Below, piece after piece: positions 1 through 64,000 of a DNA stretch of 64,000 nt. Every line of letters begins with the position of its first letter. Within the stretch, counting starts at the first letter, position 1. The stretch is taken from the NCBI RefSeq assembly GCF_035083965.1, contig NC_089726.1:7941501-8005500 (forward strand), read 5' to 3'. The notes under the pieces were generated by a model, which saw nothing but the letters and a program-made list of their open reading frames with translations, was not told where the DNA came from and did not search any database. Source of the stretch: Branchiostoma lanceolatum. Lineage: Eukaryota; Chordata; Leptocardii; Amphioxiformes; Branchiostomatidae. The position numbers and the translations under genes are program-made.

Positions 1-200
1 AACCTGCCTAGGCGACCACCTTTTCAACGCGACCACCTGGCCATGGCAACCGCTTTTTCTCGGTCCCGAAAATTTCCCCCATAGGCACAAGCATTAAGCT
101 GCCTGCCCAAGGCGACCACCTGTCCAACGCGACCGCGACCGCCACGAATTGGGACCGCACAGAGCACAATCCTGCCCATGGCGGCCGCCTAATTTTCAAG
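1..200. repeat. GC-rich 'GACCACCTG' interspersed repeat (part)
   Basis: Motifs GGCGACCACCT, GCGACCACCTGGCC and GGCGACCACCTGTCC recur three times in 200 bp. The same wording ends in GGTCGCCTTGGGCAGGTTT at 1278-1302. Similar degenerate blocks occur at 24375-24495, 46685-46862, 62590-62775 and 63075-63235, so this is an interspersed family and not a gene. It runs off the left edge of the window. Confidence 0.55.
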
Positions 201-1227
201 CGTGTGGTGACATCGGATCATTTTGCTGTCGTATTTCACGGAAATGTTTTCAAGACTTTGAAGGACAAAAATAAGGGCAAAAATATATGGAATACCAATG
301 TTATAGCATCGATTCCTCCATGAAGTGTTTTAATAAAACGTTCCCCCTATAAACACTGTAAAGACAAATGTTTGTGATGTTGTTGTGCCTCAATCGTTAT
401 CTTATAGTTTACCGCAAACTCAGTTCCGTTTAAACTCAATTTTTTAAATGAATACGTAGTGCATGGCGTCGAAAAGTCAGACGTCACAGAAATTACCATC
501 TATTTCTTGTATTTTCAACAAAAATGTGTCTGTGTCTTACTAAATTCCGCCGAAATGACTTCGCGGCGGGCAAAACATCGGGCGAGAAATGTTGTTCCTT
601 GGTCCCGACGCCATCTTGAAATTTGGTGCGGCCCGGATTTGGCGTACCGCTGACCTTTCTAAAACACGATGCTTTTGTATATGAACATTTACGAATACTC
701 TAGTTATTGATGAAAATTGAAATTATTATTTTCCTTTTTATTTCCATGAATCTCACAAACCTTTATTGGACTCTGTGCGTCCTGCTGCTCAGACTTACCT
801 TTCGATGCGGTCGCACAGAGCTTGGCTGCGCGGCGCGACGAAATCATCCAGCGGTCGGCGACCCAAAAAAGGCTAGGACCAGCAGGCGTTTTCTAGGGAT
901 TTATCTTAGGCCTTAAAACTTCGATGATGTGCGTGTGTGTGTGTCCTATTTAATGTAACGTGTGAATGCGGGAGGGCGCTGCGAGATCATCGAGGCAATC
1001 ATTGTTTTATAGTCAAAATTATGACGAAAATTTGTACACGATGTAGCGGTAACGTTATACAATTATTACAACGATAATGGAAAATGTAATTTTTGTAGGA
1101 TCTTTCTGTCAATGAGAATTGAACCTGGTGGGGGTCATGCTGTCTAAATTCACATAATTTTCCATCCATTTACGTATTACGTACTGTATTTGAAAACCTC
1201 GACCTGGAAACATGTGAGTGGAATCCT

Positions 1228-1318
1228 CTTCATGGCGACCACCTGTCCATCGCGACCGTTTTTGCTCGGTCCGCCGGGTGGTCGCCTTGGGCAGGTTTGA
1301 CTGTACATACAAACGTAC
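1228..1318. repeat. GACCACCTG/GGGCAGGTTTGACTGTA element
   Basis: A short block with GGCGACCACCTGTCC at its left and GGTGGTCGCCTTGGGCAGG followed by TTTGACTGTA at its right. The two halves are partly reverse-complementary, as in a small non-autonomous DNA element. It is the clearest example of the family also seen at 1-200, 24.4 kb, 46.7 kb and 62.6-63.2 kb. Confidence 0.55.
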
Positions 1319-2545
1319 AAATGCTACCAAAAACATACTAACCTTCTTGGCGAAGGTAATTAATGAATAAAGTTTTGATCAGCCCTTATGATTTCTCACA
1401 CATTGCAAAACAAGGGAGCGAGAAAACAGCAAGTGAACACGATGCTCAAAACATTTCAAATCTTCTCCTTATTATATGTCTTGTGTGGTACCTCCTAAGT
1501 TTAATATTATATCATGTAGTTTTTTTAATTTTATTTCCTGAAGCAACTGCATCCAGACAGCTTATATAGTAGGCGGCCATTAAGAAGCCGTCACATTAAA
1601 GACTTTCCTGAAGCTCAACATCAGATATAAACAGTTTGACCTTTAAAACATGAGGCGCTTTAAAAGTCTCCAGAACCAACCCAGAGCTTTATAAACAGGC
1701 CTTGCTTTGGGAGTTGATACAAAAAGTCATTTATGATGATTCACAGGTCTTGTACAGAGCTGGAGTAAAAAGGAGGATTGCCATGGCTCCAGCCTAACAT
1801 GACTATTTTTGTTCGTTTTCATCCTCTACACGTACACCACCCCCAAAGTCCCAGCTAGGAGATGCGATTGACTGGCAGACGAGTCTACATATTGCAGAAC
1901 TATGTACATGTATATTTGAAGGCATTATAGAACACGATTGGTGTAGCTTTATCATAAAAAACACTACATTCACATCAGATTCTGTATAGTTTTTTTTCAC
2001 TTCTCATTGATTGGTGAGTATGGTGTGAAATAGTCGGAGCAATTTTCTTTGAAAAAAAATGCAATGGGAGATTACCTGTGTCTAATTTACAAAAGAAACA
2101 TGCAGTCGTGTACCGGTAAATTCTGGGTAAAAAGATGATTCCCAACTTAGGATTGTAGAGGAGAAAATGGATAATAATTCACAATTTAGGATTGTGGAGG
2201 AAAAACCGAATAGTGAGTGTGTCTAAAGGGACATGTTATGTTGGCATACTGATGATGCACAATTTAGGATTGTGTAGAAAAAACTGAATAGTGTGAGGCC
2301 AAATAACAGTGGCTCCCCATGGTTTCATGCTATAGTGTGTTGTATGTTAGTATGGTAAGTTGTATTGATTTTTACTTTTCCCCTTCGTGGTGGTCATTAC
2401 TCGTCAGAACTTTATGGATATAGAGTGTGGCAGGCAGAAGTGGAGGACCCAGCCTAATGGAGAACTGATGTCAAGGAAAGATATATCATGTACTAGTGCA
2501 TGGAAGAATGGTTTGAACAAGCAAGTTTGTGGATGGGTGGTTGAC

Positions 2546-2664
2546 TGGATGGTTGGATGGTTGGATGGTTGGATGGATGGATGGATGGATGGATGGATGG
2601 ATGGATGGATGGATGGATGGATGGATGGATGGATGGATGGATGGATGGATGGATGGATGGATGA
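2546..2664 (+). repeat. (GGAT)n microsatellite
   Basis: About 27 nearly uninterrupted GGAT/ATGG tetramers, preceded by GGTT-interrupted units and followed to about 2990 by a degenerate purine-rich GGA/GATGG tract. Reading it in any frame gives long repetitive frames (GWMD or HPSI repeats) that are simple-sequence artefacts and not proteins. Confidence 0.95.
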
Positions 2665-3675
2665 GGAGAGGAAAGTAAAGATGGAAGGAGGAAGGAAACA
2701 TGGATGGATAGAGTAGAGGAAGGAGTGTTGAGATAGAATGAAGGACTGGATGGAAGGAGGGGAATATAAGGAAGGATGCGTGGATTGATGGATGGACAGA
2801 TGGGGAAATTAGGAGAGGGAGGGTCGAAGAGATAAAAGGAGGAAGGATGGGATGGAAGGTGGATGAACTGATGTATGGGAAGAGGAGGGGAGGGGGGTTG
2901 AAGAGATGTAAGGGGATGGAATGAGGGAGGAATGGATAGAAGGAGGATTGATGGAAGGGAGGAGGAACCAAAGGGATAGATAAAGGAATCATATAAATTA
3001 TACATTGAGAGAATGCTTGAATAGCTGGCCAGTTTGCAGTTCATGACACCATAACTATGACAAACTTATTTCTTCCAGTGTTTCAGAATTTTACAGTCGT
3101 GACAACCTGTGCCAGCGTAGGTGTGTTTGTACATGTAATAGCACTAGACCTCATTAATTACTGCACATGTGCACGTAGGAGGATGAATGAAATGGCGCAT
3201 GTTTTTGACACACCAGACTGATGTATGTAACTCTTGAATATGAATGGCTCCATCCTATTTAGGTCAGTCCTGGGCTGCCAGTGCACCTGGCTCATCATGG
3301 AAACAAAAATCGTCCCTGTTTGACAAGACCATGCATTAGGTTTGTATTTGATATTTTCCAAGCAGAGGTTTTGGTCGAGAGGACCAAAATGGAGAGAAAA
3401 GTTAAGAATCGTGGCCATGCCACTCCTAGCCTTCTCGACAAAACCTCTGGTTGAAGAATATGTAGTAACACTCTTGACACTAAACCTGCTCTATTACTAC
3501 TAGACTAAGTGACTTTGTAGATGAATGAAATGGTGCATGTTTCTGACAACCAGGCATTTGTAAAACTACTTTCTGTCAAATCACAATTTTAGACGTAAAA
3601 GACATAATTATGCAACGCAAAAGAGTACTGCATCATTCTTTAGGGCTGAGCACCTGGGCTGCCATTTGCACCTGT

Positions 3676-3689
3676 ATTGCCATGGCAAC
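3676..3689 (+). promoter_or_regulatory. RFX X-box-like site
   Basis: ATTGCCATGGCAAC matches the palindromic RFX consensus GTTGCCATGGCAAC at 13 of 14 positions. No gene start is near it, so function is unknown. See also 16251, 19928, 25055 and 25086. Confidence 0.35.
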
Positions 3690-5204
3690 CCCCTACACTT
3701 GTTTATCCTCGTCCTAATCTGTGCCAAGACCATCTGCTGGGGACGACCTTCACACCCATCCCTGGTGACCTTGCATGTCTTTGAGTCCGGCACAATCACG
3801 GCTCATTAACACTTCCCATAATGGAGTCAGCCGTCCGGCCATACATTCACAGACAAGCCGTCGACAACTGTAATCAGTTCTTCAATTGAAGCTGCAGATA
3901 TTGATCGCACTTGGGCGCAGCAGAATGGGTACTTGGCAGTGCAAGCCCACTTTGTCTCCAGGCCAGCCTATGTGATGCCATACATAACGTTAATTGTTTT
4001 GTTATTTTAGGGACTATTATAAACAATTGACGAGTACAACTTGCAACATTTCTTGCATTCGAAACTAATTGCTTTGTATAAGAGGCTATTTCAGAGCTAT
4101 GATTATTTGATCACAGACATACATGTAGTATATTTCAGAACTCACATCCTGGTTTGGGGATAAGGACATTATAGAATGTCCTTGCTCGGGATAAAAGCAC
4201 TTTTAGTATTAGCTTTCTGTATAGAATTCCATTGTTCGCTTTCTTGACCATTAAATGCATTTAAAGGCCATGACTGACAGCAATGGTTTACGTATGTTTA
4301 TATGCTGGTTGACTGATCAAACTGGGATTTGAATTTTTTTCTTCATTTATGAAAGGCACCTTACAAGTTAATGTAAAGTCTCCAGAATAAGACAAAGCAT
4401 AAAGTGCTTTTTGAATAGCCAGTAGTACAGCTTTGCTACTGTTCACAAGTACACTGGGTCACCCCTACTCTTCTGGATAATTAATGTGCTAGTGCAGGTT
4501 GAATTATAATGACTCCTTTTTAGTGAAAGAAAGCCAGGGTTCCATCGTTGATGGGATAAGAAGGATGGACTAGGATGGCAGCTATGGAGTGATCAGAATT
4601 CCATATTGTCCTGTCAAATTTTGCTGGTAACTTAAGAAGCCATGTTTGTGTGAGAAAGATATTTCAATCAGATGTAATCTGTCATCTCCGCTCCTGTGAT
4701 AACATTTCCTCTGACGTCATTGCTTCTAAGAAAGCAAACAGATCTGAGAATTGTGCTAAAAAAGCCCAGAGCTAAAAGGATTTAGATGTTGGTTGTTATT
4801 GTACAGTATCAGGTCCCAGGCTTCTCATCTTTTGCGGAAGTCATACATTAGTGGGAGTCTGCATGCCTTTTTTCCGCATGATATAATCAGCAGCCATTTT
4901 AAACATTTTAAGATGGAGGACTTTCCAATGTACGACTGTAGCTGCGGTTAGGCTTCAATTTCCTTGGTCCATGATTTTGCTCCAACTGTCGGTAGCTTGC
5001 TAAGGCAGGCAATAAGAAAAGTTTGGATTCTTAGATAAATTGAAAGACCTTTACGAACTAATTTCCAATATGATTCAAAACTCTAATCCATGGTTGGCCA
5101 GTCAAGACCTTAAAGTTGAGTGACCAAAAACCAACACTTTGGAAGAACACTGACCTTTTATTTCCAATACATCACCATCAGCTGACATTTGTAAAGGCCT
5201 GAGT

Positions 5205-5298
5205 CCTGGCAGCGTTGTCAGACCACTGATATATGTATTGACTCCAACTATTGAGTCAATACAATGTCATATATCAGTGGCCTGACAACGCTGCCAGG
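5205..5298. repeat. 94-bp hairpin / short inverted-repeat element
   Basis: The left arm begins CCTGGCAGCGTTGTCAG and the right arm ends CTGACAACGCTGCCAGG. The pairing continues inward through CCACTGATATATG and TATTGACTC to a short loop. It has the form of a palindromic MITE. I did not identify a convincing target-site duplication. Confidence 0.6.
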
Positions 5299-8225
5299 TC
5301 TCCAAATATACTGGATGTCTAAAATGACCCAGAGGTCAAGCCTGAGGTCTGACTCCATCCCAGTTGAGATTCTTAAGGGCAACTGATTTCTGCTTTAAGG
5401 TCTGGCCTAATTCCTAAGATTTTCACACACCAAAAAATAACAGCACAATTCTTCATTTGAGGGCAACTTGTAAAGGTGCATATACACCTGCTTTGCCCTC
5501 CCTTTCACATTGTAATGAATCCAAATAAAGACTCACCTAGCTGAGATATTGACATACATACACCAAAAAGTCATCACAATTCTTCATATATATGGACATG
5601 ATTATGTATAAAACTTATGTGGTATAATCTTTGTATTAAGTTAGAGTGTACTTTGCTAAATGTATATGTTCAACTCTGCAAGGAAATGGTAATGGCGTAC
5701 ATGATGACGAATATCACAAAAGAATAATGATCCTTATGAATGTGTCACATGTTGGTCCATGCTTTCCAGCCTGCTTTCCAGGTCACAGGAAATAAGCCCT
5801 GAGTTCTCATAAATCACCACTTCCATTCATGAGCTGGGTCTTCAAGGAGTGGTTTCCAGGCGCACAAGGAAAACAGGGGTGGAAAACTAATCAGGAAGAT
5901 TAAATGGAAAGTCCCCAGGCGGTAGGGTTTCCATACATCTTAGCCGCTGTCAAAACGAATTCATAAATGTGTTATTCAGGTCAGAATCAGGGTTTAAAGC
6001 CTGCCATAGATCCAGGACTGAAGAGAAGGAAGGGGTGAAGAAACAATGTTGGAAATTTGGCGCTCACTTAGCAGAATGTAGAAAGGAGGTCATCATGTTG
6101 GTTTCTAGGCTACCACCCTTGAGGGTATTGTGGAGTAAACAAAAACATCTTCAGAGCAAAAACACTTGCTGCTAAGGAGTGAGGTCACCGAGAGCAACCC
6201 TTTGGATTATTTCATTGAATCATTCTTTCTTTCTCCTTATCTTTTAATTAGATTATATTGCAAGATGCTCTAGAAATGTCAAGAAAGGACCATCGTCTTT
6301 TTCTATTCATGTAGTTCTCAGAACCAGTTCGATTTAAAGATCAACCGTACACTTATCATTCCTTGACTCTTCCCAAGAAAGGCCGAAATTAACCTTAAAT
6401 TTGTTAACAACATTTTGTCCATTATTTAAGGTACACAGTGGCACCTTAAAATCCTTGGTGATCCACAATTATATTTCATCTGGCGGATTCCCATTTGTCT
6501 TTCAAAATTTGTATTCTAATAGTAGGTAATGTTTTATCTATTTTCATCTGACATTTGTCTACCATGATGGCTCACTGAGTGGATCATTTTCCCCACTGAC
6601 AGCCCAGAATCATGTTTATCCAGAACCACAGGCATCTATCATCAAATTAGTGAGCAGGGAGCAAGAACCAGGCTATGTAGCACTGGTAAAATGGACGCCT
6701 CCTGGTTTTAATTGGCTCTAATGTAGAGGGATGTGACAGCTAGCACAGATTTCTCACTGGTCTAATAGGATGGGAGGATTAAATCTAAACCCCATGTCAT
6801 TTAGGGAGGTGCACCTTCTAAACAGAATTAAGATTCATGGTGGTAATTTTTCTTTCTTTCAGTTAATTTACAACAACAATTTTCATTATACAATCCCAAA
6901 GCTCAACTCGTGTTGTTTTGGCTCTTTTCTTCCGATTCATGTACAAAAAAATGTATGTCTTTTCGGGGGTTGTATTGATTTACCTTTACTGTACACCTGC
7001 GACCAGTTATAAAACAGATTCACTTTTTATGAAACATTGTCGGAAATGGTCCAAATCCTCACATCTGTTTAAAGATCCCATATTACATACTCCACTATCA
7101 TATTAGACAACCTTGAACTTGAAAACTTTATGAAACCTTGCAAACCAAGATTATACTTGTAGCATTACATATAGTCGTACATGTATTTATTCTGATTTTT
7201 TATTTGGTGTAAACTACCACAAAATGGCACTAACGTTGTCTCATCAAACATTGTACATTTTAGGGTCTTTTTCAAGTGTGCGTACAACATGCAGATTGAT
7301 TACAACGGCCCGTTCACACATGGCCTAACACCACTTCTTTAAGCCACGCTGTGAACACAACATATTGATGTGACAACGTCGGCCATTCGGAATGCGTGAT
7401 TCACAATCGAATTAGTTTGCTCAGGAACCTGTCTCCACGGATACAACTCCGCTATTCATTCTCCGCCTTTTCCTTCTCCCCACTGTAAATGGGCGCTGCC
7501 TGCCGAGTATATTTGCCCGGGAAGAAAGGCTGGAAAGCAGAAAGCACACAAATGATTGGCAAGTGCAAATAAATTTTATTCAGAGGTAAAAGAAACACTG
7601 TGTATCTGACCTTCACACTGTGACAATGAAAAACAATATTCCAAACCGTGTGTGACAGGATAGGGTCCTATTGGGTCGAATCCCATGCCATCTCCAGACA
7701 CCAAATCGATTTAGTATCGTAATACTACCACCAGCTATGTACTTAATGTAACATAATTACTGTTATTTTGTGATATACATGTGGTAACTTGTTATACTTT
7801 CAAATTGCATGTTGTAGATTATATGTTGTAGTAGGGTTAGGCATTGTGACAAATTACTATTACTATCGAATTCGTTGTCCTGCTTGTACATTTGTTATTT
7901 ATAGAATGTTCAAGCAGGTGTCAGGGTAAAAAAAGGGCAAAAAAAAATGGTACGGTAAAAAAAGTAACAATTATTCTTACCACATCTGCTTGGATCTTGC
8001 CCACAAAAAGGTTAGGAATTCTTTGAAATATCAGTAATTTGTGTTTTTTTCCTGAAAACAAGCCATGCCCTACTTTCAGCCATAATCCATAGCTTTACGT
8101 GAATAAATAGAATGATTTCTCTGTTACAAAAGTGAGTGTCGTTAGGCCCAGATAAACAGACGGAAAGCCCAGTTGAATGTAGCTGTACCATAGCTACCAT
8201 GGCTCCGGATGTAAACAGGTTTCGC

Positions 8226-8646
8226 TCCAAGCAGATGTTGGTGCAGACAATTCTAAAGTTTTCTGTCCGGCCTACTTTTCTGATAGTCCACTGCCCCAGC
8301 ATCTTACGGACACAGAGTCTAGAGGGAGGCACACAGAGAGGGGCACTTCTTGTCAAAATCCGTGTTGCTGCCCATCCCTGTGCCATCTGAAGATGGGATA
8401 AGAGTTTTACAGGCCATGTACACATTGAATCTGGGACAAATGCAGTGACCCATACACATCCCAGTGGAGGTGCGTGCAGGATGCAAGACTGAGGATAATT
8501 TACTAATTAAGTAATTAACACTTATCACCAAGCACAGTTTGAACAGGCAACAACTGGTTGTTAATAGCATTTAAACTTGCCGACTGTCAGAAAAGCCAGC
8601 AAGTCAGAAAACTGTACAACTGTCCACCCGACATCTGCTTGGAGCT
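8226..8646. mobile_element. MITE-like pair of CTCCAAGCAGATGTTGG ends
   Basis: CTCCAAGCAGATGTTGG at about 8226 and its near reverse complement ending CATCTGCTTGGAG at about 8645 could be the two ends of one element of about 420 bp. The same ends delimit much shorter elements at 21783-21925 and 62235-62330, so the family is real. Whether this wide pair is a single insertion is uncertain. Confidence 0.4.
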
Positions 8647-11600
8647 GAAGCAGGTCTTCAGTGCCCAGCCAGGCGACCTACATCCTGGATAGCAGGTGTT
8701 TTTATGTGGTGGTAGAGTTGAAACTGGTGGTCCCCTTGAGAACAGGTGCTTTGTGTTGGTTAAGTGTGGAACAAATGAAGACATAACAAACAGGTGCTTG
8801 TGTGAAATGAAACACCTGAGGATCGAACAACCACTAAGAAATACTGATGATTTTTGAACAGGTTGATTTCTATATTTAGCACTTGATTCCAGACTATTGT
8901 GCCTAATCGATCCTCCATACAATACCGCTCAAATAAGTTGGATTTTGGAAGAAATCACAATGGACTGCTTATGTAAATGTATACGGTTGCTGGATTTAGA
9001 TTTTGAAAAATACAGTAACGTTATAGCATTAGAAATACAGTTCTAGGATATACGATACATGTCCATCTCAGCTGCCTACAGTCCTTAACCCCTAACCCCA
9101 TCATGTGGTTAACATGGCGGGACTTCATGTTGGAACGTTTCTCATGTGCATAAATTTCTCAGAAAACAACACTTGAACTTCAAGCACCCTTTACAACACA
9201 CATCTGTCACTGTGCCAATTAAGGCTGCTCTTGTGGTGTAAAAAAACAACACAAATAAAGGAGATGATTTCTGTACTTTTGTTTCCCAGGGCTCAATTAT
9301 GAAAATATATATGTTTTCTGAACAAAGCTTTGCCATGATTACAAAACACTCATGTTTTCAAAAAGGTTTGTGCTGGGAGTGTTGACAAAATACTAAGTCT
9401 CCAAATTGGAACATGGGTGCCATGCATGAATGCCAAGTTGGCAGTAGTAGAATGGGGAGGGGGGTAAAATGTAATCTGGCCTATGGCAACAAAAGGGAAT
9501 AAAATTCTTGCAACCCAAAATGTTTGCAAGTAAGCAGATGCCTAGAAAAGATAAATTCCCATTTTTGTACGGATTTCAATTTTGAGAATATGGCATATTG
9601 TAGTCAGAAGAAATTATATTTCCCTGGCAAGTCTGAAAAGGGCAATAATAATGGCACTAATTATCACCCTGCCAGACTGGCACTAAAGTTTGCCAACAAA
9701 CGACCAGACGTATTGACATATTCGTGCTGTGCATTTCTGTTCCCGCCATGAGTTTCAACTGTGCTGCATGGAGTCAAGATGTATTTTTATCACAACAGTG
9801 AAGTGTTGACGGAAATGAAGACACCAAGGATAAGAAAGCCATTCGCTGTAAAAGCTGGGAGTCAATCCTGAAAGCATGCCAATGTACGCTGGAGGAGAAA
9901 CCCGCTATAAAACATAAACTACATCCACTTCTGGAAACTGCAGATTGGCCCTCTGGCTTTAAGGGATCTGTCCAAAATGGCTGCTGTATAAACAGAGTGT
10001 TGACATTTGGGGTCCAGGTGACAAAGAGCCAGGGAGAAAGTAAGACAAATAGACTGGTTCACCAAAAGGCATTTAACAGGCAAATGAAACCTTATCTTGA
10101 CTCCATTCTTGCCTTGTTGTGAATCCTTTATCTGTGTTTGGGAAATGGGTCGTGTGCATTCAGGACATGCAGCCACTTCCACAATGGCCTCGGCCGGGCG
10201 GTTTTGTGTTCGGCAGGCCAACCTCGCAGCACGATGGTTGGTGCAGTTTGCACTTCCACAATGGTAAAAGGAGCACTGGTAGCCAAGACCGTGGAAGCAG
10301 ACATAACGTACTCTCTCCTACTTTGCTCTAGATTCCTTCCTGTAATGGTGCATGACAGGGACAGGTTTCTTCTTCAACACGAAGTGATTCTGTGGCAGAA
10401 ACAAAATGGTCTATCACTAATTTCTAAAGCCAAGGTAGAACCAGTATGGAAAACACTAATGTCAGTGTATTTGCAGTCGTCTACCAAACTGACAGAAATG
10501 ATTACACTAGTCACAACCTGGACATAGTTTCAAGTCACATTATAACGTTACCTCATAATTACACAGAGGTAGTAATTGGGAGGGTATCAAAATGTAGCAT
10601 GTAAGGGATGAATATTGGCAAAAATCTATTCAATGTTTAGATTACCCTGCAATTTCATGGTTGGAAGGCTCAGATAAAGTGCCTGGGTCTGAATACAGGT
10701 GCCACCTGCACATGCTTCTGATAAGTATATACATAAACATCATAGTGTGTATATAACAAACAATCCAAGGGAACACAATTTAGTCTGCTAGAACTGCTAG
10801 ATATGAAATGGGTGAATATTCTTTTAAAGAATTAATGATTAACGTGCAGGGGTACAAGTAGGTTCACTTCAATATGCATGTCCTTGGAAATGTAGAATAA
10901 TTTTCCACCTCTAAAAATAAAATTGCCCTAAACCAAAAACCCAACTGTCTGGTAACAGGAGGCCTGTCTGGAAGGTAGGATGATTTGTATGTAACACAAA
11001 CCACCCATATCCATACAGGCGAGTCCCAAGGGCCTGTCGTGGTCAGCCATTTTATTAACAGGTGCAGGCTTCTACATTGCTTCCATAGCACTATACACAT
11101 GTGGGGATCCATACTAATGGTTGCTCAAGGTCTTTCCCCCTGCCCTACAATCCTATGGGACACAATAGTCCATGTCTGCCTGGATATGAAATGGTGAATG
11201 CTTTATCTGCAGAATTAATGATTCACAGGCAGGGTCGGCATTCATTTCCTCTCCATTTGTACACCCTTGAAACACGATTCAGTGATAGGGGCAAAAATTC
11301 TCCCCTGCTCAGCCCAATTGGCCGGTCCCGGGGGATTGCACCAGTTATGCAGGGTGCAGAATAGAACCGCATTCAGCGCCCAGAAATAGCACAGGCTCCC
11401 GCCATCTTTTGATGAATGGGCCATGCTATAATTGTCATAGGTGGGATTGAACCTGAACACATGGCAGGGCGCCCAGTGGAAATGAATTTGGTGACTCCCT
11501 GACCCACTGATACCTAAGTGGGAACGTCCCTGTCCTAGTAGATACTTAACAGCTAGTGGGTGTGAAATTTTGGCAATTCTAATCTCTCAGATTTCTCTAA

Positions 11601-13418
11601 TATATAAATATTACATGCACCAGAAGTGCCCACCACAATATGTAACTGTTAGGTAATCCCTGAAGGCTAGGTTGCCTTATTGAATATTCTATATCAGTCC
11701 TAACCAATTTGGCACCTCATAACTCTGTGCACTAGCCCTTAGCAGTAACATTGACCTTGGCTATCACCCTGTTACATGTCACTTGGCCTCTAAATCTGTA
11801 CTTGACACCAACACAAATTAAACAAGAAACAAGATTTCCAGTTAGAACCTGTTTTTTTAATCAGTTGATTAAAATTGCAATTCTGGAAAAGAAAATCACT
11901 CAACATTGACATGAAAACCTTCCTCTTTGCTACAATTTTTTTGAAAACTAAAAACTGAAAAAAAGTGCTATTTCTTAAAAAAATTTACAGATTTTTTTCC
12001 TTTCACACAAATAAATCATTTGTAAGTATTAAAATCGTATATACAGAAGAATTGTTGTGTCTTGTGGGTATGTACAATTGATTTGAACATAGTCTTCTAT
12101 GCACCGGCTAGGTTTTACATTACTGCAAATAGTTTCTCTAGTGTAGTAGACCTTCTTAGCATCGTGAATTTCACGATGAAAATATACATTTCTATTTGAT
12201 ACAGTACAAAATACATGTATCTGGATACACACATGATCTGTTCCTTTGAATGCCCTATCTTTTACATGATAATGTGTATGAGGTACAAAAATATACATGC
12301 GTCATTTCTTTCAACATGTATTTTTGTACATTCTAGGATGTTATATATATATGGCACCTTCCACCAACCCAGTGCATGATAAACTAGGCAGTGGGACATG
12401 CTACATGAAAGGCATACAAACTGTGGTCCGGGTGGCAAAAATGGTCTGATATTTGACAAGGAATACATTAACATTACATCAGCCACCCACTGCCTAAAGC
12501 ACCATTACAATCAAATTTAGTTTGGTCTCTATGTAAAAGGGGGAGACAGTCTTCTGTTACTGCATGTGTTTCGGAGGTGCACTGCATTTTTTTCCAGTGA
12601 GAAATATGACCCAAGGTTGCCATGCTAGCCACACCCCCTTTGTTATTGGGCTTTTCTTAGCGACCACACTGGGAACAAAGCAGGGGCTGAAACACCACAG
12701 TGGCTCATACTGCCCCCAAAAGAAAGCTGATCTGCCCTTATTTGATTATCATACCCCTTGGAGCGATACACAGAGTGATTGGCAGGAGCACACACCCCAC
12801 CACGATAAACAACAGTGCGGGTGCAATGGTAGTGCAGCATCTAAAACAGGGTTATTTGGTACATCCATGCTTCTTTCTACATTCTAGGCACGGAGAGGGA
12901 GTCTTACAACATTTAGGCACTTTTCTGTAACCGTTAGACTAGTTGATAATTCACTGAGAAGTTGGGTTTTACAAACACACACAGAACCATGCACAATTCT
13001 GTACACTACAGGGTGTGTGAGTGGCCCTACAAAAAAGCAGCACAGAGTAGACTTACAATCTACCATTTCTCTGACCTGCAGTTTTTAACCAACTATGTGC
13101 TGTGTGGAGCACATATTTTAGGACTCAACTTTGACACATAGGCAGCAATGACACAATGGGGTCATCCCCACATAACTACTAAAGAGGGCTGTCTTCCAGC
13201 TTGCCATGTCCCTACTTTACAGGTTGAAATCACATGGAATGTTTGCAGACATTTTGTCCCTGATGAAGGACTTGGCAACCAAGAAGAAATACCATCAAAA
13301 CACACTACATAGACTCTTATTTTTTTGTTTGCACGTATCACAGATACATGCAGCATCTAACCTGGGCGGATTCAGAAACACGTGGCTTTGTCGTGCCTAC
13401 CGTACAGTGGCGCTTGTC

Positions 13419-16045
13419 TTAGCCAACGATTTTTGGCAACACAGTTCTTTGCTGCAGGGAGGAGTCGTTCTGAGCTTGGTGCTGCGCGTGCATTGCTCTG
13501 GCTTTGGATGCAGATCCGGTCGGAGGTAGCTTGGCCACCGCTGCATTCCTCCCCGACGAGCCTCTTCTCGAGGCAGAACCACTAGCTTCCTGTACGGGTG
13601 GTTTTGGTAGCTTGCGACGTAACCATGCGTGCCGCAGGGCTGCCGCCGGGGTCATTCTCGCCGCGGGGTCCCATTCCAAACATCTCTTCAAGAAGTCAAT
13701 GAACAGAGGGTCGTCGCAGCCCTTCAGAGCTGTTACCCAGTCTTTGGAGCCCGGCGGACCCCTCCACTTCCCCCGCCGTGAGCGGCTACCGTCCAACACG
13801 GTGGTCCCGTCACTCAGGGTTTTTACAGAACAGTACCTGGGGTAACCTTTGGAGCTAATAAAGTTTTTGGCCCGTTTGGACACGTCCAGCAGCTTTTGCG
13901 GCGGCATTCCTTGCAGCTCGATCATGCAGGCTAGTTGGTCCCCTTCATCTTCTCCCGGCAACAGTGGGTAACCAGTCAACAGTTCGGCCAGAATACACCC
14001 CAGGCTCCACATGTCTATGGCCATGCCATACTTCGCCCCCAGAATGACCTCCGGCGCTCTGTAGAAGCGGGACTGGATGTACGTGTACACACGTTGGTGT
14101 TCGTAGCAGCTGGACCCGAAGTCTATAACCTTAATCCCGCTGCGACCCTGCTGCTTGAGGAGAATGTTCTCCGGCTTCAGGTCGCAGTGGATAATACGAT
14201 TGCGATACAGGGCCTCCAGGCACTGCAGCAGCGAGTGCGCGAACTTCCGTACCAGCTGCAGCGAGAATCCCTGGAACTTGTTCTTCTTGATAAGTTCATA
14301 CAAGTTCATGGACAGCAGCTCGAAAGTGATGCAGATGTGGTTCCGGAAGGTGAAGCTCTCCCCCATGTGCACAATGTTCATGTTATTATCCTTGTCCTGC
14401 TTCTTCAGATGCTCCAGGATGCGGATTTCCTCCTGCGCCTGGCGGTGGAAGCGTTTCTCGTTTCTAACCATCTTCAGCGCCGTGTGCACGTGGTTCTTGT
14501 GGTCGTAAACTTTCACCACCTAGCGTTGAGCAGAGAGACAGAAATTTTAGTAAGCATGACATGAAAAATTTCTGCCCTTAAACTTTAACCCATGTGAAGG
14601 ACATAGACATGGCACAATGCCAGCAGGCCAGACAGTCAGATTAGTGGGTTGGTACTGAAGACTATGATTATGAACATCTATAATAATTAATCAATTTTAG
14701 ACAACACTTTACTCATTACATGTGCTATTTTTGGCTTATTTTATACAATCATGCAGTTGGGCATTGTCACGTATGTGTAAACAATGACATGATAACTGTC
14801 TGTTCTAAATGCCCTGGGGACTTTGTGTTGCAAATTTGGATCTGCCTGGCCCCTTTGTTTTGTCCTAAAGTTGCCCCGCATTCATCGCCTGGTAACAATA
14901 CATTTCCATGGTGTCTCCGTGAAAAATAGCCCGGGGCTAGACAACGACAGGTCGACCATCTTCGCGCGGGGAGACGATAGATTGCCCAAGATGGCGTGCT
15001 GAACACATTGTAATTCAATAGAAGTGATCGTGGTCAGAATAAATGTGGCTTCGCTAGAACGATTTCACCCAGGAAACTGCGGTAATGAATTGATTATTTG
15101 CAGCGGAGAGAGAGCACGGCTCACATAACCTATCGTTTCTTGCACACCTCGTGATTACACAAAGAGCTAGTGGGTTGGTTGAAAAAAAAAAAAAAACTTG
15201 GAATGCAGACAATTTTCTATTTTACCTGAGCCATCTGAAAGCTAAAAATGGGGAGAGGAGTAGGGTCAGACAGTGGCGATGCCAGATGCCAGCTGTACGC
15301 TCTCAGCTGTCGTACATGAATCATACAGGATATCAAAAATCAAATATGGGGGAATCCCGGAGCTACATACCTGGCCGAAGCTTCCTTTTCCCAGAACTTT
15401 GAGCACTTCGAAGCGGTAGCAAATGTGATCGTGGGGAATGTGGATGTACGAGCCCTGCTCGTCGTCGAATCCGTTGTTGTTGGCCCCGCCGATCACCCCC
15501 TGACGTTTCTTGGCGTTTGGCCCCGCGAAGTACACCTCGGGGTAGTTGAAGATCTCGTGGTGTTCAAACGGGGTCAGCTTGTGCATGAAGGTTTTCATGG
15601 CTTGCTCGGGAGAGAGTGGTGAGGTTTTGGGCTTGCCTGAGCTGGACTTGCTGGCGGTTCCTGACCCAGCACTGCGCTCCCGGTAGATGTTGGGTGGCTC
15701 GTTCTGGTTGCCGAGGTTGACGGTGGGCAAGGATCGGTGGTGGGACTCTCTGCCTGCGACGCCATTTTGAATCGGCTTGGTCAGGGAACCCTGTCTTTTG
15801 TGCATTCCATGGTCGGCCTCGTAAAGCTGCTCCACCTGGATCCCGCCGATCAGATTGTCGGCCTGCTTGCCGCCTCCGACCGTCTGGCTCTTGAGCGGCG
15901 GTAGGCCGACGTGGGAGGGAGGATCGGCCAAAGTCCGGTTGGAGGCCGTGTTGTGCGAGGCGAAGTAGTCCGCCGTTGACGTCGTGTCCCCGGCCGTTAT
16001 CAAAGACCTGGTCCGAGAAGGCATCGGGTTCCTGGCGAGCATCAT
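13419..16045 (-). CDS. DYRK2: Dual-specificity tyrosine-phosphorylation-regulated kinase 2
   Basis: Two coding exons, 16045..15371 and 14519..13419, with donor CAG|GTATGT and acceptor CTAG|GTGG, give 591 aa; from memory human DYRK2 is 601. Exon 1 carries the N-terminal region and the DYRK-homology box ([15 protein letters not shown]), and ends in the glycine loop GKGSFGQ. Exon 2 carries the rest of the kinase: ALK lysine at about 241, HCDLKPEN with Asp338, DFG at 358-360, the activation-loop YTY (Tyr372, the family's autophosphorylated tyrosine), [12 protein letters not shown], and the C-terminal [11 protein letters not shown] ending typical of DYRK2. I chose the ATG at 16045 because MMLARNP aligns with the vertebrate start; the frame is open upstream without another ATG to about 16102. 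In the known family this kinase self-activates on tyrosine, then phosphorylates Ser/Thr substrates and scaffolds the EDD-DDB1-VPRBP E3 ligase. The gene looks intact. Confidence 0.96.
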
Positions 16046-16119
16046 CCGGCCAGAATAAAGGCGAAAATCCGTAGGGTCATCCGTAAAACGTCGTGTGATC
16101 ACCTCCGTCAGTTTGCCGG

Positions 16120-16340
16120 TATTGATTGGATTCCCAATTGGCGGGAATTACGGCGGAAAATGGACCAAAAAGCCCGACAACTTCCAGTGCAACCTGCGGG
16201 CCAGCTTCTGTTTCCTGTTGCTGTTTGAGAGGTCTGTGGGGAATGGGCGCGTTGCCTGGCAACAGCAGTCTGCAGTTAGTAACACGTCATAACACCATGA
16301 CGTATCACTCACGTGACCTCACGCTGACCAATCACGACAC
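16120..16340 (-). promoter_or_regulatory. DYRK2 promoter motif cluster
   Basis: Just upstream of the DYRK2 start there is a dense group of sites: TTGGCGGGAA (E2F-like, about 16138), the RFX-type inverted repeat GTTGCCTGGCAAC (16251-16263), two CRE-like sites (CACGTCAT at 16283-16290 and TGACGTAT at 16298-16305), a CACGTG E-box (16310-16315) and a CCAAT box (16328-16332). This is the usual make-up of a TATA-less promoter. The exact start of transcription cannot be read from the sequence. Confidence 0.6.
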
Positions 16341-17393
16341 AGCACACCTGCAAAACATTCAAATATCGCGTTACTAAGGCTCGCAGTCATCAAGTAACAC
16401 CTGTGGAAACTGTAAAGTTAAACTTTGTCGTTAGTCGGTTTACAAATTCAGCACGACTTCACAGAGTTTATTTGCAACGCCGACAATTACGGTCTCGAGT
16501 GTGTTTGCACTGCAGGTAACACTTTATACCGTTGAGGTGGGCAAGTTGCCGTTCCGGTTTTTGGGTCGACGTCAGCCGGATATTTATTCCTTATCTGATG
16601 AACTTGGCTGCTGAACAGCGGTGACGCCCTTCTAGTTTTACCAGGAATGACATTCCAGTGTAGACTACTCATTTAGTACACAATGACACAAACCCACACG
16701 TTTGGTGGGCTCAAAATTGCAACGAAGAAAAAAAAAGAATCTTGTTTTGCAACCGCTCTCAAAACTTTGTGAAAAACAAAGAAAGAAAGAAAGAATAACA
16801 GAAATAAAGCTCCTTTCCCTATCGTAAAAAGGTAATTGATATGCCGATTGTCGAATAACACCCAGTCCTTGCTTTGTCTTGAAATTCAAAAGTAAAATTG
16901 AGAAGTCAAGGCCATTCAGACATTTCATAACTCCGTGTCTGACGCTAACAATGCCGTAAAATGACACCAACGTTCTTCCGTTAATCGCCCATTATAATTT
17001 GCTACAATCATTGTTACTACCAACACTTCCCTATCATTTTCTCTAACGTTTCCGCACACAGAGTGTTTGCATGCACGAAGCCATGAGCCATTTTGTGCCC
17101 ACAAACAACCGTGACATCATCATTATATTTTTGGCACGCGATTCAGCCAAAATTCCCTCCCCAGCTTTGTGTCATGTCAAAATTGACAACTCGACAAAGA
17201 AGCGAGACTGACAATGGTAAATACTGTTCTACTGTCCATGGTTGTCCCTTACTGACTGACAAGCGCGTTTATCAAGAACTGTGTGATAGCTTTGTTTATG
17301 GTACAGGTGCGTAAACATGCACTTTTGTGTGTAGACTGTTTGCAAGCTTCTCCACGGAGAAATATATACAGTGGCGTGCATCTAAACCTCGCT

Positions 17394-17610
17394 GCCTCAA
17401 TTGAAGGATTCATAGCTACGCTAGACAGGCAATATAAGAATGCTCGCTGCTTCAAATGTATGATTCATAGCTACGCTTGACAGGGAATATAAGAATGCTC
17501 ACTGCATCAAATGAAGGATTCATAGGTACGCTACAGGGAATGTAAGAATGCTCACTGCATCAAATGATGGCTTTATACTTCATAGATATTCTGGACAGGC
17601 GGTATAAGAA
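17394..17610. repeat. 55-bp minisatellite, about 4 units
   Basis: Units begin at 17394, 17449, 17504 and 17557. Each contains TCAAATGAAGGATTCATAG, then CTACGCT, GACAGGGAATATAAGAATG and CTCACTGC with a few changes. The last unit is the most diverged. Confidence 0.85.
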
Positions 17611-19927
17611 GGCCAAGCTCCACAGAGCCTGGATAAGATGGCTGTCAGTGAAACGGGGCACTCAGAAGAAAGCCATAATCTTCCCATTTAAGACAGCTAG
17701 AGCTTAATTTTGTATTATGATGAAGTTAACGCTAGCTATCATAGTTTACATAAGACCCATTTGGCGTCAAAAAGAAATAACGGAATCTTTCCAAAAAGGG
17801 CAATGCTGAGCAGGAAATGCGAATAAAACCCCGCGGATGATTTCGTTATTCCTTTGAAGTTGGTCTGCCTTGCCGTCGTGACAGAAACGTTATTTCAAAA
17901 GTATTAGTTTCAGCCTTCATCATTACAGGAGTATTAAGTGAAAGAAAGCCTGCGGCGGTTTTTATTTGAATCTAAAAGCTAGTCACAATGTGCCAAATTA
18001 AGCACCCGGGGCTGTATAAATCAAGCACGTCGATTCAAGCAGAGCTCCTCTAATTCCTAGTTATTAATGAAGGTAATCCGCAGTGCCTGATGAATACTAA
18101 TCTAACAGTTCTGGGTATATAGCTCAAATTTCCTATAATTTGAATGTACGCCGCAATGATAGCCTCAACAGCATTGTTACACACAGTTGAGTAGGATGTC
18201 AGTGATATGTTTCCATTCCTTGATGATATTTCGTGGATTGCGAGTCACGTACCGTGTCTTATTGGGAAGAGAGCGGCGCTTGTAAGAGGTTGACATTTTT
18301 GACCCTTCAATTTTAGACACTCTCAGGGGTCGTGCCCGAATCTACGCACTTGTGATGGGGGTTATAATGGTCTGATTCACGCCAAGAAAGAGGGAAAGCT
18401 CCTTGGCTCCCACCTAGCCATCCTGGCACTCCTGATCATAGGTCTGCTTGAGCTTGTATCATCTGCACTTTTTTTCTGTATGATTTTTACTAGAAATTGA
18501 CAACCATTTTGCTCGTTGATGTGTTTTTGTTTTCATATGAGACTTTACGCCAAACCACGTACCAGTGCATGTGTATATACTGTGGTACATTTTATCGATG
18601 ATAATGAAAATCTAACTGGACTTGTAGAACCCCTCCCCCTATTACCTTTACTTTTTTAGTCCACCGTAGAGTATGCACCCTAAAGTCAGCCCTGCCAAGT
18701 TTCCCCGGAGACGACTGAAAGGCTACGTTGCAAAGGAACGCCCGTCAGAATCCAGGAGACGGAGCCATTTTCAAGATTAAAAGTGTCAATCATCTGGCCA
18801 GCTCCAAACTTACCTGACACTGCGAGTCCACCGCGGCATTTAGCCTGACACTGCGAGCTCACGGGCGCTCCTTCCTTCTACAGCGGCGCCAAACTATCCT
18901 GTTCGTCATTCATCCCCCGATTTAAACACCCTTTTCAGCGACGTCTCATCAATTTACACGTCTCCAGGTGAGCCATTCACCTGCGTTACCTGTGGCACCT
19001 TTCTCCTCCCACGGAGCATGACCGGACTTTACAGGGACTGCTGACAGCCGGGATTTGGTTTCAAGTCTTCTGTGTGCGGAGAACAAATAACAAATGACCT
19101 TTCAGCGGACTACAACGTCAGGAGGTTCGGAGTCCACACTCACAAAGTTTACAAAAATAGTACAAAATGGTGCACCATTTTTACCTTTTATAAACAGCGC
19201 CCGACTTTAACATCCTGGCATGGGGGACTGGGTAAATCCCACTTAAGCCCCTCCCAGAATAACGTGAAATTTAGCTTACACTTTATTGAAAAGGACCACA
19301 AAGGCAAACTGGTGTGTTGTTTGCAATCCGTGAGCTCTTTCCAACATGTGCAGCAGCTTCTTGGTTACCACGCAACCTTGGAACGGAGAGAGAGATGCCG
19401 CGGAGCATCGGCAGGTGTATTACCTGGGATTAGATAAGGCTAAAGACCTCCCAGACCTCCCAGAATTGTATAACATTCGGGGTTATAGCATTGCTTTGAA
19501 AAACGGGTGGGAGGACCATGTCTAAATCCCCGGGCTGCTGGAAATGGAGCGAGTGGCGATAGGTGCATGCTCGTGTGGTTTCTGCACACACGGCACACCG
19601 GTCCTGTTGGACAACACTGCTCTCTTTTTACACCTCGGAGTTTGTTTGGAACACACAAAAGCATTGTTGAAGACCCGTCGCTAGCTGAATTCTGACAGGG
19701 GATTACGGGAGCTATTCTGGTCGACATCGATGCTATTAAACCGAGATTTAGTGACGTCACGCTTTACGATCCACGGAGAGAGTTTGAAGTAAACAACACC
19801 TGCGTGCGCAACATGCATGGATGCCAGAAGCAGCCGTCTTCATGAAATTATTCTTCATTTCGTCGGATTCACATGAATACGTGTACCTGACTAATCATAT
19901 ATTTACAATATAGCCCTCAGGCTTCTC

Positions 19928-19941
19928 GTTGCCATGGTAAC
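19928..19941 (+). promoter_or_regulatory. Perfect RFX X-box
   Basis: GTTGCCATGGTAAC fits the palindromic X-box bound by RFX factors at every constrained position. It lies about 3.8 kb upstream of the DYRK2 start and is not inside a repeat that I recognise. Confidence 0.5.
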
Positions 19942-21782
19942 GATTACTAACAACGTCACAGGGAACGGTTGGTACCTAAGGCCATTTACCTTGCAATTTG
20001 TCAATCTAATAACTGCGCACCTTTCACACCTTAAGGAAACCCGCAAAGCAAGGCGAAGATATTCTTTCATTACCTTTGCCAAGAAGATTATGTTTTCGGT
20101 GCCACTTGTGCGTATCTGTCTGTCTATCTGTGGACATCATAACTCGAGAAGCTGTGCATGGATCCTAATGATTTTTGGTAGGTGGGTAGGCGACGGAGAA
20201 ACAAAGGTCATGGTCGATAATGGGCCGCCTAGCGGCTTTCCATGGTACTGCAGGCTGTCTTGTGTCCTGGACATGCAATGGTCATGATATATCGTGGTAG
20301 ATAGCTCGTCGTAGAAGCAGAGGACCTAAGATTCTTGTACGTTGACGTCTAGATTAATCCTTTAGTAACAGCACTAGCTGGTAATACAACAATATTGTAC
20401 ATGAAAATCAAAACGGGTACCAGCCTTCCGTACAGCAACTATCTATCCCGTGGCTGCTGTATCTATAATTTAGAGTTTTTAGATGTTTTAAGAGACGTTA
20501 TAACACAAGTCTGCATTGGAATCACTCTGGTCAATGCAAGATTGACCCAAATTCTAGCATTTTCAAAGAAAACGTGGCTGCGTCAGCTTTAACTCGATTG
20601 CTTTGGAGAGATTCAATTTACAGGAAGTTAATTTACAAGCGTAATCACAAAAGCTCTAAGTGAGTTAGAGCCTAGAACACAGACTGAGACGTGTTAGAAT
20701 TACCCACGCCAATGCGAGTCTGACCCAAATTCTACCGTTTCAAGTAGCATAATTTCGCTCGAGGCAACTTAATGACTGGTGAGCTTCAATTTGCAAGAAG
20801 ATAATTCAACGCCTTCAGGCGTAACTCTTTAATCTTCAGTAATTCCAGCCGACGACTTTAAGGTCGATAATAAAGCAGAGAAACGTCTTTAAGAATGATG
20901 ATGCCATTTTTTTCCAACGATCAAAAGCTGTACTGTCTCCCGTTATTCTATGTCTATATATAGAGATAATCTTAGGTTAGCAACAGCAATTCGGCAAAAT
21001 GCATTGGATAGTAAATTTCGCTAGTCTCCACCAGACGAAATGATGAAAAATGATTAAATTAAGCCAAAAAGGGAGAAGAAATTGCCGCGGAAGTTTGACC
21101 ACCAAATGGTTTCGCCTGCTCCCAATGGGAAGTGTTACCTTTTCTGCGGGCTCTCTCTCCTGGCCAATTTTAATTGTTCACCCTTTTTGCCGAATTCTAC
21201 TATCTAAAACCCCCAGGAAGGCCTGTGTTTGGTGGAGGCTAAGATTTTGCCTGATTCGACGGATCAAACACGTACATTTCATCTGGGTCCTTCAATATCG
21301 AGCTCCTCGATCCGGAAGCCCGGAAATTATCAGCTTGACATATTGGAAATGCGCTTTCCTGAAATCCTCTTGGACTAATCAAGGTCCTTGGATTGATAAC
21401 TGATCTGAGAGTGATGCGCGTCGCTTAATGTGTAGGCTCTCCGAGTCACGTTTTCCCGCTTTTCCTAATGTATCAGTCACAATGATTATTATGGAAAAGT
21501 GCGATAAAATGTGTCACAGTCTGATGTGACCCGTTTTCCAATGAATAGAGTGCGGATAGAGCCTGCCATCTTTGACAAAGTACAGACGACGTGTCTACAG
21601 ACTAATCGGAAATTAAGACTTGAGAAGAAACGAATAATATTCATTTGGACCAACCCGAAGTGTACGTGCAGAGAGGCATGCAACTCCACCTTCCGCCTTC
21701 ATATATAAAGATGACAGAAAACGCCCACGTTGAGTCGCATGTGATATTATCAGGGGCGAAAGAGAAGTGTCGCCAGTACAAT

Positions 21783-21925
21783 CCCCAAGCAGATCTTTAG
21801 GTTGGCAAGACAGTATCCCTATGGGCCGAACCAGTATCCATTGGCCAACGGTAGAAAGGCCCATAGCCAGGGGAATCGGGATCTTGCGAAACGTGTCGAT
21901 TTTGCCTTTCTACATCTGCTTGGAG
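21783..21925. mobile_element. MITE with CCAAGCAGAT...ATCTGCTTGG ends
   Basis: The left end CCCCAAGCAGATCTT pairs with the right end ACATCTGCTTGGAG about 140 bp away. The same termini occur at 62235-62330, where they are closer to perfect. Confidence 0.5.
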
Positions 21926-24374
21926 ATCAGCCAGTGGTGATGATTCCCTCTGAGGATGATACCAGTCAGTACAGGCGCGCTAATTCAGTTTGAGAGACAA
22001 CAGCAGAGTCAATCTGACGCCTGGGTTTTCAGCGGCAGACAGCGTGATCTGAGATGCACTAGTGGCTGTCTATTGAAGCTCCACTTTAAGCCACCATTGC
22101 TAAGCCTACAGACGCATACATGTTTCGCTCTAAGCACGCAATTCTCTGCGGCCAGGGGAGTGGCGCCGTCAAACTCATCAAAAACAGCATTAGGAGTCAA
22201 CAGACCAGGAGGAAAATGGCGAGGGAAATCACAAGTCTTTCGTAGCGAATGATGACGTCGTGGTTTCACTATGCTACATTTCCAATTTTTGTTTGTTAAT
22301 CTCAAAGCAGATGTTAGGATCTGGCTCATTCTAAGTGTTTCCGTCTTTCTTTGCAACATTTAGTATTCCCTTCTACATTAAAGTACTAAAAGACGTAAAA
22401 CAATGAGCCTGAGACGGATCCTTACATTTGCTTGGATATTGATATTCCGTCTCTTCAACTGCGGCTTCCATGCGACGCTATAATTGCACTTGTATACGAG
22501 CTAATTCCACCTGACTTTAAAACTTGATCCCTTCGTTTACCATCTGATGCAAGATCTATCCTTGCGTGAAATCGCTGGATGCCACATTTATGTTCTACGA
22601 ATACTAATACTTTTGTCAAGGAAAAAAATCACAGATATTGAGATACCTCTACATCCCATTTTGCACTTAAATCAACTGGTCTTCCATGTAGAAAACGGTC
22701 TTTTATCAAACAATATATTTTTCTTCAAGCGATTTTTATAGCGAAATCAATAAACGGAGCTTAGGTGGGTTTTTTTAATGACAGCACTAGCATGCTCATC
22801 TTCAATATCAGTATTTCCCCCCACGCTCTACGGAGAATCCGGCGACTTCGCGGTCCCTATGGCAGGCTCGCTGTGTAATGACCGTACATCTCTTCTGAAT
22901 AAGAACGTGCAATCCCAAGGGGAAATAGGGATGAGTCTCAATAATATCTCAACCTTGATCTTCAAAGCTGCCGAGGTTTGTGTTCCGGACTTCAGCCTTC
23001 CCTATCGACTCATCCTGGTTCTAAACTGCACTACAATTTAACGGTTCCTTCAAAGAGATAAGAAACCGGAGATAGCCATTTAGATGTTCCGGCTCGGGTT
23101 CTTTGTCCTTTAGTGCAGGCCATCCATTGATTGAAGGTCGCCATGTTTTCGTCAATGAACGTTGTTATTTCTCAAGTATAAAATCTCTGCTAGCGTCAGA
23201 AGCCGATTGGAAACGTCGGTAAAACACGAAGGGATATTACTTTCATGCAGCTTCGTCTTTCGTTTGATACCGAAAGCCAATTCTTTTTAACACAAGAAAT
23301 CAAACATGGCTAAAATGAAGAAAAAAAGGATTTCAGAAGAACCCGTTAAACTGTTGAGTGATACTGATTACATGAATGAAGGCGATAAATGTATAAAGAA
23401 TATTATGTGCTGTGCCCTCATGCATTGAAACGTCGCCCGCGCAATCACTTTGTACATCCGAAGCTTTAATGTAGTACTATATAACCCGAGTGGGAGGACG
23501 TATTATACCGCATAGACATGATATAAAACTGTTATATAAGACTGGAAACTCTGTGTATATAAAAGCAACTCAATGATTATATCTACTATTCACCATTGTA
23601 CGACTCACACAAGATATGACAAATGGCAGTATAAAACATAGAGAGCAAAAATGTTAAAATGTATAGGCAGATATATTCTACAATACCATCTACATTCACG
23701 CCAAGCCATACAGCATATCTTAACAACTGAAAACACGCAAAGTATTTGTCACAAGCTATCAAGACACTGGTATGTAAGAAAGTAACGTTACGTGTTTGGG
23801 ATTAATTTTGTATTTCTTTGTTCACCTCGCAAATTCTTCAAGATGCATTCTAAGCTTGTAGACGTGAATTCCTGGATCCAATACTTACATTTTCTAATTG
23901 ACGAAACCCATTAATACATCTATCCTGATCGACAGTAGTTTACAAGGTGGGTTTATACCTCTCAAATAACTACGGTGGCGGCACTTTAAAGTCTACGGGA
24001 TGCAAACACACGTGAAGAATGTATTGTAGTTGACACAACAAAACTTCGAAGTACCTGGCAACGCCTCAACTTTCTCCCGTTTCAAACTATTGCAAAGGTT
24101 GACAGAATGATGTAACCAGGGACATCTGAGTGGTATAATAGTATGAAAGGTATCGGGGATAGCCTCTGGCATATATTAGAGAGAATAATGCGGTTTTCGC
24201 GTCACAGCATGTGTAGAATGTGTCGTTACGTAGGTTAGTGACGCACGGCCGAGCTATACTGCCGACGGCAAGACTTCAGATTGTGGGAACGTTCCAGTCG
24301 ATTTGATAAGGACCCAACATTCTAGCGATGGCAAAATATGGGAGTACAGACAAACTTGTACAACTTACCACCTC

Positions 24375-24495
24375 TACATAAGGACCACCTGGCCATTGAG
24401 CCAATAAGAATCATGTCGAAACTGACCACCTGTCCACATAGAGCAGATTTTTTTCGGCCCCCTGACTGGACTTCTTGGGTAGGTATGACTGTGTC
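24375..24495. repeat. Diverged GACCACCTG-family repeat
   Basis: AGGACCACCTGGCC, CTGACCACCTGTCC and TTGGGTAGGTATGACTG are laid out as in the clearer copy at 1228-1318. It is an old, decayed copy. Confidence 0.5.
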
Positions 24496-25054
24496 ATAAA
24501 TGTATTTCTTTTAAACAGATACCTTCCAAAAAGAAAACAGATTCCGAAAAATAATATTATCTACTTTCCGAACTTGGAAACTTTCCAATTTACTTCAACA
24601 TGGTCTACTGGTGCAACCATACACCCCCGTGTAAAGCCCCTTCGCTCTGAATAAATCTGCATTAGCAAGATCGCATTTTTTTCGTTCCCATAGGAAAGGG
24701 AGAAAACTGTTTGATGACTTGTCCTACGAGTGACAAACTATAAAATATCAGAAGCTTTGCCTTACTGTTCATCACCCATGCTCCTAAATTCCAACCCAAA
24801 CTGTTACTCGTGCCCGTATTGTGTGGCCTGTCAGATTAGTTGTTAAACCCTCCCAGCAGAATAAACACACAACAAGTGGACCCGGCTTGAAACAACCAAC
24901 CCCTCAGGTCGCGGTGTAGTAGTTGCAGTTTGATATTTTGTTGTTCTACAGTGTCAGATGTTTGTGATGTCCTTTCACTGCGCTGTCACGACCGACCCGG
25001 GGGCACCGCACAGCCGTAAACAACGCCGTGCAGGTGCACCTGTCACCGAACGTC

Positions 25055-25099
25055 GTTACCATGGCAATCTCTGTCATCAAAGGTCGTCACCATGGCAAC
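25055..25099 (+). promoter_or_regulatory. Tandem pair of RFX X-boxes
   Basis: GTTACCATGGCAAT (25055-25068) and GTCACCATGGCAAC (25086-25099) both match the palindromic X-box, 31 bp apart start to start, close to three helical turns. Between the left site and the DYRK2 start lie about 9 kb of non-coding DNA, and the nearest gene to the right (KLHL, 30.1 kb) points towards the site. The close pairing makes chance less likely than for a single site. Confidence 0.5.
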
Positions 25100-26318
25100 G
25101 TGCTGTCGCCAACAGTGCGGTATAACAGAAAACGGCTCACGACTTAATGCCAAAGGTTAAGCTGCGTTTGATATTTTATTAAAGATCGGTTGGTTCGTTA
25201 TTAAGGAAATCTGTCGAAGAAATTTTTCCAAGGAGGTTAACGTTACAGCAGCAAACTGCATTGATACGATGTGACTAAAATGCGGCTCAAAATATGCCCG
25301 GCGGATATATCCAATTCTTCAAGGTGATCATTTGCTTTAGCTGTAGGGATCGCTATTACATGTTTCTGGGTCAGTTGAATTAAACTCTAATGTCATTAGC
25401 AAAAGAGAGAACCTTGACAAATGTTACAGGATCTTATTTTAAATTTCAGATGGATTCTGGGCCTCATGATATTTGCAGCGCTCACGTGTTTACAATAAAC
25501 GACAGTTACAACTTCTCTGTCATTCCCTACACAATCTTTGCACTGTTTTTCTGTACGCACAAAAACAACAACACCAACAAAGGAAAGACAAAGGCGACGT
25601 GGGGTACAGCGTAGGGGTAAAGTCGGTGTGAATGGGGCGTAAATGCACGCCGTATCGTCTGACCTGGCAACCGGCCCGCGCGTTTTGTCCGCCTCGCAGA
25701 CTCGGATAATTGTTACCTGTTAACGTACCTGGTCTTTCACTGCTAGCGCGTACTTTTCCCCGCCGATCTGAAAGCCGGGAGGATGTGTTTTCAAACCAAA
25801 CAAGGGAGCAAGGGCGAGAGAATGCGCGGAGAGCGTCAGCTTGTTAGTTTTGTTCTTTAATCTGTTTTGCACGAGATGTGAATAGTTTTCGCGAGTCTAA
25901 AAGTGATTTTTATTCTGTGTGTCTCACATCTTTGCCATTGTACACCATGATTACAATCTCCGCAATGATATTATTTGCTGCTAGACGTTAGATCCAAGTA
26001 CTTAACAAAGTCTTTTACTTCACTTAAGTTTCACTACTGAAGGGTTGGTCTACAGCAACTTGAATGGTAAAGGCGAGAGATGGAGGAGATTACGTCATAC
26101 ATGAAAACAAGACGAGGTTGTGAATCAGGGATGGGAGATCCAACCCGTAAGCAGGTGGTCTTGGGTCAGTTCGTCAACCTAAAAAAGACGCAGAATTCTT
26201 GCGTAGATGATCCGACAAGTTTATAAAAGTGGCGTTGAAAAGCGACCCACAAAAGACCCCCCCCCCCCCCCCCTACACGTGCCAGTGGCTTCAAATTCCA
26301 GAACCCCCTGGGATTTGG

Positions 26319-27660
26319 TTAAGCCGGCGTCACAATTCATGCGAGCATCGGCCGATTTTGTAGATCGCCGGAAGCTCGCCGAATTTCAAATTCGCCCGAG
26401 CGTCGACCGTATTTTTCACTGAAAACCTGCCCCGTCACAAATTGAACGGAGCTCGGGCGACGTCCGTCGAACAGTAATAATCATAAATCCCACATAAGAC
26501 GGTACCATCTCTTGGACACGGACGAAGTCAGAATCAAATGGCCTGGTAACAATCTAAAATTTAGACCAACTTTACTTTCTGAGTTGTGGCAAATCTGTAG
26601 GTCACGAGTGAAGTAGGTGGGCACACTGAAAATAACCACATAAAGAGGAATTTTGTTATAGACCAATCAAAATACAAGTGCAGGAGCCACAAAGTCAACA
26701 AAGCAGTCGTTTAACCCCGATCCAAACATTTTCAGCAAACGGAAATCGACCGAGGCTCGGGCGAACGCCGTCCGAGCTTCGACCGACCGTTGATAAGCCT
26801 ATCGACGCCCTGCCGACGGCTGGGCGTGCCTCGGTAGATAAACATAGATCTATAATGACTCAGTGGACTTTCAACTAGTCATTTGTGGAGAAAACACTCA
26901 GGAAGTGAAGGCAAACCTCAAAAGTCAAGCCCCAAATCATTAATAAACAAATTGAAACATCCAAACCAATACCTAAAAAGAAACAAGAAGCATTGTCTTC
27001 TGTGTCAACATTCTGTTTATAATATTTTTTTTTGAATGAAAATTTAACTTTGCATTGAATTGTCTTTCATTACAAAAGTTTGGCAGCATTCTTCGACAAG
27101 TTGATATTAGTATTAGTTAATATTACAATATCATTTATCATCTTATGTTATAAACCAAACTGTCGTTTCCTTTTATCTATAAACAAGAAGGAGTTTGGCC
27201 GAGGCCCGTCCAAGCTCCCAGCAACACCTGCACAACGCTCGCCCGAAGCACGCCTTACTTTTCATGAGTCGGCCGGAACACTGACGACGGTCGTCCGATT
27301 ATTGATCAAGGCCCGTGCGAGGCTCGCACGAGGCCGAAGAGTTCGGGCGACCTCCGACCGACCAAAAATCGGGTCTAAAATCCTCGGATGCCCGCCCGAA
27401 TATTGGCCGAGCGCGGGGCGTTGCTCGGGCGAGCTACGGGCAAACTGTTGACGAGCTGCGCGAGTTCGAAAATCGTCGCCGAGGCCTCGCTGAATTTAAG
27501 CGCAGCTTCCAGTGACACGCGAACGTCGGCCGAGCTCCGAAAATTCGCCCGAAGCCCGTAGAATCGACAGGACGTCGGTCGTACTTCGCCCGAAAATCGC
27601 CATTTGGAGCTCGCCGACAAGTCGGCCGAGCTAAATTCTTCATTTGTGACGGGGGCTTTA
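26319..27660. mobile_element. 1.34-kb non-autonomous DNA element, GC-rich arms
   Basis: The left end reads TTAAGCCGGCGTCACAA and the reverse complement of the right end reads TAAAGCCCCCGTCACAA. Both continue into TCGGCCGA-rich DNA. The arms (about 26320-26480, 26740-26840 and 27190-27650) are packed with variants of CTCGGGCGA and TCGGCCGAGC, while the core at about 26870-27180 is AT-rich. No transposase frame is visible; the frames in the arms are by-products of the repeats. The ends resemble those of the 36008-36251 element (TAAAGCCCCTGTCACAC), which suggests a shared superfamily. Confidence 0.55.
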
Positions 27661-28566
27661 GTAATTCGAATCTTTTGAAGAAAAGCTTTTTTTTTGGTAC
27701 AAACTACCAAGTATTGGATTTTCAAACCATGTATACCTTGGTATCTACCTAGATAAGATTATCATTAAAAGCTACTGTTTCTGTGGTCTGTGAAAAAATA
27801 AAACATAAAACATAACACTTTACAAAGATAATCGCTCAGACAAATGCAATTAAATAGAATTGCATGACTTCTCAGTACAGGACTTCTCATAAATAATAAC
27901 AACAGTCGAAAAACTCCCATGCATCTAAGTTGTTTTTTGTGTTATTCCATGGTGGGATGCCTTTTCTGGGAGTGATGGCTTCCGAAGTCTGAGGGATGAG
28001 TAGATTTTCAAAGACTCAGACGACAATTTCTTGCGTCGTCACCGACATAATAGCGACGCGTCAGAACGTCAACAGGTTATTAAATATCTTCAGCCTAGGA
28101 GACAACAGACATGACTTACAGCAAATCACAAAATATCGCATCCGACTTCAGACGTACATGCGGCATGAGCTTTCCGCATCTTTTGAAAAGGGTCTGGCAG
28201 AAGTTATCAAGAGAAGACGACCTCGGAAACACAGGCTACAGATTTAGAGGTTTGTAGACTGTAGAGGTTGCAGAGGTCGTCCCGTACACTGAACAATTCA
28301 GTGGAATCTATCTGGGGTATTCTTTGTGAAAGGAGATTTAGGCGATGTGAAATTCTCGGCTTGTCTCCCTACGCAAAGGTTGAAGTCATTGGCACGGCTG
28401 CTAAGCTACTTTTCCCAAGTGATGGACCTCAAAACGCGTAAAGCTTTTAGGCAAATACTAAAAATTCTAACCGTAACGAGACAAGTAGAAACAGAGGTCA
28501 TTGTGGCAGGAGTAATGACGTACAGTATCTCCTGCTAACGGAAAACCTGACAAATTGTTGTTCACC

Positions 28567-28843
28567 TTGTAGCGCTCGAGTGCCACATAGGGCAGCAAGT
28601 TTCCTTGCTGATTCAGTAACAGGGTATATCTTTTACAGGGAGGGGTTGCTAGCCCTTCCCCTTAATGTGCTCGAGGTATCTCCTCGAACACGGAACCCCC
28701 ATTTTACGCCCCTTGAGAAAGACGGGTGCAGCCCCAGCCGAGATGTTCTGTTCCAGGATTTGAACCGGCCCTCTCAGTTACCACCTAATTGGAACCAGTA
28801 GCTCAACTGTGAGGCTACTACTTGTTGAGCTACAGGGACGTCC
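28567..28843 (-). mobile_element. tRNA-derived SINE, reverse orientation
   Basis: Read on the minus strand it starts near GTCCCTGTAGCTCAACAAG (A-box-like TAGCTCAA) and has a B-box-like GGTTCAAATCC in the tRNA-like head. The body contains CGGTTCAAATCCTGGAAC, GGGGGTTCCGTG and AAGGGGAAGGGCTAGCAACC, and ends CAAGGAAACTTGCTG. The same head and body recur at 44071, 54983 and 59776. Confidence 0.8.
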
Positions 28844-28998
28844 CCTACCGACCCATTGCTATGCTCACAATGTTATGTGTTTTTTTTCCGTACAAGAAAT
28901 CAACACAATCTACTGCTCTTCTTGGATACTAAGATAGGATAAGGTGTTATTATTCATCCGCGCTGCAGATTCTTAGTATACTAACAAATTTAAAAGGA

Positions 28999-29520
28999 TC
29001 ATCAAATTTGTGGACACTTTTATTGAAAGGAGTTGAGTTTTTACATCGAACGATACTTCCCTGTGATGTGCATTACTTCGTACATTTCAGTTTGCGGCAT
29101 GCCTTATCAATTCGAACGCCAAGAATCAAACTGGATGCAAGACATTTGACTGTTTACGTGCGCCTCTAGCGGTTATCTTCTGTAGGACAGCACTGCCTGC
29201 CATGTCCATTTGAATGACCATGAACCTGGATTGATTTTCATTCACACGATAAAACCAGTAAAGATGAACAAGTGTGCAAATGTTTATTTCATACATCCAG
29301 ATAGTTGTTGAGATCTCGCCAGCTTTGCATTACAGGATCTAGCATAAGGGTAGGCCCAGGAAAAGGCCCATATGAGGGGTTTGGTGGTCTCACTATCTGG
29401 ATAAATTTATTATTCTGGTTGTCTTCTTGTTGTTAATGGAGATCGTTAATAGATACATTCTAACGTTCTGTGTGATTTGGGATCAGGGTTAATTACGACA
29501 AAAAACTAGGGGCGGGAGCA
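28999..29520. repeat. Direct repeat arm A flanking the intact KLHL
   Basis: About 500 bp clearly related to 34429-34945 in the same orientation. Shared runs include CATCAAATTTGT, TGCCTTATCAATTCGAA, GACTGTTTACGTGCGCCTCT and GAGATCTCGCCAGCTTTGCA, with an estimated 75-80% identity by eye. The two arms enclose the minus-strand KLHL gene. It has no coding potential that I can support. An AATAAA on the minus strand near 29283 could serve as the KLHL poly(A) signal. Confidence 0.75.
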
Positions 29521-30083
29521 TATGTGGCGCTCTACCACTCAACTACATGTAACATGTCTACAAGTATCTAAAAGTGTCTTTCATGCCACTTTTCATGAAC
29601 TCCGCAAGAGGGCATTACATTAGCATCATTTTTCTCCAGGACCAAAGGAAAAACATTTTGGATTTGAAGGGCTATTCAATGGATCGGTCTTGTCTTCAGT
29701 CAGTAGATACTTGTAACATACCCCTCTTTCAGACTCTCTGGGTTTAACGTCGCCGGAACCGTATACCATGTCCGTCTAGCCGATCAGTCTCGTCAGTTTA
29801 CATAACAACCCAATAGTTGCGAACTCGCCAATATTTCCTGAAAAAAAGCTCTTACTATGAGAAATGACATCGTTTTAGAAGTTGTATTGAGGGTGCATTT
29901 TGGGCTGTGACTTGTGGCTGACTTCACCCTCTAAGTTATAGTTCTTAGTTCCTCCAGTGTCTATTTTAAGGCACAGCAGGTCGTTCTTTTCCCAGCTGGT
30001 GCGGTACGGTGTTGCACCTCTCTCGTCGTCTGTACCAGGAACTTCCAACAGCTTTAAGATCCTTTTCTGACCTCCATGTACTA

Positions 30084-32123
30084 CTAGTCACAGTCTGATC
30101 CGTCCCGCTCGTCTTCTTCCTCCTCCAGTGCTGCCAGGTCCCGGCAGTACCAACCAACGCGGCTCTTCTGGGTTTCAAGGAAGCTGTGGCCGAATAAGGC
30201 AAAGGGCAGAGGCGTCTGCTGTGCGGAACTGTAGTGGCCAGAGGTCGATGAGTGGTCTCCAAATTCGTAGTTGCTAATGGTATCCACTATGTCCTGTGAA
30301 TTCGTGAACCAGTAGTTAACGTTTTGGTTCTCACGTCGCGTGCGAAGGAAGTTCTCCCTGAAATCTTGTTTATTACCCTCATCTAGGCTTAGAGTCTCCT
30401 TTTCGGCATCAAAGATGTACTGATAGATGCGACACCCTGATGATAGTCCATATCCGATACGAATATAAAGTCTGTCATCGACAGCAGTCGCAAGTGTGAC
30501 TGAGTCCTCCGCCCAAGAACTAGGAAGTAGTATATAGGCGTTCTTCCAACGTTTGGTTTTTACGTCAAACGCATGGACACAGAGGTGATCGATTTCCTTT
30601 GACATCCTACTCACCCTCCAGGCGATTGACCCAAATGCAACCTTGCAAATGAATGCAATCTTGTCTCCGAATGCTGTTACCATCATATTCGATGAAGTCA
30701 GGTGCTTCGGCGGTCCCGCATATATCTTTATCCAAGCCCCTTCTTCAGGATCATAGCAGTCCATGGTCACCAAAGACGTCGCCTCAGCGTCACTGCCGAC
30801 CAGGAAGAGTTTCCCGTCTACGATCACCGAGTGATGCCCTGCCCTGCCGCGAGGCATGTCGGGCAACTTCAGCCAAGTGTCTGAAGGGAAATCGTAGCGA
30901 AAGGCTTGGCTGGATTGGCTTTGGAAATGCTTCCTGCGAGGCCCCATCCAGGCAAGCCTTTCGGTACGATTTCCCTTCAGAGACCAGTGGGGTCGACCAC
31001 CTGTCACGTACAGGTGTCTCCCTGCACTTGCCACGCTCATGTAGCCGGAGACAGGCGTTGGTAGGTCAGTGACGTGGTAGTACTGCTGACTATCTGGATC
31101 TAAGCAAATTATGCTTCTTAAGGGCCCGGGCTTTGTCTCTGCATGGATGGGGAACGCGTCGTGAAGACCTGGCTCCTTAACTGCCATCCAACCACCAACA
31201 ATGATTGCCAGGTTGTCCGATGTCCCGCGTCTATTACGACTTGCCTCTTCTCCCCCTACCTTTGTACCGAGAAGGTGTTTCTCCTTGGCTGCTGTGATCT
31301 TTGCCAGACATTCTGCGGACTCTCGTATCACAGGGTGTGACTCGAGCTTCTGTAGCACGCTGACCTTCACGCAGGTTAGACGGATCTCTTGCAAAATCTG
31401 TAGGATTGCTGTTTGACGGTTCTCAGGGGCATGGTCGAGCCATCTTATGACAAAATTGACAACTTCCTCTTCATTCGTAACTTTCAGATCCTCGTCTTCG
31501 AGGAGATCTAAGAGTTCTTGCACCGAAAGGCTAAGGAACTCCCCATGTTGTATGGCGTCTGAGAAGTTTGACATTGCCATGTCTCTCGCGCTCTTCTTCA
31601 GGTCAGAAAGACCGTACATGCCGGCCAGGCGCATGACGCCCAGACAATTGGCCGGACAAAGGTTGTCTTGGATGAACTCACAGCAGTACTTCAGAATCTT
31701 GTCAAACTGTAGCATGTGTGCCGTCTGCAGGATGTCCTGGACATCGTCCTCGCTGATGTGGATTTCCCCGGTATACAGGAAGTCCAGAATCTTGCAGAAG
31801 CTGATGCCGTCAATTCCGTGAAGTTGTATGACCTTTGAACAACTTTCAGCGAGGTTGGAGGACAGCATGGCTTTAAAGTACGATATGGTTGCCAGCACAG
31901 GACGGTGACAAGGGAACTCACAATCTTCCACTTGTACCACCACATCAAGGAACTTCCCGGTCCTACGCTGGCTGGCGAGTTCAGCAAGAAGCTTGCGTCC
32001 CTGGGCGTCCTCCTTGAAGTGGCGGGAGTCGTCTTCCGTTGATTCAGAGTCATAGTCGTATGAACCCCAGTCCGACTCATCATAGTCATCGGCATCATCA
32101 AAATCAGACAGTCCCCCGAACAT
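30084..32123 (-). CDS. Intronless BTB-Kelch (KLHL-type) protein, 679 aa
   Basis: A single uninterrupted 2,040-bp frame. The N-terminus (1-40) is very acidic (DDADDYDESD), followed by a BTB domain (about 50-150, FLDVVVQVEDCEFPCHR, YFKAML, FLYTGE), a BACK domain (about 157-265, LCPANCLGVMRLA, FLSLSVQELLDLL, VVNFVIRWLDH) and degenerate Kelch repeats (about 305-560, IIVGGWMAV, LYVTGGR, LPDMPRGRAGHHSVIVDGKLFLVG). The tail ends in an acidic EEEEDERDGSDCD. KLHL proteins usually recruit CUL3 through BTB-BACK and bind substrates with Kelch; I infer that role here. The lack of introns suggests retroposition or lineage-specific expansion. Its leader (about 32124-32192) is homologous to that of the plus-strand copies. 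I do not assign a vertebrate orthologue. Confidence 0.9.
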   Translation of the reverse strand: MFGGLSDFDDADDYDESDWGSYDYDSESTEDDSRHFKEDAQGRKLLAELASQRRTGKFLDVVVQVEDCEFPCHRPVLATISYFKAMLSSNLAESCSKVIQLHGIDGISFCKILDFLYTGEIHISEDDVQDILQTAHMLQFDKILKYCCEFIQDNLCPANCLGVMRLAGMYGLSDLKKSARDMAMSNFSDAIQHGEFLSLSVQELLDLLEDEDLKVTNEEEVVNFVIRWLDHAPENRQTAILQILQEIRLTCVKVSVLQKLESHPVIRESAECLAKITAAKEKHLLGTKVGGEEASRNRRGTSDNLAIIVGGWMAVKEPGLHDAFPIHAETKPGPLRSIICLDPDSQQYYHVTDLPTPVSGYMSVASAGRHLYVTGGRPHWSLKGNRTERLAWMGPRRKHFQSQSSQAFRYDFPSDTWLKLPDMPRGRAGHHSVIVDGKLFLVGSDAEATSLVTMDCYDPEEGAWIKIYAGPPKHLTSSNMMVTAFGDKIAFICKVAFGSIAWRVSRMSKEIDHLCVHAFDVKTKRWKNAYILLPSSWAEDSVTLATAVDDRLYIRIGYGLSSGCRIYQYIFDAEKETLSLDEGNKQDFRENFLRTRRENQNVNYWFTNSQDIVDTISNYEFGDHSSTSGHYSSAQQTPLPFALFGHSFLETQKSRVGWYCRDLAALEEEEDERDGSDCD

Positions 32124-32293
32124 GGCGGGTGTTCACCTGGTGCTCTACTATGAAATCTGCTGGACAAAATGATACGGGGCAATGTCATCATGATTGTAGA
32201 GACACAATGATGCAACCCAAGTAAAGTACAAGGCGTATGGCATACATGTACGAGGGGTGATCAATACGTTATCAGCCTCACCCAGAAATGAGG

Positions 32294-32404
32294 TAGCCTG
32301 GAGCCCAGCCTTATTAGCTTCCGTCCGCTACCCAAGCTCCGCTCCTCGGCGAGGAGCGGAGCTTGGGTAGCGGACGGAAGCTAATAAGGCTGGACTCCAG
32401 GCTA
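32294..32404. mobile_element. Palindromic MITE with 9-bp target duplication
   Basis: A 111-bp near-perfect palindrome: ends TAGCCTGGAGCCCAGCC and GGCTGGACTCCAGGCTA, centred on CTCCTCGGCGAGGAG. It is flanked on both sides by GAAATGAGG (32285-32293 and 32405-32413). A 9-bp duplication is typical of Mutator-like elements. It shares its TAGCCTGG terminus and 9-bp duplication length with the insertion in the KLHL copies at 36465 and 39173. Confidence 0.85.
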
Positions 32405-32826
32405 GAAATGAGGTGCACAACTCAAACCGTTTATGAAGGCCTGCCAAAATCAAAATCATTGTGATTATTACTTTGCAGGCGACACCCAGTAACGTTAGGG
32501 TATATGAGGAGAAACAAGAGAAGGAAAATTAAACATAGACACTAAGTTGAGTTGCGACCTGAGGTGTGCGGGTCAACTTGCTCTGTCGAAAGTTAGATAC
32601 CCACTTCTCTTCTCCACAAGTTCCAAAGAGAACTCCATTTCCTGTCTACTCACAGATAATACAACACAAATGTAAGATAGTCGCGACACCTTCCTGTGCC
32701 AGCCTGTCGGAGAAAGAGGTGGCGCACACATGCATGCATGCACTCATAGTCCTACATTCAAATGATAAGGTTCCATTTCTGTCGCTGTACGTGAAGGTCT
32801 GTAATGTTAAAACCGAGTGATCAGCT

Positions 32827-33030
32827 ATTACTGTAAATGCAGAAATGTTCGCGGTGGTTTTAAGGTCGCAGTTTTCGCGGCGTACTTTCAGCGGGAACTT
32901 GAAACTTTTTGCCCACCTATGACTGTAGCGCTACTATTGTTTCAAACGCGAACTTAAAACCACCTCGAGCACTCCATTTTCTCCCTACAGTGAAATAAGA
33001 ACCACACGAACTTAAATACGGTATGAGAGG
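32827..33030. repeat. TACTGTAAATGC / GTTCGCGGTGG repeat
   Basis: Starts TTACTGTAAATGCAG and GTTCGCGGTGG, and ends with ACGAACTTAAATACGGTAT, a degraded inverted copy of the start. Related blocks lie at 57380-57600 and 61294-61432. The form is that of a MITE family. Confidence 0.6.
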
Positions 33031-34428
33031 GCTGCAATGGTAGGCTGGGGCTAAGGTCAACTTCACCGTCAGGAATAAGCTGTCGCTAAGTTAATTGTCA
33101 CAACCTTGAGTCCTGGTGTGAGGAAAGTATTGACGGTTAGGAAGCTTTAAATCACAACCTGCCGCATGAGAAGGATAGTGAGGAAGGACACACATTAGGA
33201 AGTACTGGCAGGTAGGAAGGTACATGTAATCGCATTATAAATCTACACAATATAAATATAGATTGGGGTGCAGTAACCAAACGACCTGTAAGGTGTGAGA
33301 AAATCGAAGAGAGGACTCGTCAAGAGATACACTGTCGTCCTAATAGTATGGGTGGGTCAGATGTTTATCTATTAGCTTTATAGTAGATTTCCCGCCTTTC
33401 ACATTAGCACATGCGCATTAGGTCCCAGGGCGCATACCCCGGATGTAGGTCACGACGCTGTGAAGAAAGTTCTTTGTTCTGTGAATATACCGTCTTGGCT
33501 GCCTCCTGTACAAGTCCGGGGTACTAAAGTGGGAAGATAATGGCACATATATCTTCACATGGTTAGACTAGGATGTAGGAGCTAACGACCTGTAAATGAG
33601 ATGGGTAGTAAGAGAGGACACTTGAAGAGATACTCTTGCCTGTAAAAATACACAATGCACAAACAGCCTTTGATTTTTTTCGTGAGGGTGGCCCAGATGG
33701 TCAGCAACACAACATCAGGCGGAAGGGAGCCCAGCATGATGCTGGGACTGGGTGTCTATCTGATAATGTGGAGGAAGGACAGAATTCAAACTGGATAATT
33801 TTCCTAAAGACTATCAAAACATAGGTGCATAGTACTGAGCTGGAAAAGAAAAGGTATATCGTCAAATTATTACTTGAACCTCCTGAAGTTCATGATTGGC
33901 ACGTTGGATCGTAGATTATAGATACAGCAGGAACTAGTCGATGACGTGACAGTTACCTCAAGGTAGTCTGAGTCGCACTGTAGAGGACCAAGGACATTAC
34001 ATAATGTCATTGAGAGGACAGACAACGGCAGAACTCACAGTTGAACCAACTTGAACGGCAAAAGTTCCTGGAGTTTGAAGAGATGCCGACGGATGACCTG
34101 AACCGATCAGAGAAGAACTGCCGGGTAACTGGAGGACTCAGGGCCACGTGACAGTTCAGCATAAGAGTCTACGACTGGTAGACAATCTACATGTAGGAGC
34201 TCCACGACCGGTAGACATAAAGGAGCAGTCTAAAGATAGGTCGAAGAAAAAACCAAAAAGACGATCAAACTGACGAGGAGCCAAGGTTTAACACCTCCAA
34301 CCGCCAAGAGATAATGCCCACGACTGAGGAAGGCAGGGAGGGGAACATCTGGGATTGATAAGGGCAGGGGTAGGAACTCAGGGCCTAGGGGGAAGGGGAG
34401 GATCACTAACACTGTGATCCGATCATCA

Positions 34429-34945
34429 AATTTGTAGACGCTTTTATCAACATAAGTTGAGTTTTTACATTGAATGATACTTCTGGAATTCCTCGTAATG
34501 TTCATTACGCGTACTTTCATTTCATTTCAGTTTGCGGGATGCCTTATCAATTCGAAAGCCATGAATATCAAACTGGATTCAACGTATGTGACTGTTTACG
34601 TGCGCCTCTAGCGGTTGTCTTCTGTACGACAGCACTACCTGTCATGTCTCTTAAATGACGATGAACCCGGGTTGCATGTCATTCATACAATAAAACTAGT
34701 TAAGGTGTAGAAGTGTGCCAAAGTTTATTCTAGACATCCAAGTAGTTTTGGGAGATCTCGCCAGCTTTGCACTCCATGATCTAGTAGGCCTAGAACAAGA
34801 CTCATATGAGGAGCAATTAGTTTAGTGGGTCTTTAGTGGCCTCGTCATCTGGATCCGGATAAATTTACTATATTCTTTTAGCTGTGATGGACATTCTCAA
34901 TATATATTCTTAATTACGACAGACAAAGGGGGGGGGGAGGCGTGC
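34429..34945. repeat. Direct repeat arm B
   Basis: Partner of 28999-29520 in the same orientation, about 5.4 kb away. Shared landmarks are CATCAAATTTGT, TGCCTTATCAATTCGAA, TGACTGTTTACGTGCGCCTC, GAGATCTCGCCAGCTTTGCA and TAATTACGACA. It lies on the 5' side of the intact KLHL and about 1.4 kb upstream of the plus-strand KLHL leader. Confidence 0.75.
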
Positions 34946-35289
34946 CAAAGGGACTTCCACACTAAGTTCCATGGTTATGCAACGACCTTTCTGACGGTAA
35001 CGAAAATGATACAGTTCAAGTGAGCCGACGTCAAGTGCTGACATATCTATCAACTTTGCGGTATATTATGCCGATGACAATCCCTGGCAAATCCCTTCTG
35101 TGTTTGACGGAAGCAGAACACAGTATGTCGCCTATGGGGATTTACATGGTTACCCCAAAATGAGCCGCTTTGACGCTTCAAACTGTATGGTGGGGTCCAC
35201 GAGGAAGGTACAGAAATTGAAGATGTTTGAGTTCAGGGTACAATCTACAAAATATGTGAAAATGAATTAAAAGTTGCCGGTGTAGTGGG

Positions 35290-35462
35290 ACAGAATATAC
35301 CCCTGTCCAGAATATTGTCCAGAGTATACCCGGGTATATTCTGGGCTAGGCCAGATGATACCCCCGGGGTATTATCTGGCCTAGCCCAGAATCCCCCCCC
35401 CCCCGGGCCAAATCATACCCTGGGGGTATAGTCTGGCCTAGCCCAGAATGTACCCCGGTATA
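35290..35462. repeat. Hairpin-forming tract at the duplication breakpoint
   Basis: Variants of CCCGGGTATATTCTGG and GGCCTAGCCCAGAAT repeat several times in both orientations. A nearly perfect 27-bp inverted repeat with one spacer base lies at 35338-35364 and 35366-35392 (one mismatch by eye). The left breakpoint of the 2.7-kb tandem duplication is at about 35452, in the unit ACCCCGGTATATTG. Confidence 0.8.
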
Positions 35463-36007
35463 TTGTAAGCTAGCCTAGAATACACCCCTACCCAAACGAT
35501 TAAGGTAGGTCAGTTGAGACAGCCTAGATGACGTACTTTTTGATTGGATTTCGAGGTCTGCAGCTAATGGATGACAAGAGAGATTATTGAAAAAACAATT
35601 AGATGCATCTATCAGCGCATTTCTTTTGATCTTTATCAATATCAAACGCACTACTTTATACCGGCGAACTACTATGTAAATACTGTATTCTGTAACCTTA
35701 AGCGTTCCATGTTGTTTGCTTGAACCTTTATAACCTGCAACAGGGAATACTCATAAACCCGTGCGCACCTCGTGAAATTTGTACCGGAAGTTTAAAAGTA
35801 ATTTATAACGTTATCTGATTTCGATCGGTTCTTTTCCTAGGTATATAATGCACTGAGACGTCAATGAACTGTTGACTAACATTAATACATACACTGCTGT
35901 TCTCTTAGGACATTAGGACTGAACACCGGAAGTTTGCAGGTTGGTGAGTTAGCGCTAGTATTAAAAGTCATGTTGACCATAATGGACTTTGGTACCAAAT
36001 GGTAACG

Positions 36008-36251
36008 TAAAGCCCCTGTCACACTTGTGCGTATATATATACAAGCCCGCATGAGTTGCTCATTAAAATGTTTTTGGTTGAGGTTAAGTTTGCAGCCGAA
36101 TAGGTAATTCCTTTGGTTTGATAACTAGACTGCTCAACGGTGGGTCAAAGTAGAAAACAACTTCCTCCCCGCAAAATTTACTTACACCAAACAAATGTTG
36201 CTGCGGACCTCATGAGCCCTTGAATATACGCACAAGTGTGACAGGGCCCTT
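36008..36251. mobile_element. MITE with TAAAGCCCCTGTCACAC ends, copy 1
   Basis: The left end TAAAGCCCCTGTCACAC followed by TTGTGCGTATA pairs with a right end whose reverse complement is TAAGGGCCCTGTCACAC followed by TTGTGCGTATA. The interior is AT-rich and non-coding. It lies just upstream of the KLHL leader. An identical copy is at 38716-38959 because of the tandem duplication. Confidence 0.65.
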
Positions 36252-36464
36252 ACATGCATGCTGTGCGTACTGTTACTTGCGTTTATACATCATGCTACAG
36301 CCATGATGACATCTCTCCGTATTCATTTTGTCCAGCAGATTTCATAGTAGAATATTAAAGATCATTAGAGGATGTTCGTACATCCAGACGCCCTACGGGA
36401 CTACGACGACCGTGATGAGTCAGACGGCGGGGATTCATCATTGGACTGTGACTCCGTCAGTAAT

Positions 36465-36682
36465 TAGCCTGGATACCAGACCTTTCGCGCGATGCGATGA
36501 TAAGCCTTTTTGGCCGGGGAAGACCTGGTAGTAGGGATAGAGTTGGCACCCGGGCGCTTTGGCAGCCGAACCCTGATATCTATCGCAATTAGTGGGCCGT
36601 GTGCTGTCTGTGGCGGCGGCGCGAGTTGCTTCCCCGGCCGAAGGATTAGCGCCAAGAGCGCGGTGGTCTGGCACCCAGGCTA
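36465..36682. mobile_element. MITE inserted in KLHL coding sequence (copy 1)
   Basis: 218 bp with terminal inverted repeats TAGCCTGGATACCAGACC and (reverse-complemented right end) TAGCCTGGGTGCCAGACC, 16 of 18 matching. It is flanked by a perfect 9-bp duplication GTCAGTAAT (36456-36464 and 36683-36691). Element plus one duplication adds 227 bp, so the frame shifts, and the first element codon is TAG. The termini and 9-bp duplication match the 111-bp MITE at 32294-32404. No coding capacity. Confidence 0.92.
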
Positions 36683-37914
36683 GTCAGTAATGGGAGCGAC
36701 ATAGAAGTTATAGAATCATCTGAAGACGGCTCCCGCCTCATCAAAAACAACGGCCATGGACGCAAGCTTCTTGCTGAACTTGCCAACCAGCGTAGGACTG
36801 GGGATTTCCTCGATTTTGCGATACAAGTTGGGGGTAGGGAGTTCCCTTGTCACCGTGCTGTGCTGGCAACCACGCCGTACTTCAAAGCCATGCTGTCTTC
36901 CAACCTCGCTGAAAGTAGTTCAAAGGTCATACATCTGCACGGGACAGACTCCATCAGCTTCTCCAAGATCCTGGACTTCCTGTATACCGGGGAAATCCGC
37001 ATCAGCGAGGACGATGTCCAGGACATTCTGAAGACGGCACACATGCTACAGTTTGACAAGATTCTGAAGTACTGCCAGAAGTTCATTCAAGGCAACCTTT
37101 GCCCGTCCAACTGCCTGGACGTCATGCGCCTGGCAGACACGTATGGTCTTTCTGACCTGAAGAAGAGCGCAAGGAAAATGGTAGTGTCAAACTTCTCAGA
37201 TGCCAACCAGGACGAGGAGTTCCTTAGCCTTTCGGTGCAAGAACTCTTAGATCTACTTGAAGACGAGGATCTGAAAGTTACGAATGAAGAGGAAGTTGTC
37301 AATTTTGTCATAAGATGGCTCGACCATGCCCCTGAGAACCGTCAAACAGCAATCCTACAGATTTTGCAAGAGATCCGTCTAACCTGCGTGAAGGTTAGCG
37401 TGCTACAGAAGCTGGAGTCCCACCCTGTGATACGAGAGTCCGCAGAATGTCTGGCAAAGATCACAGCAGCCAGGGAGAAACACCTTCTCGGTGCAAAGGC
37501 AGAGGGAGAAGAAGCAAGTCGTACTAGACGCGGGATATCGGACAGCCTGGCAATCATTGTTGGCGGTTGGATGGCAGTTAAGAAGCCACAAGTCGAGCCT
37601 GTACAGCTGACGCCAGGGCCCCCACTGCAAAACATGATTTGCTTAGATCCAGATAGTCAGCAGTACTACCACATTGCTAACCTACCAACGCCTGTCTCCG
37701 GCTACATGAGCGTGGCAAGTGCAGGGAGACACCTGTACGTGACTGGTGGACGTGTCCATCCTCTGTTCGGCCATGGTCCTCACACTCCCCCATCCAAGCA
37801 GGCCTTTCGCTACGATTTCCCTTCAGACACTTGGCTGAAGTTGCCCGACATGCCTCGCGGCAGGGCAGGGCATCACTCGGTTATCGTTGACGGGAAACTC
37901 TTCGTGGTTGGCAG

Positions 37915-38028
37915 TGACGCTGAGACGACGTCTTTGGTGACCAAGGACTGCTGTGATCCTGAAGAAGACGACGACGCTGAGGAGACGACGTCTTTAGTGA
38001 CCATGGACTGCTATGATCCTGAAGAAGC
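37915..38028 (+). repeat. 57-bp in-frame internal duplication in KLHL copies
   Basis: Two adjacent units start GACGCTGAG at 37915 and 37972. They encode ETTSLVTKDCCDPEED and then EETTSLVTMDCYDPEEA. The intact minus-strand paralogue has a single such unit (EATSLVTMDCYDPEEG). The extra 19 residues fall in a Kelch region. The same is present at 40623-40736. Confidence 0.85.
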
Positions 38029-38715
38029 GGCTTGGATAAAGATACATGAGTCACTACCAATAAACGTTTCATCGAAGTGGACGGTAACAGCCTTCGGAGC
38101 CAAGGTTGCAATCATCGAAGCGTTAGACTGGGGAATCGAAGAATATTTCTGTGTCTATAACCCCGGTATATTGTAAGCTAGCCTAGAATACACCCCTACC
38201 CAAACGATTAAGGTAGGTCAGTTGAGACAGCCTAGATGACGTACTTTTTGATTGGATTTCGAGGTCTGCAGCTAATGGATGACAAGAGAGATTATTGAAA
38301 AAACAATTAGATGCATCTATCAGCGCATTTCTTTTGATCTTTATCAATATCAAACGCACTACTTTATACCGGCGAACTACTATGTAAATACTGTATTCTG
38401 TAACCTTAAGCGTTCCATGTTGTTTGCTTGAACCTTTATAACCTGCAACAGGGAATACTCATAAACCCGTGCGCACCTCGTGAAATTTGTACCGGAAGTT
38501 TAAAAGTAATTTATAACGTTATCTGATTTCGATCGGTTCTTTTCCTAGGTATATAATGCACTGAGACGTCAATGAACTGTTGACTAACATTAATACATAC
38601 ACTGCTGTTCTCTTAGGACATTAGGACTGAACACCGGAAGTTTGCAGGTTGGTGAGTTAGCGCTAGTATTAAAAGTCATGTTGACCATAATGGACTTTGG
38701 TACCAAATGGTAACG

Positions 38716-38959
38716 TAAAGCCCCTGTCACACTTGTGCGTATATATATACAAGCCCGCATGAGTTGCTCATTAAAATGTTTTTGGTTGAGGTTAAGTTTG
38801 CAGCCGAATAGGTAATTCCTTTGGTTTGATAACTAGACTGCTCAACGGTGGGTCAAAGTAGAAAACAACTTCCTCCCCGCAAAATTTACTTACACCAAAC
38901 AAATGTTGCTGCGGACCTCATGAGCCCTTGAATATACGCACAAGTGTGACAGGGCCCTT
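38716..38959. mobile_element. MITE with TAAAGCCCCTGTCACAC ends, copy 2
   Basis: Identical second copy of the 36008-36251 element, present only because the 2,708-bp segment is duplicated; not an independent insertion. Confidence 0.65.
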
Positions 38960-39079
38960 ACATGCATGCTGTGCGTACTGTTACTTGCGTTTATACATCA
39001 TGCTACAGCCATGATGACATCTCTCCGTATTCATTTTGTCCAGCAGATTTCATAGTAGAATATTAAAGATCATTAGAGG

Positions 39080-41130
39080 ATGTTCGTACATCCAGACGCC
39101 CTACGGGACTACGACGACCGTGATGAGTCAGACGGCGGGGATTCATCATTGGACTGTGACTCCGTCAGTAATTAGCCTGGATACCAGACCTTTCGCGCGA
39201 TGCGATGATAAGCCTTTTTGGCCGGGGAAGACCTGGTAGTAGGGATAGAGTTGGCACCCGGGCGCTTTGGCAGCCGAACCCTGATATCTATCGCAATTAG
39301 TGGGCCGTGTGCTGTCTGTGGCGGCGGCGCGAGTTGCTTCCCCGGCCGAAGGATTAGCGCCAAGAGCGCGGTGGTCTGGCACCCAGGCTAGTCAGTAATG
39401 GGAGCGACATAGAAGTTATAGAATCATCTGAAGACGGCTCCCGCCTCATCAAAAACAACGGCCATGGACGCAAGCTTCTTGCTGAACTTGCCAACCAGCG
39501 TAGGACTGGGGATTTCCTCGATTTTGCGATACAAGTTGGGGGTAGGGAGTTCCCTTGTCACCGTGCTGTGCTGGCAACCACGCCGTACTTCAAAGCCATG
39601 CTGTCTTCCAACCTCGCTGAAAGTAGTTCAAAGGTCATACATCTGCACGGGACAGACTCCATCAGCTTCTCCAAGATCCTGGACTTCCTGTATACCGGGG
39701 AAATCCGCATCAGCGAGGACGATGTCCAGGACATTCTGAAGACGGCACACATGCTACAGTTTGACAAGATTCTGAAGTACTGCCAGAAGTTCATTCAAGG
39801 CAACCTTTGCCCGTCCAACTGCCTGGACGTCATGCGCCTGGCAGACACGTATGGTCTTTCTGACCTGAAGAAGAGCGCAAGGAAAATGGTAGTGTCAAAC
39901 TTCTCAGATGCCAACCAGGACGAGGAGTTCCTTAGCCTTTCGGTGCAAGAACTCTTAGATCTACTTGAAGACGAGGATCTGAAAGTTACGAATGAAGAGG
40001 AAGTTGTCAATTTTGTCATAAGATGGCTCGACCATGCCCCTGAGAACCGTCAAACAGCAATCCTACAGATTTTGCAAGAGATCCGTCTAACCTGCGTGAA
40101 GGTTAGCGTGCTACAGAAGCTGGAGTCCCACCCTGTGATACGAGAGTCCGCAGAATGTCTGGCAAAGATCACAGCAGCCAGGGAGAAACACCTTCTCGGT
40201 GCAAAGGCAGAGGGAGAAGAAGCAAGTCGTACTAGACGCGGGATATCGGACAGCCTGGCAATCATTGTTGGCGGTTGGATGGCAGTTAAGAAGCCACAAG
40301 TCGAGCCTGTACAGCTGACGCCAGGGCCCCCACTGCAAAACATGATTTGCTTAGATCCAGATAGTCAGCAGTACTACCACATTGCTAACCTACCAACGCC
40401 TGTCTCCGGCTACATGAGCGTGGCAAGTGCAGGGAGACACCTGTACGTGACTGGTGGACGTGTCCATCCTCTGTTCGGCCATGGTCCTCACACTCCCCCA
40501 TCCAAGCAGGCCTTTCGCTACGATTTCCCTTCAGACACTTGGCTGAAGTTGCCCGACATGCCTCGCGGCAGGGCAGGGCATCACTCGGTTATCGTTGACG
40601 GGAAACTCTTCGTGGTTGGCAGTGACGCTGAGACGACGTCTTTGGTGACCAAGGACTGCTGTGATCCTGAAGAAGACGACGACGCTGAGGAGACGACGTC
40701 TTTAGTGACCATGGACTGCTATGATCCTGAAGAAGCGGCTTGGATAAAGATACATGAGTCACTACCAATAAACGTTTCATCGAAGTGGACGGTAACAGCC
40801 TTCGGAGCCAAGGTTGCAATCATCGAAGCGTTAGACTGGGGAATCGAAGAATATTTCTGTGTCCATGCGTTTGATGTGAAAACCAAAGGTTGCTGGAAGA
40901 ACGCCTATATGCCTCTGGGGAGCTCTTTGGGGGAGGACGCGGTCATTCTTGCGACTGCTATCAATGACAAGCGGTTTTACATCCGAATCGGGCTGTCACC
41001 GACTGGTATCGAGGATTGCGTTGAACAATATATTTTCGATGTCGAAGAGGAGATCTTAATTGATATGGGCGATGAAGAAGATTTCAGCCACAAGTCACAG
41101 CCCAAAATGCACCCTCAACACAACTTCTAA
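39080..41130 (+). pseudogene. BTB-Kelch paralogue, copy 2: MITE-disrupted, native 3' end
   Basis: Same lesion as copy 1: ATG at 39080, in-frame TAG at 39173 from the MITE, frame resuming at 39391. Unlike copy 1 it keeps its own 3' end, so the frame from just after the MITE runs through BTB, BACK and Kelch to the stop at 41128-41130. The part from the GTG at 39568 alone is 520 codons. The C-terminus is shortened: after ...DMGDEEDFS it reads SHKSQPKMHPQHNF, sequence that is 3' UTR in the intact paralogue. An alternative is a living gene if the MITE is spliced out (donor C|GTGATG at 39119/39120, acceptor CTAG|TC at 39391/39392 restores the frame), but the acceptor has a poor pyrimidine tract. 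RNA data would decide. Confidence 0.75.
39173..39390. mobile_element. MITE inserted in KLHL coding sequence (copy 2)
   Basis: Duplicate of the 36465-36682 element, with its GTCAGTAAT flanks at 39164-39172 and 39391-39399. Its presence in both copies dates the insertion before the tandem duplication. Confidence 0.92.
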
Positions 41131-43141
41131 AATGATAACATTCCCCTCAGTAACAGCTTTTTTTAGGAACGTCGCAACTATTGGGTTCTAAACTGACTCT
41201 TCTTAGCTGAAGTTATGTATGAAACAATCATTTAACAAAAACTGGGAACACACAAGGAGTCCATATGACATTCCCATCTTTAATCTAACAGTTCTTAGGC
41301 ATCTATACACCAGCACCCAATGTCACCCAGTCTACATGAACACAGTCTCTCATCATTGGATAACATATAGAATTTCAGTAAAATGCTGTTTAATTGTACT
41401 AATAATAATAGTTGGCATAACTTTGCTTCCACCCCTTTGCAAACAGCAATCTACCAGTTAGCTTTCATTCTCTGATGCAGATGACAATACACACATGCTC
41501 ACATTGTAATATGTTGAAATAAGGATACATAAAGTAAAGCATCCAGAAGCCTACAAAGAGAAGCACCTTTACGAATAGCAGCTTGAAATACATGTACTTG
41601 ATACCTGAAAGCAAGGAGGTCCTATTTCAAGGAACATCTATTTGTGAAAGCCTCCAATGTTAAGTATACTACATGGTATACCATGCCGTGGCTATTAGTA
41701 GTTTGAAACTGTAAAGCAATATATCAATCATTAGTCAACTGGCCAATCACAGAGCAAGCTCTGTACATACACACTGCACACAGCACGCACACGCACACGC
41801 ACGCACGCACACACACACACACACACACACACTCTCTCTCTCTCTCTCTCCCCCCTCTCTCTCTCCTTACTTGTAGAGGGTGTAGCTCTATCACAACCCA
41901 CACATACCCATATTTCTGTACTATCCATACACATTGTATTACATTGGCATAAGTCATTACAATCTGCTGTGAGTTGTCTATATATGGCTATCACCAAATT
42001 ACATCAACTTTGGCAGATAACATTGGAATAAAAACAAAACAACAAAAATTTCCTGCCAGGCTAGTGGCGAGAAAAATAACAAAAAGCTTTTGCGGAAAAT
42101 TGATGTGAAATTGGGAATTCAATAAAAATGGAATAGTACAAAAGTATATCATGGCATATTGGCATATGGTAAAATGCATAAAAAGATTGTGAACATTTCA
42201 TACAGTATGCACACATTGTATCAGTAAATATGATACTGCTAGATGTGTGTACATGAAATGAATGTAGGAGAAATCAAAAAGAAAAGTACATGTATTAAGC
42301 ATTTTTTCACCAATAGACTATGAATAATTTGTTACATTCAATATGAATGTTTCAGTATCCATGAATGTGTTATACTCTAATTTGCAATATTATTACTGTA
42401 GATAGATATTGAATACAATATGATTCTCAGCACATCTTACTTTGTAATATTAACAAGTGATCTTTTATATTTTACAAAGAAACATTATATTATCACTTTG
42501 TAACATTTTCTCACTGTAATATATTTGCTAAAACCACTCCTATTATTCTACATAACATCAGATATTGTACTGTAATACTGTAATATCAGTAACATTCCAT
42601 TCTTTACAAGGCAGGGATGCATCTAATTCACTCCAGAAAGATTCAACTTAAATATTTTATACAATCATGTTCTCTGGGGAAGCTGTGATTTTTTTACTGC
42701 CAGTTACTATTGTATAATCAGTATGTGAAAGACTAATTGTTACTGTGCTACCCCCAGGTGTAGAATTAGACAGAAGTAGACATACATTCTATTTTCTGCT
42801 ACAGTATTTTGTGTGCATTCTGGCAGCTCAGAATTACATATATCATACATTGCTTAACCTTCTCCCTACTGCCCAACCCGTAACCAAAAGAGAATTGGTA
42901 GCCAAACGTTAACGGCTACTTCAGTGTACTAAAGATTAAGAAGGGTAGCAATTTAAGCTATGAGTGTAAAACTTGTTTGCAACAAAATTCTCCAATCTGA
43001 AGCTATTTTTCCTGTATTCTGGCAGCTTAGAATTACACATACATTTTTGTACATTGCTTAAGCAGGGTAGCAATCCAAGCTACAAGTGAACAACTTATCT
43101 TGAAGACAATTCTTCCATCAGATAGGAGGTAAACGACACAG
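41131..43141. other. AT-rich intergenic region between KLHL copy 2 and ABTB1
   Basis: The first 75 bp are homologous to the 3' flank of the intact KLHL (shared GCAACTATTGGGTT), so the KLHL 3' UTR is conserved. The rest is AT-rich with a CA/CT microsatellite at 41771-41866. Part is presumably ABTB1 3' UTR. I see no other gene. Confidence 0.6.
41771..41866. repeat. (CA)n/(CT)n compound microsatellite
   Basis: A run of CA/CG dinucleotides passes directly into CT dinucleotides and CCCCCTCTCT. Low-complexity frames across it are not genes. Confidence 0.95.
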
Positions 43142-46100
43142 TTAACCTTCTAACCCCAGCCTGTCCAGTAACCAGTCCAGCGCTGCCAGCTTCTGATTGG
43201 CCTCGTCCAGGGCGCTGTAGGTCTGCACGTTGCTGGTGATGTGGTAGCGGATGTCATCCACCACGGGGATGGAGTCGGTCTCCTGTCGCGCCTCGACCTG
43301 GGCCGCGTCCTCTCGTACCAGATCTGCAAAGTCCTCCATCTCCACAAGCTGAAAAGAGGATTAATGTTAAAGTTAAAGTCCTCTCGTGCCACTTGGATCA
43401 CCCTAAGGTTGGTGCACAATTCAGATTCGCAGCCCTTGGGCCACACAACTTTTTGCACGTCACTACGGCAGGGGGCTAGTCTGCTGGTAGTGATGTGTGT
43501 GTTTAAATTCCATACTCTTCCCCAGATGCTGCGAGTTTTAAGCAGAGAAAGCAGTAGTACCATTTTTACAGTCTTTGGTATGACCCGGCCGGGAATCAAA
43601 CTCATGACCTACCGTGTACAAGGCAAACACTCTAGCTTTTCATTGTGAATCTCATTACCTGAATGTCTAGCCTTCATTGACATATTAGACTTTTGACAAA
43701 AACTTCAAGCTTGAGTAAACTTTTTATTGTGTAGGCTGACTAAGTTTGCCAACAGCTTTTGTTTTCTGACTTGCTCACCTTATCCAAGACCTTGGCCATG
43801 TACTCTGTGCACTGGTCCTCGAGTCGCGGCAGCTCAAACAGTCGCGACGCTCGTACGACCGGGATGACGTTGTTTTCGTCCAAGTGTTGACTGATGACGT
43901 TGGCACACTGCCTCTTCAGGCCAGGTAACAGGTACATGTCTGCCACTCGTAACACATCAAACACATGGTCGGGAGACACCTGGAAATAAATGTACAAAAT
44001 TTTAGTACACAATATTTGGAATAAAGTACAGGCATATGATTGTGTTAGTGTTGAATCAATTACATGTGGGGGGATGTTCCTGTGTCTCAACTGGTAGCAG
44101 TCTAACAATATTGGGCTACTGGTTCCAATGAGTTGGTAACTGGGAGAGCCCGGTTCAAGTCCCAGGGTCAGGACATCTAGGTTGGGGCTGCACCATCTTT
44201 CAGAAAGGACTTAAACTGGGGGTCCCGTGCTCAAGCACATTAAAGGGGAAGGGCTAGCAACCCCTCCCTGTAAAAACATACCCTTCCACTGAAACAGCAA
44301 GGAAACTTGCTCCTCTATGTGCCACCAGGTACTATATTAGGGTCTGAACAAACGGATGAACGAAATAATGAAAACCTACTACCTATTATCCATGCCCTCA
44401 CCTCTGTACTGTCCTGATAGATGTAGTACAGGACCCTGCTGAAGACATACGCACTGACATCATGGAGTTCCACTACAGGGATGGGAGCCTCTGACTCTGA
44501 GTCCTCCTTGGGTCTCTCACTGAAATGGTCAATCAGAAGGGCCTTGAAGTAATCACTGCGACCACAGAGAAAGACCTGGAACAAAGGGGGGAATGGTCAA
44601 GTCATCACAAGCAACACAACTTTGTGCAATGTTGTTATGAAATTGATTGAAGTAAAATACATGTAGTAATTTTGTCTTTAAGATTGTTAGTTCTTGTTTA
44701 TCAACCCTCCTCACAACCATGAACCAAGTCTTCTTACATACAGAAAAAAAGTAAATCTTGTTGATTGTTAGTATTTGTTTTAATGGTGACCTCTTAACTC
44801 CAGTGAACATTTGTTCAGTAATGTACCCTGTGCATCCACTGCAAACTTGTGGCAAACACCTTCTTTTCTCCCTACTGCAAAATTAAGTTTCTGCAAATTT
44901 TACAATATATGAAGCATTTAAAACATGGAAAGAATTTGGTAGCAACTTCCCATACCTTGTGGCAGTAAAACCTGTGGGATTCCACCTCAAAGCAGACGTC
45001 GTCATATGCAGTTTTGTCTTCGTCCTCAGGGCTGCAGAAAAACGGTAAAACTCCGGAGGTGACCTGCAAAGGAAAGTTTAGATTTCAGCAAACATCTGAC
45101 AATCATAGAAGAATGGGAGAGGAATGAAACCAATAACAACACGCACAATACAAAAGTAACTCAAGCTACTGGATAGATTTTGTAAATGGTCTGTTGTATC
45201 AGTCAGAATTTTCTCACTCACTCACGAAAAGTAGTGGATGCTATCTTAAACATCTGTCCATTCACAAAATCTATCTATCAGTAGTTGCCGGTCTAACTTT
45301 TGTATTGTGTATCTTCTTACCCGAATCTCTAACCTTCATTGATGCAAGAAGAATATCAAAAGTGATTATTTTGTTCTGAACATACCCAGTTGCCCAGCTC
45401 TGGAGGCATGCAGCTTTCCGCAAGCCTGCCAAAGTCTTCGCACAGCTCCTGGTTATACAGACCCTCATGTTCCACACTGATCATGGTCACATGGGTACCA
45501 GGCTTGGTGGACACTGGGAAAAGAAAGAACAAGACTTGTAACACAGCCAATCAAAATGCTAAGAGACTTTTGACGCATGCTTGGTGTGCAAAATTCGAAT
45601 CCCAGCCTTTGTTGCTCAACCAACTTACAACCAAAAGGGTTACAGTTCTTAAGCGGATGTAAAGCCAAAGGTCCGATTCTTGAGGACAGCCACACCTCAA
45701 GCTAGTCAAAGAACCCACCATACTGATATATATAAGGGTAGGGGTCCAACCTGTTGTGAATGGATCAACTGTGTCAGTCTTCTCTTATGCAGCTTGCATT
45801 TAGAGCTGGGCAAAACTGGTGTGTTATGTCTTAAGGTGGTTTACTGGCTATGCAATACAAACAAAGCTACTGTTGATGGTACATACCAAAGTCATAAACT
45901 GCTTTTAGCCTCTTCTCAAGTTCATCAATGAGCTTTCCAAGTCGACACTGCTTGGCCAGTCTTATACAGTCCTCAACATTGTAGACATCAGTGTCAAGTC
46001 GACCTACAGTGAGTCATAATACATAGAGTCAGATTTAACTCGACAAACACCCTTGTAACAAGGATCTCTGACTTGTCTTATATATCAATTTGCATCTAAC

Positions 46101-49055
46101 AATTGCAGGTAATGATTCAAGTAGAAAAAATCTTTTCTAAAAACTATCCACAGAATTTTATCATTGAAATATTTCCACCTCTTCTACTGGTACCAATTCG
46201 TCCGCTTAAAAAAGCACTCTCAACATTTGAAAATTACACAACACCCCAAGAAACAATTGATATACATTTGTACTAGAATCCCTTAACAGTTTTGCCTACC
46301 TGTGTATAGATACTGCAGAACTGATCTGAAGGCGTTGGGGTTCACCAGACTGTGTTTGATCTGAACATGAGCCTTGTTCTTCCACTTGGTCTGCAGCATC
46401 TCTGCAAAGTAGGCTGACCGTGCGCTCAGGATGCACTTGTGGGCCGTGAACACCTCATCGTGGACATCAAACTCCACATCCTCATAGTTTCCCTGCTCTA
46501 AAAGCCTAGAAGATGTGCAACAATTAAAATCAACATAATTCCCTCTTGGGGTAGAGCCACATGATCATGAAGAACTCCAAGCTGAATATCAGGATCAAAT
46601 CTAAGCCTTTTGCCTTTTCCATTTCATTTTATAGCAATGTCATATGTAAATACAATTATTGTATACATATAGATCAGCATACTGTACACAGTTAAAACTG
46701 CCCAAGAAGACCTTTTGGGAGACAAATGAGTTCCATGTGCACAGGTGGTCACTATAGACAGGATTCTTGATTGACGCTTGTGTCAATGGGAAAGGACCAC
46801 CAAAAAGTGGTCACATTGGCCAGGTTTTCAGGTGGTCACTTGTACAGGTTTGACTATATGTAAACATTTCATTATTCTATCCAATGATTCAAGTAATGCA
46901 ACAAGTGCATGTCCTTTGACTTGCAGACCATTCCATATTCCTACATGTGTCATGTTTTACTGGGCATGATCATGAGACTATTTCTGACATTGTTTTACTA
47001 CTGAATGGTCACAATGATGCTTACTTTCGTAGGAACTCATCGTAGTGGTCCCTTCGTAATGTCTGTGAGGTGACCTGTTTGTAGTTCTTCAGCATGTTCC
47101 TGATCCTGTCGTTCAGTGCACCGTACAGGCAGCGCTCCCCATCGAAGGTGTTGGCTTCACACCGTGCCCCTGGTTGGATACAAGGTCGGAAACAAAACAA
47201 ACTTCACTTACATGTGTACAAAAAACGTAATGCTCCCTCCCTCTACCACTGATACACTATGGGCGCATGATGACATCAGGAGTATGCAAGGGAATTATCC
47301 CACAAGACTGGCAGCACTAAACACATGCGTGAACTTACGAGACCTCACACCGGAGGTCATATGTGCGAGAACACAAGGACTGTATCATCACTTACCTAAT
47401 AGTGCCATACACATTGTATGACACTGATTTAGTAGATATACAAGAATTTTCCTACGTGGAGCCTGTTTGGAAAATGACAATGAGAGCTGTTGTTCTCATT
47501 GTCCTTTTTCTTTTATTTGTCCAATTTGATACTTTATTAATGTTTCAGTTATACGTGTAACCTTAGTACTCTTACCTTTGTCTAGCAGATATTCTACTAG
47601 ATCTTCATGGCCACATAGACAAGCATAGTACCTGCATGGTAAAAAAAAAAGACATAGACATAGTATGGCAAACTGCAATGCAACAAAAAAAGTAAATGCC
47701 TCTTTCATGCAAAATACTGAGGGTCTCTTGTAACACATAACTCACACCTAAAAATGATTCCAAGGTAATTCTAAGACTTACAATTGAAATATGATCTGGG
47801 AACAACTGCAAACAGATATAGTAAGTAGCAAGCAGGACTAGTCCAATACCAAAAATACAGTTACATTTTTAGCTGACTGCCTGCATAAAAAAATTGCTAC
47901 ATTTATTTTTGGTGTTGGAACAAAATTCAGCTATCTACTGTATGTTACGGATCAAAACAGATATCCATTCATCACAATATCAGGCAGGCCTGGCACAGTT
48001 CAGACATGACTTACAGAGGTGTACTGTCCCAGCGGTCTCTCACGTTCAGATCCACGTCCTTCTGTTCCACCAGGTGCCTGTAAAGTGTATAATTTGTACA
48101 TATCGGTATTTTATTTGCTCTAGAGTTGAAATCTTGTTTATATAAATACATCATATTGATCACTATGATACGATACTTTAAATGTTGTGGACAGTTTTAA
48201 CTTTATTTAGAAACATAATTCATCACAACATACAAACACTTGGGGACAGCAAACATGAATATTAAACGCTTCATTTATAAAAACATCATATGAACATAAA
48301 CGGGTATCATCTACTACCCAACTATTATACAGGCTGACTTGAGACATATTTGTTAAAAATATAGAGGATTCTATGTGATGTTATCTTACGCCAATTGCTA
48401 GAGTTTGTAGTACCACTTCATAATCACTGATTTATCCCGACAACTAAGTGGCAGTTACCATTCCTGTTACACTGGCATGTCCCTGAGATGTTGCTTACGA
48501 TGTGTGAACTTTGTGATGAACTGGACTGAACTGAACCCAGTGGGGTTATGATTCTCCCTGACCTAAGCCTTTTATAAACAACCTCTGCCCTGATAGATTT
48601 TATGTATGTTACTTTCATAGATACAGATCAACGGTGCAAGAAAACCTTAGGCGTCACGTCTACTTTTGCATTAAGAAAAATATCCAACGTCAAGCACTAT
48701 CTATATAACCTCCTTGATCTAGCTAAGCTACTAACAATCATACAAAATTTATGTTTGAAAGGTTTCTTATTCTGCTCTGGAGATTTCTCTGGAATGATGT
48801 CCTCGAACGCTATGTGCAACGGAAGGTCGCCTGGCTAAGATCCCATTATAGCGTATGTTTGTCACTTGACACCAGAGGCTGCTACAGCTAAATACACACA
48901 CCAAGTGTAGTTGCCTATGAGGCTATGACGAAACGCCCCCCTCCCACTTGGAACACTGCAGAAGCAGACGATCAAGGCGTACACCGCCAGAAAACTTACT
49001 TGACACGCGAAACATCTCCCTTTCTACAGGCAAGGAACAGTTCATGAAGATCCAT
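43142..49055 (-). CDS. ABTB1: Ankyrin repeat and BTB domain-containing protein 1
   Basis: Eleven exons with consistent phases: 49055..49000, 48077..48015, 47631..47576, 47169..47025, 46505..46300, 46003..45887, 45513..45386, 45063..44956, 44575..44402, 43979..43779 and 43348..43142. They sum to 1,461 nt (486 aa; from memory human is 478). Order: N-terminal ankyrin repeats (MDLHELFLACRKGD, RDRWDSTPLYYACLCGHEDL), first BTB (about 110-180, FTAHKCILSARSAYFAEML, LQYLYTGR), linker, second BTB (about 270-360, FYCHKVFLCGRSDYFKALL) and a C-terminal region (VADMYLLPGLKRQC, EDQCTEYMAKV, ARQETDSIPVVDDI). In mammals ABTB1/BPOZ is a cytoplasmic CUL3-type adaptor linked to PTEN growth suppression and eEF1A turnover; I infer a similar role. 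It is intact, and diverges from the glycosyltransferase gene across 747 bp. Introns hold a SINE, a second SINE-like element and a decayed repeat. Confidence 0.96.
43365..43650 (-). mobile_element. Probable tRNA-derived SINE in ABTB1 last intron
   Basis: On the minus strand the head reads CTAGAGTGTTTGCC...GTAGGTCATGAGTTTGATTCCC, with a B-box-like GAGTTTGATTCCCG about 45 bp in, followed by an unrelated body. It is a different family from the 44071-44336 SINE. The right boundary is approximate. Confidence 0.5.
44071..44336 (+). mobile_element. tRNA-derived SINE in an ABTB1 intron
   Basis: Head GTCTCAACTGGTAGCAG (A-box-like) and CCCGGTTCAAGTCCC (B-box), then a body with CATCTTTCAGAAAGG, GGGGGTCCCGTGC and AAGGGGAAGGGCTAGCAACC, and a tail CAAGGAAACTTGCT. 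It lies in the intron between ABTB1 exons 44575..44402 and 43979..43779, opposite to the gene's direction. Confidence 0.8.
46685..46862. repeat. GACCACC/GGTGGTCAC repeat in an ABTB1 intron
   Basis: Begins CAGTTAAAACTGCCCAAG and ends GTGGTCACTTGTACAGG followed by TTTGACTATA, a degenerate inverted pairing as in the 1228-1318 element. Between them are GGTGGTCACTATAGACAGG and AAAGTGGTCACATTGGCC. Confidence 0.55.
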
Positions 49056-49802
49056 GATGTCTTGGCTTCTGTTACCATTCGATGAATATGTCACAATCTC
49101 TTTAACAGGACAGATTGAGACGAAAACTTTGGCTGTGATTGCAACACACTAGGAGATGTCAACAATCGGACGCCATATTGGATTTCCTTGGGGAAATCCG
49201 AGTCTGTGATTGGTCAGCTATTTGAACCAATCAGGGCGTTTAAACCAAAGGTCAACTGGGTCAACATTTGACCTACATTTGGCGGGAAATGGCGGCATGT
49301 TCCGGGTTTTTGATGCAAACAACACATTTTGGAGGGAAAACGTTGTATAGAGCAATGCCATAATGCTTTAAAGCTGCGGGATACCATTGGCTTTAATCGA
49401 CTCAGAGTTTCGGCTCCTGAGTGACACCGCAATGGTCTTATGTGGTCTTTTGTAAAAGTGGGCGTTGCGGCATCTCTCAAGCTTGCTCTGCGTGTTGGTA
49501 TGACGTCTAGTGTTGGTTCTTCGGTAAACTTTAAACGACAACCGATGAACTCAGGATCACACGTGCGAATCTCGTGACACAAGGCTAGGCCGTTGCCCCC
49601 CTGCTGTGCTAGAAAAACATGCAAGCACGGGTACAAGTTGTACCGTACAACTTACTCAGGTACAACAGAAAGTCATAACCGGTGCGCTTCCACATGGTGT
49701 AGGCCTATCTGAACAAAAACTACTCTCGGGTTTCCACTCAGGCATGCATGAAGTTGAAGTGGTGTGCCTCATGTAGCTAGCAACGGTTTCACTTAAGCCA
49801 CC
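49056..49802. promoter_or_regulatory. Divergent promoter of ABTB1 and the glycosyltransferase gene
   Basis: The two start codons are 747 bp apart, head to head. The interval holds two CCAAT boxes in opposite directions (ATTGG at 49209-49213 and CCAAT at 49227-49231), a strong E2F-type site TTTGGCGGGAAA (49278-49289) overlapping a YY1-type AAATGGCGGC (49287-49296), and CCATATTGG at about 49172-49180. There is no TATA box next to either gene. Shared use by both genes is inference. Confidence 0.55.
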
Positions 49803-52800
49803 ATGGCTTACCGCACCACTGTGCTCCTAGCCTCTACTGTAGCCGCTGTTACAATACCTGGCTACTCAAACTACAGTAGGAAGAGATCACTGAAGTCCAG
49901 ACGACAGCGGGTGATAGTGTTCACCCGGTACCCCTCACCCGGAACTACCAAATCTAGACTCGCCCCGGCGCTGGGACAACAGGGGGCTGCTCTGGCACAG
50001 CTGCACATGGTGATGGTCTTTCTGTTCAGTTTCAGTATTTTTTTATGTTTGACAATTTCACAAAGAATGTGAAGTTGTGAAACCATAAACAAGCTACTGT
50101 ACTCGTACTGATAACTGCTGAGTCATTAGAAAACATTTGATTTGATACAATAACTGTTATGATATACACTTCCTGGGTACATATTTTTGGTACGCCTCAG
50201 GGGCGAGCTATCATTACAACAGCCCCGACTTACCAGTTTTGTGTATTGGTTCTTTAATTAGTTTAGGCAGAGATCATATGTCATCATATGTCATCATATC
50301 AACATACCTACAAAAAATCTTATAATTAGGTCTATTGATAGATTTCTACTTTCTGATTGATACAGATACTGGCCAGGTTTTGCCTTCTTTCAGCCATCTT
50401 TTATCAAACGTAACATGATCTGTGGCAAATGCCACGTTTGTTTATAATCTCTAACGTTATCGGTATATTCTATGTTACAGACAAACGCCATCCTGCATGA
50501 AGCAGGTAAACTTCAACAGAGGAACCCAGAGAACCTGTCAGTAGAGGTGCGCTACCATGGAGGTACCGAGGACGACATGCGGTACTGGCTGGGGAGGAGA
50601 GGAGACATCACCTGTTGGTGGAGGGTGCAGGATGGGGAGGACCTGGGACACAAAATGGCCAATGCTTTTATGGATGCTTTTAGAGAGGGCACTGAAAATG
50701 TGGTGTTGGTATGTACTGGGTTTACACAGAAGAATGGCTACGACTAATGGTTTTCATATTTTATGTATGTTGAATTGTGTTTTTACTCAATGTTATTGCT
50801 TTATATTTATATAGATGTTTTTGAGGAAAGAGCTTCTCTAAGCACTTTGCTTAATTGCCTGATCCTCAATAAATATATGTGAATAATAAAGAAGATGGTT
50901 TTCATAGTTCTTTAAATGGTAATAAAGTTATCATATTATACACCTTACCGTTTCTTAGCTCATCTGCATGTATCATTGTCGAAAAGAGTCATAACAATAG
51001 TGTCCTGAATGCTGTGAACCTTATCCCCAGTAAGACAATACACTCCTGTTTGAAATTGCAGAAATGCACCAAGTTGCTCCAAATGTAACACAATCCTTTG
51101 TATACCAGTTTTCCTTTTCTGTGTTTAACATTACAGGTAGGGAGTGACATTCCTGCCATCACTGCAGACGTTTTAGAGGAGGCTCTTCAGATTCTGCAGT
51201 CAGCTCAGGAAGAAGACATCTGTGTTTTAGGGCCTGCCATAGATGGAGGATACTATCTAGTCGGTCTGAACAGACGAACAAACAGTAGTGTTATAGGTAA
51301 AAATTTCACTGAAATGGTACATGAATAGATAAAGGAAGAAACCTTTGAAAAACATACTGTACAATCTATTCTAGAAAATAGGGTGAATGATACATGTAAG
51401 GAGAGTAAACAGATTAATCTGTATCTGTATAGCTGGTATATCTTCAATTCAGTGTAAACCAGCTAATGTCGTAACACACCTTCTTCCTACATTTGATAAC
51501 ATTTGAACTTCCAAGAAATTGATGAGGACTTGCCAGTGTGTTTTCAAGGTCTTTATAACAATATCACATCCTTTTCATTTTTCGCTTCTGGTATTTTTTC
51601 CCCTATAATCCCAAATGCCTCATATTCTCAGGTTAATAACTTCATCTTCTGTTGTTACGAATGTTGTACAGGGCAGCTGTTCCAGGGGATGAGGTGGGGG
51701 ACAGAACAGGTGCTCCAGCAGCAGCTGCAGGTGGGGGAACGGCTGGGAGTCAGGTGCAACCTGCTGTCTCGAAGGTTACAGGATGTGGTGAGTAACTGTG
51801 ATGTAAGATACAGACCCTGGACTCTGGTGTAAGATACAGACAGTGTTAGATACAGACAGTAGAGGCTCTAATAGCAGGTGTTTCAGTAGCAGATGTAGGG
51901 GGAACAGCTGGGGTTGCCACCTGTGGCCTCATAAGTTACAAGATGTGGTGAGTAACTGTGATGTAAGATACAGACCCTGGTGTAAGATACTGATGGTGTT
52001 CCAGTGGCAGTTGCTGGTGGGAAAGCAGCTGGGAGTTAGGTGCCACCTGTTGCCCCGCAAACTTGAGGATGTAGTGAGTAGCTTATGTGTTGTAAGAGAC
52101 ATACAACAGGTGGTTCCACAGCAGGTGCAGATGGTAAAATTGCTAGGAGTCAGGTTGACTTAGGGTTACTGGATGAGGGCGTGTGTGATGTAAGGGAGAC
52201 AGCTGTATATTTTTCCAACCATATCGGTGCGGTCCCGGTGGTCAGCAATCCACCTTACGGTGAGTGGTGTAATTCACAGCATTACCAGTACAGGAGCTTA
52301 CAGCAAACCAGACAAAGTGGAGAGAGTTGAAGAAGAACTGATTGCAGCTGCAGGGTGTCCAGACTACTGCAGCAGCAGAACACAGTGGACTACTACTACA
52401 GTACAGCCAATGCTCAAATAATGCTAGTTGTAAGACAAATGCCACAGGATGCTGAGGAAATGAAGAACAATTGGCACAGGCCACTCAAGTAATTGAAACC
52501 TCAATAAGTAGACATAAGTATAAGTAAGACCAACTCTGTGTGTTACATTGAATCATATCTGACCACCAAAATCTGTTTCAGGACACAGCTGATGACCTTG
52601 GTGAGTTTGAGCGGAGGACAGGCATCCCTCGTCAGGAACTGTGCAGCCCAAAGTGGAGCGTCATCATTCCTGTACTGAATGAGGCAGAGAATATCAAAGC
52701 TGTGATAGATAATGCACTACAGGTAATGTTTTCCTGATAAAGAATTATCAAATTGTTAACATGGTTCTGGTGTACTTGTGTAGAACTTTGATTAATGGAT

Positions 52801-55800
52801 TTTATTTGTGGTTTGAAATTAAATAGCGAGCTTGAAAACCTTGTGTAAAGCTATTGTTTTGTTTTGTTTCATTGATTTGAAATTGTAATGAAACAATATG
52901 ACAGTCACTGTAGTCAGTGATTATGCTGAAGACCTGTGCTATTTTACAGGAGTTCCCACACCAACATCAGATAGAAGTAGTGGTGAGTGATGGAGGCAGC
53001 ACAGATGGTACTCCTGACGTTGTCAGAGATATTGCCAAATCCTATCCTCAGGGCACAGTCAAGCTTGTCTCTGGACCTAATGGTAATAATGTTGATATTA
53101 CGTACACATGAGGGCATTTTGCCAATCAAGTCATTTTATGGTCAGAGCATCCCTAACTTTTTTCAAATTTTTTGTTGTCTGAGGAAGATTCTTCTTTGAT
53201 AGCCAATGCTAGAAGCTTTGATTTACACTACTTTATTACTAAGTACATGTAGCTGAATTGAAGTGATTGTGAAATGGTTACTTTCTTCTTGGCCAACTAA
53301 TATTTTACCTAAACCCTGTCACTAGGTAGAGGAGTGCAATTGAACACTGGTTCCCAGCATGCATCAGGAGACTACCTCCTCTTCCTGCACGCTGACACAA
53401 GGCTGCCATCGTCATGGCAACAGGATGCATACAAGACGCTTTGCAGACCAGGTGTGGCGGTCGGAGCCTTCCCTTTTGGACTGGATGTGATAAAAGATTC
53501 AAATCATTCCAAGTACAAATATCCTCCTCTTGCAGATATAGTTAAGAATGCATTTCAGTACCAAGGCTATTGATAGTACATTATAGTATATGATGGAAGA
53601 AGGCTCTTCAGCACTAAGGTATGGTGAGAAACATCATAGTGCAAGGTGGAAGAATGGGAAGGAACATTATAGTGTAAGAAGAGAATGCATTTCAGTACCA
53701 AGGCTAGGGTGGTACATTGAATATATTCTCTTCTTCTTGCAGATGTTTTGAAGAATGCATTTCAGTACCAAGGCTATTGGTAGTACATTGTAGAATATGA
53801 TGGAGGAAGGCTATTCAGCACTAAGGTATGGGAAGAAACATTATAGTGCAAGGTGGAAGAATGCATTTCAGTACCAAGGCTAGGGCAGTACTATAGTATG
53901 TGTATATGATAATGATGGAAGGACTTCAGCACAAAGGTCAGGGAAGGTGCATTATAGTTATATATGAAGGTGGTACATTACAACTGAAATATGAAATGGA
54001 TGGCATTTACAAGTACCATGACATCTTTGGACATCTTTGGACTTGTATCTGATATATTTGTATCTGATATACATTTTGTATTTGTTATTTCAGGTCAGAT
54101 TCCTGGTGGTTCAGGGCACAGATGAGACTTCTGCAGTGGGGAACCAACTTGAGAGCTTCATTCTTTGGTGAGTCCCACCTGCCACTAAATAACAGTAGAT
54201 GATATATTTCTCCATCACTGGTCTATCATTTGATGCATACATTTGACAAAGTAGGTACATGCCTGTCATTGATATCACTCTTATTGGACTAGCTATGCCA
54301 AAATTTGTATTAATGATTTTTTTCACAGCTTCACCCTGTTCCATCCTCACCTTGAAGGTTGGGGACTGTGGTCTCTTCCAGCACAAGCTTTAACCACAAT
54401 CAATACATTTATCTCAGAGCTACCATATGGAGACCAGGCACTGTTTATGACTAAGAGACAGTTCCATGCAGTGGGAGGCTTCCCAGAGTTTCCTCTGCTG
54501 GAGGATGTAGAGTTGGTGAGGAGGCTGAAGCAGCACGGCCACGTGGGCATCGCCGAGGGGAAGGGTGTTGTCACCTCCGCTCGCAGGTGGAGGAAACATG
54601 GATATCTCAAGGTAGGCGGGATCTAACGTTTCTCTCTCTATCTCTCTATCCAATTTAACGTCTTTTGTTCCCCATCATCTGGGGGTTAGACCTACTTGCA
54701 CATGGATGGGAAAGCCCCAGAACTCCTCATCAAGTGCAAGTCCTATTTTGTAGCAAGAGTTTTTACGGCTGGATGCCCTTCCTAACGCCAACCCAAACCC
54801 TACTGCTGGGCTTAGGACATGGAAAATGTGTGTTAAGTGCCTGTCCCAAGGGCACAACGTCTGGGTGCATGTCCGGACATGTCTGGGTACTCCACTGGGG
54901 ATTGAACCTGGGTCTTATTGGTTCATAGCCGGATGCTCTGCCACTGTGCTACACAGACGTTTCCTAGGTGTAAACATTGTAAGTCGGATGTCCCTGTAGC
55001 TCAACTGGTAGCAGCCTCACAGTTAGCTCCTGGTTCCAAGAGGAGGAGCTTTGAGCAGGTTAAAAGAGAAGGGCTAGCAACCCCTCCCTGTAAAAATACA
55101 CTGCTAAAAACAGCAAGGAAGGAAACTTGCTGACCTATGGGCCACTTGGCATTACAAGGTAAATAACAGCATTCTTGAAAATATGGCAGTAAAGTATCTG
55201 GACTGTACATAATTGAAAACATTTCATGGAAATTCAGTATACATGTATGGTGGGCAAAATGACAGTTCATACACATTTAATGTAAATCTCTCTTTTTTTA
55301 CCATTTGAATTGTCAATGTAAGAGCAACCAATGACTTTTTGTTACAAAACTTTCCAGTGCATTTTCCATTTTAACAGGCATACACCCAACATTTACATGA
55401 CATCACCCTGTGACATACTCCTTTGTCACAGTCCCCACACCCTTGTCTCACTTATGTAGATTTAACGAGCCAAAAGCGTAAGCACCATTTTGTCCCTAGC
55501 ATTACAACTGCCTTTACAATGACATCATCCGCAATGTCTTACATGGACAAAGCCATAAATCACACATCATTATGTACACACTTTTATATTCCCAACCTCC
55601 AAGACATAGTCATAATTACAGACATAACTTTATCCTTTGACAGAAACCTACATTTGGGAATTAATCATCTTCTGCAAAGGACAATATTTTGAAGGTTGTC
55701 ATTGCTACATGTAGTTACGAAGCACATTAAGCAAAGTCCTTGAAACAACACATCTTTATCGTTGGTCTCCTGTGGTGTACAACGAGATGTTAACACGTTA

Positions 55801-56357
55801 GGTGTGTCTTATGATGATGTTATGTGCAACCTGTTATTAAGAGCTGCTGTATCAGCAACTCTAAGGCATGGGACGTCTGCTGTTTTTGTGAAACTGACCA
55901 ACGCCTGCATGAATTGAAACCAGGGCTGTCTCTAGGACCTGTCCCTTTGTCCCGGGATAGAAATCTACCAGTTGGGAGGGACAAAGATTTCACCACGTCC
56001 ATCCAAAGATCTGAACTTAGTGACATGAAACTGATGAAAATGTATCTTTCGTAACCTTAAAATGACAGATTTGGCAACAAAAATTTAACAACATGGGCTC
56101 CCAAACAATGAGTGGGACGGAAAAAAATCTAAAGCTGGAGACAGCCCTGACTGATACCATATATTATAATAGTTTGCAACACAATTGGTCGTGTTATAAT
56201 TTGCATCTTCACAGACACCTGCCTCATGTTGTGTTTTGTTTCTCACATCCAGGTGACATCGATGAACACGTTCATCCTACTGGCATACGAGATGGGGGTT
56301 CGACCCGACACATTAGCGGAGTGGTACTATGGCAAAAGACTGCCAGACAAAGAATGA
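49803..56357 (+). CDS. Fused DUF2064 (TIGR04282-like) + GT2 (TIGR04283-like) glycosyltransferase
   Basis: Ten exons: 49803..50009, 50481..50708, 51137..51296, 51672..51787, 52582..52722, 52950..53082, 53326..53512, 54094..54167, 54418..54611 and 56253..56357. They total 1,545 nt in frame (514 aa). The ATG has an ideal GCCACCATGG context. A hydrophobic stretch (about 5-20) with following basic residues (26-35) could be a membrane anchor or targeting peptide. Domain 1 (about 36-243, DUF2064): RYPSPGTTKSRLAPALG, GSDIPAI at 147-153, LGPAIDGGYYLVGL at 176-189 and DVDTADDL. Domain 2 (about 262-514, GT-A GT2): SVIIPVLNEAEN, VVSDGGSTDGT, LHADTRLP with Asp352, LPYGDQALF, EDVELVRRL and a typical C-terminus (LAEWYYGKRL). 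In bacteria the halves are usually separate neighbouring genes, named for arsenosugar biosynthesis from gene context. The substrate here is unknown. The exon 7 donor (AA|GTACAA) is the least certain boundary. Confidence 0.9.
51709..52205 (+). repeat. Decayed tandem copies of glycosyltransferase exon 4
   Basis: The 3' part of exon 4 with its donor (from GGTGCTCCAGCAGCAGCTG at 51709 to GATGTGGTGAGTAACTGTG) is followed by three degenerate copies starting near 51877, 51995 and 52108. Copies 2 and 3 even keep a donor-like GATGTGGTGAGTAA or GATGTAGTGAGTAG. Stops in the exon 4 frame (for example CAGTAGCAG in copy 2) make them unusable as coding exons. Confidence 0.75.
53540..53900. repeat. Local tandem repeats in glycosyltransferase intron 7
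   Basis: GAATGCATTTCAGTACCAAG occurs at about 53546, 53683, 53753 and 53858. A larger unit of about 207 bp (including AAGGCTCTTCAGCACTAAGG and GTGCAAGGTGGAAGAATG) is present twice. The copies follow immediately after the proposed exon 7 donor. Confidence 0.75.
54680..54962 (-). mobile_element. Second-family tRNA-derived SINE, reverse orientation
   Basis: On the minus strand it begins TGTGTAGCACAGTGGCAGAG (A-box), has CCCAGGTTCAATCCCC (B-box), and a body with TGGCGTTAGGAAGGGCATCC followed by AGCCGTAAAA. That last motif is known from LINE-derived tails of several animal SINEs. It lies in the last intron of the glycosyltransferase gene. Confidence 0.65.
54983..55158 (+). mobile_element. tRNA-derived SINE, internally deleted
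   Basis: Same family as 44071-44336: CCCTGTAGCTCAACTGGTAG, then directly AGAAGGGCTAGCAACC and GGAAACTTGCTGACC. The B-box and middle body are missing. It sits 20 bp after the oppositely oriented SINE, in the same intron. Confidence 0.75.
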
Positions 56358-57379
56358 AACATACTTAAAGGGGTATATTACCTATGTGTGGTCTCTCAAG
56401 TTTGACATATTTCTATATCCAAATGTTAAGCCTGGGGGGGGGGAGTCATTCTTAGGGAGAGGGCCCAATAAGCCCCCAACAGTGGTCATGAGAGATTGTA
56501 TAACAGAGGATAAGACTAAAGTGTGCTTATACATGTATTAATAACCTATGGGTGGTCTCACAAGTTTCAAATTTTCAAAAACCAAGTATAAGCCTCGAGG
56601 TTTTGAAGACAGGGTATGGTATAATGTAGCAGAGTGATATTGGCACACTTGACTTTAACCTTTTCCCTGCTGCCTAACCTCTTGACCAATACAGAATTGA
56701 TAGCCAAACAGCAACTTGCAACTTCAGTGTGCTGAAGGTTAAGTCAACTAAGGTTATAGTGATTGGAAAGGAAGCAAACAAGTCATATTGAAGTATGGAA
56801 GGATGTCCAGTTTTTTTGCCTTCTATGTGTTTGTCCAGATGAAAGTCTTGAGACAATTCTCTTCCTTTTTCTAAAGAACATGACAATATAGAGGTTAGGC
56901 CTTAAATCAGCTGGTGGTTTCATGATGAACAACAAGCCGGCAAAACTTCTCATTTTTAAGGGCTGGTGCATTGTTTGATTATATGTGACAAAAAGCAAAA
57001 TTGCTACCTCAGACATCTGATGTCATGCTTTCAATGCTAGACGGACAATCAATGTTAGTCACTGAGTAATAATGAAAATTATTCTTCAGAAGTTTTTCAA
57101 ATGTAAAACATTTTAATATTGAAGAATTACAGTTATAAAATGTATAGGAAATAATACTGTAATTATCACTGTCATTATCACTGTCACTATCACAATATAT
57201 TGTACCTGTTGTAATTACCTCAACCATCTTAATACTCATTTTATATTGTACAAAAGTGTGAACCATTGACTCGCTTAAGTTTGCTCTATGGGCAGATCTC
57301 TGATATTATAGAGTTAGTTTGTTGTTAGGGACCACTCACTGTCCATACAAAGGCCATGTTTTACAACTCAAGAGAACAA

Positions 57380-57600
57380 AGGGTACTGTAAAATTGAATG
57401 CATTTTAGGTTTGCAGTGATTAAATTTCACGTAAGGGAGAAATGGAGTGTTTGTGGTTAGTTTTAGTCTGTGGTTGAAATAAGGTGGTAGGCGGGCAGAA
57501 GACAGAACAAGCGTTGTTGCGGTGGTTTTGATTTCGTGGTGAAGAGGTGAAAACCGCGAACAATAAACCACCGTGAACTTAAATGCATTCACAGTATCTG
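57380..57600. repeat. TACTGTAAA-family inverted-repeat element
   Basis: Left end GTACTGTAAAATTGAATGCA; right end CACCGTGAACTTAAATGCA followed by TTCACAGTA, the approximate reverse complement. Interior GCGGTGGTTTTGATTTCGTGG. Family members at 32827 and 61294. Confidence 0.65.
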
Positions 57601-57969
57601 CCATTGATCATGATCAACAGTTCTTGCCACTGAGAAACAGATTGAGTGTGATAAGAATTGCCATTTTACCACTTTTACTCAGGTTGATCTTTGTTTTTAA
57701 AAAACACTATCTGCCATTGCAATGTAATAATGTGTATAGTCTGAACTTGCCAGAACCTGTGGTATGTTGAAGAAAAGCATGTCTTACACTCATCAAAGTT
57801 TATAACCCACAAAATATTGGGTGATACGTTCAGTATTGAAACCAGTATCTTGTAACAGTTTTATATCTTATATCTTAATATTAACTCAATTGTGAGATAT
57901 GACTATTGCAAGACTTCATAAAATGTTATAGAAGCTATTACATGTATACATTTGTAGTCTTTTATGATG

Positions 57970-57975
57970 AATAAA
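57970..57975 (+). terminator. Candidate poly(A) signal
   Basis: AATAAA followed within 30 bp by a T/G-rich stretch (GTTCTTTGTAGTC). It could end the glycosyltransferase transcript, which would give a 3' UTR of about 1.6 kb. An earlier site cannot be excluded. Confidence 0.35.
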
Positions 57976-58814
57976 GCATTTTCTGAAAGTTCTTTGTAGT
58001 CATTTATTGTATTGTCTGATTGTCTACCAGTGCTAGGTAGGAGCAAGGAGGTTTTTTTTGTATACGTTCTTCGGTCGATTAGACGTAAAATTAATTAGAT
58101 GCAAAACGTTGATGAAAGATCAAAGCTGATGTTCAGCACCTATTTTTATTTGCCCTTTTTTGCATACTTCCATTCATTTGCAAAGTGGTTGCAATCCTTG
58201 CTAACAGCAAGGATGATTTCTCAAGAGGTGTCTCTTTATTTTTCATGGCCATGTCACGGAAAAACACGTCCACACAAGGTCTGATGATAATGGGAGTGAT
58301 TACACGAAACTGCCGGCCTTGTGTGCCTACTTTTTACTCCCTGGTTGCGTGTTTCCAGATGGCCCTTGAAACGGAAAGTGCAGAAGGACCCAGAAGGGCT
58401 GTAACACCTGCATGACGTCATAGACCAGTGAAATCACCTCTAAACCTCACCATAAACCAATTTGAATCAATTACGCCATGTGAAACAGGCTGCTAATTAC
58501 GAGCGAAAAGCGATGATTGTGTTGGTTTTTACATGTGTGTAAGACACAGAATGAAAATTACACCTTGCGCCGGTGTTGCAGTCTCCTAGGATCAATATAT
58601 ATACATACGGCTCTTGGGAGGGGGCCAAGACAAGCTGTCAGTCAAGACTATATCAAAGGGGTCGCTGGTTACTTTTGCAAAGCAAATTAGAGTGTTTTTA
58701 TCAGGGGGAGCGTTGTCTCAAGTGGATACAGCAGGCTCTGTTCTTACCTCTCTAAACACAAGCGGGACACCTGAGACTGAGGTTTTTCTTACCTGGTTGG
58801 GTTGACATCCCCTT

Positions 58815-59069
58815 CACGTGACCGTCGTTCTCGGCCGCCATTGGCTGGCTGGGCGATAATACAGGTGACCTCTGGCTCGGTACATTTTAGCAGCTGGCCA
58901 GCGCATTGTTGCGGGGGTCCCGGCCCTTAAGAGATACAAGTCAAGGAGCTAGCTCGACAAATTAAGGTCCGGGAGTGAAATGACAAAGAAACACTTTCCT
59001 TCTGTATTTTCTTCGTCACCCAGGAATCGGAGGTGCCCCGTTTTCATTGCTCGCGACAGGTGAATTCAG
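58815..59069 (+). promoter_or_regulatory. Promoter and likely non-coding first exon of the terminal KLHL
   Basis: CACGTG at 58815-58820, a YY1-type GCCGCCAT (58834-58841) and ATTGG (58840-58844) form a compact promoter. About 200 bp downstream is a consensus donor TTCAG|GTGAGT (59069/59070) without a preceding good coding frame. A non-coding exon ending at 59069 and spliced to the acceptor at 62874 would fit, because the first KLHL coding exon starts only 12 bp after that acceptor. This is inference from motifs. Confidence 0.5.
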
Positions 59070-59775
59070 GTGAGTTACCGTGTTTGTCTTGTGCCTGTGG
59101 ATATAGCGAATCACTGTTGGTGGAAAATATACATGTTGTGTACGCCTCCGGGCTTTTTAAAGTCTAGGATTTCACAGGATCGATTTCTTGCCACGGTTGT
59201 TTTGCCTTTTGATGTCGACTGACCTGATTGTGTGTTTTTATGTGGCTTGGAAAAACAAGAATAGGTGGTGAACGCGAACCCGACTGATAACTGTAATGAT
59301 AACAATTCCGGGTGAAACGTGGACAGTATACAAAGGTACACATTCCACCGTAACAAATCAACCTAATTCTTGATCCATTGCTGTGCTGGCCTGGATACAG
59401 AATTAGCGTTACGCGATTGGATTTGGGGCAGATTAGGTATTTACAAATGGTAAACATGCGCCCACATGGCGATCGTCGGTGCGCTGACAACTTGAATATT
59501 TTTGCAATGACGTCCCACTTTCAGTCACCCACTTTAAAAAAACATTGTTTACATGCCGAATCCTGTTGTATAGAGAAGGTCATCGTGTTTGTTCTATTAT
59601 GTTCGAGATGTTTGTCGGGCTTAAAGGGGGGTTTTCTAAACGTGCACTGAACTTGGAAAACAAACGTTCTTTCATTGAATGGAAAGAATGACGTTCGTTT
59701 GACATCACTGTGACATGTGGTATTCAGCCCAATCTTATGCCGTCTGCAAGCTGTTCGAGAAATGAAATTAACGTG

Positions 59776-60020
59776 CTATATTGTAGCTCAGTTGGTAGCC
59801 TATTCACAGTTAAGCCCCCTGGTTCCAATTAGTTGGGACTGGGAGACCCCGGTTCGAATCCGGGAAGGGTATCCTAGTTGGAGCGGTACCGTCTTTCGGA
59901 AGAGACGTTTACAAAATGGGGGTCCCGTCTTCGAGGAGGCAGTGCCTCGAGCACGTTACAGCCGTTGAGCCTCATTACTCAGATGGTTACTAGTACCTAC
60001 TGGCTGTAATAATACAACAC
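59776..60020 (+). mobile_element. tRNA-derived SINE, best-preserved head
   Basis: TAGCTCAGTTGGTAG (A-box) and CCCGGTTCGAATCCGG (B-box) are near-canonical, followed by the family body (CCGTCTTTCGGAAGAGACG, GGGGGTCCCGTC) and a different tail ending in CTGGCTGTAATAATACAAC. Only the promoter boxes are kept; the rest does not fold as a functional tRNA, so I call it a SINE. Confidence 0.8.
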
Positions 60021-61293
60021 GGTGAATTCTCATATTTCCAACAAGTGCAGCAGCTGAGACGCGTCGTGGGATACATAGTTGAAGTTCAAGGCGTAAATGA
60101 AAGCCTTGTCGAACAATAGTCAGGATTTGTCTGATGCACATGACTTGTGGGCCAGGCGAACCACCTGTGAACTTTCAAACATAACCAATTCCTCGTGACG
60201 GCACACTAGTCACGGCAGCTGCTAGCGCTGCGTTTTTCAATGGGCATAAGTCTTTTTATAGAAATGATATATACATATAGGATAACCAATATCCTTTGAG
60301 TCTGAAGAAAATGTGCAGTTTGTCAATGAAAAATTCGAAGGGTCCAGATTGTATCTTGACGCCAAAGGCATTTCTTAATATAAGATTCACAATATTCGTT
60401 GTCTTCGTGACATTCTGGCGTCTTGATACTAGATTGTTCCTAGAGAAATATCAAGCTCATCTGTCCACTTGCTCCCATACTGTCGCCTAGTGTATTTCCG
60501 TAATAGCATTGTGTACAGAGAACATGGTCTATCTGCACATATTGGAGTATGAACGAGTGACACCAAACACATTGCTAGCGCTGCAGAGTGATGTAAAACG
60601 GCCTACTCTGCAGCTTTTTCAAAGCATTTTATCATCGTCATAGCGTCATGTTTGACTGTCCTAGAAAAATAGCCAGACCAAATGTCCACCCAAGCCTTAT
60701 AAAGGTGCTACCGTGCAATATGTACAGAAAGCATGGTTTGTACATATTGACATGTGCGCCGTGACACACGCTGACTGAGTGACAGGACGACTCAGGCGCG
60801 AAGAAGTGGGTAGCAACCGGGGCTAACAGTCCTTTGTTCCGGCGCCTCTGCACCTTAACCCGCGGGTCTTTCTTCAATAGGATCAGCGAAGAGAAAAGAC
60901 GCGAACTGTGTTTGTCTGATACACAGATATTACCTGCCTTGATGAACGTGTAGAGCAGGATCGGAGACCGCGTTTGGTTAACGTCGATCATTGTTAAAAA
61001 AAGCGTACGGAAATATTGACTTCTGCGCGCCATTTGCCAGTCTTCTGTGACGGCCACGCATTGTTTGCGCTGCTTTTTCACGAAGTGTTTATTAAGTCTT
61101 TTCACTCTGTAAAGTGTATATCGTGCGAGGGAAAATATTGACTTAGACCCCGCCTTCTACTGAAATAGCCGTGCCACATGACAACAGCGGGGGCGTGCGC
61201 AGTGAAAGGGATCCGTGAACCATTTCTGGTGAGGGGCGCAAAGTAGAGATATTGTTGACGTTAATAGTTGTCTTGGTAGAGCCACAGCTTCGT

Positions 61294-61432
61294 CGATTAC
61301 TGTAAATGCGTTTAAGTTCGCGGTGATTTAATTCCGCGGTAGGGAAAATTGAGTTTTTGACGGTGGCTTTAAGTTCGCGCGTTATTGCGAAAAGCGCGAA
61401 GAGTAAACCACCGCGAAGATGCACCTTATTTT
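61294..61432. repeat. TACTGTAAATGC / TTCGCGGTG element
   Basis: ATTACTGTAAATGCGTTTAAG and TTCGCGGTGATTT at the left. AGTAAACCACCGCGAAGATG at the right is a partial inverted match. It is the third member of the family. Confidence 0.6.
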
Positions 61433-62234
61433 GTTTCACTTGAAAAAGGAATGATTAGAACCTTTGTTAGCAAAAAGAATTTCTGTGGAAGTTGTAAAGT
61501 GTACGCATACTAGCCATCGATACAATGGAGACTGTGCTGCCTGTCATTTGCTTTCCTTAGATCAAAGTAAAGTAAAAGCCGGTGCTTGGAAAATGGCAGG
61601 AAACCGCGATTACGGGACTATAGAAGACGTCACGTTTCAAAAGAGGGTCACACATCGAAGGTTCAACAAGTGTTTTCAAAGCACGTCTTGTTTTCTTTGT
61701 GCGTGTGTGTCTTAGACCCCCTTTTCACCAGCGCTAGAGACTGCGACCGCTCAGCACCCAAAGATTGGACAGATCGCTCAACGAATTTCATAGATAGAGA
61801 ACGGTTTTTTAAACGTTTTTGTGTGTTTTGTTGTCCTTTGGATCATACTTTTACATCTTGCATAGTATTACAGTTATGAAATGAAAGGTTACACAAATTC
61901 GACTTAGTCGCTCAGAGAATCCCCGGGGGCATTAAGAAAGGAAGCACTTTTGGTCGTGCGGCGCGCCTCTAAGATCGCCCCAAGGTGTACTGTACATACT
62001 CTGTCCTCTAATACATGCCTCGTCCTTTCACGAAAACGATAGATTGTGGGGAATTGCTGCCCTGTCGTGACGAATTACATGTTGTGCCGAAGTCACCTCA
62101 GCCAAAGGCCACACCAGAAGACCCGTGTTATGGCTACAAAATTATAGTGATGAGTAACACAGGGTCGGGTAAACATGCTATTTTCGCTGCAGGGAAATAT
62201 GCACCACCCAATCGTGTACGTCAGTCTTAAGAAG

Positions 62235-62330
62235 CTCCAAGCAGATGTTCGAACGCAGAATTGTAGGGGATACAGGGGTAGAGGACTGTCAGAAAAGGTT
62301 ACAATCGTCCACCCCAACATCTGCTTGGAG
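62235..62330. mobile_element. 96-bp MITE, CTCCAAGCAGATGTT ends
   Basis: CTCCAAGCAGATGTT at the left and AACATCTGCTTGGAG at the right are perfect reverse complements. Interior non-coding. It is the cleanest member of a family also seen at 21783 and, less surely, 8226. Confidence 0.8.
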
Positions 62331-62589
62331 ATGACGGCAGTCTATCCTTAGCCTGTATGTGCAAGTAAAGTAAAATTCTGAGCAACCAACTTGTGCTGAT
62401 CATAAAAGTTAAGATTTCCTATTTTGTCGGGAACTGGGGATGATGTCACAACTTCTCATTGGGGGAAAATGGCCACTCTATTAATAGAAATGTGAAGGCG
62501 TGACCATGATGATTATCTTACCCTCGTTACTTACAATTACAAAACATGTAGTGTTTTTCTAAGAACCCCAAGAAAACCAATGTATCCAG

Positions 62590-62775
62590 CCAAACAGGTT
62601 TGTAGTGGCCATTCAATTAGGGACAAAGTATGGGAAATGGTGACAGTAGACAGGTGGCCACTATGAACAGAATTTATGATATTTGGTTCAATGGGAAATT
62701 AATCTAAGCACCACTTAACAGTGGTCACAAGGGACAAGTTGTCCTTATGTAGGCGTGGTTACTACAAGACATTAT
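62590..62775. repeat. Decayed GGTGGCCACT-type repeat
   Basis: CAGGTGGCCACTATGAACAG, AACAGTGGTCACAAGGGAC and TTATGTAGGCGTGG are arranged like the 46685-46862 copy. Another remnant is at 63075-63235, inside the intron between the two KLHL exons. Confidence 0.45.
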
Positions 62776-62886
62776 ACAGGTTTTTCTGTTTAAATTCTTT
62801 GCATTAGCACCTACAAAAAGATATACATGAAGTAACTTCTCACATTACTAACTTTTACATATGTTTATTTTCAGCACGCCACCGCC

Positions 62887-64000
62887 ATGCCCAGTCCCAC
62901 CACAGACAGACTGGACTTCCACCAGCCCTTCCAGGCAGCAGACATCCTGAAGGCGCTAAATGACATGCGCGGATTCAAGGTGCTGACTGACGTCATCCTG
63001 ACGGTAGAAGATGAGGAGTTCCACTGCCATCGGTAAGTGGAAGACGTCAACGAACTTTTAAGTCGCAAGATTTATGTACGGTCAAATCTGTCTAAGACGA
63101 TCATCCATGGAACCGTTAAAATCTCGTCTATGTGGACAGGTGGTCAATAGGGAAAATTATGTAAGGGACCATCAGAAACTCATATGGGCCAGATGATCCT
63201 TATGAGAGGTAGTCACTAAAAACAAATGTTACATTTTACTGGACTGTCTGCAGTAACCTTCTCACTAAAGCTCAAAGTCCATACCTTACAGCAGGAGTTC
63301 CCCCCAAATCCTCAACCATAGTTATATAGTTACCTTAAAAACTGGATGAAACATAATCAACCGAGTAAAACAAAAATAAACACAGATATACATATTTTGT
63401 GATATACTAGTATATTGTACATCTTACAATAGTTTTTAATCCCGATAATTGAGAAATTGAGTTCATACGGCTTTTAAAAAAGTGCAATTTTAATTGTGAT
63501 CAGACATTTTCTCATATTTATTTCACCAAGTCTTTAAATCCCGTGTTGTTCGCAGAGCGGTCCTGGCGGCCAGCAGTCCCTACTTCACGGCCATGTTCGC
63601 GGGGAACCTGCGGGAGAGCCGGGCAGAACAGATCAAGATGGAAGGCATCCCCGCGGACACCATGCAGCTTCATCTCGACTACGCCTACACCGGTAGAGTC
63701 ACCATCACACGCGACAACGTCTTTCAACTCTTCGAAACCTCCGACTTGCTGCAGGTCTTGCCGGTCAAAGACGCTTGCCTGACCTTCTTAGAGAGGATTC
63801 TAGACGTCTCGAACTGTATAGAGATTCGCAAGCTAGCCGAGATCCATTCGTGCGACTCGCTGTTCCGCAAGGCGAGAGACTTGGCCCGAAGTCGGTTCTC
63901 CAAAGTTATCAAAACGGAGGAATTCCTGCAGCTTCCCAAACAGTACATCGTGGACTATCTGTCCGACGACGAGCTGAACACGGAAAACGAGGAAGAGATC
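62887..64000 (+). CDS. KLHL family BTB-Kelch protein, 5' part
   Basis: Two coding exons, 62887..63032 (donor CG|GTAAGT) and 63556 to beyond 64000 (acceptor CGCAG|A), give 197 residues before the edge. The BTB domain (about 25-135) has VLTDVILTVEDEEFHCHR, AVLAASSPYFTAMFAGNL and YAYTGRVTI. The start of BACK follows (DACLTFLERILDVSNCIEI, FLQLPKQYIVDYLSDDEL). By memory the wording is closest to the KLHL6/KLHL24/KLHL35 group, but I do not assign an orthologue. Kelch repeats should follow outside the window. Unlike the 30-41 kb KLHLs, this gene has an intron inside the BTB, right after the CHR motif, so it belongs to a different KLHL lineage. The predicted role is CUL3 substrate adaptor. Confidence 0.88.

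What the first reader, a model, noticed from the sequence alone, without database searches (positions are those of the whole stretch)
49803..56357. Animal gene fusing two bacterial-type glycosyltransferases (DUF2064 + GT2)
Seen: ten exons in perfect phase join a DUF2064-type domain (KSRLAP, GSDxP and DGGYYL signatures) to a GT2 domain (VIIPVLNE, SDGGSTDGT, LHADT, YGDQ). Known: in bacteria these correspond to the TIGR04282 and TIGR04283 families, usually separate adjacent genes named for arsenosugar biosynthesis from genome context. Inference: an ancient horizontal transfer of a two-gene bacterial operon or a bacterial fusion, later intronised, giving lancelets one enzyme that may make or modify an unusual sugar conjugate, possibly arsenosugars, which are common in marine animals. 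The hydrophobic N-terminus suggests a membrane or organelle location. No animal function for this fusion is known to me.
Basis: partly seen in the sequence, partly recalled or inferred. Interest (0 to 1): 0.85.

Follow-up and report, generated by a model that had tools for sequence, protein, structure and literature searches.

The report
Bacterial-type two-enzyme gene in animals
A lancelet gene joins two bacterial-type enzymes, one that probably activates a small molecule and one that transfers a sugar, and the same fused gene is found across many marine invertebrates, where its job is unknown and may involve arsenic-containing sugars.

Summary
Ten exons (49803-56357, GT-AG introns) encode an intact 514-aa protein matching TIGR04282 and TIGR04283 above NCBI's cut-offs. 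Full-length relatives sit on chromosome-scale lancelet contigs. It is not lancelet-specific: named relatives come from seven animal phyla (lancelets, echinoderms, hemichordates, molluscs, brachiopod, nemertean, calcareous sponge). The 32 eukaryote-type rows tested form one clade (100/100) among bacterial proteins with the same fusion in the same order, so the fusion most likely arose in bacteria; the donor is unresolved. The 'glycosyltransferase' label of the DUF2064 half is probably wrong: it has the CofC/FbiD nucleotidyltransferase fold and keeps three metal-binding aspartates. Best reading: a bifunctional enzyme that makes a nucleotide-activated (arseno)sugar-type intermediate and transfers it, with a hydrophobic N-terminus in 19 of 23 animal-type rows examined. 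In 118 genomes of one bacterial phylum 33 of 36 ArsS genomes carry the family, but 15 of 48 carriers lack ArsS, and a non-exhaustive search showed no animal ArsS. The arsenic role in animals is open.

The parts
49803..50009 (+). exon 1: hydrophobic/basic N-terminus and KSR motif (K50 codon starts at 49950)
   Evidence: N-terminus compared
50481..50708 (+). exon 2: DUF2064 domain
51137..51296 (+). exon 3: DUF2064 domain, GSDIP (D149 codon 51146-51148) and DGGYYL (D181 codon 51242-51244)
   Evidence: D149 invariant in the 62 rows
51672..51787 (+). exon 4: end of DUF2064 domain, D236 codon 51782-51784
52582..52722 (+). exon 5: D238 codon 52582-52584, linker, start of GT2 domain (VIIPVLNE)
52950..53082 (+). 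exon 6: GT2 domain, SDGGSTDGT (D298 codon 52989-52991)
53326..53512 (+). exon 7: GT2 domain, LHADT (D352 codon 53394-53396)
54094..54167 (+). exon 8: GT2 domain
54418..54611 (+). exon 9: GT2 domain, YGDQ, LLEDV (E444-D445 codons 54501-54506), TSARRW
56253..56357 (+). exon 10: C-terminus and stop

Best explanation
A bifunctional enzyme. SHOWN: the N-terminal half belongs to TIGR04282/DUF2064, is predicted with the fold of CofC/FbiD nucleotidyltransferases and keeps their three metal-binding aspartates (D149, D236, D238); the C-terminal half is a GT2 glycosyltransferase domain of TIGR04283 with its conserved acidic motifs intact; the fusion exists in bacteria and the eukaryote-type copies tested form one clade. 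INFERRED: domain 1 joins a nucleotide to a phosphorylated sugar-like molecule (NTP + X-phosphate to NDP-X + PPi) and domain 2 passes X to an acceptor, the fusion coupling two successive steps. INFERRED, weaker: X is a ribosyl unit of the arsenosugar type (5-deoxy-5-dimethylarsinoyl-ribose, downstream of ArsM and ArsS in bacteria) and the acceptor glycerol or a glycerol-headed lipid. In most animal members examined an N-terminal hydrophobic helix followed by basic residues probably holds the catalytic part on the cytosolic side of a membrane. Origin: one transfer of an already fused bacterial gene before the sampled animal phyla diverged, followed by intron gain and mostly vertical descent.
Against: I know of no demonstrated activity for TIGR04282 or TIGR04283 (recalled; my searches found none); their 'arsenosugar' name appears to rest on context. 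15 of 48 TIGR04282 genomes and 4 of 11 genomes with the fusion lack ArsS in the 118-genome sample; of the 16 genomes with fetched fused loci 4 lack it, and of a further 30 genomes 11 lack it. No animal ArsS among the 120 rows listed. The CofC score is far below its cut-off (28.7 vs 105). No nucleoside phosphorylase among 16 neighbour proteins scanned. The window protein's hydrophobic stretch is modest (mean hydropathy 1.36). In the domain-1 tree the protist-like rows fall among the animals, and a single animal clade was not recovered, though not rejected (p 0.41). Domain 1 was not folded and searched alone, so its fold matches rest on few rows.
Confidence: 0.5

Rival explanations
1. Same nucleotidyltransferase plus glycosyltransferase mechanism, but with no arsenic: in animals it makes and attaches an ordinary or unusual sugar or glycerol-phosphate unit to a lipid or other acceptor, having been recruited from the bacterial pathway.
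For: 15 of 48 TIGR04282 genomes have no ArsS; a third bacterial form adds an AglJ/dolichyl-phosphate-type GT2 domain (P0023, L014), suggesting lipid-linked sugar chemistry; most animal copies examined have a hydrophobic N-terminus; no animal ArsS found.
Against: ArsS genomes nearly always carry TIGR04282 (33 of 36) and ArsS is physically fused to TIGR04283 in two proteins. Animals could obtain the arsenical precursor by other means.
Confidence: 0.33
2. The protein is two glycosyltransferases in tandem, as the NCBI names say, making a disaccharide-type conjugate.
For: NCBI names both families glycosyltransferases; both halves have a nucleotide-sugar-binding type of fold.
Confidence: 0.12
3. The gene is not a horizontal acquisition near the base of animals: it was in an earlier eukaryote ancestor and was lost widely, or was transferred several times.
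For: Three protist-like sequences (P0048, P0140 from EukProt, P0141) join the eukaryote clade and fall among animals in the domain-1 tree; the capped listings cannot show weaker eukaryote hits.
Against: The clade sits within bacterial fusions on a branch of 0.59 with 100/100 support; no eukaryote-type row fell elsewhere in the trees made.
Confidence: 0.15
4. Bacterial contamination or a chance string of open frames.
For: The domains are bacterial families.
Against: Nine GT-AG introns, chromosome-scale lancelet contigs with full-length relatives, animal-type genes (protein kinase, BTB-Kelch) elsewhere in the window.
Confidence: 0.005

Closest known systems
Bacterial DUF2064-GT2 fusion proteins (JGI name: rSAM/selenodomain-associated transferase 2/1; about 450 aa), e.g. 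P0022, P0027, P0059
   Same: Same two domains, same order, 42-43% identity over 92-93% of the window protein; same conserved residues.
   Different: The two checked for it (P0027, P0059) have no N-terminal hydrophobic segment; bacterial, in part near ArsS/ArsM-like genes.
Bacterial three-domain form GT2 + DUF2064 + GT2 (about 675 aa), e.g. P0023, L014
   Same: Contains the same two domains in the same order.
   Different: Extra N-terminal GT2 resembling AglJ/dolichyl-phosphate hexose transferases, below those models' cut-offs.
CofC/FbiD 2-phospho-L-lactate / PEP / 3-PG guanylyltransferase
   Different: Score 28.7 against cut-off 105; different substrate expected; here fused to a GT2.
Animal homologues listed as 'uncharacterized protein', 'hypothetical protein' or 'DPM1' (B. 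floridae, Mytilus, Crassostrea, Lytechinus, Sycon and others)
   Same: Orthologues or paralogues of this gene.
   Different: 'DPM1' in B. lanceolatum looks like a misannotation; these carry DUF2064 as well.

Membership tests
TIGR04283 (GT2 of the arsenosugar cluster) | score over NCBI's curated cut-off (182 bits) | tested here: met
   217.9 bits, residues 263-505
TIGR04282 (DUF2064, glyco_like_cofC) | score over NCBI's curated cut-off (134 bits) | tested here: met
   171.7 bits, residues 37-243
Pfam DUF2064 and GT2 | gathering scores | tested here: met
   PF09837 97.1 vs 25.8; PF00535 85.2 vs 23.3
Bacterial DUF2064-GT2 fusion family | common descent with the bacterial fusions in both halves | tested here: met
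   full-length tree and both single-domain quick trees; donor group unresolved
CofC (TIGR03552) | score over cut-off 105 bits | tested here: not met
   28.7 bits
CofC-like nucleotidyltransferase mechanism | three aspartates holding two Mg2+ | tested here: met
   D149, D236, D238 invariant in the 62 rows, kept in the window, aligned to CofC D116/D191/D193 by my register count; metal binding itself not tested
Arsenosugar biosynthesis pathway | ArsS partner in the same genome | tested here: inconclusive
   no lancelet genome held; none of 120 listed ArsS hits has an animal name, but the list was filled by bacterial or unnamed proteins
Arsenosugar biosynthesis pathway | arsenosugar made by the enzyme | not testable with these tools
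   needs an assay

The most novel reading that the evidence does not exclude
Lancelets, molluscs, echinoderms and sponges carry their own ancient, bacterial-derived, membrane-anchored enzyme that builds arsenosugars or arsenosugar lipids, so part of the arsenosugar in marine animals, including deep-sea vent mussels, is made by the animal and not only taken from algae or bacteria.
Probability: 0.22. Interest if true: 0.9.

Novelty: new variant of a known kind. Interest (0 to 1): 0.62.

Why it matters
It places a two-step sugar-activating and sugar-transferring enzyme of bacterial descent in many marine invertebrates, where the named copies seen are called uncharacterized, hypothetical or a misfitting name. 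It gives a testable candidate for the unresolved origin of arsenosugars in marine animals (one review notes that vent mussels contain them and suggests a bacterial origin; PMC11228943, passage), and it gives TIGR04282 a concrete mechanism to test instead of the label 'glycosyltransferase'.

Tried and rejected
Own-genome search was impossible: no genome is held for the window. The ArsS search used a chimeric query to raise the lower length limit and so thin out bacterial proteins; the 120 listed rows (of 1184 matches) were still bacterial by name or unnamed, so it neither shows nor excludes animal ArsS. Three unnamed 'src' rows were read and look bacterial to me. Donor: a clade of eukaryotes plus four cyanobacterial loci gave p 0.047, but that grouping left out three unnamed rows nested with them; with all seven it is not rejected (p 0.28), so cyanobacterial ancestry is open. 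Animals without the three protist-like rows as one clade are not rejected (p 0.41). I looked in bacterial neighbourhoods for a nucleoside phosphorylase that would supply a ribose-1-phosphate and saw none among 16 distinct neighbour proteins (9 besides the fusion with NCBIfam, ArsS among them; 10 with Pfam; three L014 genes in both; four had no match in the library or libraries tried), which weakens the exact substrate proposal. Absence from vertebrates, arthropods, nematodes, cnidarians or annelids is not claimed: no such name is among the 120 rows listed by either search. Literature searches listed no paper on this animal gene by title or abstract; I saw capped listings (for instance 40 of 270, 15 of 23,017, 20 of 2,224), and the library holds open-licence papers only. 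Passages searched in PMC12608789, PMC7539508 and PMC13188914 gave nothing on animal genes of this family.

Full report
1. The gene. Ten exons between 49803 and 56357 on the + strand, all introns GT-AG, splice in phase to 1545 nt and a 514-aa protein with no internal stop. The protein passes NCBI's curated cut-offs for TIGR04283 (217.9 vs 182 bits, residues 263-505) and TIGR04282 (171.7 vs 134, residues 37-243) and Pfam's for DUF2064 and GT2. B. floridae LOC118415510 has the same length and 438 of 514 identical residues; a B. lanceolatum protein model that starts at the second exon differs at 20 of 446 positions, so the window is probably a Branchiostoma close to B. lanceolatum (inference). B. 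floridae has a second copy, LOC118418306, 66% identical over 91% and on another contig.

2. Who has it. A search with the window protein and one with a profile of 14 relatives (the best 120 rows shown of 2994 and 5477, from about 8000 scored candidates each) list named proteins from lancelets, echinoderms (Diadema, Lytechinus, Amphiura, Asterias, Patiria, Acanthaster, Apostichopus, Anneissia), hemichordates (Ptychodera, Saccoglossus, Glandiceps), molluscs (for instance Mytilus, Crassostrea, Mercenaria, Dreissena, Haliotis, Patella, Liolophura, Solemya, Potamilus), a brachiopod (Lingula), a nemertean (Tubulanus) and a calcareous sponge (Sycon). The rest of the list is mostly bacterial or unnamed, with three partial animal models (P0147, P0154, P0171) among them. 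P0048, P0140 (EukProt) and P0141 are unnamed and look like protist members. No vertebrate, arthropod, nematode, cnidarian or annelid name appears in the rows listed, which is not proof of absence.

3. Origin. Many bacteria have the same fusion in the same order; 16 of the 80 loci kept from one genome scan are fused, from cyanobacteria, planctomycetes, Thermodesulfobacteriota, Synergistota and others, and further loci have the two genes side by side in either order. In a maximum-likelihood tree of 88 rows the 32 eukaryote-type rows (27 being the window or named animals, 5 unnamed) form one clade (100/100, branch 0.59); inside it lancelets (100/100), ambulacrarians (99/96) and lophotrochozoans (98/95) follow animal phylogeny, while the deepest forks are unresolved. 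Quick trees of each domain, with 13 eukaryote-type rows and stand-alone bacterial copies, also give the eukaryote clade (SH-aLRT 97 and 100), but in the domain-1 tree the protist-like rows fall beside Mytilus. A single animal clade is not recovered and not rejected (p 0.41); several rows, Sycon, Mytilus and Patella among them, have an odd letter make-up. One acquisition of an already fused gene, followed by mostly vertical descent and intron gain, is the simplest reading. The donor is not resolved: grouping with cyanobacteria is not rejected (p 0.28).

5. Membrane. Of 23 animal-type rows examined (of about 45 in hand, window included), 19 have an N-terminal 17-residue stretch with mean hydropathy of at least 1.3, a threshold set after seeing the values, and in 18 of these 19 at least three net positive charges follow it; the two bacterial rows examined lack it. 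The four without are P0004, Lingula, Tubulanus and a truncated Patella model. The window's own stretch is modest (1.36), and a mitochondrial signal is not excluded. P0048 has a hydrophobic start without net charge after it; P0140 and P0141 instead end in a hydrophobic stretch (sequences, judged by eye). A catalytic part facing the cytosol is inferred from the charges.

6. The arsenic link. In bacteria it is real but not strict. L014 has an ArsM-like gene (below the cut-offs of the ArsM models), DUF3179, ArsS, DUF547, a protein without family match that looks membrane-bound, and the three-domain fusion in a row. Proteins fusing TIGR04283 to ArsS (P0289, P0291) and an ArsM-like domain to ArsS (P0259) exist. 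ArsS over its cut-off is found in 25 of 32 genomes of a first set (12 of the 16 with the fusion) and in 19 of 30 of a second set, against 1 of 14 control genomes; 16 of the 80 loci have ArsS inside the fetched flanks. In a draw of 118 genomes of one phylum, 36 have ArsS, 48 TIGR04282 and 47 TIGR04283 (43 of these over the cut-off); 33 of the 36 ArsS genomes carry TIGR04282 against 15 of the other 82 (Fisher p 2e-14, not corrected for kinship; leaving out G005, through which the phylum was chosen, 5e-14), and ArsS lies within 10 kb of TIGR04282 in 11 of the 33. But 15 of 48 TIGR04282 genomes, and 4 of the 11 in which I read both families in one frame, have no ArsS. Hence the pair also works without ArsS, or with an unseen partner, or some genomes are incomplete. 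For animals nothing was found: the ArsS search listed 120 rows without an animal name, which cannot exclude it. A review states that arsenosugars occur in deep-sea vent mussels and suggests bacterial origin (PMC11228943, passage). That a radical SAM enzyme adenosylates arsenic in oxo-arsenosugar biosynthesis is from a review passage (PMC12159101).

7. Verdict. The two-step enzyme mechanism is likely; the arsenosugar role in animals is an open and testable possibility.

Noticed in passing
window 51788-52155: Intron 4 holds degenerate copies of the 3' part of exon 4 with its donor region (66 nt at 51915-51980, 88%; 89 nt at 51995-52083, 75%; 51 nt at 52105-52155, 76%): decayed exon duplicates or possible pseudo-exons.
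   Followed up: partly
window 36650-38173 and 39358-41127: Tandem BTB-BACK-Kelch reading frames 2.7 kb apart that begin with the same 60 residues, the first shorter (508 vs 590 aa); another lies at 30087-32132 on the - strand and BTB pieces at 44318-44596, 46286-46564 and 63500-64000: a local cluster of Kelch-like genes.
   Followed up: partly
window 13422-14519, - strand: A 366-aa open frame with a protein kinase domain.
   Followed up: no
window 53750-53958, intron 7: Diverged tandem repeat of a 106-bp unit (1.9 copies, 79% matches).
   Followed up: no
proteins P0003 and P0006: B. lanceolatum copies are named DPM1 in the source although they carry DUF2064 as well; likely misannotation.
   Followed up: no
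proteins P0246, P0287, P0289, P0291, P0259: ArsS is found with a metallophosphatase domain (PF12850), a CMD/AhpD domain (PF02627), TIGR04283 or an ArsM-like methyltransferase in one protein, pointing to further pathway partners.
   Followed up: partly
genomes G005, G009, G010, G011, G037, G088 and others: Several ArsS genes carry one in-frame TGA, as expected for selenocysteine.
   Followed up: no
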